Below, piece by piece: positions 1-62,541 of a stretch of DNA of 62,541 bases. How positions within the stretch are numbered: the first letter of the stretch is position 1; the number at the start of each line of letters is the position of its first letter. The notes below the pieces were generated by a model that saw only the letters and a program-made list of their open reading frames with translations, was not told where the DNA came from and ran no database searches. Source of the DNA: Nocardioides sp. (GTDB lineage Bacteria; Actinomycetota; Actinomycetes; Propionibacteriales; Nocardioidaceae). A program made the position numbers and the translations under genes. The DNA lies in NCBI GenBank assembly GCA_025965125.1, contig JAOPXM010000066.1, positions 1 to 62,541 of the forward strand. The letters are read 5' to 3'.

Positions 1-804
1 GATGATGGAGACGGCCATGACGACCGGCAGGATCGTGGAGTCCCAGTGCATCGGCTGTCGACCCTGGAACGGGAACAGCCACGCGGAGACCACCACGATG
101 AAGACCGGTGGTACACCGAGGGCGTACGCCGCCGGGCGGCGCCGCGACAACCACAGCGCGGCGGCGACCAGGCCGAGGAACAGGCCGGCGACAGGGCTCG
201 CTGCCGTAGCGAGCATCGACAGCGTGCCGACGACGACGGCCTGACCCCACCGGCTGGCGTGGCCGCCCGTGAGTGGTCGGCGCGGCCAGTAGTAGACCGC
301 TGCGACGGCGGCGAAGCCGAACATCAGGCCGAGGCCGAAGGTGACACGCCCCGAGACCGCGTTGCCGGTCAGAGCGACCGCGCCGTACAGCGACGGCCAG
401 AGCGGGTGGACCACCGCGCGGGACTTCACGATCAGCAGCGCCACCAGGGCCGCCGAGACCGTGCCGACGATCATCATCGTGGTGCGGACGCCGATGGCGG
501 CCATCACGTAGGGCGACATGACGCTGTAGGAGACGGGGTGCATGCCGCCGTACCAGGACAGGTTGTAGGCGCTGCCCGGATGGGAGCGTGCGAACTCGGC
601 CCACGCGTCCTGGGCCGCGATGTCTCCGCCGCTGTTGGCGGCGAGCCACCACCACAGCAGGTGCAGCACGGCCGCGAACAGGAACGCGGCCACGACCGGG
701 TGCAGCACGACGTCCAGCAGCCGTCGTCCCGGTGACCCGGAAACGCCCCCCGGGTTCCGCTCGCCCCATGTGGTGCGTGCCCCCCGGAGGACGTCAGTGG
801 TCAT
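1..804 (-). CDS. Polytopic membrane protein, C-terminal part outside window
   Basis: The reverse strand reads open from ATG at 804 to the window edge, giving the first 268 residues of a longer protein. It shows a short cytoplasmic N-terminus of about 35 residues, then hydrophobic segments near residues 36-55, 95-125, 140-165 and 185-215. A motif-like stretch (AYNLSWYGGMHPVSYSVMSP) follows the first segment, on the outer side by the predicted topology. This looks like a glycosyltransferase-like or uncharacterised actinobacterial integral membrane protein; I do not recognise a specific family. Its ATG overlaps the TGA of the upstream PAP2 gene (ATGA, 801-804), so the two are probably translationally coupled. 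Confidence 0.75.
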   Translation of the reverse strand, partial: MTTDVLRGARTTWGERNPGGVSGSPGRRLLDVVLHPVVAAFLFAAVLHLLWWWLAANSGGDIAAQDAWAEFARSHPGSAYNLSWYGGMHPVSYSVMSPYVMAAIGVRTTMMIVGTVSAALVALLIVKSRAVVHPLWPSLYGAVALTGNAVSGRVTFGLGLMFGFAAVAAVYYWPRRPLTGGHASRWGQAVVVGTLSMLATAASPVAGLFLGLVAAALWLSRRRPAAYALGVPPVFIVVVSAWLFPFQGRQPMHWDSTILPVVMAVSII

Positions 805-1889
805 CGATCGGCCTCGACCGGTCGATCCGCCTTGACCGGGCGACCGCGCGGATAGACCAGGAACCGGCCGATCAGCACGGACGTGGCGGCCAGCAACACG
901 CCGGCGATGTCGTCGACAACGAAGTGCCAGCCGAAGTAGATCGTCGCGACCATGACGAGCGCGAGGTAGACCGTCAGGACCTGGGCAAGCCGGCGCTGAC
1001 CGTAGTAGCGCAGCATCAGCAGGATCATGGCGGTGACCGCGCAGTGCAGGCTGGCGAAGGCCGAGATGCTGGCGAACGAGTCGCCCGCCCCGGGGTTCGC
1101 GAGCAGGTGCGCGCGCTCGGCGAGGTACTCCGCCTGGGTCGACGTGATCCCCGTGTGAGGGAGACCAGCGAACGTCTCGGGGTCGGAGGCGAACGGTCCC
1201 AGCGTGGGGATCAGGTAGTAGGAGGCCACGCCCAGGATCCACACCCACATCGCCGAGGCGAGCAGGACGTAGCCGTCGCGGATGCGGGTCGTGAACACCA
1301 GCGCGCCGACGACTGCGAGCGGGACGAGGTAGGTGAACGACTTGTAGATGATCATCAAGGTGGTCGCCATCGCGGACCCCTGGCCGAGCACGTCGTGCAG
1401 GAGCGCGGCCGGGTCGTGGCCGAAGAAGAGCCACCGCTCGAAGTCGAGGAGGTCGCCGTCGCGGGGCGTGTTGAGCACGTCCCAGCTCTTCAGGTTGCGG
1501 TAGCAGATGTAGACGAAGTGGTAGGCGAGCAGCCCGCTGACCGCGAGCGCCAACCTGGTCCCCGTCCAGCGGGCCCGCAACGTGGCGAACCAGCCCCGGA
1601 TCGACCAGCCGGGTCGCTTGGTGCGCACGGCGGAGTCGAGCACCGCCAGGATGACCAGCAGGACCAGCGCCGAGATCAGGCGGCCGCGGAACATCTGGCC
1701 GTCGGGGTCGCGCAGCGGGATCCCGACGTGGTGGGACCAGTACGCCGTCACGCTCGCGAAGGCCACGACCGTCACCCAGATGCCGCCGAGCCAGCTCAGG
1801 TCCCGAAGGTCCGCGGCTTCCTGGGTGCTGGTCTCGGGCGCGGAGACAGCGGTGTCCACCTCCTGCACCTCGTCGCTCACGCTACGCAT
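801..1889 (-). CDS. PAP2 / inositol-phosphotransferase (Aur1-like) family membrane protein
   Basis: A 362-residue membrane protein with about six hydrophobic segments. The C-terminal half carries the PAP2 signatures: a SLHCA block (residues about 280-284, the conserved His of motif 2) and a GWHFVVDDIAG block (HxxxD of motif 3). The family includes lipid phosphatases and Aur1/Ipt1-type inositol phosphotransferases, acting on the outer face of the membrane; the 'SLH' form fits the Aur1-like branch. The start is set at ATG 1889 because the upstream extension (to 2045) is antisense to another gene's start and compositionally poor. Its stop overlaps the ATG of the next membrane protein. Substrate unknown. 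Confidence 0.82.
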   Translation of the reverse strand: MRSVSDEVQEVDTAVSAPETSTQEAADLRDLSWLGGIWVTVVAFASVTAYWSHHVGIPLRDPDGQMFRGRLISALVLLVILAVLDSAVRTKRPGWSIRGWFATLRARWTGTRLALAVSGLLAYHFVYICYRNLKSWDVLNTPRDGDLLDFERWLFFGHDPAALLHDVLGQGSAMATTLMIIYKSFTYLVPLAVVGALVFTTRIRDGYVLLASAMWVWILGVASYYLIPTLGPFASDPETFAGLPHTGITSTQAEYLAERAHLLANPGAGDSFASISAFASLHCAVTAMILLMLRYYGQRRLAQVLTVYLALVMVATIYFGWHFVVDDIAGVLLAATSVLIGRFLVYPRGRPVKADRPVEADR

Positions 1890-2032
1890 CGTACGGAAAC
1901 AGACCCGGACAGCCGTAGTCGGCGGCGAACCGGGTGGTCCAGTCAGGTTGGCCCGTGCCCGCCAAGCTCCCCGCGGAGACGGCTGTTGCGCAGTAGCCTG
2001 CGGGCCGCACTCACACTCGTCAGGAGCTCCGC

Positions 2033-2449
2033 ATGACTGAGACAACTCCCACTGCCGCGCCGTACGGCGTGCCCGTCGGGGCCGGCACGCCCGGCCAGAT
2101 CCGCAGCACCGGCATGTGCATCCTGCTGGCCATCGTCACGTTCGGCATCTACTCGTTGTTCTGGTACTACAAGACCCACGAGGAGATGAAGCGCTACTCC
2201 GGTGTGGGCCTCGGCGGCGCCGTCGCGCTGATCATCACCATCGTGGTCGGCATCGTCACGCCGTTCATCACCTCGGCCGAGGTGGGCGGGCTCTACGAGC
2301 GCGCCGGCAAGCCGAAGCCCGTCAGCGGCTCCACCGGCCTCTGGTACTTCCCGGGCGCCTTCATCATCGTCGGGCCGCTCGTGTGGTTCATCAAGACGAA
2401 CGGCGCCCTGAACGACTTCTGGCGCTCGGTCGGCGTCACGGAGGGATAA
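2033..2449 (+). CDS. DUF4234 domain membrane protein
   Basis: A 138-residue protein with a short Thr/Pro-rich N-terminus and three hydrophobic segments (about 27-46, 60-82, 104-120). The TFGIYSLFWYYKTHEEM block after the first segment is characteristic of DUF4234 proteins. An AGGAG ribosome-binding site lies 6-10 bases before the ATG. It is divergent from the PAP2 gene. Function of the family is unknown; related proteins are often linked to a GYF/zinc-ribbon domain, absent here. Confidence 0.8.
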   Translation: MTETTPTAAPYGVPVGAGTPGQIRSTGMCILLAIVTFGIYSLFWYYKTHEEMKRYSGVGLGGAVALIITIVVGIVTPFITSAEVGGLYERAGKPKPVSGSTGLWYFPGAFIIVGPLVWFIKTNGALNDFWRSVGVTEG

Positions 2450-2509
2450 ACCTCGCGGATCCGGCGCCCTGCGTAGGGTGGGCCTCCTTCCACAGAGAGC
2501 CGGCTCCGC

Positions 2510-3205
2510 ATGTGCTTCTCTGTCGAGGCCGACCTGATTGCTGGTGTCGCCCTGCTGCCGGTCGGGGTGCTGGCGCTGAGGGAGGTGCGGCACCCGCGCG
2601 AGGTGCCGTTCGCGTCGCTGCCGCTGCTGTTCGCGCTGCACCAGCTGGTCGAGGCGCTCGTCTGGGCCGGCGCCAGCGGTGACGTCTCGGACGGCGTCCA
2701 GCGGGCCGCCGCGCTGGCCTACGTCCTCTTTGCGCTGCCGGTGCTGCCGACGCTGGTCCCGCTGGCCGTGCTGATGCTGGAGCCCCGGGACGCCCGGCTG
2801 CGGGTCGCGCCGTTCGTGGCGCTCGGACTGGTGGTCTCGGCGTACCTCACGGTCGCGGTGCTGCAGGGTCCGGTCGAGGTGCGCGTCCACGCGCACGCGC
2901 TGGCCTACGGGGTCGGCCTCGAGAACGTCACGCTCTGGACGGTGCTCTACATCGCGGCTGTCATCGGCCCGTCGCTGCTCTCCGGCTACCCGTCGATCGT
3001 GGCGTTCGGGGTGCTGAACCTGGTCGGGTTGACCGTCGTGGCGCTGCTCTACCGGGAGGCGTTCGCATCACTGTGGTGCGTGTACGCCGCGTGCACCTCG
3101 GTGCTGATCGTCCTGCACATGGTGCTGCGCCGGCGCCTCACCGACCCGCAACGCCTGCAGGGTCAACCGAACAACGATCAGCTGAGCGGATCGACCTCGT
3201 CGTAG
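2510..3205 (+). CDS. DUF6629-type seven-helix membrane protein
   Basis: A 231-residue protein beginning MCFSVEADL, with roughly seven hydrophobic segments and conserved HQLVEALVW after the second. The N-terminal MCFS and the HQ.xE.xW block match what I recall of DUF6629 proteins. No enzymatic motif is seen. It follows the DUF4234 gene by 60 bases in the same direction. Its last 28 bases overlap the 3' end of the convergent acyl-CoA dehydrogenase gene (3178-3205), so the hydrophilic tail (about 25 residues) is read across that gene's terminal codons. Confidence 0.75.
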   Translation: MCFSVEADLIAGVALLPVGVLALREVRHPREVPFASLPLLFALHQLVEALVWAGASGDVSDGVQRAAALAYVLFALPVLPTLVPLAVLMLEPRDARLRVAPFVALGLVVSAYLTVAVLQGPVEVRVHAHALAYGVGLENVTLWTVLYIAAVIGPSLLSGYPSIVAFGVLNLVGLTVVALLYREAFASLWCVYAACTSVLIVLHMVLRRRLTDPQRLQGQPNNDQLSGSTSS

Positions 3206-4326
3206 TCAGCGACCGTCGCGGCGAGCACCTTCAGGTGATGGTTGCCGTCGCCGAGCAGGTGGTCGAGCGCGGTGAGGTGGCTGGTGTAGCTGCCGATGCT
3301 GTACTCCGCGGTCATGCCGATGCCGCCGTGCAGCTGGATCGCCTCCTGGCCGACGTGACGCCCTGAGCGGCTGACCTGCAGCGCGGCGCGGGCGGCGCCC
3401 GCGGCCACCTCCTCGGGGGTGCCTGCTGCGACCACCATCGTGGCCCAGGTGACGATGCTCTTGGCCAGCTCGAGCGACACGTACATGTCGGCCGCGCGGA
3501 ACGTCAGCGCCTGGAACGTGTTGAGCGTGACGCCGAACTGCTTGCGGCTCTTGAGGTACGACGTGGTGGCGTCCAGGGAGTACTCCATGGCACCGATCGC
3601 CTCGTTGCACGCCATCACCCGGGCGATGTCCTGCACGGTCGCGATGCTGGACTCCAGATCACGGCCGGCCTCGCCCAACGCAGTGGCGGGGGTGCCGTCG
3701 AAGGCGACCCGGGCCGCCCGGCCGCCGTCGTGGGTTGCGTAACCGGCCCGCGTCAGCCCGCTCGCGTCAGGGGAGACCAGGAACAGGCCCGTCCCGCCGC
3801 CCTCGGGCAGCACGGCGCTGACCACGAGCAGGTCGGCGCGGGCGCCGTGGGGGACCGGCTCCTTGATGCCGGTGAGGGTCCAGTCATCGCCATCCTTCTG
3901 GGCCGTGACAGCGGAGGCCGTGTCGGCCCAGCGGGCGCCGGGCTCCGCATGCGCGAACGCCAGCACGCTCTCGCCGGCGGCGAGCGCGCCGAGCACCTCG
4001 GCGCGCTGCTCGTCGGAGCCGACCGCGGCCACAAGACCGCCGGCCAGCACGACCGAGGTCAGGAACGGCTCCGGTGCCAGCACCCGGCCGAACTCCTGGG
4101 CGACGATGGAGATCTCCACCGGTCCGGCGCCCACACCCCCGTCGGCCTCGGCGAACGGCAGCCCCAGGATGCCCATCTCGGCCAGGCGGGCCCACAGCTT
4201 CTCGTCGAAACCCGGGTCCTCGGCGACCGTGCGGCGGCGCGTCTCGAAGTCGGCGTACGTCTTGCCGACCAGGCCGCGGACCGCGTCGCGCAGGGCGTCC
4301 TGCTCGTCGTCGTAGGTGAAGTCCAT
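3178..4326 (-). CDS. Acyl-CoA dehydrogenase family protein (second of a pair)
   Basis: A 382-residue FAD-dependent acyl-CoA dehydrogenase. The N-terminal helical domain (about 1-110) is followed by a beta domain and a C-terminal four-helix domain with KQFGVTLNTFQALTFRAADM and IQLHGGIGMTAEYSIGSYT, the latter a hallmark of the family. The final 'YxGxNE' catalytic-loop region is absent, replaced by a HLTALDHLLGDG end. It starts one base after the stop of the upstream dehydrogenase. In actinobacteria such adjacent pairs (FadE-like) can form heterotetramers acting on steroid side chains or other bulky acyl-CoAs; that assignment is inference. Confidence 0.88.
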   Translation of the reverse strand: MDFTYDDEQDALRDAVRGLVGKTYADFETRRRTVAEDPGFDEKLWARLAEMGILGLPFAEADGGVGAGPVEISIVAQEFGRVLAPEPFLTSVVLAGGLVAAVGSDEQRAEVLGALAAGESVLAFAHAEPGARWADTASAVTAQKDGDDWTLTGIKEPVPHGARADLLVVSAVLPEGGGTGLFLVSPDASGLTRAGYATHDGGRAARVAFDGTPATALGEAGRDLESSIATVQDIARVMACNEAIGAMEYSLDATTSYLKSRKQFGVTLNTFQALTFRAADMYVSLELAKSIVTWATMVVAAGTPEEVAAGAARAALQVSRSGRHVGQEAIQLHGGIGMTAEYSIGSYTSHLTALDHLLGDGNHHLKVLAATVADYDEVDPLS

Positions 4327-4327
4327 G

Positions 4328-5479
<1,152 letters not shown>

Positions 5480-5692
5480 CGGCGTCTCCTGGGTCGGGGG
5501 CGTGCCCATCATGCCGTCCAGTCCCTGGAAACCCCGAGACAACTGAGGCGCGAGATTGCAGGCTTGCGTCAGGAGCCGGCTCCGGGCTGACTCCCAGCGG
5601 ACTCAAAGCGGAATCCAAGCAACGCTCGAGACGATCGGTTTGCTCGCCACCGCGGCGAGGACGCAGCTCCACCCGACGACGAGGTCACCATC
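5480..5692. other. Intergenic region, no gene seen
   Basis: Region upstream of the dehydrogenase operon. It holds a perfect 12-base palindrome GGAGCCGGCTCC at 5572-5583 that could be an operator. No coding signal was seen. If the 45-codon frame at 5693 is not real, the gene-free stretch runs to 5852. Confidence 0.4.
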
Positions 5693-5830
5693 ATGCGCCA
5701 CCAGATCGAGCACCGCCGCAGGACCTGGCACTCCCTCACGCCCGAACAGAAGCAGGAGCGCCTGCGCGACCTGCGCCGGAACCAGCAGGCCCAGATCGAG
5801 CTCGAGGTACGCCGGCTCCACCACCGCTGA
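5693..5830 (+). CDS. Possible small basic helical protein, 45 aa
   Basis: An open frame from ATG 5693 to TGA 5828-5830, preceded by GAGG about 9 bases upstream. The translation starts MRHQIEHRRRTWHSLTPEQK and is rich in Arg, Gln, Glu and Leu with heptad-like spacing, predicting one long amphipathic helix. Composition resembles small conserved actinobacterial proteins, but it may also be chance. No neighbour suggests a role. Confidence 0.4.
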   Translation: MRHQIEHRRRTWHSLTPEQKQERLRDLRRNQQAQIELEVRRLHHR

Positions 5831-5852
5831 CCCGCCTGTCGGTCCGGGAGCC

Positions 5853-6464
5853 TCAGACCTGGATCTCCACCTCGTCGCCCAGCCGGGCGCCGCGCTCGAG
5901 CTCGAGGTCGTCACCGGACCAGAACGTCCCGGGGTCGTAGTAGTTCGTCGGCCGACGGCCGTCGAGGAGACCCATCTCGGCGTAGGTGCCTGCGACGACC
6001 TCGGCACAGTAGGTGAGCTCAGCGGGCGCGGGTCGACGCAGGCGGCCGCGAGCCCATCGCCCTGCGAGCGCCGCGGTCGCGGGGAACGGCGTCCCGTCCA
6101 GGCGGGCGATCGTGCGCAGCAGGGCCGCCTCCATGTCCGGGGTGATCTCGGCGTCCAGCTGGCGCAGCCAGGCGCGCTGCTCGTAGCGGCCGCACCACGT
6201 GGTCACGGCCGCCCGCAGGTCGTGCAGCTGGACGCCCCGGTGGTGGTTGCCGGTCCACACGTCGAGCAGCCCCTTGCCCAGCTCGGCGTGCCACATCAGC
6301 GGGGGCATGTCGTCCAGCACGACCGCCATCCCGACGTGGTTGACCGGTGCGTTCGTGACCACCCGGATAGCGTGGTCGGCAGCCGTTCGGCCACGAAACA
6401 GCCACAGGTCCCCGGTGCGGGTCAGGTCGACCGCCTCGTCCAGGGACAGCCTGCTGCCCATCAC
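5853..6464 (-). CDS. Permuted papain-fold (YiiX/YebB-like, NlpC/P60 clan) hydrolase
   Basis: A 203-residue protein. N-terminal GDLWLFRG (about 19-26) and NAPVNHVGMAV (about 38-48, candidate catalytic His) are followed by a helical middle and ELTYCAEVVAGTYAEMGLL (candidate catalytic Cys). Order His-then-Cys is the circularly permuted NlpC/P60 arrangement of the YiiX-like family. Members act on peptide or lipid amide bonds. No signal peptide or membrane segment is seen, so it is predicted cytoplasmic. Stands alone, divergent from the small gene at 6497. Confidence 0.75.
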   Translation of the reverse strand: MMGSRLSLDEAVDLTRTGDLWLFRGRTAADHAIRVVTNAPVNHVGMAVVLDDMPPLMWHAELGKGLLDVWTGNHHRGVQLHDLRAAVTTWCGRYEQRAWLRQLDAEITPDMEAALLRTIARLDGTPFPATAALAGRWARGRLRRPAPAELTYCAEVVAGTYAEMGLLDGRRPTNYYDPGTFWSGDDLELERGARLGDEVEIQV

Positions 6465-6496
6465 GGAACCCTGTGCGTCAAGGAAGGAGCCTCTCG

Positions 6497-6742
6497 GTGA
6501 AGCTGTGGAAGGTGCTCGGCATCGCGGGGCTGACCGGGGTGGCCGCCACCGGAGTCATCATCGCCCGCGACGAGCGTCGGCGCGCGCAGCTCACACCCGA
6601 CCAGGTGCGCAAACAGCTGCACCAGCGGCTCGCCGACATCGAACGCGGCGCCTCCGACAACCCCGGGACGGCACCCACCGCGGGTGACGCGTCCCCGCAC
6701 GTGCCCGCCAAGCCCAGCAGCCGGCGGCGCCGACGGCGCTGA
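6497..6742 (+). CDS. Small membrane-anchored basic protein
   Basis: An 81-residue protein starting at GTG 6497, with GGAAGGAG about 8 bases upstream; the upstream in-frame ATG at 6473 lacks such a site. One hydrophobic segment (about 5-19, LGIAGLTGVAATGVII) is followed by a charged helix (QLTPDQVRKQLHQRLADIE) and a basic tail ending in Arg repeats. The family is common in actinobacteria but uncharacterised. Convergent with the DUF2237 gene. Confidence 0.65.
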   Translation: MKLWKVLGIAGLTGVAATGVIIARDERRRAQLTPDQVRKQLHQRLADIERGASDNPGTAPTAGDASPHVPAKPSSRRRRRR

Positions 6743-6757
6743 GCGGGCCGGCGCGGC

Positions 6758-7147
6758 TCATTCCAGGCCGCTGGGGTCGGCCGGTACGTCGACCGAGTGG
6801 TCGAGAAGCATCTCGATCGGGATGATCTCGAGGGCGCGGGCGTTCGTCGAGGCAAGGACGACGGGCGAGGCGGCGCCCGCGTCGTAGGCCTGCCGCCACC
6901 GGCCCGCAACCACGCACCACCGGTCACCGGGGTGCAGGCCCGGGAACTGCCACTCGGGCCTGGGGGTGGACAGGTCGTTGCCCACCGAGCTCTGGTGCTC
7001 GAGGAACTCCACGGTCATCACCGCGCACACCGCGTGCAGGCCGCGGTCCTCGGGACCGCAGGCACAGTTCCCGTCCCGGTAGAAGCCGGTCACCGGGTCC
7101 GTGCCGCACGGCTCGAGCGGTCCACCGAGGACGTTGAGTTCGCTCAC
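6758..7147 (-). CDS. DUF2237 family protein
   Basis: A 129-residue protein starting at GTG 7147. Conserved blocks: PLEPCGTDPVTGFYRDGNC (about 11-29), GLHAVCAVMTVEFLEHQSSVG, and GDRWCVVAGRWRQAYDAG. These match DUF2237, a small soluble family of unknown function with conserved Cys residues. The start is supported by a family-typical N-terminus (ELNVLGGPLEPC). The long open frame continuing upstream to 9157 on this strand is a compositional shadow. Confidence 0.85.
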   Translation of the reverse strand: MSELNVLGGPLEPCGTDPVTGFYRDGNCACGPEDRGLHAVCAVMTVEFLEHQSSVGNDLSTPRPEWQFPGLHPGDRWCVVAGRWRQAYDAGAASPVVLASTNARALEIIPIEMLLDHSVDVPADPSGLE

Positions 7148-7273
7148 GGCACCGAGCCTCTCAGGTGGGCCGTGACAATGGCTAAACATTCCGCGTTGTT
7201 CCCACGTCCATACCCTCCGGATGGATCTACAGTTTGAAGATCCCCATGGGGGGTGTGAGCAGGAAGGCAGGAC

Positions 7274-8530
7274 GTGCGTCGGACAGTGGTCTCGGTGACC
7301 GGTGCGGCAGTGGCCGCCCTGATCTGCTGTGCGCCCGCGAGCGCGGACACCACGATCACGGTGCGCGGCACCGACTTCCCCTCCGGCATCGAGGCGCAGC
7401 TCTCGTTCGTCGGCTGCGAGAACCCTTTCCTGCGCACGACCGAGCCGCTCGCACCGACGATCGGCTACGGCCCGGGCACCGCCCCGGCCGGCCAGCGCAG
7501 CCTCGGCTGGGACCTCGCGGGCGGCAACGCCATCGGCTCGCTGCACTACGTGGCGTCCATGGCGGGCACGACCGTTGCCGCTCTGTCCGTCCACGCCGAG
7601 GCCCGCGCCGACGGAGTGGCTTTCGCCGGGTACGTCGACCCGGCCGACACCGGCACCGGCGTGATGTGGGTCGGGCGCTCCGCGCTGTCCGCCGCACCGG
7701 GAGCCTGGCGCACGATCGACGCCCCCGGGCTGACCTACACCTGGGCGAGGTGGGACAACACCACCCAGCAGGTCCTGGAGACCGCCGACCCGGCCACCGT
7801 CTCGGAGTTCATGGCGGCTCACGGCGGCGACGGTCCGGGGTTCTACACCATCGGTTTCGGCTGCGACGGCACGCCGTTCCACATGGACGCGCTGCGGATC
7901 GGCAGCCCGGGTGACGTCACGACGTACGACCTCGAAGGGCTCACGACCAGCACCACGATGGGTGCGGCCAGCGCCCGCTCGATCGTCGCCGGTCAGCAGG
8001 TGACGCTCACCGGTGCGCTGCGCGACGGCTCCGCGGGGCGCCTGCCGGAGGCCACCGTGATCCTCGAGGCCCGGCAGTTCGGGGACGGCGACTTCCGCAC
8101 CGTCGAGGTCGTCCCCGCGGACACGACCGACCCGACGTACGTCGTGGAGCCCACCACCCGCACGACGTACCGCTGGCGCTTTGCCGGCCGCCCGCTCGCC
8201 GAGGCCAGCACCTCGCGACCCGTGACCATCGATGTGGCCTCGGCGCTCACGGCCGCGCAGCAGTTCGACCCCGGCAACGACACGGTCCGCGTCGTGGGGC
8301 AGGCGACTCCGGCCCGACCGGGCGCCCCGGTCACGCTCTGGAAAGTGACGTCCAAGGGCCCCGAAAAGATTGACGTGCGCAAGGTGGCCGGGGACGGTGG
8401 ATATGTCTTCGAGTTCGTCGCGGACGGGTCGACGGCGGGGCGCTACGTCGTGACCATCCCCTCGGGGGCCGGCAACCTGGCCGGGCTCTCGCAGGTCGTG
8501 CATGTCCGACCGGCCGACATCCGGCGCTGA
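7274..8530 (+). CDS. Secreted protein of unknown function
   Basis: A 418-residue protein with a Sec signal peptide (MRRTVVSVTGAAVAALICC, cleavage likely after APASA at about residue 24). The mature part is beta-rich: an N-terminal region with two Cys (about 47 and 196), and a C-terminal region resembling Ig-like repeats (VTLTGALRDG..., VRVVGQATPARPGAPVTLW) seen in secreted actinobacterial surface proteins. GTG 7274 follows AGGAAGGCAGGAC. A CCCCATGGGG palindrome sits at 7242-7251 upstream. No enzyme motif recognised. Confidence 0.7.
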   Translation: MRRTVVSVTGAAVAALICCAPASADTTITVRGTDFPSGIEAQLSFVGCENPFLRTTEPLAPTIGYGPGTAPAGQRSLGWDLAGGNAIGSLHYVASMAGTTVAALSVHAEARADGVAFAGYVDPADTGTGVMWVGRSALSAAPGAWRTIDAPGLTYTWARWDNTTQQVLETADPATVSEFMAAHGGDGPGFYTIGFGCDGTPFHMDALRIGSPGDVTTYDLEGLTTSTTMGAASARSIVAGQQVTLTGALRDGSAGRLPEATVILEARQFGDGDFRTVEVVPADTTDPTYVVEPTTRTTYRWRFAGRPLAEASTSRPVTIDVASALTAAQQFDPGNDTVRVVGQATPARPGAPVTLWKVTSKGPEKIDVRKVAGDGGYVFEFVADGSTAGRYVVTIPSGAGNLAGLSQVVHVRPADIRR

Positions 8531-8571
8531 CGCCAGGGCTCCGCGTAGGACCGGGCATGACCGCCTCGGCG

Positions 8572-8585
8572 AGGGGGTACCCCCT
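8572..8585. promoter_or_regulatory. Perfect palindrome over ribosome-binding site
   Basis: AGGGGGTACCCCCT is a perfect 14-base palindrome ending 5 bases before the ATG at 8591. It includes the only purine-rich (AGGGGG) Shine-Dalgarno candidate. It could be an operator or sequester the site in mRNA. The TACCCCC half resembles CsoR-type metal operator halves, but the order is inverted, so no regulator is assigned. Confidence 0.4.
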
Positions 8586-8590
8586 GCGGC

Positions 8591-9253
8591 ATGGCTCTTC
8601 TCGACCCGGTGCGCACCGGCGCCTCGACCGTGGGCGGCGCCCTGCTCGCGACCGCGACCCGATCCGTGGCGGCCGTCCGCACCGCCCCCAAGCCCCTGCA
8701 CCCTCGCGGCGTCGTCGTCGCCGGCCGGATCTTTCGGACCGGGCTCGCCGAGCCGACCGGATCGCCCTGGCTCGACGAGCCGGGTGAGGACGAGGTCCTG
8801 GTCCGTGTCTCCCGGGCTGTCGGACTGCCCACGAGCCTGCCCGACATCCACGGTGTCGCGATCCGCGTCCCTGCCGGCGAGTCGTACGGCGACCTGCTCT
8901 TCGCCTCGACCGGCTGGGGCCGGCTGACCCGCTTCCTGCTCACCGCGGGGATGACGGTCGAAGACCGGCCGATGACCACGCTGCTGCCCTACCGGACCGA
9001 GTCGGGCCCGGTGCTGCTCGGCGTCCGGGCCGCCGGGACGGAGACGTTCGAGCTGGCCTGCGCGCCGTACGACGGCGACTGGCGCCACGTCGCGGACCTG
9101 CGGCTCTCCACGCTGCCCGCCCCCGACCAGGACGTCGACTTCGACCCCGTCCAACACCAGCTGCCCGGCCTCGAGCAGTACCCCTCCGTCGCTCGGCTGC
9201 GCCAGCCCGCCTACCAGCAGGCGAGGGAGTCACGAGCCGGGGACCCGGCTTAG
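8591..9253 (+). CDS. Conserved actinobacterial protein, function not recognised
   Basis: A 220-residue soluble-looking protein. Distinct stretches are KPLHPRGVVVAGRIFRTG (about 34-51), VRVSRAVGLPTSLPDIHGVA (about 71-90) and GDLLFASTGWGRLTRFLL. The VSR.xGLP..PD..GxA pattern recalls a catalase-fold-like family found in actinobacteria that is annotated inconsistently. I therefore name no function. A perfect 14-base palindrome lies across its ribosome-binding region (8572-8585). Nine bases separate it from gntK. Confidence 0.6.
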   Translation: MALLDPVRTGASTVGGALLATATRSVAAVRTAPKPLHPRGVVVAGRIFRTGLAEPTGSPWLDEPGEDEVLVRVSRAVGLPTSLPDIHGVAIRVPAGESYGDLLFASTGWGRLTRFLLTAGMTVEDRPMTTLLPYRTESGPVLLGVRAAGTETFELACAPYDGDWRHVADLRLSTLPAPDQDVDFDPVQHQLPGLEQYPSVARLRQPAYQQARESRAGDPA

Positions 9254-9262
9254 GCTGACGCC

Positions 9263-9763
9263 ATGACCGACCTGCTGGTCGTTATGGGTGTCTCGGGTTC
9301 CGGCAAGTCCACCGTGGGGGCTGCGCTCGCGCAACGCCTGCGGGTCCCGTTCGCCGATGCCGACGACTTCCACCCCGAGGCCAACATCGCCAAGATGACG
9401 CGGGGTGAGGCGCTCGACGACCGGGACCGCCATCCCTGGCTCGAGATCATCGGCGAGTGGCTGGCCGCGCACCCCGAAGGTGGCGTGATGAGCTGCTCGG
9501 CGCTGAAGCGGAGGTATCGCGACCAGCTGCGTCACCACGCGCCGGCGGCGGTCTTCCTCCTCCTGGAGGGTGGCCGTGAGGTGATCGAGCGGCGGCAGGC
9601 AAGCAGGCCCGGGCACTTCATGCCCGCGTCCCTGCTGTCGTCGCAGTTCGCCACCCTCGAGCCGCTCGCGCCCGACGAGAACGGGATCGTGATCGACGTC
9701 GACCAGAGTGTGGACGCGATCGTCCAGGGGTACCTCGAACGCACCCACCACGAGGAGAGCTGA
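9263..9763 (+). CDS. gntK: Gluconokinase
   Basis: A 166-residue P-loop kinase. Walker A is GVSGSGKST (about 9-17); other family blocks are FADADDFHPEANIAKM, GEALDDRDRHPWL, SCSALKRRYRDQLR and a LLEGGREVI lid region. It phosphorylates D-gluconate to 6-phosphogluconate, feeding the pentose phosphate pathway. Length fits the family (160-180 aa). Its TGA overlaps the ATG of gntP by one base (TGATG), so the two form an uptake-and-activation operon. No GntR-type regulator is seen nearby. Confidence 0.93.
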   Translation: MTDLLVVMGVSGSGKSTVGAALAQRLRVPFADADDFHPEANIAKMTRGEALDDRDRHPWLEIIGEWLAAHPEGGVMSCSALKRRYRDQLRHHAPAAVFLLLEGGREVIERRQASRPGHFMPASLLSSQFATLEPLAPDENGIVIDVDQSVDAIVQGYLERTHHEES

Positions 9764-11157
9764 TGTCCACCGGACTGCTGGCCCAAGCCACCGGCGACGT
9801 CGTCGAGCCGGTCGCGGCCGGCTGGCAGCTGATCACCGCAGCGCTGGTGGCGATCGCGCTGCTGGTCCTGCTGATCACCGTCGTGAAGCTGCACCCCTTC
9901 CTCGCGCTGATCCTCGGCGGGCTGACGGTCGGGATCATCGCCGGCGAGAACGTGAACGACGTGCTCACGTCCTTCACCACCGGTTTCGGCACCACCGCCG
10001 CCGGCGTCGGGGTGCTGATCGCGCTCGGCGCGATGTTCGCCAAGCTGCTCGCCGACTCCGGTGGCGCGGACCAGATCGTCGACACGATCGTGGGCCGGGC
10101 CACGCCGAGGATGCTGCCCTGGGCGATGGCCGCGGTGGGCGCCATCATCGGGCTGCCGATGTTCTTCGAGATCGGCCTGGTGCTGCTCATGCCGGTCATC
10201 TACCTGGTGTCCCGCCGCGCCCAGGTCTCACTGATCAGCGTCGGCATCCCTGCCCTGGCCGGCCTGTCCGCGATGCACGGCTTCGTGCCACCGCACCCCG
10301 GACCCGTCACCGCGATCCAGTACCTCGGTGCCGACCTCGGAGTGACCCTGGCCCTCGGCCTGGTCGTCGCGATCCCGACCGTGATCATCGCCGGGCCACT
10401 GTTTGGCGCCCTTGCCGGACGGTGGGTCGTCGTCGAGGCGCCGGCGACGTACGACGTCTCGGGCACCGAGCGGCCCGCGGAGGCGAAGCGGCCGACCTTC
10501 GTCGTCACGATCCTCACCGTGCTGTTGCCCGTCGCATTGATGCTGGTCAAGGCCGTCATCGACATCGTCGTCGACGACCCCGAGGCCACCGTCCAGCAGA
10601 CGTGGGACGTCATCGGGAACCCGCTCATCGCACTCCTCATCGGCACCCTGGTCGCGATGGTGAGCCTCGGCGCGGGCTCCGGGATGCAGCTGAAGGAGAT
10701 CTCGAAGACCGTCGAGACCTCCCTGCCGCCGATCGCCGGGATCGTCCTGATCGTGTCCGCCGGTGGTGGCTTCAAGCAGGTGCTCGTCGACACCGGCATC
10801 GGCACCCTGCTGGCCGACTGGGCCCGGGGCGCGAACGTCTCCGTGCTGCTGCTTGCCTGGGTCCTCGCCGTCCTGATCCGCCTGGCCACGGGCTCGGCCA
10901 CGATCGCCACCATCACCGCGTCCTCGCTGATGGTGGACCTGGTCGCCGGCCTGTCGACGACCGAGGTCTCGCTCGTGGTGCTCGCCGTCGGGGCCGGTTC
11001 GGTGTTCTTCTCCCACGTGAACGACGCCGGCTTCTGGCTGGTCAAGGAGTACTTCGGGATGAGTGTCGGACAGACGCTCCGGACCTGGTCGCTCATGGAG
11101 ACCGTCCTGTCGGTGTCTGGACTGGTCTTTGTTCTGCTCGTCAGCATCGTCGTCTAG
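9763..11157 (+). CDS. Gluconate:H+ symporter, GntP family
   Basis: A 464-residue permease with 12 or more hydrophobic segments. Family-like stretches include LHPFLALILGGLTVGI, GAIIGLPMFFEIGLVLLMPV, HGFVPPHPGPVTA and SATIATITASSLM. These match the GntP/GntT transporters that import gluconate or related sugar acids with protons. Translationally coupled to gntK, which supports gluconate as the substrate. Length is usual for the family. Confidence 0.93.
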   Translation: MSTGLLAQATGDVVEPVAAGWQLITAALVAIALLVLLITVVKLHPFLALILGGLTVGIIAGENVNDVLTSFTTGFGTTAAGVGVLIALGAMFAKLLADSGGADQIVDTIVGRATPRMLPWAMAAVGAIIGLPMFFEIGLVLLMPVIYLVSRRAQVSLISVGIPALAGLSAMHGFVPPHPGPVTAIQYLGADLGVTLALGLVVAIPTVIIAGPLFGALAGRWVVVEAPATYDVSGTERPAEAKRPTFVVTILTVLLPVALMLVKAVIDIVVDDPEATVQQTWDVIGNPLIALLIGTLVAMVSLGAGSGMQLKEISKTVETSLPPIAGIVLIVSAGGGFKQVLVDTGIGTLLADWARGANVSVLLLAWVLAVLIRLATGSATIATITASSLMVDLVAGLSTTEVSLVVLAVGAGSVFFSHVNDAGFWLVKEYFGMSVGQTLRTWSLMETVLSVSGLVFVLLVSIVV

Positions 11158-11172
11158 CACTACGTTGCTCCC

Positions 11173-12102
11173 GTGGCAGACGGGACCGAGAAGGCAAGCG
11201 GCGGCGATCGCGACGCGGCGAGCAAGGTCGTGGACGCCGCGCTCGCATCAGGGCGGATCATCCAGGCCGACCGGGACCTGCGCATCGAGCAGATCAAGGC
11301 CGCCAACACGCCGGCCGAGGTGCAGAACGTCGTGCGCGACCTCCAGCCCTCGTCGCCGCAGGCCGGCGCGCCCACGACGCCGGCCGACCCGGTGTCGATG
11401 GTCAGGTACGGCCCCACCGGCGGAGGTACGCCGGAGGTCGCCCAGCCCGTCAGGGCCGCGAACATCAAGATCCCCAAGATCGCGTTCCTCTTGCCGGCGA
11501 TCATCGGCGTCGCCGTCATCGCAGCCTTCGCGCTCGGCATCTTCGCCTTCGTGAAGGGTGTCGACACCGTCGGCGGTAACGGAGTCACCGACAGCCAGAC
11601 CTACGCGCCGGGGATCGAACCGGAGGACGGCATCAACGTGCTGTCGGTCAAGGGCTACGCCGACCTGCTGGACGCGATCCGTGGAAGCACCGGAGCGACC
11701 GAGGCGTTCAGCGCCGTGCTCTACCCGACGTACGCCGTCGTCGAGCTGCCGGTCGACGACAGCACCCAGCGGTCCGACCGCTTCTACTGGAACGGCGAGC
11801 TGGAGTCCCAGCAGTCCTACGGCACGTCCACCGACGAGCGCTACGACCTCGACGAGATCGACCCCGCCGTGCTGATCAGGCTGCTCAAGAAGGTCCGGGC
11901 CCGGGTGGAGGCGCCGACCAGCTGGTACGCCGTCATCAACGCACCGCGGGAGGACGGGACGGTCCTGTCGGTCTTCGCATCCAACGAGTACAGCGAGAGC
12001 GCCTACGTGCTGGCCACGGTCGACGGCAGCATCACCTACCAGTCCACCCCCACGCTGAGTCCCTCGCCCGAGCCCCCGGATGTCGAGGTCCAGACGCCAT
12101 GA
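11173..12102 (+). CDS. DUF1707-type membrane protein with large external domain (paralog 1)
   Basis: A 309-residue protein starting at GTG 11173. Residues about 15-60 form a DUF1707/SHOCT-like domain (ALASGRIIQADRDLRIEQI), followed by a linker, one membrane segment (about 100-122, IAFLLPAIIGVAVIAAFALG) and a C-terminal domain of about 170 residues with LSVKGYADLLDAIRGSTG, FSAVLYPTYAVVELPVDD and FYWNGELES. That C-terminal domain is not one I recognise. The next gene is a paralog with the same layout, and the two overlap by ATGA. Probably an envelope sensor or structural protein; role unknown. Confidence 0.8.
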   Translation: MADGTEKASGGDRDAASKVVDAALASGRIIQADRDLRIEQIKAANTPAEVQNVVRDLQPSSPQAGAPTTPADPVSMVRYGPTGGGTPEVAQPVRAANIKIPKIAFLLPAIIGVAVIAAFALGIFAFVKGVDTVGGNGVTDSQTYAPGIEPEDGINVLSVKGYADLLDAIRGSTGATEAFSAVLYPTYAVVELPVDDSTQRSDRFYWNGELESQQSYGTSTDERYDLDEIDPAVLIRLLKKVRARVEAPTSWYAVINAPREDGTVLSVFASNEYSESAYVLATVDGSITYQSTPTLSPSPEPPDVEVQTP

Positions 12103-13079
12103 GCCCACCGAGCGAACGCGTCGGTGACGGCGACAAGAGGCGCGCCCGGAACGTCATCGAGCAGGCGCTGACCTCCGGGCGGATCATCCAGGCCGACCGC
12201 GACAAGCGCATCGAGGGCGTCGACAACGCCCAGTCGGTCGACGAGCTGCGGATGCTGACCCACGACCTGGACCGGTCGGCGATGTACGGAGGTGCGATCG
12301 AGTCACCGATGCCGGGGGCACCAGCGCCGCCGCCGATGGTCGGGCCGACCGTCGGTGCGGCTGGGACGCCCCCGGCCGGGTCCGCGCCGAACGTTCCCTA
12401 CGGCCCCCCGACCGGGATCAGCCCGGAGGCGCTCGCCCAGATCGAGGCCCAGGTCGGAGCTGCAGCGAAGCGGTCCGGCCGCGGTTGTCTGGGCTGCCTG
12501 CTCCCGCTCGTCATCGTGATAGCGGTGTTCGGCGGGATCGGGCTGAGCACCTACTCCGACGTCCGCGACGCCATCGACAAGGCTTTCAACAGCTCGTCGA
12601 ACAGCGGGAATCCCGGCCCGAACCCCGGCAGCGCGTCGGCCAATGTGGTCCCCGACGTCCTCTCGGTCGGTGGCTGGAACGACCTCAAGGCCGCGATCAG
12701 GTCCGCGACCGGTCGCACGGAGGCGTTCGCGGTCGTGCTCTACCCGGAGTACGCCGCCGTGACCGCACCGGTCGACGCCACGGGTGGTCACTCCCGGTCC
12801 TTCTACTGGGACGGGGAGCTCAGCTCCAGCTCGACCAGCTCGAGCACGACAGACCGGTTCGACATGGACGACATCCGGCCCGCCGCCCTGGTGCGGCTGG
12901 TCGCGAAGGCCCGCAAGCTCGTCGACAACCCGTCGACGTGGTACGCGATCGTGCAGCCGCCCGACTACGAAGGCACCTCGATCATGGCCTACGCGGTGAA
13001 CGAGTTCGGGGACACGGTCTACATCTCCGCGACCGCGGACGGCCGGATCATCCGGCGCTACGACTCGACCAAGCCGTAG
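12099..13079 (+). CDS. DUF1707-type membrane protein with large external domain (paralog 2)
   Basis: A 326-residue paralog of the preceding gene, overlapping it by four bases (ATGA). Order: DUF1707-like domain (about 12-58, ALTSGRIIQADRDKRIEGV), Pro/Gly-rich linker with CLGCLLP just before the membrane segment (about 131-150), a Ser/Asn/Gly linker, then the same external domain (LSVGGWNDLKAAIRSATG, FAVVLYPEYAAVTAPVD, FYWDGELSS, TWYAIVQPPDYEGTS). The shared core shows a tandem duplication. The CLGCL pair before the membrane is a possible metal or lipid site and absent from paralog 1. Confidence 0.8.
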   Translation: MSPPSERVGDGDKRRARNVIEQALTSGRIIQADRDKRIEGVDNAQSVDELRMLTHDLDRSAMYGGAIESPMPGAPAPPPMVGPTVGAAGTPPAGSAPNVPYGPPTGISPEALAQIEAQVGAAAKRSGRGCLGCLLPLVIVIAVFGGIGLSTYSDVRDAIDKAFNSSSNSGNPGPNPGSASANVVPDVLSVGGWNDLKAAIRSATGRTEAFAVVLYPEYAAVTAPVDATGGHSRSFYWDGELSSSSTSSSTTDRFDMDDIRPAALVRLVAKARKLVDNPSTWYAIVQPPDYEGTSIMAYAVNEFGDTVYISATADGRIIRRYDSTKP

Positions 13080-13157
13080 CCGAAACCGGGGGCCCCGGCA
13101 CGACGGGGATCTCCGGCCCGGCGGAATGACCTGAGCTCGGCCGGAGTTCTGGTGATC

Positions 13158-13532
13158 ATGAGCGAGAAGCAGGTGCTGATCCCCGACGCCACCCACCCGA
13201 TCACGATCACGCCGACCCAGGGGCGTGTCGTCGTCACCGCCGGCGACCGGGTCCTGGCCGACTCCTCGGACGCGTTGACCCTGCGGGAGTCGACGTACCC
13301 ACCCGTGCAGTACGTCCCGATCGGCGACGTCGACCCGGCGGTGCTGCAGCGCACCGACCACGCGACGTACTGCCCCTTCAAGGGCGACGCGGGCTACTAC
13401 TCCGTCGTGCTCGACGGGGAGACCCTCGACAACGCGGTCTGGACCTACGACGAGCCGTACGACGCGGTCGCGGAGATCGCCGGCCACGTGGCGTTCTACC
13501 CGCACCTGGTCGAGGTTCAGGTCAGGTCGTAG
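13158..13532 (+). CDS. DUF427 domain protein
   Basis: A 124-residue protein of the DUF427 family. Conserved stretches are GRVVVTAGDRVLADSSDA, YPPVQYVPIGDVD, ATYCPFKGDAGYYSVVLDG and AGHVAFYPHLVEV. ATG 13158 preferred over GTG 13152 because it gives the usual family N-terminus. Function unknown; the fold is a small beta-tent. Its last 16 bases overlap the end of the convergent EthD gene. Confidence 0.88.
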   Translation: MSEKQVLIPDATHPITITPTQGRVVVTAGDRVLADSSDALTLRESTYPPVQYVPIGDVDPAVLQRTDHATYCPFKGDAGYYSVVLDGETLDNAVWTYDEPYDAVAEIAGHVAFYPHLVEVQVRS

Positions 13533-14188
13533 AGGTACCTGCTCGTCGGGACCAGGTCGATGTCGTGGTCGGCGCCGATCCGGGCGACGCTGGCCATCAG
13601 CTCGTTGAGGCGCCGGTTGAGCTCCTCGTCGCTGCCGCCGCTGCCGTAGAACGCATGCATGTCGTCCATGCCCGCGCTCGGGAAGAGCTCCTCGACGAAC
13701 GCGCTGACGTACGGCGCGTCGGGCGTCACCGGGTCGCCGGCGACGTTCTGGATGTAGCCGAACGTCGCCTGGGTGCGGATCGCGATCGGGGTGTGGTCGA
13801 CCATCCAGCGGTGCATCCACTCCTGCTGGCTCAGCTCGGAGGGCTTGCGGATCACCGCGACGTTGGCGAGGGCGTCGGCGCGCCGGCCGTCGTAGGTCTC
13901 GGGCGGGTCGAGCCGCTTTCGCTCCTCGACGCGCCAGCCCTCGATCCGGTCGGCCGACGGGCTGAGCGCGGCCGTCACGTCGCCCGGGCGGCCATCGGTC
14001 CAGACCGTGACGATCGCGCCGATGGGCTCCTCGAACGTCGGGATCCGCATCGCCCGGGTGACGTGCTCGTCGTCGATGTTGAGCTGGAGTCGCGTGGCGC
14101 CCGCGTCGGCGAGCTTCGTGCGCAGGGTCTCGGCGTGCAGGGCGCTCGACAGGTCGCTGCCCCACAGGGCGTACATCAACTTGGTCAC
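13517..14188 (-). CDS. EthD domain protein
   Basis: A 223-residue protein with start GTG 14188. The N-terminal half is a ferredoxin-like barrel (KLMYALWGSDLSSALHAETL), and the C-terminal half is the EthD-like dimeric barrel with RKPSELSQQEWMHRWMVDH (about 117-135), HxxxxI...FGYIQN and FPS...FYGSGG. EthD proteins have been linked to ether degradation, but many are of unknown role. Overlaps DUF427 tail to tail by 16 bases. Confidence 0.78.
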   Translation of the reverse strand: MTKLMYALWGSDLSSALHAETLRTKLADAGATRLQLNIDDEHVTRAMRIPTFEEPIGAIVTVWTDGRPGDVTAALSPSADRIEGWRVEERKRLDPPETYDGRRADALANVAVIRKPSELSQQEWMHRWMVDHTPIAIRTQATFGYIQNVAGDPVTPDAPYVSAFVEELFPSAGMDDMHAFYGSGGSDEELNRRLNELMASVARIGADHDIDLVPTSRYLYDLT

Positions 14189-14259
14189 GAGGTCGGACCC
14201 TAGACGAGTGAAGGCGTCTCCGACCTCAGGCTGACCGCGCGAACGGTTGTCCGCAGGCC

Positions 14260-15447
14260 TCAGAGGGCGGCGCGGTAGACCCCCACGGTCCGCTCGGCGA
14301 TGCTCTCCCAGCTGAACGCCTCGATCGCCCGTTGACGCCCGGCTCGGCCCAGCTCCGCGGCCCGACCCGGATCCGCCACGACCTGGTTGAGCGCGGCCGC
14401 GAAGTCGGCGACGTACTGGTCGGGGTCCAGCGGGGTGCCGGTGCCGTCTGTGGCCTGCTCGATCGGGACCAGGCGGCCGGTCACGCCGTCCATGACGACC
14501 TCGGGGATCCCGCCGGTCCAGGTCGCGACGACGGCGGTCTCGCAGGCCATCGCCTCGAGGTTGACGATGCCGAGCGGCTCGTAGATCGAGGGGCACGCGA
14601 AAACGGTGGCTGCGGTGAGCAGCGCGACGACGTCGGCGCGCGGGAGCATCTCGCGGATCCACACGACGCCGGTGCGGCTCGCGGAGAGCTCTGCGACCAG
14701 CGCCTGCACCTCGGCCTCGATCTCCGGGGTGTCGGGGGCGCCGGCGCAGAGCACGATCTGGACCTCCGGCGGGAGCTGGGCCACGGCCCGAAGGAACAGC
14801 GGCAGCCCCTTCTGCCGGGTGATCCGGCCGACGAACACCACCGAGGGTCGATCCGGGTCGACGCCGAGTGAACGCACCCGGTCGGGGTCGTGGATCGGGG
14901 ACCACAGGGCGGTGTCGATGCCGTTGTGGACCACCTCGACCCTGGCCGGGTCGATGGCCGGATAGGAGCGCAGCACGTCGGCGCGCATCGCGTGGGACAC
15001 CGCGATCACGACGGCCGCCGCCTCGTACGACGTGCGCTCCACCCACGACGAGACGGCGTACCCGCCGCCGAGCTGCTCGGCCTTCCACGGCCGCAGTGGC
15101 TCCAGCGAGTGCGCGGTCACGATGTGCGGCACGCCGTACATCAGCGACGAGAGGTGGCCCGCGAAATTGGCGTACCACGTGTGCGAGTGCACCAGGTCGC
15201 TGCCGGCGCAATCATCGGTGATCGCGAGGTCCACGCCGAGGGTCTTCAGGGTCGCGTTGGCGTCCGTCAGCTCTGCGAGGTCGGCGTACGACGCCGTCCC
15301 CTCCTCCGAGCGCGGCGCCCCGAACGCGTGGACCCGCGTCTCGAGGTCGCTCCGCGAACGCAGCGCGCGGACCAGCTCGGCGACGTGCACACCGGCGCCG
15401 CCGTAGATCTCGGGTGGGTACTCCTTGGTCAGCACATCGACTCGCAC
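14260..15447 (-). CDS. glgM: Alpha-maltose-1-phosphate synthase (GT4 glycogen synthase)
   Basis: A 395-residue GT4 glycosyltransferase. N-terminal domain starts [20 protein letters not shown]; visible blocks are [53 protein letters not shown] and the C-terminal ExxxxxxxE region [19 protein letters not shown]. Actinobacterial enzymes of this type use ADP-glucose and glucose-1-phosphate to make maltose-1-phosphate for the GlgE pathway, and can elongate glycogen. It is divergent from glgC, the same arrangement as Rv1212c/Rv1213 in M. tuberculosis. GTG 15447 gives the family N-terminus. Confidence 0.93.
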
Positions 15448-15522
15448 GGGTTCGAAACTACTCTGCGGATCGTCCCCGCTCAGGCTCACCCGGTTGAGGT
15501 GACGTGCCCTAACGTGGCGACC

Positions 15523-16770
15523 ATGAGCGCGAACACTCGGAAGCGGGTCCTGGCCATCGTCCTCGCCGGCGGGGAGGGCAAACGCCTGATGCCGTTGACG
15601 GCCGACCGGGCCAAGCCGGCGGTGCCGTTCGCGGGGATCTACCGGCTCATCGACTTCGCCCTCTCGAACGTCGTCAACTCCGGCTATCTCCAGGTCGTCG
15701 TCCTGACGCAGTACAAGTCGCACAGCCTCGATCGGCACGTGACCCAGACCTGGCGGATGTCGACGATGCTGGGCAACTACGTGACACCGGTCCCGGCCCA
15801 GCAGCGCGTGGGCAAGCACTGGTACCTCGGCAGCGGCGATGCGATCTTCCAGTCGCTCAACCTGATCAAGGACGAGAAGCCCGACATCGTGGTCGTGGTG
15901 GGTGCCGACCACGTCTACCGCATGGACTTCTCCCAGATGGTCGCCCAGCACGTCGACAGCGGGGCCGCCTGCACGGTCGCGGCGATCCGGCAGCCGATCG
16001 GGCTCGCCGACCAGTTCGGGGTGATCGACGTGGAGCCCGACGAGCCGTCGCGGATCCGCGAGTTCCTGGAGAAGCCGACGGATCCCGTGGGGCTGCCGGA
16101 CAGCCCGCACGAGGTGCTGGCCTCGATGGGCAACTACGTCTTCGACGCGGATGCCTTGGTCGAAGCGGTCACGCGCGACTCCACCACCACCGGCTCCAAG
16201 CACGACATGGGCGGCGACATCGTGCCGGGGTTCGTCCGCCGCTCGCTGGCGGGCGTCTACGACTACAAGGACAACGTGGTGCCGGGTGCCACGGACCGTG
16301 ACCGTGGCTACTGGCGCGATGTCGGAACCCTCGGCTCCTACTACGCGGCCCACATGGACGTCGTCTCCCCGCTGCCGGTCTTCAACCTCTACAACTTCGA
16401 GTGGCCGATCTACACCTCCTACGGCCCGCAGCCGCCAGCCAAGGTCGTCCAGGGCGCCGACGGCACGCTCGCCCGGATCGACGAAGGGGTGCTGTCGCCC
16501 GGGGTGGTCGTCAGCGGTGGCCAGGTCACCCGGTCGGTGCTCTCACCCGCGGTCGGCGTGGGCGCCGGAGCGATCGTGTCCGAGTCGGTGCTGCTGAACG
16601 GCGTCCGGGTCGGCGCCGGCGCCGTCGTACGCCGCGCGATCCTCGACAAGAACGTCGTGGTGCCCCCCGGCGCCGAGATCGGCGTCGACCCCGATGCCGA
16701 CCGGGCCCGTGGCTTTCTCGTCGAGGACGGCCTCACCGTCCTGGGCAAGGACCAGGAGTTCCCCGCCTGA
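15523..16770 (+). CDS. glgC: Glucose-1-phosphate adenylyltransferase
   Basis: A 415-residue ADP-glucose pyrophosphorylase. N-terminal nucleotidyltransferase domain with [20 protein letters not shown] (about 14-33), [15 protein letters not shown] and [14 protein letters not shown]-terminal left-handed beta-helix (about 310-410) with hexapeptide-like repeats. It makes ADP-glucose for GlgM. Transcribed divergently from glgM across 75 bases that must hold both promoters. ATG 15523 gives a family-typical start. Confidence 0.96.
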
Positions 16771-16777
16771 CGTCCCC

Positions 16778-16826
16778 CGCTGGTTGAGGAAGGCGCGCTG
16801 GCGCTCGAGCTTGTCGGGACCCGGGT
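16778..16826. repeat. Interspersed CGCTGGTTGAGGAAG element
   Basis: Intergenic sequence beginning CGCTGGTTGAGGAAG (16778-16792). The same 15 bases with one change (G to C) recur at 57523-57537, inside the start of the sfnB-like gene. The form GGTTGAG...TCTCGAAACC is a dispersed element I recall from Nocardioides-like genomes (recalled, not checked). It lies between the convergent glgC and Mug genes, where it could have a terminator-like role. Confidence 0.45.
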
Positions 16827-16827
16827 C

Positions 16828-17406
16828 TCAGATGACGCCGGCCGCGCGGGCGGGAGCGGCGTACGCCTCGGCGAGCGACTCGACGGTCTCGTGCGCGTTC
16901 AGGCCGCTGGGGTTGGGGACCACCCAGAGGAGCGCTCCTTCGAGCGGCTCGGGCTGCGGTCCGAGGGCGGCCCCGGGCAACGCGAACGCGACGCGGTACG
17001 CCGTCACTCCCGCGACCGCGACGACGGCGGGCGTCGTACGCCGCACCAGCTCGGCCAGGCGCCGGCCGCCCTCCCGGAGCTCCTCGTTGCCCAGCTCGGA
17101 CGCCTTGGCGGTCGCGCGTCGCGAGATGTTGGTGATGCCGATCCCGCGGGAGCGCACGTAGTCGCGGTCCTCGTCGGTCATGCCGGCCGCCGGGTCGACG
17201 GGCCGCTCGAGGATGCCGGCACGCAGCAACGCGGGGTAGAAGCGGTTCCCGGGGTGCGCGAAGTGGGTCTGCGTGGCCGCGGTCCAGAGACCCGGGTTGA
17301 TGCCGACGAACAGCAGCCGCAGTGCGGGGCCGTCGGGCGGTGGCAGGAGGTCGGGCACCTCGTGGTCGCGAAACGCCTCGAGCTCGGCGCGGGTGAAGCG
17401 GGGCAC
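16828..17406 (-). CDS. Mug-type G/U(T) mismatch-specific DNA glycosylase
   Basis: A 192-residue enzyme of the uracil-DNA glycosylase superfamily. The catalytic-pocket motif GINPG (about 34-38) with GLWTAATQTHFAHPGNRFY and the second motif NPSGLN (about 165-170) identify the Mug/TDG family. It removes uracil or thymine from G mismatches, acting in the cytoplasm. Length is usual. Convergent with glgC. Confidence 0.9.
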   Translation of the reverse strand: MPRFTRAELEAFRDHEVPDLLPPPDGPALRLLFVGINPGLWTAATQTHFAHPGNRFYPALLRAGILERPVDPAAGMTDEDRDYVRSRGIGITNISRRATAKASELGNEELREGGRRLAELVRRTTPAVVAVAGVTAYRVAFALPGAALGPQPEPLEGALLWVVPNPSGLNAHETVESLAEAYAAPARAAGVI

Positions 17407-17503
17407 GGGGGCAGCCTGTCACCTCCCCGCAGATGGACCACACGCGGCTGCCGGAACCCGATCCCGGCCGGAACCCGATCCCGGGGAGTAGCGTCCGATT
17501 GCT

Positions 17504-17986
17504 ATGCGGCGAATCCTCGGAATCCTGACCGTCCTGCTCCTCCTCGCAGCGGGTGCCACCGCGTGCGGTGACGACTCGGGCGACACCGCCGGCAACCCGA
17601 CGACGACCCCGTCGACGTCGAACGGCACACCCGCGAAGTCCACCGAGGTCGCGATCCTGTCCGAGACCGCTGCCGGTGGGACCGTGTCCACCAGTCCGGT
17701 GCCGCTGCCGGACGACGCCGCGGTCGCCGCGTTCGCAGGACAGTTCGAGAAGTCCTCGCTCGGCGACCAGATCGCCCACAAGGTCAAGGCGACGGACGTC
17801 CCGGACGGTCAGGCCATGGTGGGCGCCGTCATCGCGATCGGGTGCGACGTACCCCCCGGCGTCACGGTCTCCGACGAGGGGACCGGCCTCGCGATCGTGC
17901 CCGACAAGGTCGCCAGCCCGATGCCGGAGTGCTTCGCGCCCGTCACGTCCGTGGCGCTCGTGCTGGTCGACGCAGAGCTGGTCTGA
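17504..17986 (+). CDS. Putative lipoprotein
   Basis: A 160-residue protein with a type II signal peptide: RRILGILTVLLLLAAGATAC, lipobox GATAC with Cys at residue 21. A Thr/Ser-rich linker (DDSGDTAGNPTTTPSTSNG) leads to a soluble domain with two Cys near the C-terminus (GCDVPP, PECFAP), possibly paired. No family recognised. Its stop is 7 bases from the convergent phosphodiester glycosidase gene. Confidence 0.7.
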   Translation: MRRILGILTVLLLLAAGATACGDDSGDTAGNPTTTPSTSNGTPAKSTEVAILSETAAGGTVSTSPVPLPDDAAVAAFAGQFEKSSLGDQIAHKVKATDVPDGQAMVGAVIAIGCDVPPGVTVSDEGTGLAIVPDKVASPMPECFAPVTSVALVLVDAELV

Positions 17987-17993
17987 GGCCTGG

Positions 17994-19217
17994 CTACTTC
18001 GGCGCCGTGTAGGTGACCTCGAGTGCGTTGGCGACCCAGCGCTCGAAGCCGTCCGACGGGCTGTTGATGACACGCCTGACACCGTCGGGTCGCCTGGCCA
18101 CCATCGTGGTCGAGCCACCGCCGTCGAGGTTGAGGGCCTCGTCGGCGCCCAGCTCGATCATCATGTTGGCCAGCTCGACCATGGTCATGCCCCGGCTGTC
18201 GGACTGCCGGCCGTCCACCGCGAGGACGAGCACCTCACCGGTGTCCTTGTCGATCCCGACGGCGGTGCGGGGTTGCATCTCGCGGTCGTCGACGACCTCG
18301 ATCACCCCGTTGCGGACCAGGAACTGGTTGCCGCTGATCGCCATCTTGGGTCGGCCCTCGAGCCACCAGTCGAGGGTCGCCCGGGTGCCCACCTGCACCT
18401 TGGCCAGGTCGCGAGCGCCCTGACCGCGACCGATCAGCAGCATCCCGTCGATGTTGCGGTCCTTCGAGAGCGTGGTCCTGGACGCGATCACCCGTCCGTC
18501 GAGAATCTTGAGCACCCGCAGGTTGCGTCGCTGGCCGTCGGTCACCCGGTAGCCGTCGGTCTTGCCCCACTGGGAGGTGTAGATCCCGATCCCGCCCGGT
18601 CGCACGAAGGGGGAGTTGACGTTGGTGATCTTGAATCCGGGGTGTTGCTGGTAGCTGGCCCGCATCGGGAGGGTGCCGATGTCGGGATGGCCTCGGTGGT
18701 CGAGGAAGAACGCGGAGTTCCAGCCGTCGCTGCGGCCGTGGATCAGCCCGCGCTGGCGGTCGCGTCCCAGCCCGAGCGGTGCACCGGTGTCACCGATGTC
18801 GTAGAAGTCGCCGTTGACGCCGGCGACCGCGTGGTCCTTGGCGAGGATGTCGCGGACCGGTGCCGTCGTACGCACGGATCCGGCGCTGGCGTAGTCGATG
18901 CTCACACCGGGGGTGCGGGGGTTGATGATCAACAGGTGGAACCGGTTGGGCCCGCGGGCGTCGGTCTCGCTCCAGCGGACGACGCGTACGCCGGGCGAGA
19001 CCTGCCAGGCCGACGACCGGCTGTGGGTCGTCGGGCCGCGCATGAACTGCGGCAGCGGCAGCGCGATCTCGCCGGGCACACCGTCGGACGTCTGCCCCGG
19101 GTGGTGTCGGTCGCGCTGCTGGGTGGGGGCCGGCGCGCCGCCACCGAGGGCCGTCGCCGAGGTGCTCGCCAGGGCGCACGCCAGCGCTGCCGCTGTCAGG
19201 GACGCCCGGGCTCGCAC
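17994..19217 (-). CDS. Secreted phosphodiester glycosidase (NAGPA/DUF2233 domain)
   Basis: A 407-residue protein with a Sec signal peptide (RARASLTAAALACALASTSA). The C-terminal domain (about 100-400) shows the NAGPA-like hallmarks GVNGDFYDIGDTGAPLGLG, VLVLAVDGRQSDSRGMTM and the LNLDGGGSTTMV motif. The family cleaves GlcNAc-phosphodiester bonds, and bacterial members are secreted and may act on cell-wall or exopolysaccharide phosphodiesters. Start GTG 19217 chosen because the upstream extension has no signal peptide. Divergent-in-line with the S15 hydrolase 19 bases upstream. Confidence 0.85.
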   Translation of the reverse strand: MRARASLTAAALACALASTSATALGGGAPAPTQQRDRHHPGQTSDGVPGEIALPLPQFMRGPTTHSRSSAWQVSPGVRVVRWSETDARGPNRFHLLIINPRTPGVSIDYASAGSVRTTAPVRDILAKDHAVAGVNGDFYDIGDTGAPLGLGRDRQRGLIHGRSDGWNSAFFLDHRGHPDIGTLPMRASYQQHPGFKITNVNSPFVRPGGIGIYTSQWGKTDGYRVTDGQRRNLRVLKILDGRVIASRTTLSKDRNIDGMLLIGRGQGARDLAKVQVGTRATLDWWLEGRPKMAISGNQFLVRNGVIEVVDDREMQPRTAVGIDKDTGEVLVLAVDGRQSDSRGMTMVELANMMIELGADEALNLDGGGSTTMVARRPDGVRRVINSPSDGFERWVANALEVTYTAPK

Positions 19218-19236
19218 CCGTTCAACGTTAAGCGCT

Positions 19237-20796
19237 TCAGTTGCCCACAACGGGCAGGTGCACGACCGTGTCCTCGATCAGCACGACCCCCGGCGTACGA
19301 CTGCCCATGCCGGCGAACGTGTCGCTGAATGCCGAGGCCAGCAGGTAGAGCGACTGGCCCTTGCGCACCCTGACCGCCATCGACGGCAGCTTGATGCGGC
19401 GGGCCTTGCCGGAGACGGGGTTGGGCTCGTTGATCGGCAGCACGTTGTTCTGGATGAGGTGGGCGTTGGCCGGGGACGTCCCGACGGCCAGGCCGAAGAA
19501 GGCCCGGTTGTTGACGCCGAGGGTGGTGACCTGGCCGGTGAGGTACGGCGTGCCGGCGAGCTTGAGGGGGCCGCTGGCGATCTTGAACGGAAGCGGGAGG
19601 CCGACCGCCTCGGTCGTGACGACCCGGCCGAGCCGGACCTTCCGGTCCGCGGTGACCGACGAGACCGAGAAGCACTCGTCGGTGGCCGTGGCGAGGTGGT
19701 AGCGGCCCCAACCGGTCAGCCCGGTGTGCTCGTGCTTGAGCGTGGCGTCGAAGAACTTGATGGACAGGTGATCGAAGTCGCCGCCCGCGAGCTGCTTGCT
19801 GCACGGGTCCGAGGTGACGTTCACACCCTGCGGCAGGAGCGCGGGCAGCACGTGACCGCCGTTGTAGGCGACGAAGATGCTCTTCTTCCGGGCGTTCGCG
19901 GTGAGGGCGGACTTCCAGTTCTGGAGCGCCTGCTCGAGGGGGAACAGCGAGTCGGTGGTGCCCTGACCGAGCAGGACCGGGATGTTCAGCCTGCGGTGGT
20001 GCTCGGTGTGCCACTGCGGGCCGTTCTTGCGGAAGAACGTCGGCAGGTCCTCGGTGCCCGGGATGGAACCGTCCGGCCAGGTCCCGGTCGCGGCGCCCTC
20101 GATCAGCGCCTTGTAGATCTTGTGGGGGAGGGCGTCGGAGGGGAGCGATGCGGCGCTGAGCGCTGCCGCCCACAGGGTGCGGACGACCCCGTCCGGCGCG
20201 AGGCTCTCGCTCAGGTCGTTCCACGTGATCTGGGGAGCCATCGCGTCGAAGATCGGCTTGCCCTTCGTACGCAGCTCCTCGAACGCACCCAGGAACTGGT
20301 AGCCGCCGCCGTAGCTGCCGCCCATGGAACCGAGCCGCGGGTCACCCGGGCCGTCCTGCTGGACCCAGCGGAGCCTGCTGACCAGGGCGACGAGCTTGCG
20401 CACGTCGTGTCCCTCGAAGTCGGGATTCTCCACATGGGCGTAGCCACCGCTCTGGCCCCAGCCGCGCTGGTCGAAGGAGATGACGCCGTACCCGGCGTTG
20501 AGGAAGCTCCGGAAGGATGCCGCCGTCTTGGTCCGCGATCCGCCCCAGCCGTGGCTGTGCATGATCATCGGCACCGGGTGCGAGGCACTGGCGCCGGCCG
20601 GCTTGAAGATCGAGTAGCAGATCGAGACCTTGGCGGACGAGCCCGGCTCGGGGACGCTCTTCAGGCAGTCGTTGATGACGGTCGTCCGCGCGGCGCTCGG
20701 GCTGGTTGCTGCGCTCTGGGCGGGCGACGTGGGTACGGCGCTCAGCGTGGCGGCCGCGAGGGCGGTGCCGGCGAGCAGGGCGAGACGCGACTTCAT
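19237..20796 (-). CDS. Secreted alpha/beta hydrolase, X-Pro dipeptidyl-peptidase (S15/CocE-like)
   Basis: A 519-residue secreted hydrolase. Signal peptide about 1-29 (MKSRLALLAGTALAAATLSA). Core hydrolase has HSHGWGGS, GYGVISFDQRGWGQS (about 102-116) and nucleophile elbow GGSYGGG with Ser161; Asp in TTDSLFP and His in FDHLS complete a plausible triad. The C-terminal 180 residues form the beta-jelly-roll of the family. Start ATG 20796 has GAGG just upstream; the 26-residue upstream extension is unlikely. Substrate not predictable. Confidence 0.85.
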   Translation of the reverse strand: MKSRLALLAGTALAAATLSAVPTSPAQSAATSPSAARTTVINDCLKSVPEPGSSAKVSICYSIFKPAGASASHPVPMIMHSHGWGGSRTKTAASFRSFLNAGYGVISFDQRGWGQSGGYAHVENPDFEGHDVRKLVALVSRLRWVQQDGPGDPRLGSMGGSYGGGYQFLGAFEELRTKGKPIFDAMAPQITWNDLSESLAPDGVVRTLWAAALSAASLPSDALPHKIYKALIEGAATGTWPDGSIPGTEDLPTFFRKNGPQWHTEHHRRLNIPVLLGQGTTDSLFPLEQALQNWKSALTANARKKSIFVAYNGGHVLPALLPQGVNVTSDPCSKQLAGGDFDHLSIKFFDATLKHEHTGLTGWGRYHLATATDECFSVSSVTADRKVRLGRVVTTEAVGLPLPFKIASGPLKLAGTPYLTGQVTTLGVNNRAFFGLAVGTSPANAHLIQNNVLPINEPNPVSGKARRIKLPSMAVRVRKGQSLYLLASAFSDTFAGMGSRTPGVVLIEDTVVHLPVVGN

Positions 20797-20866
20797 GGGT
20801 ACCTCGGGGATCGGTTGGTTACGTCCCGTTAACTTGCGCCCGGTCCGGAGGTCACGTTTTCCGGCC

Positions 20867-21781
20867 TCAGGCACACGAGACGGCGCCGACCTTTGCGAGA
20901 CCCTGGAGATCGCCGGGCCCGAACGTGCTGCGGGCGAGGGTGTCGCCGTACATCAGCTCGTTGGGGTCGTCGACGTGGGCGAGGCCGACGACGTGGCCGA
21001 GCTCGTGGTCGAGGATGGCCCGCATCGGGGTCGGGTCCCCGGCGGCGTCGAGCTCCTGGAAGAGGCCCCGGTCGAGCGCGACCATGCCGGTCACGTAGGA
21101 CAGGTGTCCCGGGCGTGACTCGATCGCGGCGCTACCTCCGAGGCCGGCCACGTCACCCGCGAGCTCGGGCACCTCGTCCTCGGTGGCCCAGCCGATGAGG
21201 ACGGGCTCGGGCTTGCCGAACATCCCGGTGCGGTTCTGGAAGTCGCGGTCGTCGGTGGTCCCGTTGTCCTGGAACTTGAACCCGGTCGCCTTCTCGAGGT
21301 CGGCGGTGCTCGCGTCGACCAGGGCCTGCCAGCCGTCGGGTGCGCCGTCCGGGTTCACGACGTACGGGATCGACTCGCAGGGGTTCCAGCTGACCGGCTG
21401 GCGGCTGCCGGGCTGGGTCAGCGAGAAGGCGAAGTGGCCGCGTGCGGCTGGCGGGTGCACGACTTCACTCACCCGGTCGTCGAGGCCCAGCAGGTGGCGG
21501 AGTCGGTAGCCGCCCAGGCCCGGGTCGCGCAGCATGATGAACGTCGAGAGCACCAGGGCGATGACCAGGCTGGGAAGGAGCGGGCCGCCCAGGGACTGCC
21601 GGGTGGTGCCGCCACCGCGGCGGGGCGTCCTGATCCGCGGGGGCCTCCGGCCCCGACCGGTCGGGGCGTGCGTCGGTGATGCTCCCAGGCCGTGCTCGCC
21701 GTCGAGCCGGTCGAGCTCCTTGAGCCGCCGGTTCATCTCGCGTGCCCAGCGGCGCTGGGCCCGGCGCTCCGAGAAGTTCAC
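20867..21781 (-). CDS. Matrixin-like zinc metalloprotease, membrane-anchored
   Basis: A 304-residue protein with a basic N-terminus, a membrane segment (about 70-86, LLPSLVIALVLSTFIML) and an external metalloprotease domain. The zinc motif HELGHVVGLAH and the Met-turn ELMYG are visible near the C-terminus, with CESIPYVVNPDGAPDG at the domain start and two terminal Cys. GTG 21781 preferred over ATG 21829: the extension uses codons (CGA, ACA, CAT, GAT) unlike the rest. Possible role in envelope processing. Confidence 0.82.
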   Translation of the reverse strand: MNFSERRAQRRWAREMNRRLKELDRLDGEHGLGASPTHAPTGRGRRPPRIRTPRRGGGTTRQSLGGPLLPSLVIALVLSTFIMLRDPGLGGYRLRHLLGLDDRVSEVVHPPAARGHFAFSLTQPGSRQPVSWNPCESIPYVVNPDGAPDGWQALVDASTADLEKATGFKFQDNGTTDDRDFQNRTGMFGKPEPVLIGWATEDEVPELAGDVAGLGGSAAIESRPGHLSYVTGMVALDRGLFQELDAAGDPTPMRAILDHELGHVVGLAHVDDPNELMYGDTLARSTFGPGDLQGLAKVGAVSCA

Positions 21782-21930
21782 GGGGCAATCATGCGGGGTG
21801 GGTCGGACCGGTGTCCGTCGAATGGTCATCCACAGACTTCGATCGGGGGCTTCATCTCGGGGGTGTCCGGGGGTAATTTCGAACCGACGCCTCCGGTCTG
21901 GGCGCCGGGATCTCGGGAAGGACCTTTGTC

Positions 21931-22485
21931 GTGGTGAGTGTGCGTGGGACGGTGCCTGGGTGGCGGCTCGTGTTCGCCACCTGCGCAGTCCCGCTCCTCG
22001 TCGCTGGCTGCTCTTCCGACGACCCCACCCCGCGAATCTCGCCCACGAACTCCGTCGCCACCACGGCGTCCTCGTCCGCTCCGACGACGTCACCGACGGC
22101 TAGTTCGCGATCTCCTGAGCAGACCGTCCGGGCGTGGGTGAAGGCGAGGAATGCCGCGCTGCAAGACGGCGATACGACCGCCGTCGATGCATTGGCTGCA
22201 ACGGGTTGCGAGGCATGTCAAAACTCCACGGACCCGATCCGCCAGGTCTACGCGGATGGAGGGCACTTTGAGACGGACGGCTGGCGACTGGTTGCGTCTC
22301 GGATCAAGTCTGCTTCCTCGGGTCGCGCGACCGTTGCTACGGCGATCAAGTACTCCGCTGGTCGAACAGTGCAAGAAGCCGGCGCGCAGCCAGTAACTTA
22401 CGGCGTCGAGCGGCACATCGTGATGTTCAAGCTGGTCACCGTCAGTGGCGACTGGCGAATCGGTTTCATTGGGTACTTGTCGTGA
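21931..22485 (+). CDS. DUF6318 lipoprotein
   Basis: A 184-residue lipoprotein; signal peptide with lipobox LVAGC, Cys about 27, then a Ser/Thr-rich linker. The domain SPEQTVRAWVKARNAALQDG ... GCEACQ ... GHFETDGWRL matches DUF6318, with a CxxC pair (about 88-91). Codon usage in the second half is distinctly less GC at third positions (GAT, GCA, CAA, TCT, ACT) than neighbours, a sign of recent transfer or weak expression. Its TGA overlaps the GTG of the next gene (GTGA). Confidence 0.75.
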   Translation: MVSVRGTVPGWRLVFATCAVPLLVAGCSSDDPTPRISPTNSVATTASSSAPTTSPTASSRSPEQTVRAWVKARNAALQDGDTTAVDALAATGCEACQNSTDPIRQVYADGGHFETDGWRLVASRIKSASSGRATVATAIKYSAGRTVQEAGAQPVTYGVERHIVMFKLVTVSGDWRIGFIGYLS

Positions 22486-23219
22486 TCAAGCGGCTTCTCG
22501 GATTGCTTCTCGTCACCTTCGGTCTCGTGATGGTTCAGGCCCCGCCGGCTCTAGCGGGCTGCCACTACGCCAACCAAGTGGTCTTCGTGCAAGGTGCCGC
22601 TCAGATCAACACCGTCCTACTGTGTGATGGGTCATCCGGCGGGGGAGCGGGTTCTGTTGACGCTGTCGATCCGCCGCGGGACTCAGATTGGGACGCTAGT
22701 TGTGTCCGCATGGCCATCAGTCTCGGACAGGACCCGTTCTCTTTCTGCAACATGCCGCCAGGCGCAGTTCTGCCAACGCTGACACCCGGTCTAGTGGCCG
22801 CCGCGTTCCACAATCTCCCCCTCCCACCCTCCGAGCTGATCGTGCAGCCACCGAACGGCAAGACCCTGGTCAACTTCGCCACGAACTTCTACACCGAGTC
22901 CGGGCCGTTCACCCGCGCGGTGACGCTCCTGGGCCAGCGGGTGGACCTGAGGATCTGGCCGAGCCGGTTCGGGTGGGAGTTCGGCGACGGTGCGGCACTC
23001 GCCACGACGAGCCCAGGTTCGCCGTACCCGGACCTCGACATCACCCACGGCTATCGCAAGGCGGGTCGGGTCGGCCCGCGCGTGGACACGACCTACGCAG
23101 CCCGGTTCAGCGTCAACGGCGGCCCGTGGCGCGACGTCGCGGGCACGGTCACCATCCCGGGCAACCCGGTGGACCTCCAGGTCGTCACGGCCAGCCCGGT
23201 GCTGGTCGCCTACCGCTGA
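22482..23219 (+). CDS. Secreted protein with PKD-like domain
   Basis: A 245-residue secreted protein starting at GTG 22482, overlapping the DUF6318 stop. Signal peptide IKRLLGLLLVTFGLVMVQAP, cleavage near ALA-G (residue about 25). Conserved Cys at the mature N-terminus, then a SDWDASC stretch and a C-terminal PKD-like sandwich (FGWEFGDGAALATTSPGSPY, THGYRKAG, NPVDLQVV). Such pairs occur together in actinobacteria but have no known function. Codon use normalises toward the 3' end. Confidence 0.75.
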   Translation: MIKRLLGLLLVTFGLVMVQAPPALAGCHYANQVVFVQGAAQINTVLLCDGSSGGGAGSVDAVDPPRDSDWDASCVRMAISLGQDPFSFCNMPPGAVLPTLTPGLVAAAFHNLPLPPSELIVQPPNGKTLVNFATNFYTESGPFTRAVTLLGQRVDLRIWPSRFGWEFGDGAALATTSPGSPYPDLDITHGYRKAGRVGPRVDTTYAARFSVNGGPWRDVAGTVTIPGNPVDLQVVTASPVLVAYR

Positions 23220-23239
23220 GACCTGCCCGGAGCGCCGCG

Positions 23240-23288
23240 TGACGCAGAAATCATGGTTCGAGCGGCCGAAACCATGATTTCCGCGTCA
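23240..23288. terminator. Long inverted repeat (hairpin)
   Basis: Two 19-base arms (23240-23258 and 23270-23288) are complementary at 18 of 19 positions, separated by an 11-base loop. Sequence begins TGACGCAGAAATCATGG. It lies after the PKD-protein gene and before the methyltransferase, with no T-run. It resembles the hairpin after hemE in size and in beginning TGACG, and may be a terminator or a dispersed hairpin element. Confidence 0.65.
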
Positions 23289-23364
23289 ACTGCGCTCAGC
23301 CTGGCTCGGCGTCCCGCGGGTCCGGGTGCGCGAGGCGGACGAGGTCCCGCACTAGGGTTCGGGC

Positions 23365-24528
23365 GTGCAGGAGTGGAACACGTTCATCGAGGGCGACAAC
23401 CTCGACGTGCTCCCGGGGATCGCGGCGACGTACGGCGCGGTCGACCTCGTCTACATCGACCCGCCCTACAACACCGGCAACGACTTCGCCTACCGCGACG
23501 ACTTCCGTACCGGCGACGCCAAGAGCACCCGCCACCAGGCGTGGGTCGCGATGATGCGACCGCGCCTTGAGGCCGCGCGCGAGCAGATGAAGGACACGGC
23601 CGCGATCTTCGTCAGCATCGACGACAACGAGGTCGCCCACCTCCGGCTGCTGATGGACGACGTGTACGGCGAAGGGAACTTCCTGGCCCAGGTCGCGGTG
23701 AACCTCAACCCCAAGGGTCGCCAGCTCGGCAAGGGATTCGCGACGAGCCACGAGTACCTCCTCGTCTACGCGCGGGACGCGAAGCAGAGCGTCCTCGATG
23801 CCAGCAGCACCGAGACCGTGGTCGAGGGCGACTTCCCGCTGACCAGCGCGGACGGCCGGAGGTACCGCCACCTCCCGCTGCGCAACACCAACAAGAAGTT
23901 CAACCCGGTCACCGCCCGGACGCTGCACTTCACGATCTGGGGCGACCCGGAGTCCGGCCGGGTGGCGACGACGCCCTTCGAGGGCGGCCAGGAGGTCAGC
24001 CCGGTCTTCGGCGACGGCCGGCCGGCCGTGTGGCGCTGGAGCCGGCCGCTCATCGACCGGCGCCCCGATGACCTGGTCTGCCGCCGCATCAAGGGCAAGA
24101 ACGGTGAGCGGGTCGACGTCTTCCAGAAGGACTGGCTGCACGACGGCCGCCGCAAGAAGCTGACCACCATCTGGCTCGCCGAGGAGGTCGGGTCGACGGA
24201 CACCGCGGTCGCCGAGCTCAAGGAGATCGTCGGCCACGTCTTCGAGTCCCCGAAGCCGACCGGGCTGCTCCGCCGGATTCTCGGCACCATGCCCGCCGAT
24301 GCACTGGTGCTCGACTTCTTTGCCGGCAGCGGTACGACCGGGCACGCCGTGGCCCTGCAGAACGTCGCCGACGGCGGCTCGCGCCGCTGCATCAGCGTCA
24401 ACTCCGCCGAGCCGACCCGCGAGGGCTCGAACGCCCAGAACGCCGGCCTCGCCACGGTTGCGGACATCACCCGGGCCCGGCTGCGCGCGGTGGCGGCCTC
24501 CGTCGGTGGCGGGCTGCACGAGGTCTGA
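23365..24528 (+). CDS. Orphan site-specific DNA methyltransferase (beta class, N6-adenine or N4-cytosine)
   Basis: A 387-residue methyltransferase. Motif IV DPPYNTGN (about 32-39) is N-terminal and motif I FAGSGTTGHAV (about 318-328) C-terminal, the beta-class order used by Type III Mod enzymes and many stand-alone enzymes. GTG 23365 gives EWNTFIEGDNLDVLPGI, a family-like start. It is shorter than typical Mod (about 600 aa), and no restriction (res) gene or specificity subunit is nearby. Probably a solitary methyltransferase with a regulatory or remnant role; target site unknown. Confidence 0.88.
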   Translation: MQEWNTFIEGDNLDVLPGIAATYGAVDLVYIDPPYNTGNDFAYRDDFRTGDAKSTRHQAWVAMMRPRLEAAREQMKDTAAIFVSIDDNEVAHLRLLMDDVYGEGNFLAQVAVNLNPKGRQLGKGFATSHEYLLVYARDAKQSVLDASSTETVVEGDFPLTSADGRRYRHLPLRNTNKKFNPVTARTLHFTIWGDPESGRVATTPFEGGQEVSPVFGDGRPAVWRWSRPLIDRRPDDLVCRRIKGKNGERVDVFQKDWLHDGRRKKLTTIWLAEEVGSTDTAVAELKEIVGHVFESPKPTGLLRRILGTMPADALVLDFFAGSGTTGHAVALQNVADGGSRRCISVNSAEPTREGSNAQNAGLATVADITRARLRAVAASVGGGLHEV

Positions 24529-24542
24529 GCAAGGATGCGCGA

Positions 24543-25370
24543 ATGAGCACTCGCGTCGCACTCGTCACCGGCGGATCCAGCGGCATCGGAGAGCAGGCCG
24601 CCCTGCTGCTGAAGAAGGCCGGCTTCGAGGTGTACGCCGTAGCCCGTCGCGTCGACCGGATGGCCGACCTCGAGAAGCTGGGCGTCCGAACCTTTGCCAT
24701 GGACGTCACCGACGACGCCTCGATGACCACTGGCATCGAGCGGATCATCGCCGAGCAGGGCCGCATCGACGTACTGGTCAACAACGCCGGGTACGGCTCC
24801 TACGGTGCGGTCGAGGACGTGCCGATCGACGAGGCCCGGCGCCAGTTTGAGGTCAACGTCTTCGGCCTGGCCCGCCTGACCCAGCTGGTCACGCCTCACA
24901 TGCGCGAGCAGAACACCGGCCGCATCATCAACATCTCCTCGGTGGGCGCGGTCATCTACGAGCCGTTCGGGGCGTGGTACCACGCGACGAAGTACGCCGT
25001 GGAAGGCTTCAGCGACAGCCTCCGGGTCGAGCTGGCGCCGTTCGGGATCGACGTCGTGATCATCCGCCCCGCCGGGATCCTCACCGAGTGGAACGAGATC
25101 TCGCGCGACAGCCTGATCGAGACCAGCCGGGGCGGGGCCTACGAGAAGCAGGCCGCTGGCGCCGCGAAGACCCTCAAGCGGGTCGACAACAAGCTGATGT
25201 CGAGCGGGCCCAGGACCGTCGCCAAGACGATCGTGAAGGCGGCGACCGCGCATCGTCCCAAGACGCGGTACGCCACCGGCCGGGGTGCCCGCATGGTCAT
25301 CGGGAGCCGGCGGGTGCTCTCCGACCGCGCATTCGACGCCGTGCTCACCCGCGCCTACCTGAGGGACTAG
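24543..25370 (+). CDS. Short-chain dehydrogenase/reductase
   Basis: A 275-residue SDR. NAD(P)-binding VTGGSSGIGEQ (about 8-18), NNAGYG (about 80-85), catalytic Ser in NISSVGA and YHATK (YxxxK, about 145-149) are present. Classical SDR with a C-terminal extension. Substrate not predictable. Its TAG stop shares the palindrome CTAG with the stop of the convergent WS/DGAT gene (25367-25370). Confidence 0.88.
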   Translation: MSTRVALVTGGSSGIGEQAALLLKKAGFEVYAVARRVDRMADLEKLGVRTFAMDVTDDASMTTGIERIIAEQGRIDVLVNNAGYGSYGAVEDVPIDEARRQFEVNVFGLARLTQLVTPHMREQNTGRIINISSVGAVIYEPFGAWYHATKYAVEGFSDSLRVELAPFGIDVVIIRPAGILTEWNEISRDSLIETSRGGAYEKQAAGAAKTLKRVDNKLMSSGPRTVAKTIVKAATAHRPKTRYATGRGARMVIGSRRVLSDRAFDAVLTRAYLRD

Positions 25371-26773
25371 GCTCCGACGGCCTTCTCCAGGGCGGCGATC
25401 TCGTCGTCGAGGTAGGTCAGCAGCCGCTGCAGGTGCGGGACCGTGCGGCGGCACCCGGTCAGGCCGAACGCCAGCTGACCGTCGTAGGACGTGCAGGTGA
25501 TGTTCAGTGCCATTCCGTTGATCGGGATCGACAACGGGTAGGTGCCGACCAGCTGCGCGCCGTTCCAGTAGTGCGCGGTTCGCGGACCCGGGACGTTGCT
25601 GATGATCAGGTTGTACGGCGGCCGGATGATGCCTTGCATGCGCAGGATCGGCGTGAGGATGGCCGGCGCCTGACCGAGCGCGCTCATCGCCAGGATCTGC
25701 ACGGGCGTCATCGACGAGAGTGCCTCCTTGCCGTCCTTCATCGACCGGTGGATCGTGGCGAGCCGCTTGGCCGGGTCGTGCAGATCCGTGGCGAGCTGGA
25801 CCATCACGGCGCCCACGGCGTTGCCGCCCTCGGACGATGCCGTGTGGGACTGCTTCGCGTTGAGGCCGACGGGCACCATCGCGACGAGGGGAGCCTCGGG
25901 GAGCGCGTCGAGCTCGAGCAGGTAGGTGCGCATCGCACCGCTGCACATGGCGAGCACCACGTCGTTGAGCGTGGTGCCCGTCACCTTCCCGATGGCGCGC
26001 AGCCGCTCGATGGGCCAGTCCTGAGCGGCGAACCGCCGCGATCCGGTGATGCTCTGGTTGAAGATCGTCCGTGGGGCGTACAGGGACAGCGACGAGGTTT
26101 CGTTCTTGATGCCCTTGCTGATCGTCTTGATGAGGGCGGCCGGCATGCCGGCCGCCTCGGCGGTGATGCCCAGCGCCGAGCGCAGGGCCTGGACGGGGAT
26201 GTCGGCCAAGCTGTGCTCGACCCTCTCGAGCTCCTTGGAGGACTTGGCCCGCTGGGGCTGCCTGCCCCACAGGGCGGGCATGTCCCGCTTCGTCTCGTCG
26301 GTGCTGAGCACGCTCTGCAGGAGCCGCATCGCGGAGACACCGTCGACCAGCGAGTGGTGCATCTTGGTGTACATGGCGACCCGGCCGTCGCGCAGACCCT
26401 CGATGATGTGGGCCTCCCACAGTGGTCGCTCCCGCGCCAGCCGGGTGCTGTGCAGACGTGAGCACAGCTCGAGCAGCTCCCGCACACGCCCCGGCCTCGG
26501 CAGGGCGCTGTGCCGGACGTGGTGCTCGATGTCGAACTGGTCGTCGGGTTGCCAGACGTACTGACCTGCCGTGCCGATCGAGCGGTACGGGTGCTTGAGG
26601 AAGAGAGGTGCGATGTCTGGTTCGTCGCGCATCTCCTCGTACATCTCGCGGATGTAGCTGCGGCCCACACCCTCCGGCTTCTTGAACAGCTGGAGTCCGC
26701 CCACGTGCATCGGCATGCTGCGGTTCTCGGCCAGCAGGAAACCGACCGAGGTGGGATCGATGGGAGAGACCAC
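25367..26773 (-). CDS. Wax ester synthase / diacylglycerol acyltransferase (WS/DGAT)
   Basis: A 468-residue acyltransferase. The HHxxxDG catalytic motif is HHSLVDG (residues 139-145), with PLWEAHIIEGL upstream and a PPYNLIISNVPGP C-terminal block. Family transfers acyl-CoA to diacylglycerol or fatty alcohols, giving storage lipid in actinobacteria; acts at the cytoplasmic membrane. GTG 26773 has AAAGGG about 7 bases upstream. An inverted repeat TTGTAA...TCACAA at 26823-26840 precedes it. Length fits the family. Confidence 0.92.
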   Translation of the reverse strand: MVSPIDPTSVGFLLAENRSMPMHVGGLQLFKKPEGVGRSYIREMYEEMRDEPDIAPLFLKHPYRSIGTAGQYVWQPDDQFDIEHHVRHSALPRPGRVRELLELCSRLHSTRLARERPLWEAHIIEGLRDGRVAMYTKMHHSLVDGVSAMRLLQSVLSTDETKRDMPALWGRQPQRAKSSKELERVEHSLADIPVQALRSALGITAEAAGMPAALIKTISKGIKNETSSLSLYAPRTIFNQSITGSRRFAAQDWPIERLRAIGKVTGTTLNDVVLAMCSGAMRTYLLELDALPEAPLVAMVPVGLNAKQSHTASSEGGNAVGAVMVQLATDLHDPAKRLATIHRSMKDGKEALSSMTPVQILAMSALGQAPAILTPILRMQGIIRPPYNLIISNVPGPRTAHYWNGAQLVGTYPLSIPINGMALNITCTSYDGQLAFGLTGCRRTVPHLQRLLTYLDDEIAALEKAVGA

Positions 26774-26822
26774 TGGTAGCCCTTTTCGGTGAGTGGAGCG
26801 GCGAGGCGTTGATCCTTGCCCT

Positions 26823-26840
26823 TTGTAACGGGCATCACAA
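26823..26840. promoter_or_regulatory. Operator-like inverted repeat upstream of WS/DGAT
   Basis: TTGTAACGGGCATCACAA is an 18-base imperfect palindrome (TTGTAA against TTGTGA halves, 5 of 6 matching) in a locally AT-richer patch, 50-70 bases upstream of the WS/DGAT start. Could be a TetR- or FadR-type operator; no regulator gene is next to it. Confidence 0.45.
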
Positions 26841-27009
26841 GAGATGCTCCGGGCGTCTCGCGTTCCGGCGGGCCGGCTGACGTCCACAAGCCGCCCCCAG
26901 GTCGGCCTTTCCCCAGGCCACCGTCCGGCTGCCGGCGAAGGTCATTGCCGGCTCCTAGCGTCGTTCGTACGCCGGAGCTCGCCGGCGCACGACACTCGGG
27001 AGTCACGTC

Positions 27010-27363
27010 TTGAAGAACGTCATCGCGGTGCTCGTCGCCGCCGTCGGCATCTGTTTCGGTGTCGCCGGTCTCGCGCTCGCCACACCGCACAGCGCCACCT
27101 ACATCCCCCCGGACGACACCATCGTCGACATCACCGGGGACCCGTCCAACGGGTTCACCATCGAGCACTACGACGGCACCTCGATCTCGCCACCGACGGA
27201 CTCCGAGGCCCGGGCGGAGTGTTCGGAGTACGACACCCGGGTCGCGCGGGTCCGCTGTCGCAGCGAGGTGCGGGTCTGGTACCGCGATCTCGGCCAGTTC
27301 GAGGTCGCTCTCGACTACGCCCACTCGCTGGGCGGCCCGGACGCGGGGGCGGTGGTGCGATGA
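27010..27363 (+). CDS. Small secreted protein, unknown
   Basis: A 117-residue protein starting at TTG 27010, with GGGAG about 8 bases upstream. Signal peptide NVIAVLVAAVGICFGVAGLA, cleavage after ALA. The mature part has two Cys (about 76 and 87) and no recognisable domain. Upstream, 26774-27009 holds the operator-like repeat and no gene. Confidence 0.6.
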   Translation: MKNVIAVLVAAVGICFGVAGLALATPHSATYIPPDDTIVDITGDPSNGFTIEHYDGTSISPPTDSEARAECSEYDTRVARVRCRSEVRVWYRDLGQFEVALDYAHSLGGPDAGAVVR

Positions 27364-27400
27364 CCCGATGACCCGAGCGGCCTCTGGCACGATCGGGGTC

Positions 27401-28501
27401 ATGGAGGATGGGCCGCTCGACCGCATGTGGCTCCGCGGTCGCACGTCGGTCCGGGGCCGGATCGACCGCTGGAAGTCCAAGCGTTGGCAGATCGTCCAGT
27501 GCGCCCTCGCGGCGGGTGTCGCGTGGCTCATCGCCTCGGACCTCCTCGGTCACCAGACACCGTTCTTCGCGCCGGTTGCCGCCGTGGTCAGCCTCGGCAC
27601 GTCCTACGGCCAACGGCTGCGCCGGGTGGTGGAGGTGACGCTGGGTGTCGCGACCGGCGTGTTCCTGGCCGACCTGCTCGTCTCCCAGCTCGGCTCGGGC
27701 TGGTGGCAGCTGGCGATCGTGGTCGGGTTGGCGATGTCGGCCGCATTCCTGCTCGACGGCGGTCAGCTCTTCGTCACCCAGGCGGCTGTCCAGTCGATCG
27801 TCGTCAGCACCCTGATCCCCGATCCGGGTGCGGCGCTGACCCGCTGGACCGACGCGCTCGTGGGTGGCGCGGTGGCGCTGGTGGCGGCCACGGCGGTGCC
27901 GGCTGCTCCGCTCCGGCGGCCACGCGAGCAGGCGGCCGTGGTGATGCGCAAGACCGCGGACCTGCTCCGCGCCGCGGGTGAGGTGATGGCCGACGGCGAG
28001 GCCGAGCGCGGGATCGAGCTGCTGGCCGACGCGCGCTCGACCGACCATCTGATCCGTGAGCTGCAGGATGCCGCCGACGAGGGCATGTCGGTGGTTGCCT
28101 CCTCACCGTTCCGGGTCCGGCACAAGGGCAACCTGCGCCGGATGATCGAGCTCGTCGATCCGCTGGACCGAGCGCTGCGCAGCACCCGGGTGCTGGTTCG
28201 CCAGACCGCGGTCGCGGCCTACCACCGCCGGCCGATTCCCCGCTCGTACTCCCAGCTGGCGCTCGACCTCGCAGATGCGGTCGACGTCGTGGCGACCGAG
28301 CTCGCCAACGACCGGATGGCGGCTGCGGCGCGGCCACTGCTGCTCGCACTCGGCGAGGCGACCGGCCAGGTCGAGCGGGCTGACGAGATGACCGCCGAGG
28401 TCATCCTCGTGCAGCTCCGATCCGTGATCGTTGACGTCCTGCTGCTGACCGGGCTCAGCCAGATGGAGTCCACGCAAGCGCTGCCCCCGCCACCGCGATG
28501 A
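27401..28501 (+). CDS. FUSC/ArAE-like membrane protein
   Basis: A 366-residue protein: N-terminal membrane part (about 32-165) with QIVQCALAAGVAWLIASDLL, GTSYGQRLRRVVEVTLGVATG and four to six hydrophobic segments, then a helical cytoplasmic part (about 170-366). The GxTLGxxxG-type blocks and topology fit the FUSC / aromatic acid exporter family. Substrate unknown. ATG 27401; the ORF overlaps the ATG of dinB by four bases (ATGA), so the two are co-translated. Confidence 0.82.
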   Translation: MEDGPLDRMWLRGRTSVRGRIDRWKSKRWQIVQCALAAGVAWLIASDLLGHQTPFFAPVAAVVSLGTSYGQRLRRVVEVTLGVATGVFLADLLVSQLGSGWWQLAIVVGLAMSAAFLLDGGQLFVTQAAVQSIVVSTLIPDPGAALTRWTDALVGGAVALVAATAVPAAPLRRPREQAAVVMRKTADLLRAAGEVMADGEAERGIELLADARSTDHLIRELQDAADEGMSVVASSPFRVRHKGNLRRMIELVDPLDRALRSTRVLVRQTAVAAYHRRPIPRSYSQLALDLADAVDVVATELANDRMAAAARPLLLALGEATGQVERADEMTAEVILVQLRSVIVDVLLLTGLSQMESTQALPPPPR

Positions 28502-29571
28502 CGGAGCAAAGGTGGGTGCTCCACGTCGACCTCGACCAGTTCATCGCCGCGGTCGAGGTGCTGCGGCGCCCGGAGCTCGCCGGGCTCCCCGTGGTCGTGG
28601 GAGGACGCGGTGACCCCACCGAGCGCGGCGTCGTGTCGACCGCTTCGTACGAGGCGCGGGAGTTCGGGGTCGGCTCCGGGATGCCACTGCGGCTGGCCGC
28701 ACGCAAGGCCCCCGAAGCGGTCTTCCTGCCGGTGGACCGTGAGGCCTACGACGAGGCGTCGGCCGCGGTGATGGCCACGCTGCGCTCGCTGGAGTGGGGC
28801 GGCGTGCCGGTCGTGCTGGAGGTGCTGGGCTGGGACGAGGCGTTCCTGGGTGCAGGCGAGGACCACGGCGACCTCGGCGACCCCCGCGAGTTCGCCGAGC
28901 ACATCCGGGGTCGGGTCCTCGAGGCGACGAGGCTGCACTGCTCGGTCGGCATCGGCGACAACAGGCTGCGCGCGAAGATCGCGACCGACTTCGGCAAGCC
29001 GCGCGGTGTCTGGCAGCTCACCGAGGACAACTGGGTCGAGGTGATGGGGGAGCGGCCCACCACCGCACTGTGGGGGATCGGCCAGAAGACCGCCAAGAAG
29101 CTGGCGGCGCTGGGCATCGACACCGTCACCCAGCTCGCCGAGTCCGATGCGCGGGTGCTTGCGGCCGAGCTCGGCCCGACCATGGGTCCGTGGTTCCACC
29201 GGCTCGGCCGGGGCGTCGACTCCAGCCCCGTCGACGCCTCGCCGTGGGTGCCGCGAGCGCACGGCAGGGAGGAGACGTTCCAGGCCGACCTGGAGGACTG
29301 GGCCGACGTCGCGGCCGCGGTCCGGATGCTCACCCGGAAGGTGGTCGAGGACATCGACCGGGAGGGCCGTCCCGCAGCTCGGGTGGCGATCAAGGTCCGG
29401 TTCCGTCCATTCATCACGGTGAGCCGCAGCCTCACCCTGCCGGCACCCACCAACGATCCCGACCTGCTGGCCGACGCCGCGGTCTCGCTGCTCGATCGGG
29501 TTGAGAAGGACCGAGCGGTGCGGCTGCTCGGCGTACGCCTCGAGATGACCGAGCCAGCGGGTGGCTACTAG
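28498..29571 (+). CDS. dinB: Y-family DNA polymerase IV
   Basis: A 357-residue Y-family polymerase. Palm residues lie in HVDLDQFIAAVE (about 9-20) and GWDEAFLG (about 111-118, replacing the usual SxDEaxLD); finger and thumb blocks VSTASYEAREFGVGSGMP and CSVGIGDNRLRAKIATDFGKP follow. The layout resembles mycobacterial Rv3056-type DinB. The C-terminus ends EMTEPAGGY with no visible clamp-binding QLxLF motif. Overlap with the FUSC gene by ATGA suggests coupled translation. Confidence 0.9.
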   Translation: MTEQRWVLHVDLDQFIAAVEVLRRPELAGLPVVVGGRGDPTERGVVSTASYEAREFGVGSGMPLRLAARKAPEAVFLPVDREAYDEASAAVMATLRSLEWGGVPVVLEVLGWDEAFLGAGEDHGDLGDPREFAEHIRGRVLEATRLHCSVGIGDNRLRAKIATDFGKPRGVWQLTEDNWVEVMGERPTTALWGIGQKTAKKLAALGIDTVTQLAESDARVLAAELGPTMGPWFHRLGRGVDSSPVDASPWVPRAHGREETFQADLEDWADVAAAVRMLTRKVVEDIDREGRPAARVAIKVRFRPFITVSRSLTLPAPTNDPDLLADAAVSLLDRVEKDRAVRLLGVRLEMTEPAGGY

Positions 29572-29587
29572 GTGGGAGTGGCGCCCG

Positions 29588-30757
29588 TCAGCGCAGGCTG
29601 TCGCGGAGCTCCCGCACCACCGAGTCGACCACTTCGACCAGGTCGCCGCTCGTGGCTTCGGCAACCGCGCGCTGGCGCTGGTACGACGCCCCACGTTGCG
29701 GGATGTCGGCGACCGACGCCAGCTCCGCGGCACAGCCGAGTCGGTCGGCCACGGGGGCCAACCGTTGCAGCAGCTCGGCAAGGTCGTCGGTGACCAGTCG
29801 CTCGTTCGACTCCGCGTCGAGGATCACGATCGCGTCGAGCCCGTAGCGCGCCGCCCGCCACTTGTTCTCCTGCACGTGCCAGGGCGGCATGGTGGGCAGC
29901 GTCTCGCCGGCGGCCAGGCGGGTGTCGAGGTCGACGACCAGGCAGTGCATGAGGGCGACGAGGGCGGACAGGTCCGCGAACGTGGAGACGCCGTCGCAGA
30001 CGCGGTTCTCGAGGGTGCCGAGCCGGGGCGCCGGACGCACGTCCCAGCGGATCTCGTTGAGCTCCTCGATCACCCCGGTGGTCAGCAGGTCGTCCGCGAA
30101 CGACTCGAACTCCTCCCACCGCTCGAACTGGAACGGCAGCCCGGCGGTGGGCAGCTGCTGGAACATCAGTGCCCGGTTCGAGGCGTACCCGGTGTCGACG
30201 CCCGCCCAGATCGGCGACGACGCCGATAGGGCCTGAAGGTGCGGAAAGTAGGTGAGCAGCGCCGAGAGGACGGGCATCACCCGCTCCTGGGACGGCAGCC
30301 CGACGTGCACGTGGACACCCCAGATGAGCATCTGCCGTCCCCAGTACTGGGTGCGGTTGATCAGCTCCTCGTAGCGGTGCCCCGCGGTCAGCTGCTGCTC
30401 GGTCCAGGACGCGAACGGGTGGGTCCCGCCGCCGTACAGGTCGAGGCCGAGCTGGTCCCCCGCAGGGACGACGACCTCGAGCGTCTGGCGCAGCTCAGCC
30501 ATCGCCTCGGCGACCGTGCCGCAGACACCTGTCACGATCTCCACGGTGTTGCGCAGGAGCTCCTGGTGCAGGCGATCCGGGTCGGGCAGCCGTGGCTTCG
30601 CACGGGCGAACAGGTGGGACGCCTCGTTGCGCAGGTCGCGAGTCTGCCGGTCGACGAGCGCGAACTCCCACTCGACCCCGAGTGTGGGCTCGGGCGAGGC
30701 TCGGAAGTCGATCCGCACGCGACCAGCGAACCACACCGCCAGGCGGGCAATGCTCAC
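29588..30757 (-). CDS. Carboxylate-amine ligase, YbdK family (GCS2)
   Basis: A 389-residue GCS2-type ligase. Hallmarks: PTLGVEWEFALVD (about 23-35), NTVEIVTGVCGTV, GGGTHPFASWTEQQLT, WGVHVHVGL (about 138-146), LENRVCDGVST and ENKWRAARYGLDA. Enzymes of this family ligate glutamate to an amine or cysteine; the YbdK branch makes gamma-glutamylcysteine weakly or another product. GTG 30757 overlaps the TGA of the DUF402 gene (GTGA). Convergent with dinB. Confidence 0.88.
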   Translation of the reverse strand: MSIARLAVWFAGRVRIDFRASPEPTLGVEWEFALVDRQTRDLRNEASHLFARAKPRLPDPDRLHQELLRNTVEIVTGVCGTVAEAMAELRQTLEVVVPAGDQLGLDLYGGGTHPFASWTEQQLTAGHRYEELINRTQYWGRQMLIWGVHVHVGLPSQERVMPVLSALLTYFPHLQALSASSPIWAGVDTGYASNRALMFQQLPTAGLPFQFERWEEFESFADDLLTTGVIEELNEIRWDVRPAPRLGTLENRVCDGVSTFADLSALVALMHCLVVDLDTRLAAGETLPTMPPWHVQENKWRAARYGLDAIVILDAESNERLVTDDLAELLQRLAPVADRLGCAAELASVADIPQRGASYQRQRAVAEATSGDLVEVVDSVVRELRDSLR

Positions 30758-31293
30758 CCGGCCGGTCGTAGTTCCTTGAGCCTCGCGAGCCAGCCGTCCG
30801 CCGAGCCGTCGAACGGTGCCTGCTGGGCCGTCACCGCGGCCAGGATCGATGCGCTGGTGGCGGAGGCGAGCGCCACCACCTCGGGCGGGTAGCCGTACCG
30901 CACCTGGTGCTCGGCGAACTCGTCCTCGTCGTCCACGAAGACACCGCGATCGTCGTCGATGACATCGAGATCCAGGTCCACGGCGCGTACGACGGCTCCG
31001 TCCCAGGACGGCGGTGTGGTCATGTCGACGTAGGTCCGCACCGGGTTGCCCTCGGCGTGGAACGTCGCCAGCCACCCACGCTCGGCATCGTCGCCGACGG
31101 CCGGCACCAGGCCGACCTGGTCCCACGACGAGTGCAGCTCCATGCCCGGCCGCGCCATGTGCGAACCCGCGGGGATGCCGATCCAGTCACCGTGCTCGTC
31201 CGAGCCAAGCAGGACCCCTTCGAACTGCCAGTGCGGCCGGTCGCCCCACTTCGTCATCTCGATGCGGACGGGGTCACCAGGCTGCGGGGTCAC
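30754..31293 (-). CDS. DUF402 domain protein
   Basis: A 179-residue protein, start GTG 31293. The DUF402 core shows DPVRIEMTKWGDRPHWQFEG, WLATFHAEGNPVRTYVDM, and DLDLDVI...VFVDDEDEFAEHQ, including acidic metal-binding-like residues. DUF402 (FomD-like) proteins are often phosphohydrolases acting on nucleotides; that is inference here. It overlaps ybdK by four bases. Confidence 0.8.
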   Translation of the reverse strand: MTPQPGDPVRIEMTKWGDRPHWQFEGVLLGSDEHGDWIGIPAGSHMARPGMELHSSWDQVGLVPAVGDDAERGWLATFHAEGNPVRTYVDMTTPPSWDGAVVRAVDLDLDVIDDDRGVFVDDEDEFAEHQVRYGYPPEVVALASATSASILAAVTAQQAPFDGSADGWLARLKELRPAG

Positions 31294-31313
31294 GGCCCCG
31301 TTTCTACACCGGG

Positions 31314-33002
31314 TCAACCGACCAGCCGAAAACGTCCATCGCTCATGCCGGGCAATCGCGGCACGCCCAGTCGGCCAACGGGGCGGCCCGCAGGCGGGGT
31401 GAAGTCGAACGGCGGAAGGGTGTCGGCGCAGGACGTGTCCGGGGCTGCGTGGGGATGGGCGAGGAACTCGGCCGCGATGGAGCGCGCACACCGGTGGGCG
31501 ATGTTGAAGAACGCCAGCTGCTGGTGGCTCGCCGCCCGGAACTCGACGTAGGTCGCGTGCGAGAGCCCGCGGACGTTCTTGTGCACGGTGTAGGGGGTGA
31601 CGCCGCCGTCGTACTCCCCGGCGAGCACGAGGGCCGGGACGGAGCTCACGACCGGACGATGCTGTCGCGGCCGCGCCCGCCCGACGTCCCAGATCCGACA
31701 TCCCGCAGGAGAGCGGTAGTTGCCGAGGGTGTCGCCCAGGTCGTAGGAACGGCTGCGGTAGCGGGGGGCGTACATCGGCAGATCGCGGGCCGCTCGACGT
31801 AGGTCGCGGCGGGTCACGAAGTTGGTCACGTCGTGGCACTCCAGCGACATGGTCCGCCCGACTGCGACGAAGCTGTTCTGGTGGTAGTTCACCTGCGGGC
31901 CGGTCCCGAACATCTCGCGGTAGACCGCTGTCAGCTGACCGTGGCCGATACGCCACATGGAGTCGATGAGGTGGTGGATGTCGTCACCCACGAAGACGTT
32001 GCCAGGGAAGATCTGGTGCACGGCGTCGAAGTACACGCCGGCCCCGTCGAGCCGGAGGTGAACGGGGTGCGGACGGAACATCGGGAAGTGGACGACGCGA
32101 GGGTGCCGGTTGAGCCGGTGCACGGCCCGCATGAACACTCGCCGCAAGTGCGGGTAGGCGTCTCGGCAGGCCCGGTTCGCGGCGCAGCCCGCGAAGACCG
32201 CTTCCAGCTGTTGGCTCAGGCCCCGGTCGTAGTCGATGCCGGTCAGCATCTGGGGAGCCATGCCCGAGTCGACGATCGCGGCCCGGATGCTGCCCGGGTG
32301 CTCACGCAGGTAGGACATGCCCAGGATGCCGTCCGCCGAGACGGCCATCAGGTTCCACCTGTCCACGCCGATGGCCCGGCGCAGAGCCTCGAGGTCGGCA
32401 ACGCCCTCATGCACCGTGTAGTCCGCCGGATCGATCCCGCTTGCGACCAGTCGACGCCGGCAGTGCTCGAGCGCGTGACCGAAGATGCGTGGAGCACGGC
32501 TCCCGACGCCTGGGCGCGCGTAGAAGTTGCGCACGTCGGCCCGGTCGATCTCCGGACACCCGAGGCGCGGCCTCGACTGGCCCACGCCGCGCGTGTCGAC
32601 CAGCACGATGTCGTGGTCGGCGGCCCAGGTGCTGCCCGAGAAGTAGGCCCGGATGCTGAAACGGCTGATGGCCCCGGCGCTCGGTCCTCCGGGGAGCAGG
32701 AGGATCGGCTCCGGTGCGGGGTCGGCGGCGGTCGCGTGCACGACGGCAGCAGCGACCCGGATCTGGCGCCCCCGCGGGTGGGAGCGGTCCTCGGGCACGC
32801 GCACGTAGCCGCAGTCGACGTCCAGTCGGTCGGGGAACGCGCCCCGACGACAGGCCATGGGATGGAACTCGCGAGGGCCGACAGCCCGTGGCGGCGCCGC
32901 GCCGTCCACTCGCTGATCCACGCTCGCATCAGCTCGGACGACCGGGACCACGGCCAGACTGACCAGAAGTGTGATGGTGGTGGCTACGACCATTCGGCGC
33001 AT
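31314..33002 (-). CDS. Secreted TAP-like alpha/beta hydrolase
   Basis: A 562-residue protein with a Sec signal peptide (about 1-24, RRMVVATTITLLVSLAVVPV). N-terminal hydrolase: CGYVRVPEDRSHPRGRQIRV, LLLPGGPSAGAIS, VLVDTRGVGQSRPRLGCPE. Nucleophile elbow is degenerate, MAVSADGILGMSYL instead of GxSYGG. A TAP-like C-terminal region supplies ALVLAGEYDGGVTP (Asp) and ASHQQLAFF (His). Family acts as aminopeptidase/esterase on the outside. Unusually large insertion (about 230-400) between the two halves. Activity uncertain. Confidence 0.8.
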   Translation of the reverse strand: MRRMVVATTITLLVSLAVVPVVRADASVDQRVDGAAPPRAVGPREFHPMACRRGAFPDRLDVDCGYVRVPEDRSHPRGRQIRVAAAVVHATAADPAPEPILLLPGGPSAGAISRFSIRAYFSGSTWAADHDIVLVDTRGVGQSRPRLGCPEIDRADVRNFYARPGVGSRAPRIFGHALEHCRRRLVASGIDPADYTVHEGVADLEALRRAIGVDRWNLMAVSADGILGMSYLREHPGSIRAAIVDSGMAPQMLTGIDYDRGLSQQLEAVFAGCAANRACRDAYPHLRRVFMRAVHRLNRHPRVVHFPMFRPHPVHLRLDGAGVYFDAVHQIFPGNVFVGDDIHHLIDSMWRIGHGQLTAVYREMFGTGPQVNYHQNSFVAVGRTMSLECHDVTNFVTRRDLRRAARDLPMYAPRYRSRSYDLGDTLGNYRSPAGCRIWDVGRARPRQHRPVVSSVPALVLAGEYDGGVTPYTVHKNVRGLSHATYVEFRAASHQQLAFFNIAHRCARSIAAEFLAHPHAAPDTSCADTLPPFDFTPPAGRPVGRLGVPRLPGMSDGRFRLVG

Positions 33003-33103
33003 GCGGCACCCCTCGGCACTATGCGCCGCCGGCCGAGGCGCCGACGGCGCTGGTTATCCGCAGTATGGACCCGGGTGACGACCGCGGACCATGGCCCGGC
33101 AGG

Positions 33104-33946
33104 TCAGACGATGGTCGCCTTCGGCGGCACCACGCGCTTCGAGGCGGCCGCCACGATGTCCTGGTAGCGCGAGCCGGTCAGTTTGGCCAGGTGGTGCAGG
33201 GCGTGCGCGTCGAGGCCGACGAGCACGCGGGCCTTGTTGGTGAGGATGCCCTTGACGATGATCTCGGCCGCCCGCTCCGGGGACATCCTCGCCAGCTTCT
33301 TGTCGAAGAGCTGGGCGGTAGCTTCCTTGTCCTCGTTGGCCGCGACCCGGGCGTTGCGGGCGATCGCGGTCTTGATGCCGCCGGGGTGCACCGCGGTCAC
33401 GCCGACCGGGTGACCAGCGACGAGCATCTCCTCGCGGATCGCCTCGGTCATGCCGCGCACGGCATACTTCGTGGCGTTGTACATGCTCTGGCCCGGCATC
33501 GAGACCAGGCCGAAGAGCGAGGACAGGTTGACGATGTGGCCGTCGCCCGACGCGATCAGGTGCGGGAGGAACTCCTTGGTGCCGTGCACCACGCCCCAGA
33601 AGTTCACGCCGATGATCCAGTCGATGTCCTTGTACTCCAGCTCGGTGAAGTCACCTGCCAGCGCGACGCCCGCGTTGTTGATGATCACGTTCGCTCGCCC
33701 GAACTGTCCGACCACGTCGGTGGCGTACGTCGCGAACGCGTCGCGGTCGGCCACGTCGAGCCGGTCGCTGCGCACCTCCCGGGCTCCGGCGCCCTTGACC
33801 AGGTCGACGGTCTCGGCGAGGCCGGCCTCGTCCACGTCGGAGAGCGCGAGCAGCGAGCCGCGCTTCGCGCAGTTGAGCGCGAGGGCGCGGCCGATGCCGG
33901 ACCCGGCACCGGTGATCACGACCACCTTGTCGTCGAGCGTCTTCAT
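33104..33946 (-). CDS. SDR family oxidoreductase
   Basis: A 280-residue SDR: VITGAGSGIGRA (about 10-21), NNAGVA, NLSSLFG, YNATK (YxxxK) present. Its ATG overlaps the TGA of the upstream monooxygenase (ATGA, 33943-33946), so it is translationally coupled. Pairing of a Baeyer-Villiger monooxygenase with an SDR suggests ketone/alcohol interconversion in a degradative or lipid-modifying pathway, as in mymA-like operons; the substrate is inferred only. Confidence 0.88.
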   Translation of the reverse strand: MKTLDDKVVVITGAGSGIGRALALNCAKRGSLLALSDVDEAGLAETVDLVKGAGAREVRSDRLDVADRDAFATYATDVVGQFGRANVIINNAGVALAGDFTELEYKDIDWIIGVNFWGVVHGTKEFLPHLIASGDGHIVNLSSLFGLVSMPGQSMYNATKYAVRGMTEAIREEMLVAGHPVGVTAVHPGGIKTAIARNARVAANEDKEATAQLFDKKLARMSPERAAEIIVKGILTNKARVLVGLDAHALHHLAKLTGSRYQDIVAAASKRVVPPKATIV

Positions 33947-35463
33947 GCGGTTACTTCCTCACGGGTCGGGTTTGCGGTGGTGTCGGGTGCCTGGACGTCG
34001 TAGGCAGCGATGTCGAACTCCGACAGCGACCGACGGAAGTTGAAGGTGGTGCGCGGCCACAGGACCGTGTTCTTGCCGTGCGCGTCGAGATACCAGCTCG
34101 AGCAGCCACCGGTGTTCCAGACGGTCCGCTGCATCCGGCGCTGGAGGCTCGCATTCCACCCCTGCTGCGCCTCGGCGGTGGGCTCCACGGTTTCGTAGCG
34201 GTTGAGCCCCATGGTGCGGATCGCGTCCCGGATGTACTGCACCTGCGACTCGATGATGAAGACCATGCTCGAGTGGCCGAGCCCGGTGTTCGGGCCGACG
34301 ATCATGAACAGGTTGGGGAAGCCGTGGACGGTGGTGCCCTTGTAGGCCGCCATCCCGGCCTCGCGCCAGGTGTCGGCGAGGCTCGCGCCGTTGCGGCCGC
34401 GGACCTTCTCCGCGATCGGGAGCTCGGTCGTGTAGAAGCCGGTGGCGACGACCAGGATGTCGATCGGTCGCTCCACGCCGTCGGCCGTCACGACCGCGTC
34501 GCCGGTGATCTTGGCGATGGGGTCGGTGACCAGGTCGACGTTGTCGGACGCCAGGGCCGGGTAGTAGCTGTTCGAGATCAGGATCCGCTTGCAGCCGATC
34601 TCGAAGGTCGGAGTGACCCTGCGGCGCAGCTCGGGATCGGAGATGCCCCTCTTGAGGTTGGCCAGCGCGAGCTTCTTCGCCGGCAACGCCAGCTTCGGGT
34701 TCACGGTGAAGCCGGGGACGAGGAGCTCCTTGCCCCAGTAGATGCCGGTCCGGTAGGCCTTCTGCAGGGCCGGGAGCCGCCGGAACAGGGCGCGCTCGAC
34801 GCGGGTGTAGGTCCGGTCGTTGCGCGGGACGACGTAGGGCGCGGTCCGCTGGTAGACGTCCACATGGCCGGCAACCTTCTGCAGCTCCGGCACGATCTGG
34901 ATCGACGAGGCGCCGGTGCCGATGACGGCCACCCGCTTGCCGGTCAGATCGATGTCGTGGTTCCACCGGGCGGAGTGGAACAGCTCGCCCCGGAAGTCGC
35001 CGATGCCCTCGATCTCGGGCAGCTTGGGCTCGGAGAGACCGCCGGCGCCGACGATCAGCGTGCGGGCCCGCACGGTGCCACCCGACGTACGGACGACCCA
35101 CTGAGCGGTCTTCTCGTCCCAGGCGGCCTCTTCCGCGGCGGTGTCGAACACGAACCGGTCCAGCACGTTCGAGCGCTCGGCGACCTTCTTGATGTAGGCC
35201 TGGATCTCCGGCTGGGGGGAGTACGACGAGGTCCAGTCGGGGTTGGGTGCGAACGAGAACGAGTAGAGCTGGCTGGGGACGTCGCAGGCAGCACCCGGAT
35301 AGGTGTTGTCGCGCCAGGTGCCCCCGACGTCGGAACCCTTCTCGACCACGAGGAAGTCGGTTTCTCCGTCCTCCTGGAGCTTGATGGCGGCGCACAGTCC
35401 GGCGAAGCCGGCGCCCACGATGAGATGCTGCACCGAGGCAGGAAGGGGCTGGTTGTTGCTCAT
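33943..35463 (-). CDS. Flavin-dependent Baeyer-Villiger-type monooxygenase (EthA-like)
   Basis: A 506-residue FAD/NADPH monooxygenase. FAD motif VGAGFAGLCA (about 16-25), NTYPGAACDVPS, the BVMO fingerprint FRGELFHSARWN (FxGxxxHxxxW, about 154-165) and NADPH motif VIGTGASSIQ follow. Oxygenates ketones or thio compounds; EthA is the mycobacterial homologue type. Divergent from a TetR gene, with an operator-like palindrome between. Promoter candidate on this strand: TTGACA (reverse of 35494-35499) about 17 bases from an AATACC. Confidence 0.9.
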   Translation of the reverse strand: MSNNQPLPASVQHLIVGAGFAGLCAAIKLQEDGETDFLVVEKGSDVGGTWRDNTYPGAACDVPSQLYSFSFAPNPDWTSSYSPQPEIQAYIKKVAERSNVLDRFVFDTAAEEAAWDEKTAQWVVRTSGGTVRARTLIVGAGGLSEPKLPEIEGIGDFRGELFHSARWNHDIDLTGKRVAVIGTGASSIQIVPELQKVAGHVDVYQRTAPYVVPRNDRTYTRVERALFRRLPALQKAYRTGIYWGKELLVPGFTVNPKLALPAKKLALANLKRGISDPELRRRVTPTFEIGCKRILISNSYYPALASDNVDLVTDPIAKITGDAVVTADGVERPIDILVVATGFYTTELPIAEKVRGRNGASLADTWREAGMAAYKGTTVHGFPNLFMIVGPNTGLGHSSMVFIIESQVQYIRDAIRTMGLNRYETVEPTAEAQQGWNASLQRRMQRTVWNTGGCSSWYLDAHGKNTVLWPRTTFNFRRSLSEFDIAAYDVQAPDTTANPTREEVTA

Positions 35464-35482
35464 GCCCTGACGGTATTGGCGT

Positions 35483-35501
35483 TATTGAACAAGTGTCAAT
35501 A
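35483..35501. promoter_or_regulatory. TetR-type operator between BVMO and TetR genes
   Basis: TATTGA ACAAGTG TCAATA: perfect 6-base inverted half-sites with a 7-base spacer. On the reverse strand its edge contains TTGACA, a consensus-like -35 for the monooxygenase. It lies 2 bases before the TetR ATG, so binding would cover both promoters or the TetR start. Confidence 0.6.
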
Positions 35502-35503
35502 GG

Positions 35504-36187
35504 ATGGGCCACGTGACGACAACCACAGGGCGGGGCAATCGCACCCGGGCCCAGCGAAATCGGGCCCAGGGAAATCGGGCCCAGGGAAATCGGGCCCAGC
35601 GAAATCGGCTCAGCCCCGACGAGCGGCGCTCGCAGCTGCTCGACCTGGGTGTGCGGCTGCTCGCCACCCGGTCCCTCGACGAGCTGTCCATCGACCTGCT
35701 CGCCGAGGAGGCCGGCATCTCCCGCGGTCTGCTCTACCACTACTTCGGCAACAAGCACGCCTTCCACGAGGCCGTCGTGCGCCGGGCCGCCGACGACCTG
35801 ATCGCCCAGACGGCTCCGCCGGTGACCGGCGACCCGATCGAGCGCCTGCTGGCGTCCGTGACGGCGTACGTCGACTACGTCATCGCCAACTACGAGGGCT
35901 ACCTGTCCCTGGTGAAGGGCGCCGCCGGGGGCAACGAGGCCATCCGTCAGATCTACGACGACGCCCGGTCCGCCCTCACCGACCGGATCTTCCGTGAGGA
36001 CGCCCAGGGCCAGATCATCGACGACACGCCCGCCGCTCGGCTGCTGATGCGCGGCTGGGGAGCCATGACCGAGGACCTCGTGCTCTCCTGGAAGGTCGAC
36101 CCCGCCGGCGTCACCCGTGAGGAGCTGCTCGCGATGATGGCCCTGTCGCTGCCGGCCCTGGTCTCGATCCTTCCCCAGACGTCGTGA
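35504..36187 (+). CDS. TetR family transcriptional regulator with repeat N-terminus
   Basis: A 227-residue regulator. Residues about 15-34 are four tandem RAQxN units. The HTH (about 57-80) reads IDLLAEEAGISRGLLYHYFG; the rest is the ligand-binding domain. Divergent from the BVMO/SDR operon, in the same layout as ethA/ethR, so it probably represses that operon in response to a ligand. ATG 35504 gives an almost leaderless mRNA; GTG 35513 is an alternative. Confidence 0.9.
   Translation: MGHVTTTTGRGNRTRAQRNRAQGNRAQGNRAQRNRLSPDERRSQLLDLGVRLLATRSLDELSIDLLAEEAGISRGLLYHYFGNKHAFHEAVVRRAADDLIAQTAPPVTGDPIERLLASVTAYVDYVIANYEGYLSLVKGAAGGNEAIRQIYDDARSALTDRIFREDAQGQIIDDTPAARLLMRGWGAMTEDLVLSWKVDPAGVTREELLAMMALSLPALVSILPQTS
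35546..35605 (+). repeat. Four-copy 15-bp tandem repeat in TetR coding sequence
   Basis: Four consecutive copies of CGGGCCCAGNGAAAT (35546, 35561, 35576, 35591). Units 1 and 4 have C, units 2 and 3 have G, at the variable position. Because 15 is a multiple of 3 the frame is preserved, adding or removing RAQxN pentapeptides before the HTH. Confidence 0.95.
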
Positions 36188-36197
36188 GCCAGACGTC

Positions 36198-38207
36198 CTA
36201 GACCACGCCGGCCGAGAGGTCGTAGAGCGTCACCCCGCCGACCGTGGTCGCCGTGAAGTTCTGCGACACCCACGTGCTGATCTGCGCGCTGGTGCCGCTG
36301 TCGCTGCCGAGACCGCCACCGCCGAACCCACCCCCGCTGGCGATGAAGTAGTGGATCTCGCCCTTGGCGACGTAGGTCTGGAACTGCGCGAGGGTCGGGC
36401 TCGGGTCGCTGCCGTTGAAGCCGCCGATCGGCATCACCGGGTCGCCGGTCGCCAGCTGGTAGCCCGCGGCGGAGTTCGAGCCGATCGCCGCCGCGACCCA
36501 GGTGAACGTGTTGGCGTCGGTCTGCAGCAGGGCCGTCAGCTCGGCACTCGGCGTGCTCCCGTCCAGCAGGCCACCGGTCGACGCCCGGGTGCCGCCGGGA
36601 GCGCCGCCGGGAGCCCCGCCGGGAGTGCCACCGCGCATCCCGCCCGGTAGCCCGACGGGCCCGCTCGACGTCGACGTGGTGGCGGGACCCGCGGACGGGA
36701 TCGCGCCGGTGTGGGCGGTGGCCGCGGTCGAGAGCGAGTACGCCGTCGGCGCGGCCAGGGCCACGAGGACCGCCGTTGCGGCGACCACCTGCGCCAGCCG
36801 CTTGGGCAGCTGGCTCACTGCCCCGATCAGCAGCGCCGTCGCGAGACCGACGACCAGGACGACGTACTTCAGCCAGGGCATCCAGTCGGACCGGTTGAGC
36901 AGCGCGAACGCGAAGGTGGCGGTGAAGGCGGTCGTCGCGGCGAGCACCGCGGCCGCGACCAGGGACTCGCGACGGCGCCAGACCGCGAGCCCCCCGATTG
37001 CGACGAGGGCGGCGACAGCCGGTGCCAACGCGACCGTGTAGTAGGCGTGGAAGATCCCGGCCATGAAGCTGAACGTCAACGCTGTGACGAGCAGCCAGCC
37101 CAGCCACAGGGTCAGCCCGACCCGAACCGGGCGGCCGCCGCGGGAGTCGAGCCGGTCCGATGAACGCGCGAACCACAGGCCGGCCACGCCCAGGATCAGC
37201 GCAGCGGGCATCAGCCAGGCGATCTGGGACCCGACCTCGGAGCCGAACATCCGCAGGATCCCGGTCTGGCCCCACCCGCCGGCGCCGCCGACGGACCCGG
37301 TCTCGTTGCCGGTCAGCCGGCCCAGCCCGTTGTAGCCCAGCGTGAGCTCGAGGATCGAGTTGTCCTGCGACCCACCGATGTAGGGACGCGAGGCGGCCGG
37401 CCAGAGCTCGACGATCGCGATCCACCAACCCCCGGCAACCACCATGGCGCCGAAGCCGACCAGCAGGTGCCCGAACCGCTTCCACAGCGGGACCGCGGCG
37501 AACAGGAGATACACCAGCGCGAGGGCCGGAAGGACGAGGAACGCCTGGAGCATCTTGGTCAGGAAGGCGAGCCCGACCAGGGCGCCCGCGAAGCCCAGCC
37601 ACCGCACCGGGCGGCCGCCGTCGGTGGTCGCCTCCACGGCGCGCTGGGTGGCGTACGCCGAACCGATCAGCAGCAGCACCAGCATCGCGTCGGGGTTGTC
37701 GAAGCGGAACATCAGCACGGCGACCGGGGTCAGCGCGAGCACGGCACCGGCGAGGAGCCCGGCGGCCGCCGATCCCGTCGTACGGCGGACGGCGGCGTGC
37801 AACAGCGCGACGGCGGCGACGCCCTCGAGAGCCTGGGGCACCAGGATGCTCCAGGAGGAGAGCCCGAAGATCCGTACGGACAGGCCCATCGGCCACAGGG
37901 ACAGCGGGGTCTTGTCGACCGTGATGGAGCTGGCCGCGTCGGAGGAGCCGAAGAAGAAGGCCTTCCACGAGTCCGACCCGGCTTGGGCGGCGGCCGCGTA
38001 GAACGAGTTGGCCCAGCCGGACTCGCTCAGCCCCCACAGGTAGAGGACCCCGGTCCCGCCGAGCAGCACCGCGAGCGCCATGCGTTCCCACGACCGCTGC
38101 GAGAAGCGTGCGGCGATGGCACTCGCGGGACGAGGGCCCGTCGCGGGGTCGGCTCCGGGTGCTCGAGGACTGTCCGGCCTGGCCTCGCGAAACGTCTGAG
38201 TCGTCAT
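36198..38207 (-). CDS. Glycosyltransferase family 39 (PMT/ArnT-like) membrane protein
   Basis: A 669-residue integral membrane protein with about 11 hydrophobic segments. The signature SGWANSFYAAAAQAGSDSWK (about 64-83), FGSSDAASSITVDKTPLSLW and FRFDNPDAMLVLLL are typical of actinobacterial GT39 proteins. A Gly/Pro/Ala repeat linker (GGTPGGAPGGAPGGT, about 525-540) precedes a C-terminal external domain ending in the tail. Such proteins transfer polyprenyl-phosphate sugars to cell wall or protein acceptors. ATG 38207 preferred over GTG 38216. Upstream in the same direction is a two-component system. Confidence 0.9.
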   Translation of the reverse strand: MTTQTFREARPDSPRAPGADPATGPRPASAIAARFSQRSWERMALAVLLGGTGVLYLWGLSESGWANSFYAAAAQAGSDSWKAFFFGSSDAASSITVDKTPLSLWPMGLSVRIFGLSSWSILVPQALEGVAAVALLHAAVRRTTGSAAAGLLAGAVLALTPVAVLMFRFDNPDAMLVLLLIGSAYATQRAVEATTDGGRPVRWLGFAGALVGLAFLTKMLQAFLVLPALALVYLLFAAVPLWKRFGHLLVGFGAMVVAGGWWIAIVELWPAASRPYIGGSQDNSILELTLGYNGLGRLTGNETGSVGGAGGWGQTGILRMFGSEVGSQIAWLMPAALILGVAGLWFARSSDRLDSRGGRPVRVGLTLWLGWLLVTALTFSFMAGIFHAYYTVALAPAVAALVAIGGLAVWRRRESLVAAAVLAATTAFTATFAFALLNRSDWMPWLKYVVLVVGLATALLIGAVSQLPKRLAQVVAATAVLVALAAPTAYSLSTAATAHTGAIPSAGPATTSTSSGPVGLPGGMRGGTPGGAPGGAPGGTRASTGGLLDGSTPSAELTALLQTDANTFTWVAAAIGSNSAAGYQLATGDPVMPIGGFNGSDPSPTLAQFQTYVAKGEIHYFIASGGGFGGGGLGSDSGTSAQISTWVSQNFTATTVGGVTLYDLSAGVV

Positions 38208-38279
38208 GTCCGCCACGATGTCGGCAGGTTCTGGGCAGCCCGTCGGACCCGACTGTCCGGTGCCTGTGAAGGGTTGGGA

Positions 38280-39731
38280 CTAGCGCGGCAGCGCGACCCG
38301 GATGGTGGTGTCGCCGGGCGCGCTGGCGAGCAGGACGGTGCCGCCGTGGGCCGTGACGATCGCGTCCACCAGGGAAAGGCCCAGCCCAGCGCCGCCCTCA
38401 CGGTTGCGGGACGCGTCCCCGCGGGCGAACCGCTCGAACGCCGTGTCGCGCAGGTCGGCGGGGAACCCGGGACCGTCGTCGTGCACGGAGAACCCGTCGG
38501 CCTGGATCGCGACCGTGACCGTGGTGCCGGCGGGCGTGTGCTTGCGGGCGTTGGTCAACAGGTTGGTCACGACCTGGTGGAGCCGCTGCTCGTCACCTGG
38601 GACGTCGACGGCGTCGTCGGGGTCCTCGGGCAGCTCCAGCCGCCAGTGGTGGTCGGGGGCGAGCACGCGCGCGTCGGAGACCGCCTCGACCAGCATCCGG
38701 GTCAGGTCGACGGGCTCGCGCTCCAACGGCCGGCCGGCGTCCAGCCTGGCGAGCAGGAGCAGGTCCTCGACCAGCGAGGTCATCCGGGCGGACTCCTCGT
38801 CGACCTTGCCGAGCGCCAGCGAGACCGCGTCGACGTCGTCGGGTCGCCCGCGGGCCAGCTCGGTGTAGCCAGCGATCGTCGCCAGCGGTGTCCGCAGCTC
38901 ATGGGAGGCGTCCGCCACGAACTGGCGCACCTGCAGCTCACTGCGATGCCGCGCCTCGAGCGACGTCTCGACGTGCGCCAGCAGGGTGTTCAGCGCCGCG
39001 CCGACCTGGCCGACCTCGGTCCGCTCGTCGGTCAGGCGCTCCGGCACGCGTTCGCCCAGCTCGATCTCGCCCGCGGAGAGGTCCAGCTCGGAGACGGCGT
39101 GGGCGGTGTCGGCGACCTCGCGCAGCGGCCGCAGCTGTCGTCGTACGACGACCAGGCCGACGCCGGCGGCGACGACGACACCCAGCAGCGTGAGCAGGAC
39201 CTCCCACCAGATCAGCGACGCCAGGGTGTCGTCGACGTCGGAGGAGGGCAGCCCCGTGACCAGGATCCCGGGCTCGGGCACGTTGGTGTTGACCGACAGC
39301 CCATCGGCCCTGACCGCGGTGACCCGGTAGGCGCCGAACCCCGGGAGGTGGACCTCGTGCACGGCGCCATCGAGGGGCACCTTGCCCAGCAGGTCGAGGC
39401 CGGTGCTCGAGACCTGTCGGGAGTTGTTGCGGTCCTCGGTGAGGACCGAGCCCACTTGGGTCTTGTCGCCGAGGAACGCGATGAGGGTGCCGGGCGGCTG
39501 GTTGCGCCCCTGGAAGCGCAGGCCGGCACCTGGCGGCGCGCCCAGCGAGCCCCCCGGCCCGGGGCCACCGTCGAACGTGGCGAGCGAGTTCAGGATCTGG
39601 CTGTCGAGCTTGCTCGTCAGGTAGGAGTTCATGGCGAGTGCGGTCGTCGTGCCGATCAGCAGCGACACGACCGCGACCAGCGCCACCGCGGTGACGACGA
39701 GCCGCGAGGTGAGGGACGCGAAACGCTTCAC
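38280..39731 (-). CDS. Sensor histidine kinase
   Basis: A 483-residue two-component sensor: membrane segments about 8-30 and 165-190, an external domain between, HAMP, then HisKA with ADASHELRTPLATI (phospho-His about 276) and HATPase (NLLTNARKHT, DDGPGFP, GGAGLGLSLV). Resembles the TrcS/TcrY type. Follows the response regulator by 7 bases. Signal unknown; the external region contains a Gly/Pro-rich stretch. Confidence 0.93.
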   Translation of the reverse strand: MKRFASLTSRLVVTAVALVAVVSLLIGTTTALAMNSYLTSKLDSQILNSLATFDGGPGPGGSLGAPPGAGLRFQGRNQPPGTLIAFLGDKTQVGSVLTEDRNNSRQVSSTGLDLLGKVPLDGAVHEVHLPGFGAYRVTAVRADGLSVNTNVPEPGILVTGLPSSDVDDTLASLIWWEVLLTLLGVVVAAGVGLVVVRRQLRPLREVADTAHAVSELDLSAGEIELGERVPERLTDERTEVGQVGAALNTLLAHVETSLEARHRSELQVRQFVADASHELRTPLATIAGYTELARGRPDDVDAVSLALGKVDEESARMTSLVEDLLLLARLDAGRPLEREPVDLTRMLVEAVSDARVLAPDHHWRLELPEDPDDAVDVPGDEQRLHQVVTNLLTNARKHTPAGTTVTVAIQADGFSVHDDGPGFPADLRDTAFERFARGDASRNREGGAGLGLSLVDAIVTAHGGTVLLASAPGDTTIRVALPR

Positions 39732-39738
39732 GGGCCGC

Positions 39739-40449
39739 TCACTGGGTGGGCTTCAGGACGTAGCCCGCGCCCCGCATCGTGTGGATCATCGGCTCGCGGC
39801 CGGCGTCGATCTTCTTGCGCAGGTAGGAGATGTAGAGCTCGACGACGTTGGCCTGGCCGCCGAAGTCGTAGTTCCACACCCGATCCAATATCTGTGCCTT
39901 CGACAGCACCCGGCGCGGGTTGCGCATCAGGAACCGCAGGAGCTCGAACTCGGTGGCGGTCAGGGCGATCTCGGTCCCCTCGCGGAACACCTCATGGCTG
40001 TCCTCGTCGAGGCTGAGGTCGCCGACGGTCAGGACCGACGAGCTGGATGACTGCTGCGCACCGGCTCGGCGCATCAGGCCGCGGAGCCGGGCCACCACCT
40101 CCTCGAGGGAGAACGGTTTGGTCACGTAGTCGTCGCCGCCCGCAGTCAGGCCGGCGATCCGGTCCTCGACCGCGTCGCGGGCGGTCAGGAAGACGACCGG
40201 TACGTCGGGGTCGGTCGCGCGCATCCGGCGCAACACCTCGAGCCCGTCGAAGTCGGGCAGCATCATGTCGAGGACGACCGCATCGGGGCGGAAGTCCTTC
40301 GCGGTCGACACGGCCTTGGTGCCGGTGTGCGCGATGGCGACCTGCCAGCCCTCGTAGCGCAATGCCATCGATACGAGCTCCGCGAGGTTCACCTCGTCGT
40401 CGACGACGAGCACACGCAGGGGGGCGCCGTCGGATCGGGTCAGGTCCAT
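39739..40449 (-). CDS. OmpR-family response regulator
   Basis: A 236-residue regulator. Receiver: VVDDEVN (acidic pocket), phospho-Asp61 in VLDMMLPDFDG, TAR, KPFSLEE (Lys about 110). C-terminal winged helix (about 140-236) with ALTATEFELLRFLMRNP and RGAGYVL. Upstream of its kinase partner. The only gene divergent from it is the Pro/Gly-rich membrane protein at 40577, an attractive target. Confidence 0.93.
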   Translation of the reverse strand: MDLTRSDGAPLRVLVVDDEVNLAELVSMALRYEGWQVAIAHTGTKAVSTAKDFRPDAVVLDMMLPDFDGLEVLRRMRATDPDVPVVFLTARDAVEDRIAGLTAGGDDYVTKPFSLEEVVARLRGLMRRAGAQQSSSSSVLTVGDLSLDEDSHEVFREGTEIALTATEFELLRFLMRNPRRVLSKAQILDRVWNYDFGGQANVVELYISYLRKKIDAGREPMIHTMRGAGYVLKPTQ

Positions 40450-40576
40450 GGGCACCACGGTCTCGAGGGTAACTGTGCTGTTGCTGTGAACGATCTGTGC
40501 TGTCCACACGACTTTCACGTGTTCCTCATCACGGGCCCACAGGTTGGCCACAGTGCGGGCGCCGAACGTCGGTGCC

Positions 40577-41047
40577 ATGACCGAGCCGACCCAACCGACA
40601 GATCCGGCCCCCAGCGAGGTACCGGCCGCAGAGCAGCCTCCCCAGCAGTTCCCCCAGCAGTATCCGGAGCAGCCACCGCCGCCGTACCCGCCGTACCCGC
40701 AGGTGCCTGCGGACCCCCGGCCACGCTTCCGCGACCGGGTCCTGGGGATGCGAGCAGTCGCCGCCGTGGCGGTGGCGGGACTCATCCTCGGCGGCGCCGG
40801 TGGTGCCGCCCTCGGAGCCGCCACCTCCGGCGGCAACGACCGCAACTTCGGCCCCGGGGGCGGTGGCCGGTTCGGTGGTGGCCCGGGCCAGTTCCAGCAG
40901 CAGCTGCCGGGCCAGCCGCCCCAGGGCATGCCCGGCCAGGGTCTCCCGGGCGGCGGTCAGCTGCCTCCCGGCACTGCTCCGCAGGACCAGGTGCAGCCGG
41001 ACGGCTCCGGGAACACCACGGGCGACACCGGCGGCAGCAACACCTGA
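40577..41047 (+). CDS. Pro/Gly-rich single-pass membrane protein
   Basis: A 156-residue protein: N-terminal 55 residues rich in Pro and Gln (QQFPQQYPEQPPPPYPPYP), one membrane segment (about 60-83, AVAAVAVAGLILGGAGGAAL), then a Gly/Gln/Pro-rich external tail (GGGGRFGGGPGQFQQQLPG). Low complexity, likely a wall-spanning or scaffold element. Divergent from the two-component system, so plausibly controlled by it. Confidence 0.72.
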   Translation: MTEPTQPTDPAPSEVPAAEQPPQQFPQQYPEQPPPPYPPYPQVPADPRPRFRDRVLGMRAVAAVAVAGLILGGAGGAALGAATSGGNDRNFGPGGGGRFGGGPGQFQQQLPGQPPQGMPGQGLPGGGQLPPGTAPQDQVQPDGSGNTTGDTGGSNT

Positions 41048-41065
41048 GCCGGTCAGGCCCGGCGC

Positions 41066-42595
41066 TCAGTCGAGCATGTCCCGGACGGCCAGGGACGCGA
41101 AGACCATCGCCGAGCCGAGGGGTGCGCCGGGGCCCGGGTAGACCGGGCCGAACACCGAGGCCGTGGAGTTGCTGGAGGCATAGAGGCCGGCGATCACCGA
41201 GCCGTCCTCGCGGAGCACCCGGCCGGCGGCGTCGGTGACCAGACCCCCCTTGGTGCCGAGGTCGGAGAGCACGAACCGGGCGCCGTAGAACGGTCCCTGG
41301 TCGAGCGGCACCAGTGCCTTGTTGGGACCGTCGCCCCCGGTGAAGAACGTGTCGTACTCGTCATTGCCGCGCCCGAAGTCCTCGTCGACACCGGTCGCCG
41401 CAAACTGGTTGAACCGCTCGACTGTGGTGGCCAGCGCGTCGGCGGGCACCTCGATCAGGCCGGCGAGCTCCTCGATCGTGTCCGCCTGCTTCCGGGTGCC
41501 GGCGGCGAGGTGGTCGGCAGGGTCGCCCTCCGGCATCGCGATGGCCGGCAGCCGCCCGCCCTCCCGGGAGTCGAAGACGAACCACGACGGGATCCGGCCA
41601 GGTGCCTTGGCCATCTCGCGGCCGAACCGGTCGTAGGGCAGGCACTCGTTCGCATACCGGTTGCCGGTCGCGTCGACCATCACGCCACTACGGAAGCCGA
41701 GGGTGAACGACCCGCCGCCGTCGGGCTGCTCGAGCCCGGGGCAGAACCAGCCGATGCCGCCGAAGTCCGTGGCGGCCCCGATCGCGATCGCCGCCTGCAT
41801 GGGCTCGCCGGTGTTGGTGCCGTGGGGCGCCATCGTCCACGCCACGTCACCCGGTACGCCGTGCTGCTCGCGCAGCGCGGCGTTCCCCTCGAAGCCTCCG
41901 GCCGCGACGAGCACGCCGAGCCGGGCCCGGATCGTGACGGGTCCTTCGGGCGACATGGCCGCGATGCCCGTGACCCGCCCGTCGTCGTCGGTCACGAGGC
42001 CGGTCATCGGCAGGCTCGTCAGGATCGTCCCGCCGTCGCGGACGAACATCGTGGCCAGCCGTGCGATCAGCGACTGCCCACCGCTGAGCGTGTTGCGGCC
42101 GCCCTCGCCGGCGCGGTCCCGCTCGACCGGGGGGCGCACCAGGTCGCCCACGTCGGCCGGCAGGTCGGCCCGCTTGATGTTCGTGGGCTGGATGGAGCGT
42201 CCCCACGGGACGCGTCCGGGGGCGTCGTAGTACTCCGCGAACGGCAGCCACTCGAAGTCCATGCCGTCGTCGGCCTCGAGCTGGGCGACGAGCTCGGGCG
42301 CGTGCATCAGGAATGCCTCGACCTTGGCCGGGTCGGGGTCCTGGAGGATCGCGTCGAGGTACGTCCGCGCGCTCTGCGTGGAGTCCGGGATGCCCGCGCG
42401 CTGCTGCACCTCGCTGCCCGGCAGCCAGCAGGCCCCACCGGAGTACGCCGAGGTGCCGCCGATCAGCGGTGTCTTCTCCACGACCACCGTCGACAAACCC
42501 GCCTTCGCGGCCAGGTAGGCGCCGGTCATCGCGCCGCCACCCGACCCGACCACGACCACGTCGTACCCGTCGGCGTTCCCCGTCGCTTCACTCAT
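41066..42595 (-). CDS. FAD-binding dehydrogenase, 3-oxosteroid 1-dehydrogenase (KstD) type
   Basis: A 509-residue FAD enzyme: GSGGGAMTGAYLAAKAGL (about 17-34) GxGxxG fold, EKTPLIGGTSAYSGGACWLP typical of KstD, LVAAGGFEGN, and a GAPLGSAMVFASLAV C-terminal FAD motif. KstDs dehydrogenate the A ring of 3-ketosteroids; substrate assignment is inference, as the family is broad. ATG 42595 preferred over ATG 42631. Could act with the acyl-CoA dehydrogenase pair in steroid catabolism, though distant. Confidence 0.82.
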   Translation of the reverse strand: MSEATGNADGYDVVVVGSGGGAMTGAYLAAKAGLSTVVVEKTPLIGGTSAYSGGACWLPGSEVQQRAGIPDSTQSARTYLDAILQDPDPAKVEAFLMHAPELVAQLEADDGMDFEWLPFAEYYDAPGRVPWGRSIQPTNIKRADLPADVGDLVRPPVERDRAGEGGRNTLSGGQSLIARLATMFVRDGGTILTSLPMTGLVTDDDGRVTGIAAMSPEGPVTIRARLGVLVAAGGFEGNAALREQHGVPGDVAWTMAPHGTNTGEPMQAAIAIGAATDFGGIGWFCPGLEQPDGGGSFTLGFRSGVMVDATGNRYANECLPYDRFGREMAKAPGRIPSWFVFDSREGGRLPAIAMPEGDPADHLAAGTRKQADTIEELAGLIEVPADALATTVERFNQFAATGVDEDFGRGNDEYDTFFTGGDGPNKALVPLDQGPFYGARFVLSDLGTKGGLVTDAAGRVLREDGSVIAGLYASSNSTASVFGPVYPGPGAPLGSAMVFASLAVRDMLD

Positions 42596-42684
42596 GTGCC
42601 AGATCGTCGCGGGTAGAACGTGTTCTAGCAAGCCGTCGTAACCGCTTCGCCCTCTTCGGGGTGGCCGGGCAGAATGGACGCATC

Positions 42685-45600
42685 ATGCCCGCCCCGCAGC
42701 TCGCGATCTCGTACCCGCCCGAGCTGCCGGTCACCCAGCGCCGCGAGGACATCGCCGCGGCCATCCGCGACAACCAGGTCGTGATCGTCGCCGGCGAGAC
42801 CGGGTCGGGGAAGACGACGCAGCTTCCGAAGATCTGCCTCGAGCTGGGTCGCGGCCAGCAGGGCCTCATCGGGCACACACAACCGCGGCGCATCGCGGCC
42901 CGCTCCGTTGCCGAACGCATCGCGTCCGAGCTCAAGACCGAGCTCGGAGACCTGGTGGGCTACCAGGTCCGGTTCACCGACCGGACATCGAAGGCGAGCC
43001 GGGTCAAGCTGATGACCGACGGCATCCTGCTGGCCGAGCTGCAGCGTGACCGGCAGCTGCGGAAGTACGACACGATCATCATCGACGAGGCCCACGAGCG
43101 GAGCCTCAACATCGACTTCCTCCTCGGCTACCTGCGGCAGCTGCTGCCGAAACGCCCCGACCTGAAGCTGATCATCACCTCGGCGACGATCGACCCGCAG
43201 CGGTTCGCGGAGCACTTCTCGGACCGGCACGGCAAGCCGGCACCGATCATCGAGGTGTCCGGACGGACCTGGCCGGTGGAGGTTCGCTACCGACCCCTCT
43301 TGGAGCTCAACGAGGAGGATGAGGAGGGCGAGGCGGTCGTCCGGGACCAGACCGAGGCGATCGTCGACGCGGTCAAGGAGCTGTCGGCCGAGGGGCCGGG
43401 GGACATTCTCGTGTTCCTGCCCGGTGAGCGGGAGATCCGCGACACCGCGGATGCGCTGGGCGACCTGGCCGCGTCGACGCGGGGTGGGGGGCTCGAGATC
43501 GTGCCGTTGTTCTCGCGGCTGTCGGCCGCGGAACAACATCGCGTGTTCCAGGCACACACGGGGCGGCGGGTGGTGCTCGCCACCAACGTGGCGGAGACGT
43601 CGTTGACGGTGCCGGGGATCCGGTACGTCGTGGACTCGGGTGTCGCCCGGGTCAGTCGGTACTCCGTGCGGACCAAGGTGCAGCGGCTGCCGATCGAGCC
43701 GATCAGCCAGGCGTCGGCGCGACAGCGGTCCGGGCGGTGCGGGCGGGTCGAGGCAGGGATCGCCGTACGGCTCTACTCCGAGGAGGACTTCGAGGCGCGT
43801 CCGGAGTTCACGGATCCGGAGATCCTGCGGACGAACCTGGCGTCGGTGATCTTGCAGATGACCTCCCTGGGGCTTGGAGAGGTTGGGCGGTTCCCGTTCG
43901 TGGAGCCTCCTGACAAGCGGAATGTCGCGGCGGGGGTTCAGCTTCTGACGGAGCTGGGAGCGATCGCGCAGGTGGACCCGGCTTCCCACACCGAGGCCGA
44001 CAGCCGTCGCGAGCATGGTTTCCCGCCCCTGCGGGGCGAGGGGCCGCCTCGGCCTACCGCCCCTTCCGCTCCTTCGTCGCTCCAGGGGGGCCAGGCCCAA
44101 CCACGGCCTTCGGAACCCCTGGGCCCGGGTCCCGGTGACCGCCGGGGTCGGCGGCGAGGTGGGGCTCCCGCCGGTCCACGGCTCACACAGGTGGGGAAGA
44201 GGTTGGCTCGGCTGCCGATCGACCCTCGGTTGGGGCGGATGGTGCTGGAGGCGGAGCGGCTGGGGTGTGTGCGGGAGGTGCTGGTGATTGCGGCAGCGCT
44301 CTCGCTGCAGGACCCCCGGGAGCGGCCGGCGGAGCTGCGGGCTCAGGCGGATCAGCTGCATGCGAGGTTCAAGGCGGAGGGGAGCGACTTCCTGACGTGG
44401 CTGAACCTGTGGCGCTACATCAAGGAGCAGCAGAAGGAGCTGAGCAGCAGCGCGTTCCGGCGGATGTGCAGGCGCGAGTTCCTCAACTACCTGCGGGTGC
44501 GGGAGTGGCAGGACTTCGAGTCGCAGCTGCGCCAGGTGTGCAAGGAGATGCGCATCGAGGTGGGGCAACCGGCTGACACGCCGGACGCGGACGGGATCCA
44601 CCAGGCACTGCTGTCCGGGTTGCTGTCGCACATCGGGTTGCTCGAGGAGCGGGAGAAGTCTTCGGCCAAGGGTGGGCGCCCGGCGATGCGGGAGTACGTC
44701 GGGGCGCGGGGCGCGAGGTTCGCGATCTTCCCGGGAAGCGGGCTGCACCGGAAGAACCCGCAGTTCCTGATGGCCGGTGAGCTCGTCGAGACGAGCCGGC
44801 TGTGGGCGCGGCAGAACGCCGCGATCAAGCCGGAGTGGGCCGAGCATCTCGGCAAGGACCTGGTGAAGCGGACGTACTCCGAGCCGCACTGTTCGAAGAA
44901 GCGGGCAGCGGTGATGGCCAACGAGAAGGTCACGCTGTACGGCGTACCGCTCGTCGCCGACCGGCTGATCAGCTACGGCAAGGTCGACGTGCCGCTGTCG
45001 CGTGAGCTCTTCATCCGGCACGCGCTCGTGTACGGCGAGTGGTCACAGCTGACCTCGGGACGCGGGCACAAGTTCTTCGAGGAGAACCGGCGGCTGCTGG
45101 AGGAGGCCGAGGAGCTCGAGCACCGGGCCCGCCGGCGCGGCATCGTGGTCGATGAGCACACCCTGTTCGACTTCTACGACGCACGGGTGGGCGCCGAGGT
45201 GGTCAGCGGTGCGCACTTCGACCAGTGGTGGAAGCGTGCCCGGCAGACGCAGCCCGACCTGTTGACGTTCGACCCGGCGATGCTCACGCACGACACGGCC
45301 GAACAGGTCCGGGAGGCGGACTACCCGCAGCAGTGGGATGCAGAGGGGCTGACGTTCCCGATCAGCTACCACTTCGAGCCGGGGGCGCGCGACGACGGCC
45401 TGACCATCGACGTGCCCGTCGCGACGCTCAACCGGGTCGCCGCGGACGACTTCTCCTGGAACGTGCCCGGCCTGCGTGAGGAGCTGGTCACCGAGCTGAT
45501 CCGCAGCCTGCCCAAGAACCTGCGGGTGAACTTCGTGCCGGCGCCCAACACCTCCCGCGAGTTCCTGGCCACGGTGCCGCCGGGGGACGAGCCCCTGCTC

Positions 45601-46689
45601 GACGCCCTGGAGCGACACTTCCGATCGACGAAGGGTGTCGTGGTCCCGCGCGAGGCCTGGGACTGGACCAAGGTGCCGGAGCACCTGCGGCCGACGTACC
45701 GCGTCATCGACGACACCGGCCAGGAGCAGGCCCGCGGCAAGGACCTCGAGGCCCTCAAGCAGCCGCTGCTGCCCAAGTTCGCCCAGGCGATGGCCGAGGT
45801 GGCCACCGCCAGCGGGATCGCCCGCACCGGGGCGACGTCGTGGGTGTTCGGCACCATCGAGGCGTCGTTCACGCAGAAGCGGGCCGGCCATGAGGTCACG
45901 GCGTACCCCGCCCTCGTCGACGAGGGCACCACGGTCGGACTGGCGGTCTTCGGCTCGGAGTCGGAGCAACAGGCCAGGCACCGTCTCGGGGTTCGGCGGT
46001 TGCTGCTCATCGAGACGCCATCGCCGGTGAAGTCGGTGCTCGAGTCCCTGACCAACGTGGAGAAGCTCGCACTGGCGGGCTCGCCGTACCCCTCGGTCGC
46101 CGAGCTGCTCGAGGACTGCCGGGCCGCCGTGGTGCAGGCCCTGGTGGACGCGGGGCCACCGGCGCGCACGGAGGTCGCGTACGACGCGCTGCGGGCCGAG
46201 GTGGTTGCCGGGCAGGACGAGCAGCTGCGGCGCGTCGTCGGTGACGTGATCCGGGTGCTGGAGACCTGGCGCGCGGCAGACAAGGCGTTGAGCGGCCGTG
46301 CCGACATGACCATGCTGCCCGCACTGTCGGACCTGAAGGCGCAGCTCGAGCGGCTCGTCCACCCCGGGTTCGTGGGTGAGGCAGGGACCGCCCAGCTGCG
46401 CAGCTACCCCCGCTATCTCGCCGCCCTGACCCAGCGTCGCGAGCGTCTGGGCTCGGGTGGCGGCGCGGTCCAGCGGGACCGACAGCTCATGGACCAGATC
46501 TCCGACCTGCAGGAGGCCTACCTCCACCAGCTGGAGGCGCTGCCGGACGGTCGACCGCCCGGCGCGCACCTGCGGCAGGTGCGGTGGATGCTCGAGGAGT
46601 ACCGCGTCTCTCTGTGGGCCCAGCAGCTCGGCACGCCGTACCCCGTCAGCGACCAGCGCATCCGCAAGGCGCTCGGGTCACCGGCCTAA
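42685..46689 (+). CDS. hrpA: ATP-dependent RNA helicase HrpA
   Basis: A 1334-residue DEAH helicase. Motifs: I GETGSGKT (37-44), Ia TQPRRIAARS, II DEAH, III SATID, IV FLPGEREI, V ATNVAETSLTVPGIRYVVDS, VI QASARQRSGRCGR. C-terminal HA2/OB and DUF3418 regions follow. Usual length is about 1300. Residues 432-499 (43978-44181) are a low-complexity Pro/Arg/Gly insertion placed before the conserved LTQVGKRLARLPIDPRLGRM. The frame stays open through it. Likely ATP-dependent RNA remodeling. Confidence 0.95.
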   Translation: MPAPQLAISYPPELPVTQRREDIAAAIRDNQVVIVAGETGSGKTTQLPKICLELGRGQQGLIGHTQPRRIAARSVAERIASELKTELGDLVGYQVRFTDRTSKASRVKLMTDGILLAELQRDRQLRKYDTIIIDEAHERSLNIDFLLGYLRQLLPKRPDLKLIITSATIDPQRFAEHFSDRHGKPAPIIEVSGRTWPVEVRYRPLLELNEEDEEGEAVVRDQTEAIVDAVKELSAEGPGDILVFLPGEREIRDTADALGDLAASTRGGGLEIVPLFSRLSAAEQHRVFQAHTGRRVVLATNVAETSLTVPGIRYVVDSGVARVSRYSVRTKVQRLPIEPISQASARQRSGRCGRVEAGIAVRLYSEEDFEARPEFTDPEILRTNLASVILQMTSLGLGEVGRFPFVEPPDKRNVAAGVQLLTELGAIAQVDPASHTEADSRREHGFPPLRGEGPPRPTAPSAPSSLQGGQAQPRPSEPLGPGPGDRRGRRRGGAPAGPRLTQVGKRLARLPIDPRLGRMVLEAERLGCVREVLVIAAALSLQDPRERPAELRAQADQLHARFKAEGSDFLTWLNLWRYIKEQQKELSSSAFRRMCRREFLNYLRVREWQDFESQLRQVCKEMRIEVGQPADTPDADGIHQALLSGLLSHIGLLEEREKSSAKGGRPAMREYVGARGARFAIFPGSGLHRKNPQFLMAGELVETSRLWARQNAAIKPEWAEHLGKDLVKRTYSEPHCSKKRAAVMANEKVTLYGVPLVADRLISYGKVDVPLSRELFIRHALVYGEWSQLTSGRGHKFFEENRRLLEEAEELEHRARRRGIVVDEHTLFDFYDARVGAEVVSGAHFDQWWKRARQTQPDLLTFDPAMLTHDTAEQVREADYPQQWDAEGLTFPISYHFEPGARDDGLTIDVPVATLNRVAADDFSWNVPGLREELVTELIRSLPKNLRVNFVPAPNTSREFLATVPPGDEPLLDALERHFRSTKGVVVPREAWDWTKVPEHLRPTYRVIDDTGQEQARGKDLEALKQPLLPKFAQAMAEVATASGIARTGATSWVFGTIEASFTQKRAGHEVTAYPALVDEGTTVGLAVFGSESEQQARHRLGVRRLLLIETPSPVKSVLESLTNVEKLALAGSPYPSVAELLEDCRAAVVQALVDAGPPARTEVAYDALRAEVVAGQDEQLRRVVGDVIRVLETWRAADKALSGRADMTMLPALSDLKAQLERLVHPGFVGEAGTAQLRSYPRYLAALTQRRERLGSGGGAVQRDRQLMDQISDLQEAYLHQLEALPDGRPPGAHLRQVRWMLEEYRVSLWAQQLGTPYPVSDQRIRKALGSPA
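43978..44181 (+). repeat. Low-complexity in-frame insertion within hrpA
   Basis: About 204 bases rich in short palindromes (for example GCCCCTGCGGGGC, GGGCCCGGG). Translated it gives a disordered Pro/Arg/Gly-rich stretch (about 68 residues) with codon third positions unlike the rest of the gene. It sits precisely between two conserved helicase blocks. Looks like an insertion of an intergenic-type repetitive element kept in frame. Confidence 0.6.
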
Positions 46690-46698
46690 GGTGAACGG

Positions 46699-47295
46699 GT
46701 GAGCGACCGCCCGCACCACCGCCCGATGACTCGGAGCTCCGGGTTCTTCGCCGAGATGATCGGCGGGGACGACCCGGCGCTGGTGAGTGAGGCGGCCGAC
46801 CGGGCGGCGCACCTGCTGGTGCGCGGGGCGCGCGAGAGCGGTGACGCGGAGGTCGCCGAACGGCTGCTGCACCTCGCCGACACCGAGGGCATCGAGGCCA
46901 TTGCTGAGGTCTGGTCGGGCTCGCCCGCCGACTCGCTGGCCGGGTGCCTGTGGCGCCTCTACCTGTTGCGGTCCTGGGTGTACGCCGACCCGGTCACCGT
47001 CTCCCGCGAGTACGACGCGGGACGCGCCCGGGCCCAGGTCGCCCAGGTCGTGGCCGGGGTCGCGGACCCTCCCGGACCCGAGGAGCTGAAGGCGATGATC
47101 GACGAGGTGCTGCGCGGCATCGCGAGCAGCGAGTTGGCCGACGTGCTGTTCCGGGCGGCGGCGTTCGCCCGGGTCGTCGCCACCGGTCGGGCGGGTCTGT
47201 CGGAGCCCACCGACGCCGAGGTACAGCGGATGCTGGTGCTCGCCGAGCAGCTCGAGGCCGCGGGACACGCGGAACTCCAGCACCGGCTTGGCTGA
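46699..47295 (+). CDS. Conserved helical protein downstream of hrpA
   Basis: A 198-residue soluble, mainly helical protein beginning at GTG 46699, 9 bases after hrpA, so in the same transcript. Pattern GGDDPALVSEAADRAAHLLV and LWRLYLLRSWVYADPVTVSR. I do not recognise the family. The next gene is PemK-like but on its own. Confidence 0.6.
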   Translation: MSDRPHHRPMTRSSGFFAEMIGGDDPALVSEAADRAAHLLVRGARESGDAEVAERLLHLADTEGIEAIAEVWSGSPADSLAGCLWRLYLLRSWVYADPVTVSREYDAGRARAQVAQVVAGVADPPGPEELKAMIDEVLRGIASSELADVLFRAAAFARVVATGRAGLSEPTDAEVQRMLVLAEQLEAAGHAELQHRLG

Positions 47296-47323
47296 GCCAG
47301 TACCGTTGTGAGCCGAGCACGCC

Positions 47324-47385
47324 GGACCGCGGCAGCCCCGGGTCCCGAAATTAGCCGCTACGAGCGGCCACGCGCCGTGAGGCGC
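47324..47385 (+). other. Intergenic hairpin cluster
   Basis: Gap between 47295 and 47427. Three hairpins follow one another: GGACC...GGTCC (47324-47345), GCCGCT-ACG-AGCGGC (47354-47368), and GCGCC-GTGA-GGCGC with a GNRA tetraloop (47372-47385). Could be a leader or terminator for the PemK gene. No tRNA-like fold identified. Confidence 0.4.
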
Positions 47386-47426
47386 TCCCGGTCCGGTGTG
47401 CTCGACATCTTCCTGGGCGGCTCGTC

Positions 47427-47882
47427 GTGAGCGGCCCGGGCCGCCTCGTCTCGCGGTTGCTTCGCAGGGCCCGGCCCACACCTCGTGCGGCGCCCAGCTC
47501 GGTCATCTCCTACGCGCCGAAGGTCGACGGTCGACCCGACCCCGGAGAGGTCGTGTGGGGATGGGTGCCCTACGAGGAGGACGCCAGCCGCGGCAAGGAC
47601 CGGCCGGTGCTGCTCATCGGTCGGCGGGGTCCGCAGTGGCTGGGGCTGATGCTCACCAGCAAGGACCACGACCGCGACGCCGCCGACGAGGCGCGCTGGG
47701 GCCGGCACTGGATGGATGTCGGTGTCGGGGACTGGGACCACGAGCGGCGGCCCAGCGAGGTGCGCCTGGACCGGCTGATCGTGCTCGAAGAGGCGGCCAT
47801 CCGCCGCGAGGGCGCGGCGCTGGACCGGGCGATGTTCGACGCGGTGCTGGCGGCCGCCCGTGAGCGGCACCGCATCGACTGA
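47427..47882 (+). CDS. PemK/MazF-like family protein (no antitoxin seen)
   Basis: A 151-residue protein starting GTG 47427. The PemK-like core GEVVWGWVPYEEDASRGKDR and PVLLIGRRGPQWLGLMLTS are visible with an N-terminal extension of about 40 basic residues. MazF/PemK toxins are ribonucleases paired with an antitoxin; no antitoxin-sized gene sits upstream, so it is a solitary family member. Substrate and toxicity unknown. Confidence 0.75.
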   Translation: MSGPGRLVSRLLRRARPTPRAAPSSVISYAPKVDGRPDPGEVVWGWVPYEEDASRGKDRPVLLIGRRGPQWLGLMLTSKDHDRDAADEARWGRHWMDVGVGDWDHERRPSEVRLDRLIVLEEAAIRREGAALDRAMFDAVLAAARERHRID

Positions 47883-47900
47883 TCGGTTCGTCCGGCCCGT

Positions 47901-48689
47901 CTAGCCGAACGTCCGGGCGATCCGGCGGACCGCCGCCCGCGCCGGGTCCCGACGCTGCGGCCACTCCGCCGGCGGCGAGGAGATGTCGACGATCGAGAGG
48001 TAGGACCCCTTCCGGACGATGCCGAAGCCGGCGCTGACCCCCTGCGCCTCCGGCCTGGGGCCGTACGCCGCGGCGTAGCTCGCCCCGACGCCGGCAGCGA
48101 CCGGGACGTCCTGCATCGGGCCGACGTCCTTGCGGGGGAAGTCGAGGCGCGTCTCGCAGTCCTCGCGCCACGCAGCCAGCACCTCGTGGGCGCGCCACGC
48201 GGACTTGGCATCGGCGAACCTGGCGACCACCTGGGTGGCCCGGGCGCCGCCGGCGTCGGCGGCGTACACGCGGCGGGTCGCGGTCAGGGCGCCGATCGAG
48301 ACGAGCGGCGTCTTCTGGCACGCGCCGACCGCGCGGTCACCCTCGGGGCCCTGGTCCTCGACGACCCAGGAGCCGTCACGGGTGGGTGTCGGCATCACGT
48401 CCACGGCGAGCAGGTGGGCCAGCGTCGCGGACCGGGCGGACCGACCAAGGACGGGCAGCACCATCGCCGACTTGCCCCTCGAGTCGCGGCCTGGGGGCCG
48501 CGTCGGGTGGCTCGACGGAGCCCGGCGCGGACGCGGGGGTCGGCTGGCAGTGGAGTCCGGGGACGGGGGAGTGCTCCGCTCGGCGCCGGCAGGCACGGAA
48601 GGCCGGGCGTCGGCCGCGTCGTCGTGACCTGCACCGCACCCGCTCACGAGCAGGGCGACCACGAGCGACGGGAGCAGGACACGGATCAC
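47901..48689 (-). CDS. Putative lipoprotein with PknH-like sensor features
   Basis: A 262-residue protein starting GTG 48689; lipobox LVSGC, Cys at about residue 18. A Pro/Ser/Arg-rich linker precedes a soluble domain with two Cys (GACQKTPL, EDCETRL), and the pattern SYAAAYG...GFGIVRKGSYLSIVDIS. Similar to extracellular sensor-type domains, but this is weak. Convergent with the PemK gene. Confidence 0.65.
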   Translation of the reverse strand: MIRVLLPSLVVALLVSGCGAGHDDAADARPSVPAGAERSTPPSPDSTASRPPRPRRAPSSHPTRPPGRDSRGKSAMVLPVLGRSARSATLAHLLAVDVMPTPTRDGSWVVEDQGPEGDRAVGACQKTPLVSIGALTATRRVYAADAGGARATQVVARFADAKSAWRAHEVLAAWREDCETRLDFPRKDVGPMQDVPVAAGVGASYAAAYGPRPEAQGVSAGFGIVRKGSYLSIVDISSPPAEWPQRRDPARAAVRRIARTFG

Positions 48690-48813
48690 CGACCGATCGT
48701 AGGGATGCACCCGCCGGGATCGCGGCACGACACGGCAGGGAGTGTCGGTACGACTCGGTAGGGTGGCTGCGGCCCGCGTTCCGGGCCGATCCCGACGAGC
48801 AGGTGAGGTGCGA

Positions 48814-50190
48814 GTGACGCCCGAACGCCCGGACCGAGGCCACCGAGTGCCGCGGCATCGACGTACGGCTTTCCTCGTGGCCCTGCTCCTGACGCTGTCC
48901 GTGGCGGGCGTCGCCTGCGACACCAACGGCAAGGACCCGAAGCCGCCGAAGCACTCGGCGAAGCCCGTCGACCTGACGTTCGGCGTGTGGGGCACCCAGA
49001 ACGAGATCGCGGCCTACCAAGGCATGGTCGACACCTACAACTCGCTGTCCGACGACAGCTTTGTCGCGATCCGCTCCTGGCCCGACCACGCCGGCCTCGT
49101 CGACGCGCTGGAGAAGGGCGGCAAGGTCCCCGACGTCTTCATGGTGTCGCGGGGCGACCTGGCATGGATGCGCGCAAAGGACGTCAACCAGCCCGTCGAC
49201 GAGCTCCTCGATGAGCGGGGAGTCGACTTCGGTGACGGTTACTCCCGCAACGCCCTGGAGGCGTTCGCGACCGAGAACCGGCTGCAGTGCATGCCCTACG
49301 GCATCTCGCCGATGGTGATCTTCTACAACACGGCGCTCATCGACTTCGCACGGATGCGCCAGCGCCTGCTGCCGGCCCCCGGCGACGACGAGCACCGCGG
49401 CTGGAACTTCGACCAGTTCACCGCGGCGGCCAAGTTCGCAACCCGGCCCCGCAAGGGCACGCGAGGGGTCTACATCGACCCCACCCTGCGTGGCCTCTCG
49501 CCGTTCATCTACTCGGGCGGCGGCGACCCCTTCAACGACGACGCCAGCCCGACGTCGCTGTCCTTCTCCAGTGACGGCTCCCGGTCGGCTCTGGACCGCA
49601 CGCTCCAGCTCCTCCGGGACCCCCACCTGACCCTCACCGACAAGCAGCTCGCCAGGGCCACACCGCTTCAGTGGTTCGAGCGCGGGCGACTCGGCATGAT
49701 CGAGGGCGAGCGGTCGTTGGTGCCCAAGCTGCGGACCATCCAGGGCCTGGAGTTCGACGTGATGCCGATGCCGGTGCTGGACACGTCCGCGACGGTCGGC
49801 GACATCACGGGCCTGTGCATCTCGCGGCACGCCGCCAGCACCGCCAAGGCCGCGGACTTCCTGGTCCACGCGACGTCCTCGGACTCCGTGCGCCGGGTCG
49901 CGCAGGCCGGCTACCTGGCCCCGGCCAACCTGCAGGTGGCCTTCTCGGACGACTTCCTGCAGCCGGGTCGGCTGCCTGCGCACCCCAACGTGTTCAACGC
50001 CGTGCGATCGATGCGGTTGCCGCCGCTGCTCGAGGACCTGCCCAAGCTCGAGGACGCGGTGTCGGCGAGCCTGCAGGAGCTGGTCTACGCCCCGGGCGTC
50101 CTGGACATCGACGCGCTGACCACCCAGATCGACGAGGAGTCGCGCGCCGTCCTCGACCCGGCGAGCGTGACCGAGAGCCCGAGCCCTTAG
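48814..50190 (+). CDS. Extracellular solute-binding lipoprotein (family 1)
   Basis: A 458-residue lipoprotein with signal peptide and lipobox VAGVAC (Cys about 33). Body matches ABC sugar-binding proteins: LTFGVWGTQNEIAAYQGMV, LEKGGKVPDVFMVSRGDLAWM, CMPYGISPMVIFYNTALID and GRLGMIEGERSLVPKL. Typical length. No permease or ATPase gene is adjacent; the next gene is convergent. GAGGTGCGA precedes GTG 48814. Confidence 0.88.
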   Translation: MTPERPDRGHRVPRHRRTAFLVALLLTLSVAGVACDTNGKDPKPPKHSAKPVDLTFGVWGTQNEIAAYQGMVDTYNSLSDDSFVAIRSWPDHAGLVDALEKGGKVPDVFMVSRGDLAWMRAKDVNQPVDELLDERGVDFGDGYSRNALEAFATENRLQCMPYGISPMVIFYNTALIDFARMRQRLLPAPGDDEHRGWNFDQFTAAAKFATRPRKGTRGVYIDPTLRGLSPFIYSGGGDPFNDDASPTSLSFSSDGSRSALDRTLQLLRDPHLTLTDKQLARATPLQWFERGRLGMIEGERSLVPKLRTIQGLEFDVMPMPVLDTSATVGDITGLCISRHAASTAKAADFLVHATSSDSVRRVAQAGYLAPANLQVAFSDDFLQPGRLPAHPNVFNAVRSMRLPPLLEDLPKLEDAVSASLQELVYAPGVLDIDALTTQIDEESRAVLDPASVTESPSP

Positions 50191-51554
50191 AGGTCGTCCC
50201 CGCCCAGGTCCTCGTCAGCCTCGTCGTCGATCGCGTCCTTCGGCACGACGACCGGCCCGGCGGCAGCCTCTGCGTCCGCGTCGAGGATGGCGCTCGCGAT
50301 CACCGGTGCGGTCAGCGCGATCTGCCAGCTGCGCGCGCCGTAGCCCGCCAGCATCTCGACGATGGCGTCGAGCAGGCCGCCCGGTTCGCGCACCCGCGGC
50401 GGAGTCCAGAGCGTGCGGCGCAGGTAGTCGGGCGTCAGGATGTTCTCGACCGGCAGGTTGTGCTCCTCGGCGAGCACCGCCATCGCCTCGCGCGCCAGCA
50501 CCAGGCGCCGCGCGGCCACCGGGTCCTTCTCGGCCCAGGCCCGCGGCAGCGGTGGGCCGTCACCGCGTGGCGTGCGCGTCGGCAGGTCGCGCTCCTCCAT
50601 CTCCGAGACCTCGCGCAGGGCGTCGACCCAGCGGGTGGCGTAGCGCTCGGCGCCCCGGCCGTGGAAACCCTTGGTGGACAGCAGCGCCGCCCGGTCCGTC
50701 GGCATCGCCTGGGCCGCCGCCACGATCGCCGCGTCGGGAATGATCCGACCGGGCGTGACGTCGCGCTGCTCGGCGATCGCGTCGCGCGTCTCCCACAACG
50801 CACGCACCGCGCCCAGCCCCCGACGCCCACGGACCCGGTGCATGCCCGACGTACGACGCCAGGCGTCCACGCGCTCGGTCGGCACGAAGCTCTTGAGGGC
50901 TTCGAACTCCTGACGGGCCCAGTCGTCCTTGCCCGCGGCGACGAGCTCGTCGGCGAGCAGGTCGCGCAGCTCGCCGAGCACCTCGACGTCGAGGGCGGCG
51001 TACTCCAGCCATGGTGCGGGCAGTGGCCGGGTCGACCAGTCGACAGCGGAATGCTCCTTCTTCATCCGCCACCCGAGCTTGGTCTCGACGAGGGTTGCGA
51101 GCCCGACGCGTGGGTAGCCGAGCAGGCGCCCCGCGAGCTCGGTGTCGAACAACCCAGTCGGCACCAGTCCGATCTCGTTGAGGCAAGGGAGGTCCTGGGT
51201 CGCCGCGTGCAGGATCCACTCGGTCCCCTCGAGCACGGCCTGGAGCGGAGCGAGGGACTCGAACGCGATCGGGTCGATCAGCGAGGTGGTCGTGCCCTCG
51301 CGTCGGAGCTGGATCAGGTAGGCCCGGCTGGAGTAGCGGTAGCCCGACGCACGCTCGGCATCGATCGCGACCGGGCCGGTTCCGGCAGCCAGGCCCGCGC
51401 ACACCTCGAGCAGCGCTGCCTCGGTGTCGGTGAGTGCCGGGAGCCCGTCGCGGAGCGTCAGGAGCGGGGCCGGTGGCGCCTCGGGCTCGGCGGCTTCGGG
51501 CTCGGCTGTCTCGGGCTCCTCGGCGGGTTCGGTCTCGGGCGGCTCGGAGGACAT
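50187..51554 (-). CDS. Ribonuclease D
   Basis: A 455-residue 3'-5' exonuclease with HRDC domain. An acidic N-terminus (about 1-30) with repeated PEAAEPEA precedes the DEDD core: IDAERASGYRYSSRAYLIQL (D65, E67), HAATQDLPCL and YAALDVEVLGEL. HRDC follows (about 240-320), C-terminal region extra. Its stop overlaps that of the convergent solute-binding gene. Its ATG overlaps the DUF3000 stop by one base (TGATG). Confidence 0.9.
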   Translation of the reverse strand: MSSEPPETEPAEEPETAEPEAAEPEAPPAPLLTLRDGLPALTDTEAALLEVCAGLAAGTGPVAIDAERASGYRYSSRAYLIQLRREGTTTSLIDPIAFESLAPLQAVLEGTEWILHAATQDLPCLNEIGLVPTGLFDTELAGRLLGYPRVGLATLVETKLGWRMKKEHSAVDWSTRPLPAPWLEYAALDVEVLGELRDLLADELVAAGKDDWARQEFEALKSFVPTERVDAWRRTSGMHRVRGRRGLGAVRALWETRDAIAEQRDVTPGRIIPDAAIVAAAQAMPTDRAALLSTKGFHGRGAERYATRWVDALREVSEMEERDLPTRTPRGDGPPLPRAWAEKDPVAARRLVLAREAMAVLAEEHNLPVENILTPDYLRRTLWTPPRVREPGGLLDAIVEMLAGYGARSWQIALTAPVIASAILDADAEAAAGPVVVPKDAIDDEADEDLGGDDL

Positions 51555-52192
51555 CAGCGCGCGGAGCCTCGCTGACCGCGACGGCTCGGCATGACGGTGA
51601 CGCCGTCCGGCACGGGCGGGAGCCCGACCGCGGTGCAGAGCATCTCGGCCCAGGCCTCGACGTGGGGGCCGACGTCCAGGGGGGCTCCGGGCGGCGCGTC
51701 CGGAGAAGGCAGCGGCGTCCAGGAGGCCCGGATCTCCAGCTGGGCCGTGCCGCCCTCGTCGGCCATCCCGCCGAAGCTGTCGGTGGCGACCCGGGTCACG
51801 GTGCCGGAGGACGCGGCGTAGGTCGCGCCGTGGGCGTCCAACGCCTCGGTCAGCCAGGACCAGCCGACGTCGGCCAGCATCGGGTCGGTGATCAGGTCGA
51901 GCTCGATGTCCGCCCGGGCGTAGGCCACGCACCGGAACGTGCCGTCCCAGGCGTCGTTGCCGGCGGGGTCGTGCAGCAGGATGATCCGGCCGGTCCCCAC
52001 GTCGGTCTCGTCGATGGTCACGTCGGCCGAGAGCGCTGCGGCGTACGGCGCGATCCGCTGGGGCGCGGGCATCTCCTCGCAGAAGATCTCGGGGCGCAGT
52101 CGGGCAGCGCGCATGCTGTCCACGGCCTCCTGGAACTCCGGAGGCACCGCGCCCGCACCCGTCCCCGGGTGCGTCTCCTGTCGGACGACCAT
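51554..52192 (-). CDS. DUF3000 domain protein
   Basis: A 212-residue DUF3000 protein, with PPEFQEAVDSMRAARLRPEI, RIAPYAAALSADV and GRIILLHDPAGNDAWDGTFR. DUF3000 next to RNase D and hemE is the conserved actinobacterial order (as around Rv2678c-Rv2681). Function unknown. Coupled to RNase D by overlap; divergent from hemE. Confidence 0.88.
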   Translation of the reverse strand: MVVRQETHPGTGAGAVPPEFQEAVDSMRAARLRPEIFCEEMPAPQRIAPYAAALSADVTIDETDVGTGRIILLHDPAGNDAWDGTFRCVAYARADIELDLITDPMLADVGWSWLTEALDAHGATYAASSGTVTRVATDSFGGMADEGGTAQLEIRASWTPLPSPDAPPGAPLDVGPHVEAWAEMLCTAVGLPPVPDGVTVMPSRRGQRGSAR

Positions 52193-52263
52193 GGGTTCAC
52201 AGTAGGTCTGGGTGTCTCCAACCGATGTGCGAACACGCCGGGTGACCTGCGAGGCTTGTGACC

Positions 52264-53307
52264 GTGACCACCAGCCCCGACCCGCGCGACGGCGCCTTCC
52301 TCAAGGCCGCCCACGGCGAGCCCGTGCCGCACACGCCGGTGTGGTTCATGCGCCAGGCGGGCCGGTCGCTGCCGGAGTACCTCAAGGTCCGCGAGGGCGT
52401 GGGCATGCTCGAGTCGTGCATGAACCCCGACCTCGTCGTCGAGATCACGCTGCAGCCGGTGCGCCGGTACGGCGTCGACGCCGCGATCTTCTTCTCCGAC
52501 ATCGTGCTGCCCCTGAAGGCCGTGGGAGTCGAGCTCGACATCGTCTCGGGAGTCGGCCCCGTCGTCGCCCGGCCGGTGCGGACCCTCGCGGACGTGGACG
52601 CGATCCCCGACCTCACCCCCGAGCACGTCCCGTTCATCACCGCGGCTGTCCGTGGTCTCGTCACGGAGCTGGGCGCGACACCGCTGATCGGGTTCGCGGG
52701 CGCGCCGTTCACCGTGGCGTCGTACCTCGTCGAGGGCGGGCCGTCCAAGGAGCACGCTAAGACCAAGGCGATGATGTTCGGCGCGCCGGACGTCTGGGAT
52801 GCGCTGATGCGCAAGATCGCCGGCATCTCCGCGGCGTACCTCGAGGTGCAGGTCGAGGCCGGCGCTTCGGCCGTCCAGCTGTTCGACTCCTGGGCCGGCG
52901 CCCTGACGCCGCAGGACTACGAGGCCTTCGTGATGCCGCACTCGGCCCGGGTCCTCGAGCGGGCGGGCGCACTCGGCGTACCCCGCATCCACTTCGGCGT
53001 CGGGACCGCCAACCTGCTGGGCCTGATGGGCGAGGCGGGGGCCGACGTGGTCGGGGTCGACTGGCGTACGCCGCTGGCTTCCGCGATCCCGCTCGTGGGC
53101 GACCGGGTCGTCCAGGGCAACCTCGACCCGACCCTCGTCTTCGCGCCCACCGACCTGATGACGTCCCGGGCGGCCGAGATCATCGAGGCCGGTCGCGCGG
53201 CCAGGGGCCACATCTTCAACCTCGGTCACGGCGTCATCCCCGCCACCGACCCCGACCAGCTGAAACGGCTGACCGAGTTCGTCCAGGGCTACCCAATTTC
53301 TGGATAG
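52264..53307 (+). CDS. hemE: Uroporphyrinogen decarboxylase
   Basis: A 347-residue enzyme. Active-site FMRQAGRSLPEYL, GFAGAPFTVASYLVEGG and HFGVGTANLLGLM are visible. It decarboxylates uroporphyrinogen III to coproporphyrinogen III. GTG 52264 preferred to GTG 52258 because GAGG is 9 rather than 3 bases away. Followed by a long hairpin; the next heme genes are 7.7 kb downstream. Confidence 0.96.
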   Translation: MTTSPDPRDGAFLKAAHGEPVPHTPVWFMRQAGRSLPEYLKVREGVGMLESCMNPDLVVEITLQPVRRYGVDAAIFFSDIVLPLKAVGVELDIVSGVGPVVARPVRTLADVDAIPDLTPEHVPFITAAVRGLVTELGATPLIGFAGAPFTVASYLVEGGPSKEHAKTKAMMFGAPDVWDALMRKIAGISAAYLEVQVEAGASAVQLFDSWAGALTPQDYEAFVMPHSARVLERAGALGVPRIHFGVGTANLLGLMGEAGADVVGVDWRTPLASAIPLVGDRVVQGNLDPTLVFAPTDLMTSRAAEIIEAGRAARGHIFNLGHGVIPATDPDQLKRLTEFVQGYPISG

Positions 53308-53365
53308 TCCGTGACGGAACTGTCGTCGAATCGGGCAAATCACGACAGTTCCGTCACGGACTATC
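53303..53365. terminator. Bidirectional hairpin containing both stop codons
   Basis: A 24-base perfect inverted repeat (arms 53303-53326 and 53342-53365) with a 15-base loop. The hemE TAG (53305-53307) lies in the left arm and the TAG of the NYN gene on the other strand (53361-53363) in the right arm, at mirror positions. Fits a bidirectional terminator between convergent genes. Confidence 0.85.
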
Positions 53366-54179
53366 GCTTCCGGGCGGACTTCTTGGCTGGCGCGGCCTTC
53401 TTCTCGGCGGTCTTCTGGGGGGACTTCTTGGTCGGGCGACCGGCCTTGAGGCGGACCTTGGGGGCGTTTCCGGTGTCGTGATCGACGTCGAGGTAGTCCT
53501 GGGCGCGGGCCAGGTTGACGAGCTTGGCGAAGCCGTAGTTGCGGGGGTCGAACGAGGCGTTGCTGGTGCTCAGGTAGCTGCCGACCGACCCGAGATTGGC
53601 CCAGCCGTCCTCGTGCGAGGTGCGGTTGATCGCGGTGGTCAGCAGCCGGCGCAGGTCCGGCAGCCGCGGTCCACCCTCGCTGTCGGAGTCGTCAATGTCG
53701 TCCCGGTCGCCCGGCTCGGGGTCGTCGGTCGGGTCGTCGTCGCCGAGCACCTCGAGGTAGATGAACTTGTCGCACGCGGCCACCAGCGAGGCCGGCGTGC
53801 GACGGGTGCCGAGGCCGTAGACCGTCTTGCCGGACTCCCGCAGCCGCGTCGCGAGCCGGGTGAAGTCGCTGTCGCTCGACACGATCGCGAACGCCTCGAG
53901 GTTGCCCGAGTAGAGGAGGTCCATCGCGTCGATGATCAGCGCGGAGTCGGTCGAGTTCTTGCCGGTCGTGTAGGCGAACTGCTGGACCGGCTGGATCGCG
54001 TGCCGGTTGAGCTCCTTCTTCCAGCTCACCAGCTGCTGGGTGGTCCAGTCGCCGTACGCCCGTTTGACGGTCGGTACGCCGTACCGCGCGACCTCGTCGA
54101 GCAGGGCGCTCGCGTGGTTGGCGGAGGTGTTGTCGGCGTCGATCAGGACAGCGATGCGGGTGTTCGCGGCGTCGGGCAC
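53361..54179 (-). CDS. NYN domain RNase-like protein with OST-HTH/LOTUS domain
   Basis: A 272-residue protein. N-terminal NYN (PIN-like) domain: AVLIDADNTS (Asp at metal site), RAYGDWTTQQLVSWK, NSTDSALIIDAMDLLYSG, IVSSDSDFTRLATRLRESGK. An acidic linker (about 150-170, DDDPTDDPEPGDRDDIDDSD) joins a LOTUS/OST-HTH domain (about 180-245) and a Lys-rich tail (KKSPQKTAEKKAAPAKKSAR). Predicted nuclease and RNA-binding. Confidence 0.88.
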   Translation of the reverse strand: MPDAANTRIAVLIDADNTSANHASALLDEVARYGVPTVKRAYGDWTTQQLVSWKKELNRHAIQPVQQFAYTTGKNSTDSALIIDAMDLLYSGNLEAFAIVSSDSDFTRLATRLRESGKTVYGLGTRRTPASLVAACDKFIYLEVLGDDDPTDDPEPGDRDDIDDSDSEGGPRLPDLRRLLTTAINRTSHEDGWANLGSVGSYLSTSNASFDPRNYGFAKLVNLARAQDYLDVDHDTGNAPKVRLKAGRPTKKSPQKTAEKKAAPAKKSARKR

Positions 54180-54201
54180 GTAGCCGAGCCTAGAGCGAAG
54201 C

Positions 54202-55236
54202 TCAGGCGGCCGGCTCGACCTCCGGCGTGCGGAGTCGGCGGACGACGGGTCGGCCCCCGAGCCACGCGAACGGCGCGAGGAGGAGCAGGACCACCAGCCA
54301 CGGCAGCGAGATCCCCGCGAACGTGGCGATCCCCACGGCAGCAGCGGTCAGCTGGCGCCAACCCGAGTACAGGCCGGCGGTGAACCCGGTGGTGTCCATC
54401 TGCAAGTGGGTGTGCACGACCGGTGCGACGGCGCCGGCCTTGGTGCGCTCGAGGGTGACCGTGATCGTGGACAGTGAGGTCTGGTCCGTCAGGTAGGCCT
54501 GGCGACGCAGCGTCGAGTTGAGGTTGGCCTGGCGACGGGTGAGCTGGCTCTCGATCCGCACGATGTCGCGGATGGTGCGGGCCCGGTCGAGCAGGGTCTG
54601 GATCCGGGCGATGCTCCGGCGCTCGACGCGGATCCGGACCGAGTTGTCGATCACCTGCGTGGTCACGTCCTCGGAGTTGCTGCTCGACATCTCGAGGTCG
54701 GCCACCTTCTCGAGCGCCCCCATCACGGTGCTGAAGTCCTTGCTCGGGATCCGCAGCACCATCAGCGACGTCTTGATCTCGCCGTCGTTGTTGGTGCGGG
54801 TCTCCTCCTCGGTGATCTGGCCGGCATGGTTGAGGACCACCTTCTGCACCTCGAACCGCGCCTGCTCGACATCGTCGGACTGCAGCGAGACCGCGCCGGT
54901 GGAGATCACCAGCGCGGTGAGGGAGTCGGGCTGTGACGGGGCCGCGGGGGCCCCACCGGTGGCCACCTCGGCCGCGTCGAGGGATGACACGCTGTTGTAG
55001 GCCAAGCTGTCGCCGTTCTGGAGGCCCTCGCCGTTCGCTGCATGGCGCTCGGCCTTGGCGGCGGACGGGGCATCCAGCTTGCTCTGCTCAGACAGCTGGG
55101 CGCTGCCGGGCTGCGTGGAGCCCTGAGGGCTGTTGCCGCCGGACCCGCCCGCGGCACAGGCCGCGACGATCACGGCGACCAGGGCGAGCGAGGAGACGCT
55201 GATGGCAATGCGAGGCGCGCGGGAGAACCGGGTCAT
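54202..55236 (-). CDS. DUF4349 lipoprotein
   Basis: A 344-residue lipoprotein: signal peptide with lipobox VAACA (Cys about 27), Ser/Gly/Ala linker, DUF4349 core (about 110-270) with coiled-coil-like helix (RRSIARIQTLLDRARTIRDI) and C-terminal membrane segment plus basic end (about 300-344). Its ATG overlaps the LysR stop (ATGA), so it is co-translated with the regulator. Confidence 0.85.
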   Translation of the reverse strand: MTRFSRAPRIAISVSSLALVAVIVAACAAGGSGGNSPQGSTQPGSAQLSEQSKLDAPSAAKAERHAANGEGLQNGDSLAYNSVSSLDAAEVATGGAPAAPSQPDSLTALVISTGAVSLQSDDVEQARFEVQKVVLNHAGQITEEETRTNNDGEIKTSLMVLRIPSKDFSTVMGALEKVADLEMSSSNSEDVTTQVIDNSVRIRVERRSIARIQTLLDRARTIRDIVRIESQLTRRQANLNSTLRRQAYLTDQTSLSTITVTLERTKAGAVAPVVHTHLQMDTTGFTAGLYSGWRQLTAAAVGIATFAGISLPWLVVLLLLAPFAWLGGRPVVRRLRTPEVEPAA

Positions 55237-56183
55237 GCCGTCTGGGACGAGGACCTGCCCGTCGGGGTTCCCCCGTCACCCTGCCTCCGGTGCGCCCGCG
55301 CCTGCGCCACCAACGTCGCGAGCAGTCGGCGTACCGGCTGCGGCACGTGGCCGCCGGGCCGCTGCCGGACCACCAAGGTCACGGCCGTGCGGTCTCCGGC
55401 GATGGGTCGGTACGCGATGATCCCGGCCCGCTCCATCGGGTCGCCGATGACGCTGTAGTCGGGCAGGACGGTGAGCCCGAGTCCTTCTGCCACCATCACC
55501 TTGCCGAGCTCGGCGCCGTCGGTCGTGTAGCTGACCGCCGGCATGTCTGCGCCGAAGAGGCGGTGCGCGAAGCGGTGCATGAGGTAGCCCGCGCGCATGG
55601 CCACGAACGGCTCCTGCCGCAGCTGGTCGATGTCCACCTCGTCGTACGCCGTCAGCGGATGCCCGCCGGGGAGTACGACGACGGGTCGGCCGTGCACCAG
55701 CCCGGTGCCGGCCAGCTCGGCGGGCGGGTCATCGCCCTCGAGCACGTTGACCAGGCCGAGGTCGAGGGTCCCCTCGAGCAGTCCCTGGTGGATGTCGGAC
55801 TGCTGGGTGTTGATCACCTCGACGGTGGTCGCCGGGTGCGTCTCACGGAAGTCACGAATCGCGGGGGCGAGGAGCGTCGAGGTGGCCGCGCTGACCGTGC
55901 CGAGGCGGATGACGCGGGTCTGGGCGGCCTGGTCACCGGCGGCGAGACGCAGCCGTTCGACCGCCTCGAGGACCTCGACCATGTTCTGCAGGAGGTCGCG
56001 ACCGCGGCTGCTGATCCGGGCTCCGGACCGGTGCCGGTCGAGGAGGGTGACGCCGAGCTCGCGTTCGAGCTTGCTCACGGCCTCGCTGAGCGCCGGCTGC
56101 GAGATGTGCAGCCTCTCGCTGGCGCGCCGCAGGGAGCCGTGTTGGGTCACGGCCGCGAGGTACTCGAGCTGTTCGATCCGCAC
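55233..56183 (-). CDS. LysR-family transcriptional regulator
   Basis: A 316-residue LTTR. HTH at about 1-60 (RIEQLEYLAAVTQHGSLRRA, SQPALSEAVSKLERELG) and effector-binding domain about 90-300. Divergent from the sulfone operon across 199 bases that contain a T-N11-A palindrome, so it is the likely activator. Its stop overlaps the DUF4349 start. Confidence 0.92.
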   Translation of the reverse strand: MRIEQLEYLAAVTQHGSLRRASERLHISQPALSEAVSKLERELGVTLLDRHRSGARISSRGRDLLQNMVEVLEAVERLRLAAGDQAAQTRVIRLGTVSAATSTLLAPAIRDFRETHPATTVEVINTQQSDIHQGLLEGTLDLGLVNVLEGDDPPAELAGTGLVHGRPVVVLPGGHPLTAYDEVDIDQLRQEPFVAMRAGYLMHRFAHRLFGADMPAVSYTTDGAELGKVMVAEGLGLTVLPDYSVIGDPMERAGIIAYRPIAGDRTAVTLVVRQRPGGHVPQPVRRLLATLVAQARAHRRQGDGGTPTGRSSSQTA

Positions 56184-56207
56184 GGGGGTCCTTGGCGTGC
56201 ACTTAGA

Positions 56208-56222
56208 CTATTAAACCAATAG
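56208..56222. promoter_or_regulatory. LysR-type binding site
   Basis: CTATTAAACCAATAG: perfect CTATT/AATAG inverted repeat with 5-base spacer, matching the T-N11-A rule, in the AT-rich leader 25-39 bases upstream of the LysR start. A further half-site AATAGTC (56332-56338), the inverse of GACTATT at 56206-56212, sits nearer sfnG. Region 56184-56382 is otherwise noncoding. Confidence 0.6.
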
Positions 56223-56382
56223 AGATACAATAATTAAATGGACGACCAGTCAAGCCCGGTGAAAGGCAGAGCCTGTCACCCGATCGCCGGAATCGCCCGC
56301 CGCAAGGTGGGTCCTGCCTTGCACCGCGGCCAATAGTCAAGCAATCTGATCGACATACGCAGTTTTGCACAGAGGAGAGAGC

Positions 56383-57510
56383 ATGAGTGCCGCACCCGCC
56401 CCGAACGCCCCCTTCATCTCGGAGCCGCTCAAGTTCGCCTACTGGGTGCCCAACGTCAGCGGGGGCCTGGTCGTGAGCAAGATCGAGCAGCGAACGGACT
56501 GGGGCTACGAGTACAACAAGAAGCTTGCCCAGCTCGCCGAGAACAACGGCTTCGACTACGCCCTCTCGCAGGTGCGCTACATGGCGTCGTACGGCGCGGC
56601 CTACCAGCACGAGTCGACCAGCTTCAGCCTGGCCCTCATGCTGGCCACCGAGCGCCTCAAGGTGATCGCCGCCGTCCACCCCGGCATGTGGCAGCCCGGG
56701 GTTCTCGCAAAGTTCCTGGCCACCGCCGACCACCTGTCCGGTGGCCGTGCGGCCGTCAACGTCGTCAGCGGCTGGTTCAAGAACGAGTTCGTCCAGATGG
56801 GTGAGCCCTGGCTCGAGCACGGTGAGCGGTACCGCCGCTCCGAGGAGTTCATGCGCTACCTGCGGACCATCTGGACCTCCGAGCATGCCGAGCTCAGCGG
56901 AGACTTCTACCGGCTCCACGACTTCGACCTGAAGCCCAAGCCGATCGCGTCAGAGGGGCGCCCGCACCCGGAGATCTTCCAGGGCGGCAACTCCACCGAC
57001 GCCCGGGCGGTGGCCGGCCGGGTGGCCGACTGGTACTTCTCCAACGGCAACACCCTCGAGGGGATCACCGAGCAGATCCAGGACGTGTCGGCCGTCGCCG
57101 ACGCGCACGACCGCAGGGTCAGGTTCGGCCTGAACGGCTTCATGATCGCCCGCGACAGCGAGAAGGAGGCGAAGGAGACCCTGCGCGAGATCGTTGCCAA
57201 GGCCGACGTGGAGGCCGTCGAGGGCTTTGGCTCCGCGGTCAAGCAGGCCGGTCAGTCGACGGGAGACAAGAAGGGCATGTGGCAGGACTCCTCGTTCGAG
57301 GACCTGGTGCAGTACAACGACGGTTTCCGCACCGGCCTGATCGGCACGCCCGAGCAGGTTGCCGAGCGCATCCTCGCCTACAAGCGGCTCGGGGTGAACC
57401 TGATCCTGCTCGGCTACCTCCACTTCCAGGAGGAGGTCGTGCACTTCGGTCAGCACGTGCTGCCGATCGTGCGCGAGATGGAGGCGGACCTGGCCGCGAA
57501 GGTCGCCTGA
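56383..57510 (+). CDS. sfnG: Dimethylsulfone monooxygenase (SfnG)
   Basis: A 375-residue luciferase-like FMN monooxygenase. Strong match to SfnG: LKFAYWVPNVSGGLVVSKIE, ENNGFDYALSQVRYMASYGA, HLSGGRAAVNVVSGWFKNEF, PWLEHGERYRRSEEFMRYL and NSTDARAVAGRVADWYFSNG. Converts dimethylsulfone to methanesulfinate using reduced FMN. AGAGGAGAGA precedes ATG 56383. First gene of a five-gene run; TGA overlaps next ATG. Confidence 0.94.
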   Translation: MSAAPAPNAPFISEPLKFAYWVPNVSGGLVVSKIEQRTDWGYEYNKKLAQLAENNGFDYALSQVRYMASYGAAYQHESTSFSLALMLATERLKVIAAVHPGMWQPGVLAKFLATADHLSGGRAAVNVVSGWFKNEFVQMGEPWLEHGERYRRSEEFMRYLRTIWTSEHAELSGDFYRLHDFDLKPKPIASEGRPHPEIFQGGNSTDARAVAGRVADWYFSNGNTLEGITEQIQDVSAVADAHDRRVRFGLNGFMIARDSEKEAKETLREIVAKADVEAVEGFGSAVKQAGQSTGDKKGMWQDSSFEDLVQYNDGFRTGLIGTPEQVAERILAYKRLGVNLILLGYLHFQEEVVHFGQHVLPIVREMEADLAAKVA

Positions 57511-58757
57511 TGACGCAGTCCTCGCTGGTTGACGAAGCCGTCCTGCGCCCGTCTCGAAACCCCGATCGGGTCGCGACCCAGGTCCCCGTCCTCGAGGCCG
57601 CTGAGGCCGTGCGGGTCGCGACCACGTTCGCCGAGGCGCTGGCCGCCGGCGCCTCGCGGCGCGACGCCGAACGACTCCTCCCGGCGGAGGAGCTGGCGGA
57701 GCTGTCGAGCTCCGGGCTGCTCGCGGTCACCGTGCCGGCGTCGTACGGCGGAGCCGAGCTGCCTGCGGTGACGCTCGCCGAGATCTTCAGGTTGCTCGCA
57801 TCCGGCGATCCGAGCATCGCGCAGATCCCGCACAGCCACTTCGTCTACGTCAACGCGCTGCGCCACCAGGGCAGCACCACCCAACAGGCGTTCTTCTTCG
57901 GAGAGGTGCTGCGGGGCAAGCGGTTCGGCAACGCCCAGTCCGAGGTCGGGACGAAGAACGTCCGCGACTACCGGACCACACTCACTCCCGCCGGGGCGGG
58001 CTGGGTGCTCAACGGGGAGAAGGGCTACAGCACAGGTGCGCTCTTCGCCGACTGGATCCCGGTCCTGGCGCACCTCGACGTCGACGGCCCGCTGCACGTC
58101 GCCTGGATCGAGCGCACCGCACCCGGCGTCTCGGTCGTCGACGACTGGGACGGCATGGGTCAGCGGACCACCGCCAGCGGCACCGTGCTCCTCGAGCACG
58201 TCGCGGTCGAGGACGCGCGGATCACGCCGTACCACCCGACCTTCGACGGGCCCCAGACGTACGGCGCGTTCGCGCAGCTCCTGCACGCCGCCCTCGACGC
58301 CGGGATCGCCCGGGCCGCGCTCGCTGAGGCGGCCGCGTTCGTCACGACGAAGAGCCGCCCCTATCCGGATGCCGGGGTCGAGCGCGCGGCCGACGACCCG
58401 CTGGTCGTGCACGCGTTCGGCGAGATGGAGCTGCAGGTCAGAGCCGCCGAGGCGCTCCTGGCCGAGGCCGCGCGCGCCGTCGACCGGGCGGATGCGGACC
58501 TGAACGCGGAGTCGGCGGCACTGGCCAGCCTGGCCGTGGCCGCGGCTCGCGCGTCCAGCACCCAGGCGTCGATCGACGTGTCGACACGGCTCTTCGAGGT
58601 CGCCGGGACCCGCTCGGCCCTGAACAGCCTCAACCTCGACCGGCACTGGCGCAACGCCCGGACGCACACCCTGCACGACCCGGCCGGCTGGAAGGTCCAG
58701 CACCTGGGCCGGTACGCCGTCGACGGGACCTTCCCGCCCAACCACGGACAGCTCTGA
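57510..58757 (+). CDS. sfnB: SfnB-family acyl-CoA dehydrogenase-like sulfur acquisition oxidoreductase
   Basis: A 415-residue protein with acyl-CoA dehydrogenase fold: ELSSSGLLAVTVPASYGGAE, FGNAQSEVGTKNVRDYRTTL, VLNGEKGYSTGALFADWIPV and LFEVAGTRSALNSLNLDRHW. The SfnB family is a flavin enzyme found with sulfone/sulfonate genes. Its ATG overlaps the sfnG stop by one base. Residues about 5-18 are encoded by a dispersed CTGGTTGA element. Confidence 0.88.
   Translation: MTQSSLVDEAVLRPSRNPDRVATQVPVLEAAEAVRVATTFAEALAAGASRRDAERLLPAEELAELSSSGLLAVTVPASYGGAELPAVTLAEIFRLLASGDPSIAQIPHSHFVYVNALRHQGSTTQQAFFFGEVLRGKRFGNAQSEVGTKNVRDYRTTLTPAGAGWVLNGEKGYSTGALFADWIPVLAHLDVDGPLHVAWIERTAPGVSVVDDWDGMGQRTTASGTVLLEHVAVEDARITPYHPTFDGPQTYGAFAQLLHAALDAGIARAALAEAAAFVTTKSRPYPDAGVERAADDPLVVHAFGEMELQVRAAEALLAEAARAVDRADADLNAESAALASLAVAAARASSTQASIDVSTRLFEVAGTRSALNSLNLDRHWRNARTHTLHDPAGWKVQHLGRYAVDGTFPPNHGQL
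57523..57562 (+). repeat. Dispersed GGTTGA element inside sfnB start
   Basis: CGCTGGTTGACGAAG (57523-57537) differs in one base from 16778-16792. It continues to GTCTCGAAACCCC, matching the recalled GGTTGAG...TCTCGAAACC element. It provides codons 5-18 of the SfnB-family protein. Confidence 0.5.
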
Positions 58758-58774
58758 GAGAAGGCACAGGACAC

Positions 58775-59959
58775 ATGACGGATCTCGACCAGCTCGATCA
58801 GAAGACCCACCTGAAGTTCCACTGGTTCCTGCCCACCAACGGGGGTGACGGCCGCCAGGTAGTCGGCGGTGGGCACGGCGTGGCCGCGGGGCCCTCTGGC
58901 CGGCCGGCGTCGGTGCCCTACCTCGGTCAGGTGGCCCGGGGTGCCGAGGACATGGGCTTCGAGGCGGCGCTCACACCGGCCGGCGCGTGGTGCGAGGACG
59001 CCTGGCTGTCCACGGCGATGCTGACCCAGGTCTCCGAGCGACTCAAGTTCCTCGTCGCGTTCCGTCCCGGGCTGATCTCGCCGTTCCTGGCCGCGCAGAT
59101 GGCGGGCACTTTCCAGAACCTGTCCGGTGGGCGGCTGCTGCTGAACGTCGTCACCGGCGGCGAGAGCCACGAACAGCGGATGTTCGGCGACTTCCTCGAC
59201 AAGGAGGCCCGCTATCAGCGCTGCGACGAGTTCCTGACGATCGTCCGGGCGCTCTGGGACGGGGAGACCGTCGACTTCGCGGGCAAGCACCTCCAGGTCG
59301 AGAACGCGAGCCTCGGGCAGATCCCCGACCCGGTCCCGGCGATCTACTTCGGCGGCTCGTCGGAGGCTGCCGGGCGGGTGGCCGCCAGGCACGCCGATGT
59401 CTACCTCACCTGGGGTGAGGCCCCGGAGGCGGTCGCCGACAAGGTCGACAGGATCCGCAAGCTGGCCGCCGACGAGGGCCGCGAGATCCGGTTCGGCATC
59501 AGGATGCACACCATCACCCGCGACACGTCCGCCGAGGCGTGGGCCGAGGCCGACCGGTTGATCTCGGGCATCGACCCGACGACGGTGGCCAAGGTCCAGG
59601 CCGGACTGCGCAAGAGCGAGTCCGAGGGGCAGCGCCGGATGCTCGAGCTCAACGGGGGCAGCACCGACGACCTCGAGATCTACCCCAACGTCTGGGCCGG
59701 AGTCGGCCTGGTCCGCGGCGGCGCCGGCACGTCGCTCGTCGGCAGCCACGAGGAGGTTGCCGACCGGATCGCGGAGTACCACTCGGTAGGCATCGACGAG
59801 TTCATCCTGTCCGCCTACCCACACCTCGAGGGCGCCTACTGGTTCGGCGAGGGCGTGCTGCCGATCCTGGCCGAGCGCGGCCTGTGGGAGCACCCCCACC
59901 CGACCGCGGTCTCAGCTCAGGTCCCCTTCGCCGCCGATGGCCGGAGGGCCGCATCATGA
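58775..59959 (+). CDS. ssuD: FMN-dependent alkanesulfonate/methanesulfonate monooxygenase
   Basis: A 394-residue luciferase-like enzyme of the SsuD/MsuD family: KFHWFLPTNGGDGR, GFEAALTPAGAWCEDAW, FRPGLISPFLAAQMAGTFQ, LSGGRLLLNVVTGGESHEQR and FGGSSEAAGRVAARHADVYL. Splits sulfonates to aldehyde and sulfite with reduced FMN. SsuD or MsuD cannot be separated here. Third gene of the operon; stop overlaps the FMN reductase start (ATGA). Confidence 0.9.
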   Translation: MTDLDQLDQKTHLKFHWFLPTNGGDGRQVVGGGHGVAAGPSGRPASVPYLGQVARGAEDMGFEAALTPAGAWCEDAWLSTAMLTQVSERLKFLVAFRPGLISPFLAAQMAGTFQNLSGGRLLLNVVTGGESHEQRMFGDFLDKEARYQRCDEFLTIVRALWDGETVDFAGKHLQVENASLGQIPDPVPAIYFGGSSEAAGRVAARHADVYLTWGEAPEAVADKVDRIRKLAADEGREIRFGIRMHTITRDTSAEAWAEADRLISGIDPTTVAKVQAGLRKSESEGQRRMLELNGGSTDDLEIYPNVWAGVGLVRGGAGTSLVGSHEEVADRIAEYHSVGIDEFILSAYPHLEGAYWFGEGVLPILAERGLWEHPHPTAVSAQVPFAADGRRAAS

Positions 59960-60474
59960 CTGCCGCGCTGCGCGTCGCAGTCGTCGTCGGAAACCCCAAG
60001 CCGCAGTCGCGCACCCTGGCCGCCGCGGTCCTGGTGGCCCGGGAGCTGTCCGGTGCCGAACCTGACCTGGTCGTGGACCTTGCGACGCTCGGGGCGTCGT
60101 TGCTCGACTGGCAGGACCCCCACATTGCCGGCCTGGTCGCCGAGGTTGGCGGGGCCGACCTCGTCGTCGTGGCGTGCCCGACGTACAAAGCGACGTACAC
60201 GGGTCTGCTGAAGCTGTTCCTCGACCGCTTCGCCACCGACGGGATCAGCGGGGTCGCCGTGCCCCTGATGCTCGGCGGGGGACCGGGCCATGCGCTGGCG
60301 CCGGAGCTCACGCTGCGTCCGGTGCTGGTCGAGATCGGCGCCACCGTGCCCGTCCGGGGTCTCTACGTCCTCGATGCCGCCCACGACGACCCCGCCGCGT
60401 ACGCCGACTGGCTCGCGGTCGCTCGGCCCGTCATCTCCACGTTGCTCGCCCGCCGGACTGGAGTCCCCGCATGA
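59956..60474 (+). CDS. NAD(P)H-dependent FMN reductase (SsuE/MsuE type)
   Basis: A 172-residue flavodoxin-fold reductase: VVVGNPKPQSRTLAAAVLVA, ACPTYKATYTGLLKLFLDRF and PLMLGGGPGHALAPELTLRP. Supplies FMNH2 to SsuD and SfnG. Start and stop overlap both neighbours by ATGA, so translation is tightly coupled. Confidence 0.92.
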   Translation: MTAALRVAVVVGNPKPQSRTLAAAVLVARELSGAEPDLVVDLATLGASLLDWQDPHIAGLVAEVGGADLVVVACPTYKATYTGLLKLFLDRFATDGISGVAVPLMLGGGPGHALAPELTLRPVLVEIGATVPVRGLYVLDAAHDDPAAYADWLAVARPVISTLLARRTGVPA

Positions 60475-60980
60475 CCATCACCCGGCTGACCACCAACCAG
60501 GACCTCGACGCTGCGCGCCTCCGCGAGGCCTTCGGCATCTTCCCCAGCGGGGTGGTGGCGGTCGCCGCCGAGGTGGACGACCAGCTGGTCGGGCTGGCCG
60601 CGAGCTCGTTCACCTCGGTGAGCCTCGAGCCCGCGCTGGTGTCGTTCTCGGTGGCCAACACGTCGAAGACCTGGCCGACGTTGCGCCGGGCCGCCCACCT
60701 GGGGCTCACGATCCTCGCCGACCACCACGGGGACGTCTGCCGTCGGCTGGCCGGACCGGTCGACCACCGCTTCGACGACGTGCCGGTCAGTGCCACCGGG
60801 GACGGTGCCGTCACCCTGGACGAGGGACTGGCCCGGTTCGACTGCTCGATCTACCGGGAGGTCGAGGCCGGCGACCACACGATCGTGATTCTTCGGCTGC
60901 ACGCCGTCGAGCACAGCGACACCTCGCTCCCGCTGGTCTTCCACCGCAGCGCGTTCGGCCGACTCGAGGCCAGCGCCTGA
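60471..60980 (+). CDS. Flavin reductase-like (FMN-binding split barrel) protein
   Basis: A 169-residue flavin reductase: REAFGIFPSGVVAVAAEVDD, LAASSFTSVSLEPALVSFSV and NTSKTWPTLRRA match the HpaC-type. Second flavin reductase of the operon, of a different fold from the SsuE-like protein. Coupled by ATGA. A strong hairpin follows. Confidence 0.9.
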   Translation: MTITRLTTNQDLDAARLREAFGIFPSGVVAVAAEVDDQLVGLAASSFTSVSLEPALVSFSVANTSKTWPTLRRAAHLGLTILADHHGDVCRRLAGPVDHRFDDVPVSATGDGAVTLDEGLARFDCSIYREVEAGDHTIVILRLHAVEHSDTSLPLVFHRSAFGRLEASA

Positions 60981-60991
60981 ACCCACCGACT

Positions 60992-61027
60992 CCCGGCCCC
61001 GACGTGTGCACCCGCGTCGGGGCCGGG
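60992..61027 (+). terminator. Terminator after the sulfone operon
   Basis: Perfect 13-base arms (60992-61004, 61015-61027; CCCGGCCCCGACG) with a 10-base loop, then CCTTTCCC. Positioned 12 bases after the flavin reductase stop and 30 bases before the hemY start. Confidence 0.82.
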
Positions 61028-61057
61028 CCTTTCCCGTGGCATGCGTAGCCTGAGCCG

Positions 61058-62458
61058 GTGAGCTCAGGACGTCGCGCGGTCGTGGTCGGAGGCGGCGTCG
61101 CCGGACTCACCGCCGCGCGGGACCTGGCCGCCGGCGGCCACCGCGTCACCCTGCTCGAGGCCTCGACCGAGATCGGCGGCAAGCTGCGGCGCCGCGAGGT
61201 GGCCGGTGTGCGGGTCGACGTCGGTGCGGAGGCGATGCTCAACCGTCGTCCGGAGGGCGTCGAGCTGGCCCGGGCCCTGGGCCTGGACGTCGTGCACCCG
61301 GCGATCGCCTCGTCCCGGATCTGGACTCGCGGCGAGCTGCGTCGGTTGCCGCGCTCCCTCATGGGCGTGCCCCTGGACCTTGATGAGCTGGCCGCCTCCG
61401 GCGTGCTGTCCGACCCCGGGCTCGAGCGGGTGCGCCGCGAGGCCCTGTTGCCGCCCGAGCGGTTGGAAGGCGACATCTCGGTGGGTGAGCTCGTCGACCG
61501 TCGCTTCGGGCCGGAGGTCACCGACCGGCTCGTGGAGCCGCTGCTGGGCGGCGTGTACGCCGGCAACGCCCGGGAGATCTCGGCCCGTGCGGCAATGCCG
61601 CAGCTGGTCGCGTTCGCCGAGCGCGGCTCGCTGCTCGAGCAGGCGGCCGTCATCCCGACGACGTACGACCTGCCGGTCTTCGCCGGGCTCCCCGGAGGCA
61701 TGGGCGGCCTCACCGACGCGGTCGCGGACTCGGCGGACTTCGAGATCCGCACGGGAGTGACCGTGCGCGGGCTGGTGCGCGCCGGCAGGCCGGGCGACGA
61801 GCGCTTCCAGCTCACGCTGGGACCCACCACGCATCCCGAGCTGCTCGACGCGGACCTGGTGGTGCTCGCGACCCCGGCGGCACCCACCGCCCGGCTGCTT
61901 GGCGAGCTCGCGCCGGTGGCGGCCATGGAGCTGGCCGGCATCGAGTCCGCGTCGATGGCCGTCGTGACGTTCGCTATTCGGGCCGTCGACGCCCCAGGGT
62001 TGGTCGCCATCGGCTCGTCCGGCTTCCTGGTGCCCCCCGTCGACGGCCACCGGATCAAGGCCTCGACGTTCTCCTTCGCCAAGTGGGGCTGGGTGCGAGA
62101 AGCCGGCCGGGCAGCCCCGGGCGGCGAGGACCTGCTGTTCCTGCGCACCTCGCTCGGCCGGCACCGCGAGGAGGCCACCCTCCAGGTCGCCGACGAGGAG
62201 CTGGTGGCGATCTCGCTGGCCGACCTCGGCGAGGCCACCGGACTGTCCGCCGTCCCGGTCGACGCACACGTCCAGCGCTGGGGTGGCGGCCTGCCGCAGT
62301 ACGCCGTCGGCCACCTCGACCGCGTGGCCCGCATCCGCGACGCCGTCGCGCTGGTGCCCGGCCTCGCGGTCTGCGGGGCGGCGTACGACGGGGTCGGCAT
62401 CCCCGCGTGCGTCGCCTCCGCCCACCGTGCGGTCGACCAGCTCCTCGGGTCCGCCTGA
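61058..62458 (+). CDS. hemY: Coproporphyrinogen III / protoporphyrinogen oxidase
   Basis: A 466-residue FAD oxidase: VVVGGGVAGLTAARDLAAGG (FAD motif about 8-27), VDVGAEAMLNRRPEGV, PLLGGVYAGNAREISARAAM, LPGGMGGLTDAVA and the C-terminal GAAYDGVGIPACVASA. In actinobacteria this enzyme oxidises coproporphyrinogen III to coproporphyrin III before iron insertion and HemQ. GTG 61058. Twelve bases before hemQ. Confidence 0.92.
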   Translation: MSSGRRAVVVGGGVAGLTAARDLAAGGHRVTLLEASTEIGGKLRRREVAGVRVDVGAEAMLNRRPEGVELARALGLDVVHPAIASSRIWTRGELRRLPRSLMGVPLDLDELAASGVLSDPGLERVRREALLPPERLEGDISVGELVDRRFGPEVTDRLVEPLLGGVYAGNAREISARAAMPQLVAFAERGSLLEQAAVIPTTYDLPVFAGLPGGMGGLTDAVADSADFEIRTGVTVRGLVRAGRPGDERFQLTLGPTTHPELLDADLVVLATPAAPTARLLGELAPVAAMELAGIESASMAVVTFAIRAVDAPGLVAIGSSGFLVPPVDGHRIKASTFSFAKWGWVREAGRAAPGGEDLLFLRTSLGRHREEATLQVADEELVAISLADLGEATGLSAVPVDAHVQRWGGGLPQYAVGHLDRVARIRDAVALVPGLAVCGAAYDGVGIPACVASAHRAVDQLLGSA

Positions 62459-62470
62459 GACACTGGGCGC

Positions 62471-62541
62471 ATGACGACTTCCGCCGGCAAGCGGGCCAAG
62501 GAGCTCAACGACACGATCCGCTACACGATGTGGTCGGTCTT
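62471..62541 (+). CDS. hemQ: Coproheme decarboxylase HemQ (5' end only)
   Basis: The first 23 codons: MTTSAGKRAKELNDTIRYTM then WSV, matching the HemQ (chlorite dismutase-like) N-terminus. It follows hemY by 12 bases. The gene is cut by the window end; product identification rests on this N-terminus and position beside hemY. Confidence 0.85.
   Translation, partial: MTTSAGKRAKELNDTIRYTMWSV

Follow-up and report, generated by a model that had tools for sequence, protein, structure and literature searches.

The Nocardioides sp. operon analysed here can be read, with a little more than even confidence, as a sulfur-scavenging unit in which dimethylsulfone would be converted to methanesulfinate by SfnG, methanesulfinate to methanesulfonate by SfnB and methanesulfonate to sulfite by SsuD, with a LysR-type regulator acting through a conserved box. 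Rather more tentatively, and short of an even chance, we propose that actinomycete SfnB could generally be a sulfinate monooxygenase paired with SsuD independently of SfnG, under a sigma-54-free switch in which a single LysR family works with a single 21-bp palindromic box common to Nocardioides, Streptomyces and others. The window, meaning the whole stretch of DNA analysed, comprises 62,541 nucleotides (GCA_025965125.1, contig JAOPXM010000066.1, positions 1 to 62,541) from a genome that is 92% complete.

Gene layout and enzyme assignments

A divergent lysR (55233–56183, minus strand) is followed on the plus strand by sfnG, sfnB, ssuD, ssuE and flvR, with ends touching or overlapping and a strong hairpin closing the set. 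The preliminary description had reported these five genes as packed together with a hairpin at the end, all of which were found where it had placed them on the plus strand, and its reading of a sulfone/sulfonate desulfurisation operon is supported; its start, position 56184, is intergenic and lies immediately past lysR. The sfnG/sfnB junction is a 1-nt overlap, sfnB and ssuD are separated by a 17-nt gap, and ssuD/ssuE and ssuE/flvR each overlap by 4 nt.

The sfnG gene (56383–57510, plus strand) starts with ATG at 56383, with GGAGAG ahead, a longer alternative start at TTG 56365 being less likely. Its product is assigned as an FMNH2-dependent dimethylsulfone monooxygenase of the luciferase-like fold (PF00296), passing TIGR04021 at full length with 615.7 bits against a cut-off of 382.95, and its closest solved chain is 8t0u (E 2e-148). 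The ssuD product (58775–59959, plus strand) is filed as SsuD-like, a putative alkanesulfonate (methanesulfonate) monooxygenase, as it missed both TIGR03565 (432.8 bits, cut-off 518.2) and NF001939 (447.1, cut-off 510) while matching the structures of MsuD (7jv3, E 1e-111) and SsuD (1nqk, E 9e-108). With five of 20 candidates scored, it was the sole SsuD-type match at E≤1e-100 in the genome. Across the class, 125 of 394 genomes had SsuD at this threshold and just one cleared the TIGR03565 cut-off, which therefore suits the class poorly.

The two reductases are unlike, as had been suggested: Pfam puts one in PF03358 (FMN_red, flavodoxin-like) and the other in PF01613 (flavin reductase domain). 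The first (59956–60474, plus strand) is filed as an SsuE-like, putative SsuE/MsuE-type NAD(P)H:FMN reductase; its top NCBIfam match was SsuE, under the cut-off, and it missed both TIGR03567 (83.8, cut-off 164.05) and TIGR03566 (59.3, cut-off 212.5). The second (60471–60980, plus strand), for which we coin the label flvR, is an HpaC/HsaB-like flavin reductase that likewise missed HsaB, its top NCBIfam match (108.5 bits, cut-off 230), and HpaC (41.6, cut-off 205.95). No ABC transporter lies inside the operon, as had been noted, but the genome does hold a sulfonate transporter set elsewhere, with ssuA over its cut-off and ssuB- and ssuC-like genes adjoining it on another contig.

The hairpin (60992–61027, plus strand) has a 15-bp stem of 14 Watson-Crick pairs and one G-U and is the likely transcript end. 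Folding of 60975–61045 gave an MFE of −41.1 kcal/mol (z −4.88), equalled in none of 200 shuffles; the hairpin is absent from the terminator-scan list because it has no U-run. A known RNA element in the leader, such as a riboswitch, was also considered and rejected, with zero Rfam matches up to E 1 in 55000–61200.

SfnB and its association with SsuD

The sfnB product (57510–58757, plus strand) is assigned, from TIGR04022, pocket residues and a tree, as a group D S-monooxygenase of the acyl-CoA-dehydrogenase fold and is proposed to be a sulfinate monooxygenase. It passed TIGR04022 with 522.6 bits (cut-off 430.9). At what we take to be the pocket positions of DszC, in a choice and numbering that we assume, N129, W205, R282, H388 and H391 are kept in SfnB as N141, W213, R283, H386 and H389, while in the alignment S163 is replaced by T (T175), H92 by Q and Y96 by S; 8cda has Q and T at the H92 and Y96 places, and MsuC has Q at H388. 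In the tree, SfnB of the window joins actinomycete SfnB and MsuC, a long and compositionally odd row, joins DszC/TdsC (99/92), with 30–31% identity between MsuC and SfnB of the window. With all 24 candidates scored, the 92%-complete genome yielded no further member of the SfnB/MsuC/DszC group, the next TIGR04022 score being 87.7 bits, which bears out the earlier view of the locus as a compact place to study SfnB.

We assessed co-occurrence in 394 genomes of the class, the studied genome included, with SsuD called at E≤1e-100. Among the matches listed, SsuD was present in 63 of 66 SfnB genomes compared with 54 of 315 having neither SfnB nor SfnG. Likewise, 27 of the 66 SfnB genomes were without SfnG among the matches listed, and 24 of these 27 had SsuD (Fisher p 3e-14 against genomes with neither), although the counts ignore relatedness, the 27 falling in five families with 16 in one. 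In at least 17 of the 27, among the matches listed, ssuD lay within 3 kb of sfnB. SsuD was found in 8/13 genomes with SfnG and no SfnB; five of these 13 had a sub-cut-off SfnB-like match (328–427 bits) and all five had SsuD, compared with 3/8 of the remainder. When the best four candidates per genome were scored, other DszC/MsuC/SfnB-like enzymes occurred in 34/39 SfnB genomes with SfnG and 13/27 without (p 9e-4).

A search for the same five-gene order in other actinobacteria, as the preliminary description had proposed, turned it up again in Nocardioides, flanked by hemE and hemY, with nine of the 15 named loci that are intact around the operon having it. The order and the LysR arrangement are thus not peculiar to the genome studied. 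The same compact operon occurs in Nocardioides flavescens YIM 123512 (L016) and N. mangrovi GBK3QG-3 (L009), where the stretch around it contains no additional group D gene. Fragments of the sfnG end remain between lysR and sfnB in four of ten inspected loci, with a fifth doubtful, which indicates that in these four sfnG has decayed and sfnB-ssuD been retained. Of 19 genomes examined in which sfnB lacked a full sfnG alongside, 17 were without SfnG at E≤1e-90, and 15 of those 17 had SsuD. Two Glycomyces genomes kept lysR-sfnB-flvR, with neither SfnG nor SsuD found at E≤1e-90. In extended clusters, extra DszC/MsuC-type genes adjoin sfnG, and two Gordonia loci (L021, L022) carry sfnB-ssuD-ssuE and lack both lysR and the box, sfnG lying at a separate place in these genomes.

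The LysR regulator and a conserved 21-bp box

The regulator contains both HTH_1 (PF00126) and LysR_substrate (PF03466) domains. It was found at 54–78% identity, with one more at 48%, in 63 of 91 related stretches (L009–L099), and the same LysR also adjoins sfn genes in Streptomyces. In Pseudomonas, sfn systems are reported to be under sigma-54-dependent control involving SfnR. That a divergent LysR replaces SfnR here, as had been suggested, agrees with the presence of this LysR and with a Sigma54_DBD search that gave zero matches in the 92%-complete genome and was positive in four of 14 control genomes.

Upstream of sfnG, a sigma-70-like promoter candidate, TAGACT-16-TACAAT (56204–56231, plus strand), was found by consensus match, with one occurrence against 0.1 expected. 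It overlaps a perfect palindrome, CTATTAAACCAATAG (56208–56222; TATT-N5-AATA), of the T-N11-A type, the textbook form of a LysR binding site. We rejected this palindrome as the operator: it is unique to the window among the 58 regions compared, being absent from 57 relatives, and 5-5-5 palindromes are frequent (149 in the window).

The candidate operator is instead a 21-bp box, GTGAAAGGCAGAGCCTGTCAC (56259–56279), a palindrome kept upstream of actinomycete sfn operons having the same LysR. A matrix built from eight Streptomyces sites placed 56259 at the top of the whole window, with 17.5 bits against 7.2 for the next, and gave its top site upstream of sfnG, sfnB or lysR in 13/16 Nocardioides loci. 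Conservation is the sole unusual feature of the box, as its repeat structure is commonplace (the window has 92 such repeats matching at 7 or more of 8 arm positions). The loose pattern has no power, since three mismatches gave three sites in the window against 3.16 expected, whereas discrimination is obtained with the exact site and with the matrix. A second exact match was not found in the genome, and a wider regulon was rejected: with two mismatches there were five box sites compared with six for the reversed-pattern control, which renders the four inexact sites meaningless. The spacing of the box differs from the T-N11-A form, its distance to sfnG varies among genera, and it is absent or weak in some LysR-bearing Nocardioides loci (L012, L019). 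This box is the probable binding site through which the divergent LysR regulates the operon. The accessible portions of the literature on SfnB, SfnG, LysR or methanesulfinate yielded neither a description of the box nor an assayed actinomycete SfnB, and the conservation of the box with LysR-linked sfn operons is new here.

Proposed pathway and alternative roles for SfnB

The operon would serve when sulfate is scarce, with predicted induction by sulfur starvation. Low Cys+Met content is a possible sign of such use; the low value of sfnG, sfnB and ssuD, three of the five operon genes, was not significant (p 0.24) against 43 other ORFs, which are mechanical calls whose gene status was not checked. 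Dimethylsulfone, being neutral, may enter without a transporter, and SfnG would convert it to methanesulfinate and formaldehyde. SfnB would then add one oxygen to give methanesulfonate, which SsuD would cleave to sulfite and formaldehyde, the sulfite passing on to cysteine. Ready-made sulfonates could join at the SsuD step through the Ssu-type transporter encoded elsewhere. FMNH2 would be supplied by both reductases, the second perhaps chiefly for SfnB. The SfnG and SsuD/MsuD reactions are established for homologues, as described in the available part of PMC8234197.

Placing SfnB at the sulfinate step is favoured by its tie to SsuD across genomes, also without SfnG, by the failure to find another enzyme of the group in the genome and by the DszC-type pocket residues that it keeps, with T for Ser. 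It is also favoured by the finding, in the accessible text of PMC13352529, that Acinetobacter baylyi ADP1 without MsuC had no significant defect on DMS, DMSO or DMSO2, which points to another route of methanesulfinate oxidation there. Against it, MsuC, a proven methanesulfinate monooxygenase, sits in the DszC clade apart from SfnB. Furthermore, the same text states that methanesulfinate oxidation can run via FMNH2 without MsuC, so that it may need no enzyme. The two Glycomyces genomes with SfnB are left unexplained by the pathway, and SsuD and both reductases fall under curated cut-offs.

A less probable role, to which we give about one chance in four, puts SfnB upstream of SfnG, oxidising DMS and/or DMSO to DMSO2 like ADP1 Dms1/Dms2, with methanesulfinate oxidised by FMNH2 chemistry or a side activity of SfnB; the operon would then be a DMS/DMSO-to-sulfite route. 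According to the same source, DMS and DMSO are both substrates of three group D enzymes in ADP1, whose triple mutant nearly lost growth on DMSO and had a pronounced defect on DMS (PMC13352529). Dms1 and Dms2 have adjacent gene numbers (ACIAD0427/0428), as do proteins annotated as SfnB family in the accessible text on A. baumannii (ABUW_2335/2336; PMC12892962) and P. protegens (PFL_0244/0245; PMC12892942), and by this likeness of gene numbers Dms1/Dms2 may be of the SfnB family. The earlier statement that the role of SfnB is unknown may be partly outdated, given the 2026 data of PMC13352529 on Acinetobacter enzymes of the same fold, which are possible SfnB relatives. However, DMSO2 would reach a dead end in the 27 SfnB genomes without SfnG, nearly all of which have SsuD, and the extra DszC/MsuC-type genes beside sfnG in extended clusters better suit an upstream S-oxygenase role.

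It is more doubtful still that SfnB acts on a different organosulfur compound, such as another sulfinate, a larger thioether or a thiophene, sharing the operon through the sulfur-starvation response alone. In Gordonia alkanivorans 135, sfnB mRNA rose 312-fold on dibenzothiophene and, in the accessible text, the authors propose SfnB there (PMC11852219), but this induction may reflect sulfur starvation alone; the two Glycomyces loci that keep sfnB-flvR fit such a substrate, while the tie to SsuD and the direct sfnG/sfnB overlap argue against it. SfnB could instead be a plain acyl-CoA dehydrogenase lacking any S-oxygenase function, as its Pfam acyl-CoA dehydrogenase domains might suggest, but this is highly improbable given under 70 bits for the listed acyl-CoA dehydrogenase models against 522.6 for TIGR04022, and the DszC/MsuC pocket residues.

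With SfnB at the sulfinate step, the same chemistry is expected as in the Pseudomonas sfnG + msuEDC/sfn pathway, which shares SfnG, an SsuD/MsuD-type enzyme, an FMN reductase and a group D S-monooxygenase. There, as far as the available part of PMC8234197 describes, the genes are spread over several sites, msu is grouped with sfnR and MsuC performs the sulfinate step, whereas the Nocardioides system has one operon, a LysR, SfnB alone, two reductases and no sigma-54 found. A Gordonia region, TetR-LLM-sfnG-sfnB-TerD, resembles it in having sfnG adjoining sfnB and an LLM monooxygenase in an actinomycete, but has a TetR regulator, and the authors propose dibenzothiophene use in the accessible text (PMC9861168). 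The A. baylyi Dms1/2/3-MsuD-MsuC-SsuD system likewise uses stepwise flavin monooxygenases to reach sulfite, yet with scattered genes, one reductase (MsuE) for all and separate Dms enzymes making DMSO2, according to the available text (PMC13352529). The dszABC 4S pathway shares FMN-dependent desulfurisation and, in DszC, a structural relative of SfnB; it differs in its aromatic substrates and in using the DszB desulfinase instead of sulfinate oxidation and SsuD.

The function of SfnB should be readily testable here, since the search of the genome yielded no second enzyme of this type, the operon encodes the enzymes on either side of the missing sulfinate step, and natural sfnG losses retaining sfnB-ssuD are available in relatives. 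The conserved box likewise offers a way to study how organosulfur use may be turned on in actinomycetes that lack SfnR, a matter relevant to the cycling of dimethylsulfide products in soil. Separately, plasmid-borne proteobacterial SfnB pairs had LLM genes or ABC transporters as neighbours, a context that gave no clue to function.

Organisation and conservation of the sfn operon

The desulfurisation operon outlined in the preliminary description was present in full, with a divergent LysR gene (55233-56183), five genes and a closing 15-bp hairpin (60992-61027). sfnG (56383-57510) and sfnB (57510-58757) scored over their family cut-offs, and ssuD (58775-59959) and the genes for an SsuE-like reductase (59956-60474) and an HpaC/HsaB-like reductase, here termed flvR (60471-60980), were clear family relatives below theirs. 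The curated SsuD cut-off is poorly suited to this class, since only 1 genome passed it, while 125/394 class genomes had a match at E ≤ 1e-100 among the matches listed. The window's own assembly, G000 (3.98 Mb, 257 contigs, 92% complete), contained one SfnG and one SfnB over cut-off and one SsuD-type match at E ≤ 1e-100 (5/20 candidates scored). As previously noted, the operon holds no ABC transporter; however, this does not extend to the genome, as another G000 contig carries ssuA over its cut-off, adjoining ABC ATPase and permease genes with best NCBIfam matches, below cut-off, to SsuB and SsuC (the SsuC-like gene being truncated where the stretch ends), and sulfonates are therefore probably importable in trans. 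On contig C188 of this assembly we also observed an inverted match pair with identical scores at 4912-5985 (+) and 35040-36113 (-) (L002 and L003), which may reflect an inverted duplication or an artefact of assembly.

The window comes from a Nocardioides genome, the genus in which its SfnB has its best named relatives. Using tblastn we mapped gene order in 80 named loci with a SfnB relative (the best 80 of 510 confirmed). Fifteen named Nocardioides loci were uncut near the operon (L009-L014, L016-L020, L024, L025, L041 and L055; L015 was left out as truncated), and in nine of these we found the full sfnG-sfnB-ssuD-ssuE-flvR order, for which a search in other actinobacteria had been proposed. 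flvR was present in 15/15, with sfnG absent from L011, L017 and L025, and ssuE absent from L014, L041 and L055. The L025 reading frames of sfnB, ssuE and hemE are split, which may reflect sequencing errors because hemE is also affected, and a frameshifted sfnG elsewhere could escape detection. The window operon is flanked by hemE (52258-53307) and a hemY-like gene (61058-62458), and in 14/15 loci both occur in the sequence stretch around the operon (L020 shows hemY only), which suggests that the operon has long been part of the Nocardioides chromosome. Within 52258-62458, an NYN-LOTUS gene and a DUF4349 gene precede lysR. The operon represents an already known pathway in a form conserved among actinomycetes, for which we add a candidate operator and propose a role for SfnB that can be tested.

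Many clusters contain extra genes for group D (acyl-CoA-dehydrogenase-fold) flavin monooxygenases between lysR and sfnG. A tree of 85 rows (one further row omitted; 16 open forks) separated SfnB proper from two other types, one of them related to DszC/MsuC/8cda; the window operon has SfnB proper only. In Nocardioides L014, L019 and L020, two extra genes of two different types precede sfnG, and these clusters are possibly complete DMS-to-sulfite operons. Several SsuD-, SfnG- and SfnB-related genes were seen in Saccharopolyspora rectivirgula (L039:1-17230), and in Nonomuraea jabiensis (L043:4579-7848) two genes divergent from sfnB encode lipoprotein-like first residues, and perhaps solute-binding proteins. 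Plasmid stretches from Burkholderia (L110:7569-10032) and Pantoea (L112:8612-12387) carry an adjacent SfnB-family pair near ABC transporter genes, with an LLM gene also in the latter and no gene annotated SfnG in either.

Association of SfnB with SsuD and its predicted role

To use natural variation among relatives as an experiment, we examined a sample of 394 genomes from the class, that of the window among them, with the top 4-5 candidates per genome scored, sub-cut-off SfnB and SfnG matches taken as absent, and all counts made among the matches listed. SfnB was over cut-off in 66/394 genomes, SfnG in 52/394 and both in 39/394, lying within 6 kb of each other in 32/39; a further 26 genomes (92 minus 66) had only sub-cut-off SfnB-like matches. 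SsuD (E ≤ 1e-100) was found in 63/66 SfnB genomes, in 24/27 with SfnB but no SfnG (16 of these 27 being one family, with relatedness uncorrected throughout), and in 54/315 with neither. It was present in 8/13 genomes with SfnG but no SfnB, comprising 5/5 with a sub-cut-off or cut SfnB-like match (328-427 bits) and 3/8 of the others. SfnB therefore goes with SsuD more tightly than SfnG does. Within Nocardioides, SsuD occurred in 9/9 SfnB genomes compared with 4/9 without SfnB (p 0.03), a test omitting two genomes with sub-cut-off SfnB, both of which have SsuD.

Furthermore, 26 named loci had no full sfnG near sfnB, of which 6 were dropped for having little upstream sequence and 20 taken on, 19 of them in genomes searchable as a whole. 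At E ≤ 1e-90, SfnG was absent from 17/19 of these genomes, the two with SfnG being Gordonia, and SsuD was present in 15/17 of those without it, the exceptions being two Glycomyces. Fragments of an sfnG end remained between lysR and sfnB in 4/10 inspected loci (L032, L033, L073 and L087), with a fifth, doubtful fragment in L063 (E 0.001). Given this co-occurrence, and losses of sfnG that keep sfnB with ssuD, the simplest reading is that SfnB is the predicted producer of SsuD's substrate, and would oxidise a sulfinate to a sulfonate.

The strongest counter-evidence comes from the covered parts of a study of A. baylyi ADP1, where DMS is converted to dimethylsulfone (DMSO2) by the group D enzymes Dms1-3, MsuC is slow on methanesulfinate, and the growth defect of an MsuC mutant is not significant (PMC13352529). 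Adjacent gene numbers are annotated 'SfnB family' in the parts covered for A. baumannii (PMC12892962) and P. protegens (PMC12892942), which suggests that Dms1/Dms2 may belong to this family. Should this hold, the SfnB family may consist of broad S-oxygenases, and the window SfnB could convert DMSO to DMSO2, methanesulfinate to methanesulfonate, or both. As to expression, the covered parts of two Gordonia papers describe regions carrying sfnG-sfnB, report that dibenzothiophene strongly induces sfnB, and contain no enzyme assay (PMC9861168, PMC11852219). The covered parts of two other papers describe induction of sfnB and sfnG in an A. baumannii cysteine-pathway mutant (PMC13344012) and, for Rhodococcus on dibenzothiophene, list SfnG as one of the proteins that acquire sulfur (PMC8557817).

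The two flavin reductases

The operon was originally described as having two reductases of different kinds, and family searches indeed place the SsuE-like and flvR products in different families. Reductases of the PF01613 type serve oxygenases of the DszC and HsaA types, and in two Glycomyces loci sfnB adjoins flvR, where the tblastn map detected neither ssuD nor ssuE alongside. On these grounds we tentatively propose that flvR might serve SfnB. This pairing is weakened because in ADP1 a single MsuE supplies both groups of enzymes (PMC13352529, in the parts covered), and flvR was found in only 18/80 named loci (best 80 of 510 confirmed), none of them from Streptomyces, whose loci often have an SsuE-like reductase close to sfnB; likewise, Gordonia L022 has ssuE but flvR was not found.

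A candidate operator for LysR

A shared-palindrome search of 25 chosen lysR-to-next-gene regions, from 58 extracted, gave a 21-bp box scoring 499 compared with 217-224 in 6 shuffles (120 random starts for the real set, 25 for each shuffle). In the window this box is GTGAAAGGCAGAGCCTGTCAC (56259-56279), with no second exact match in G000. In a scan of L009-L099 plus the window (92 sequences), 63 loci had lysR; the box stood at the lysR promoter in 50 of these, upstream of sfnG or sfnB at another place in the cluster in 10, and was absent from L012, L018 and L019. The matrix had been derived from the same loci, which makes these counts partly circular. Of 29 sequences scored without lysR, 8 had the box: the window, for which lysR was untabulated, and 7 short loci in which lysR is truncated or falls outside the sequence.

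We checked the box independently with a matrix built on 8 Streptomyces sites. Its top site in the window was 56259 (17.5 bits, the next being 7.2), and in 13/16 Nocardioides loci the locus-best site lay upstream of sfnG, sfnB or lysR, the misses being L019 (only 4.0 bits), L020 and L055 (site ranked second). Above 15 bits this matrix detected the box in 49/60 lysR loci versus 0/13 without lysR, a count that drops the 7 short loci and is not independent, many Streptomyces sites being identical to matrix sites. A clear box was absent from L020, where no LysR was found, and from L019, whose LysR is 48% identical; L012 (LysR 60%) had a weak box only. We infer that LysR would bind this candidate box. 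The distance from box end to first operon gene was 56-124 nt in 13 named Nocardioides loci (103 nt in the window) versus 325-598 nt in 9 Streptomyces loci, and spacing is thus not general. No sigma-54 gene was found in G000 (92% complete), which agrees with the preliminary description of LysR in place of sigma-54 control. In Streptomyces atriruber (L074) four box copies lie within 15 kb, at 3964, 9556, 13148 and 14817, with few long ORFs between 8.7 and 12.4 kb.
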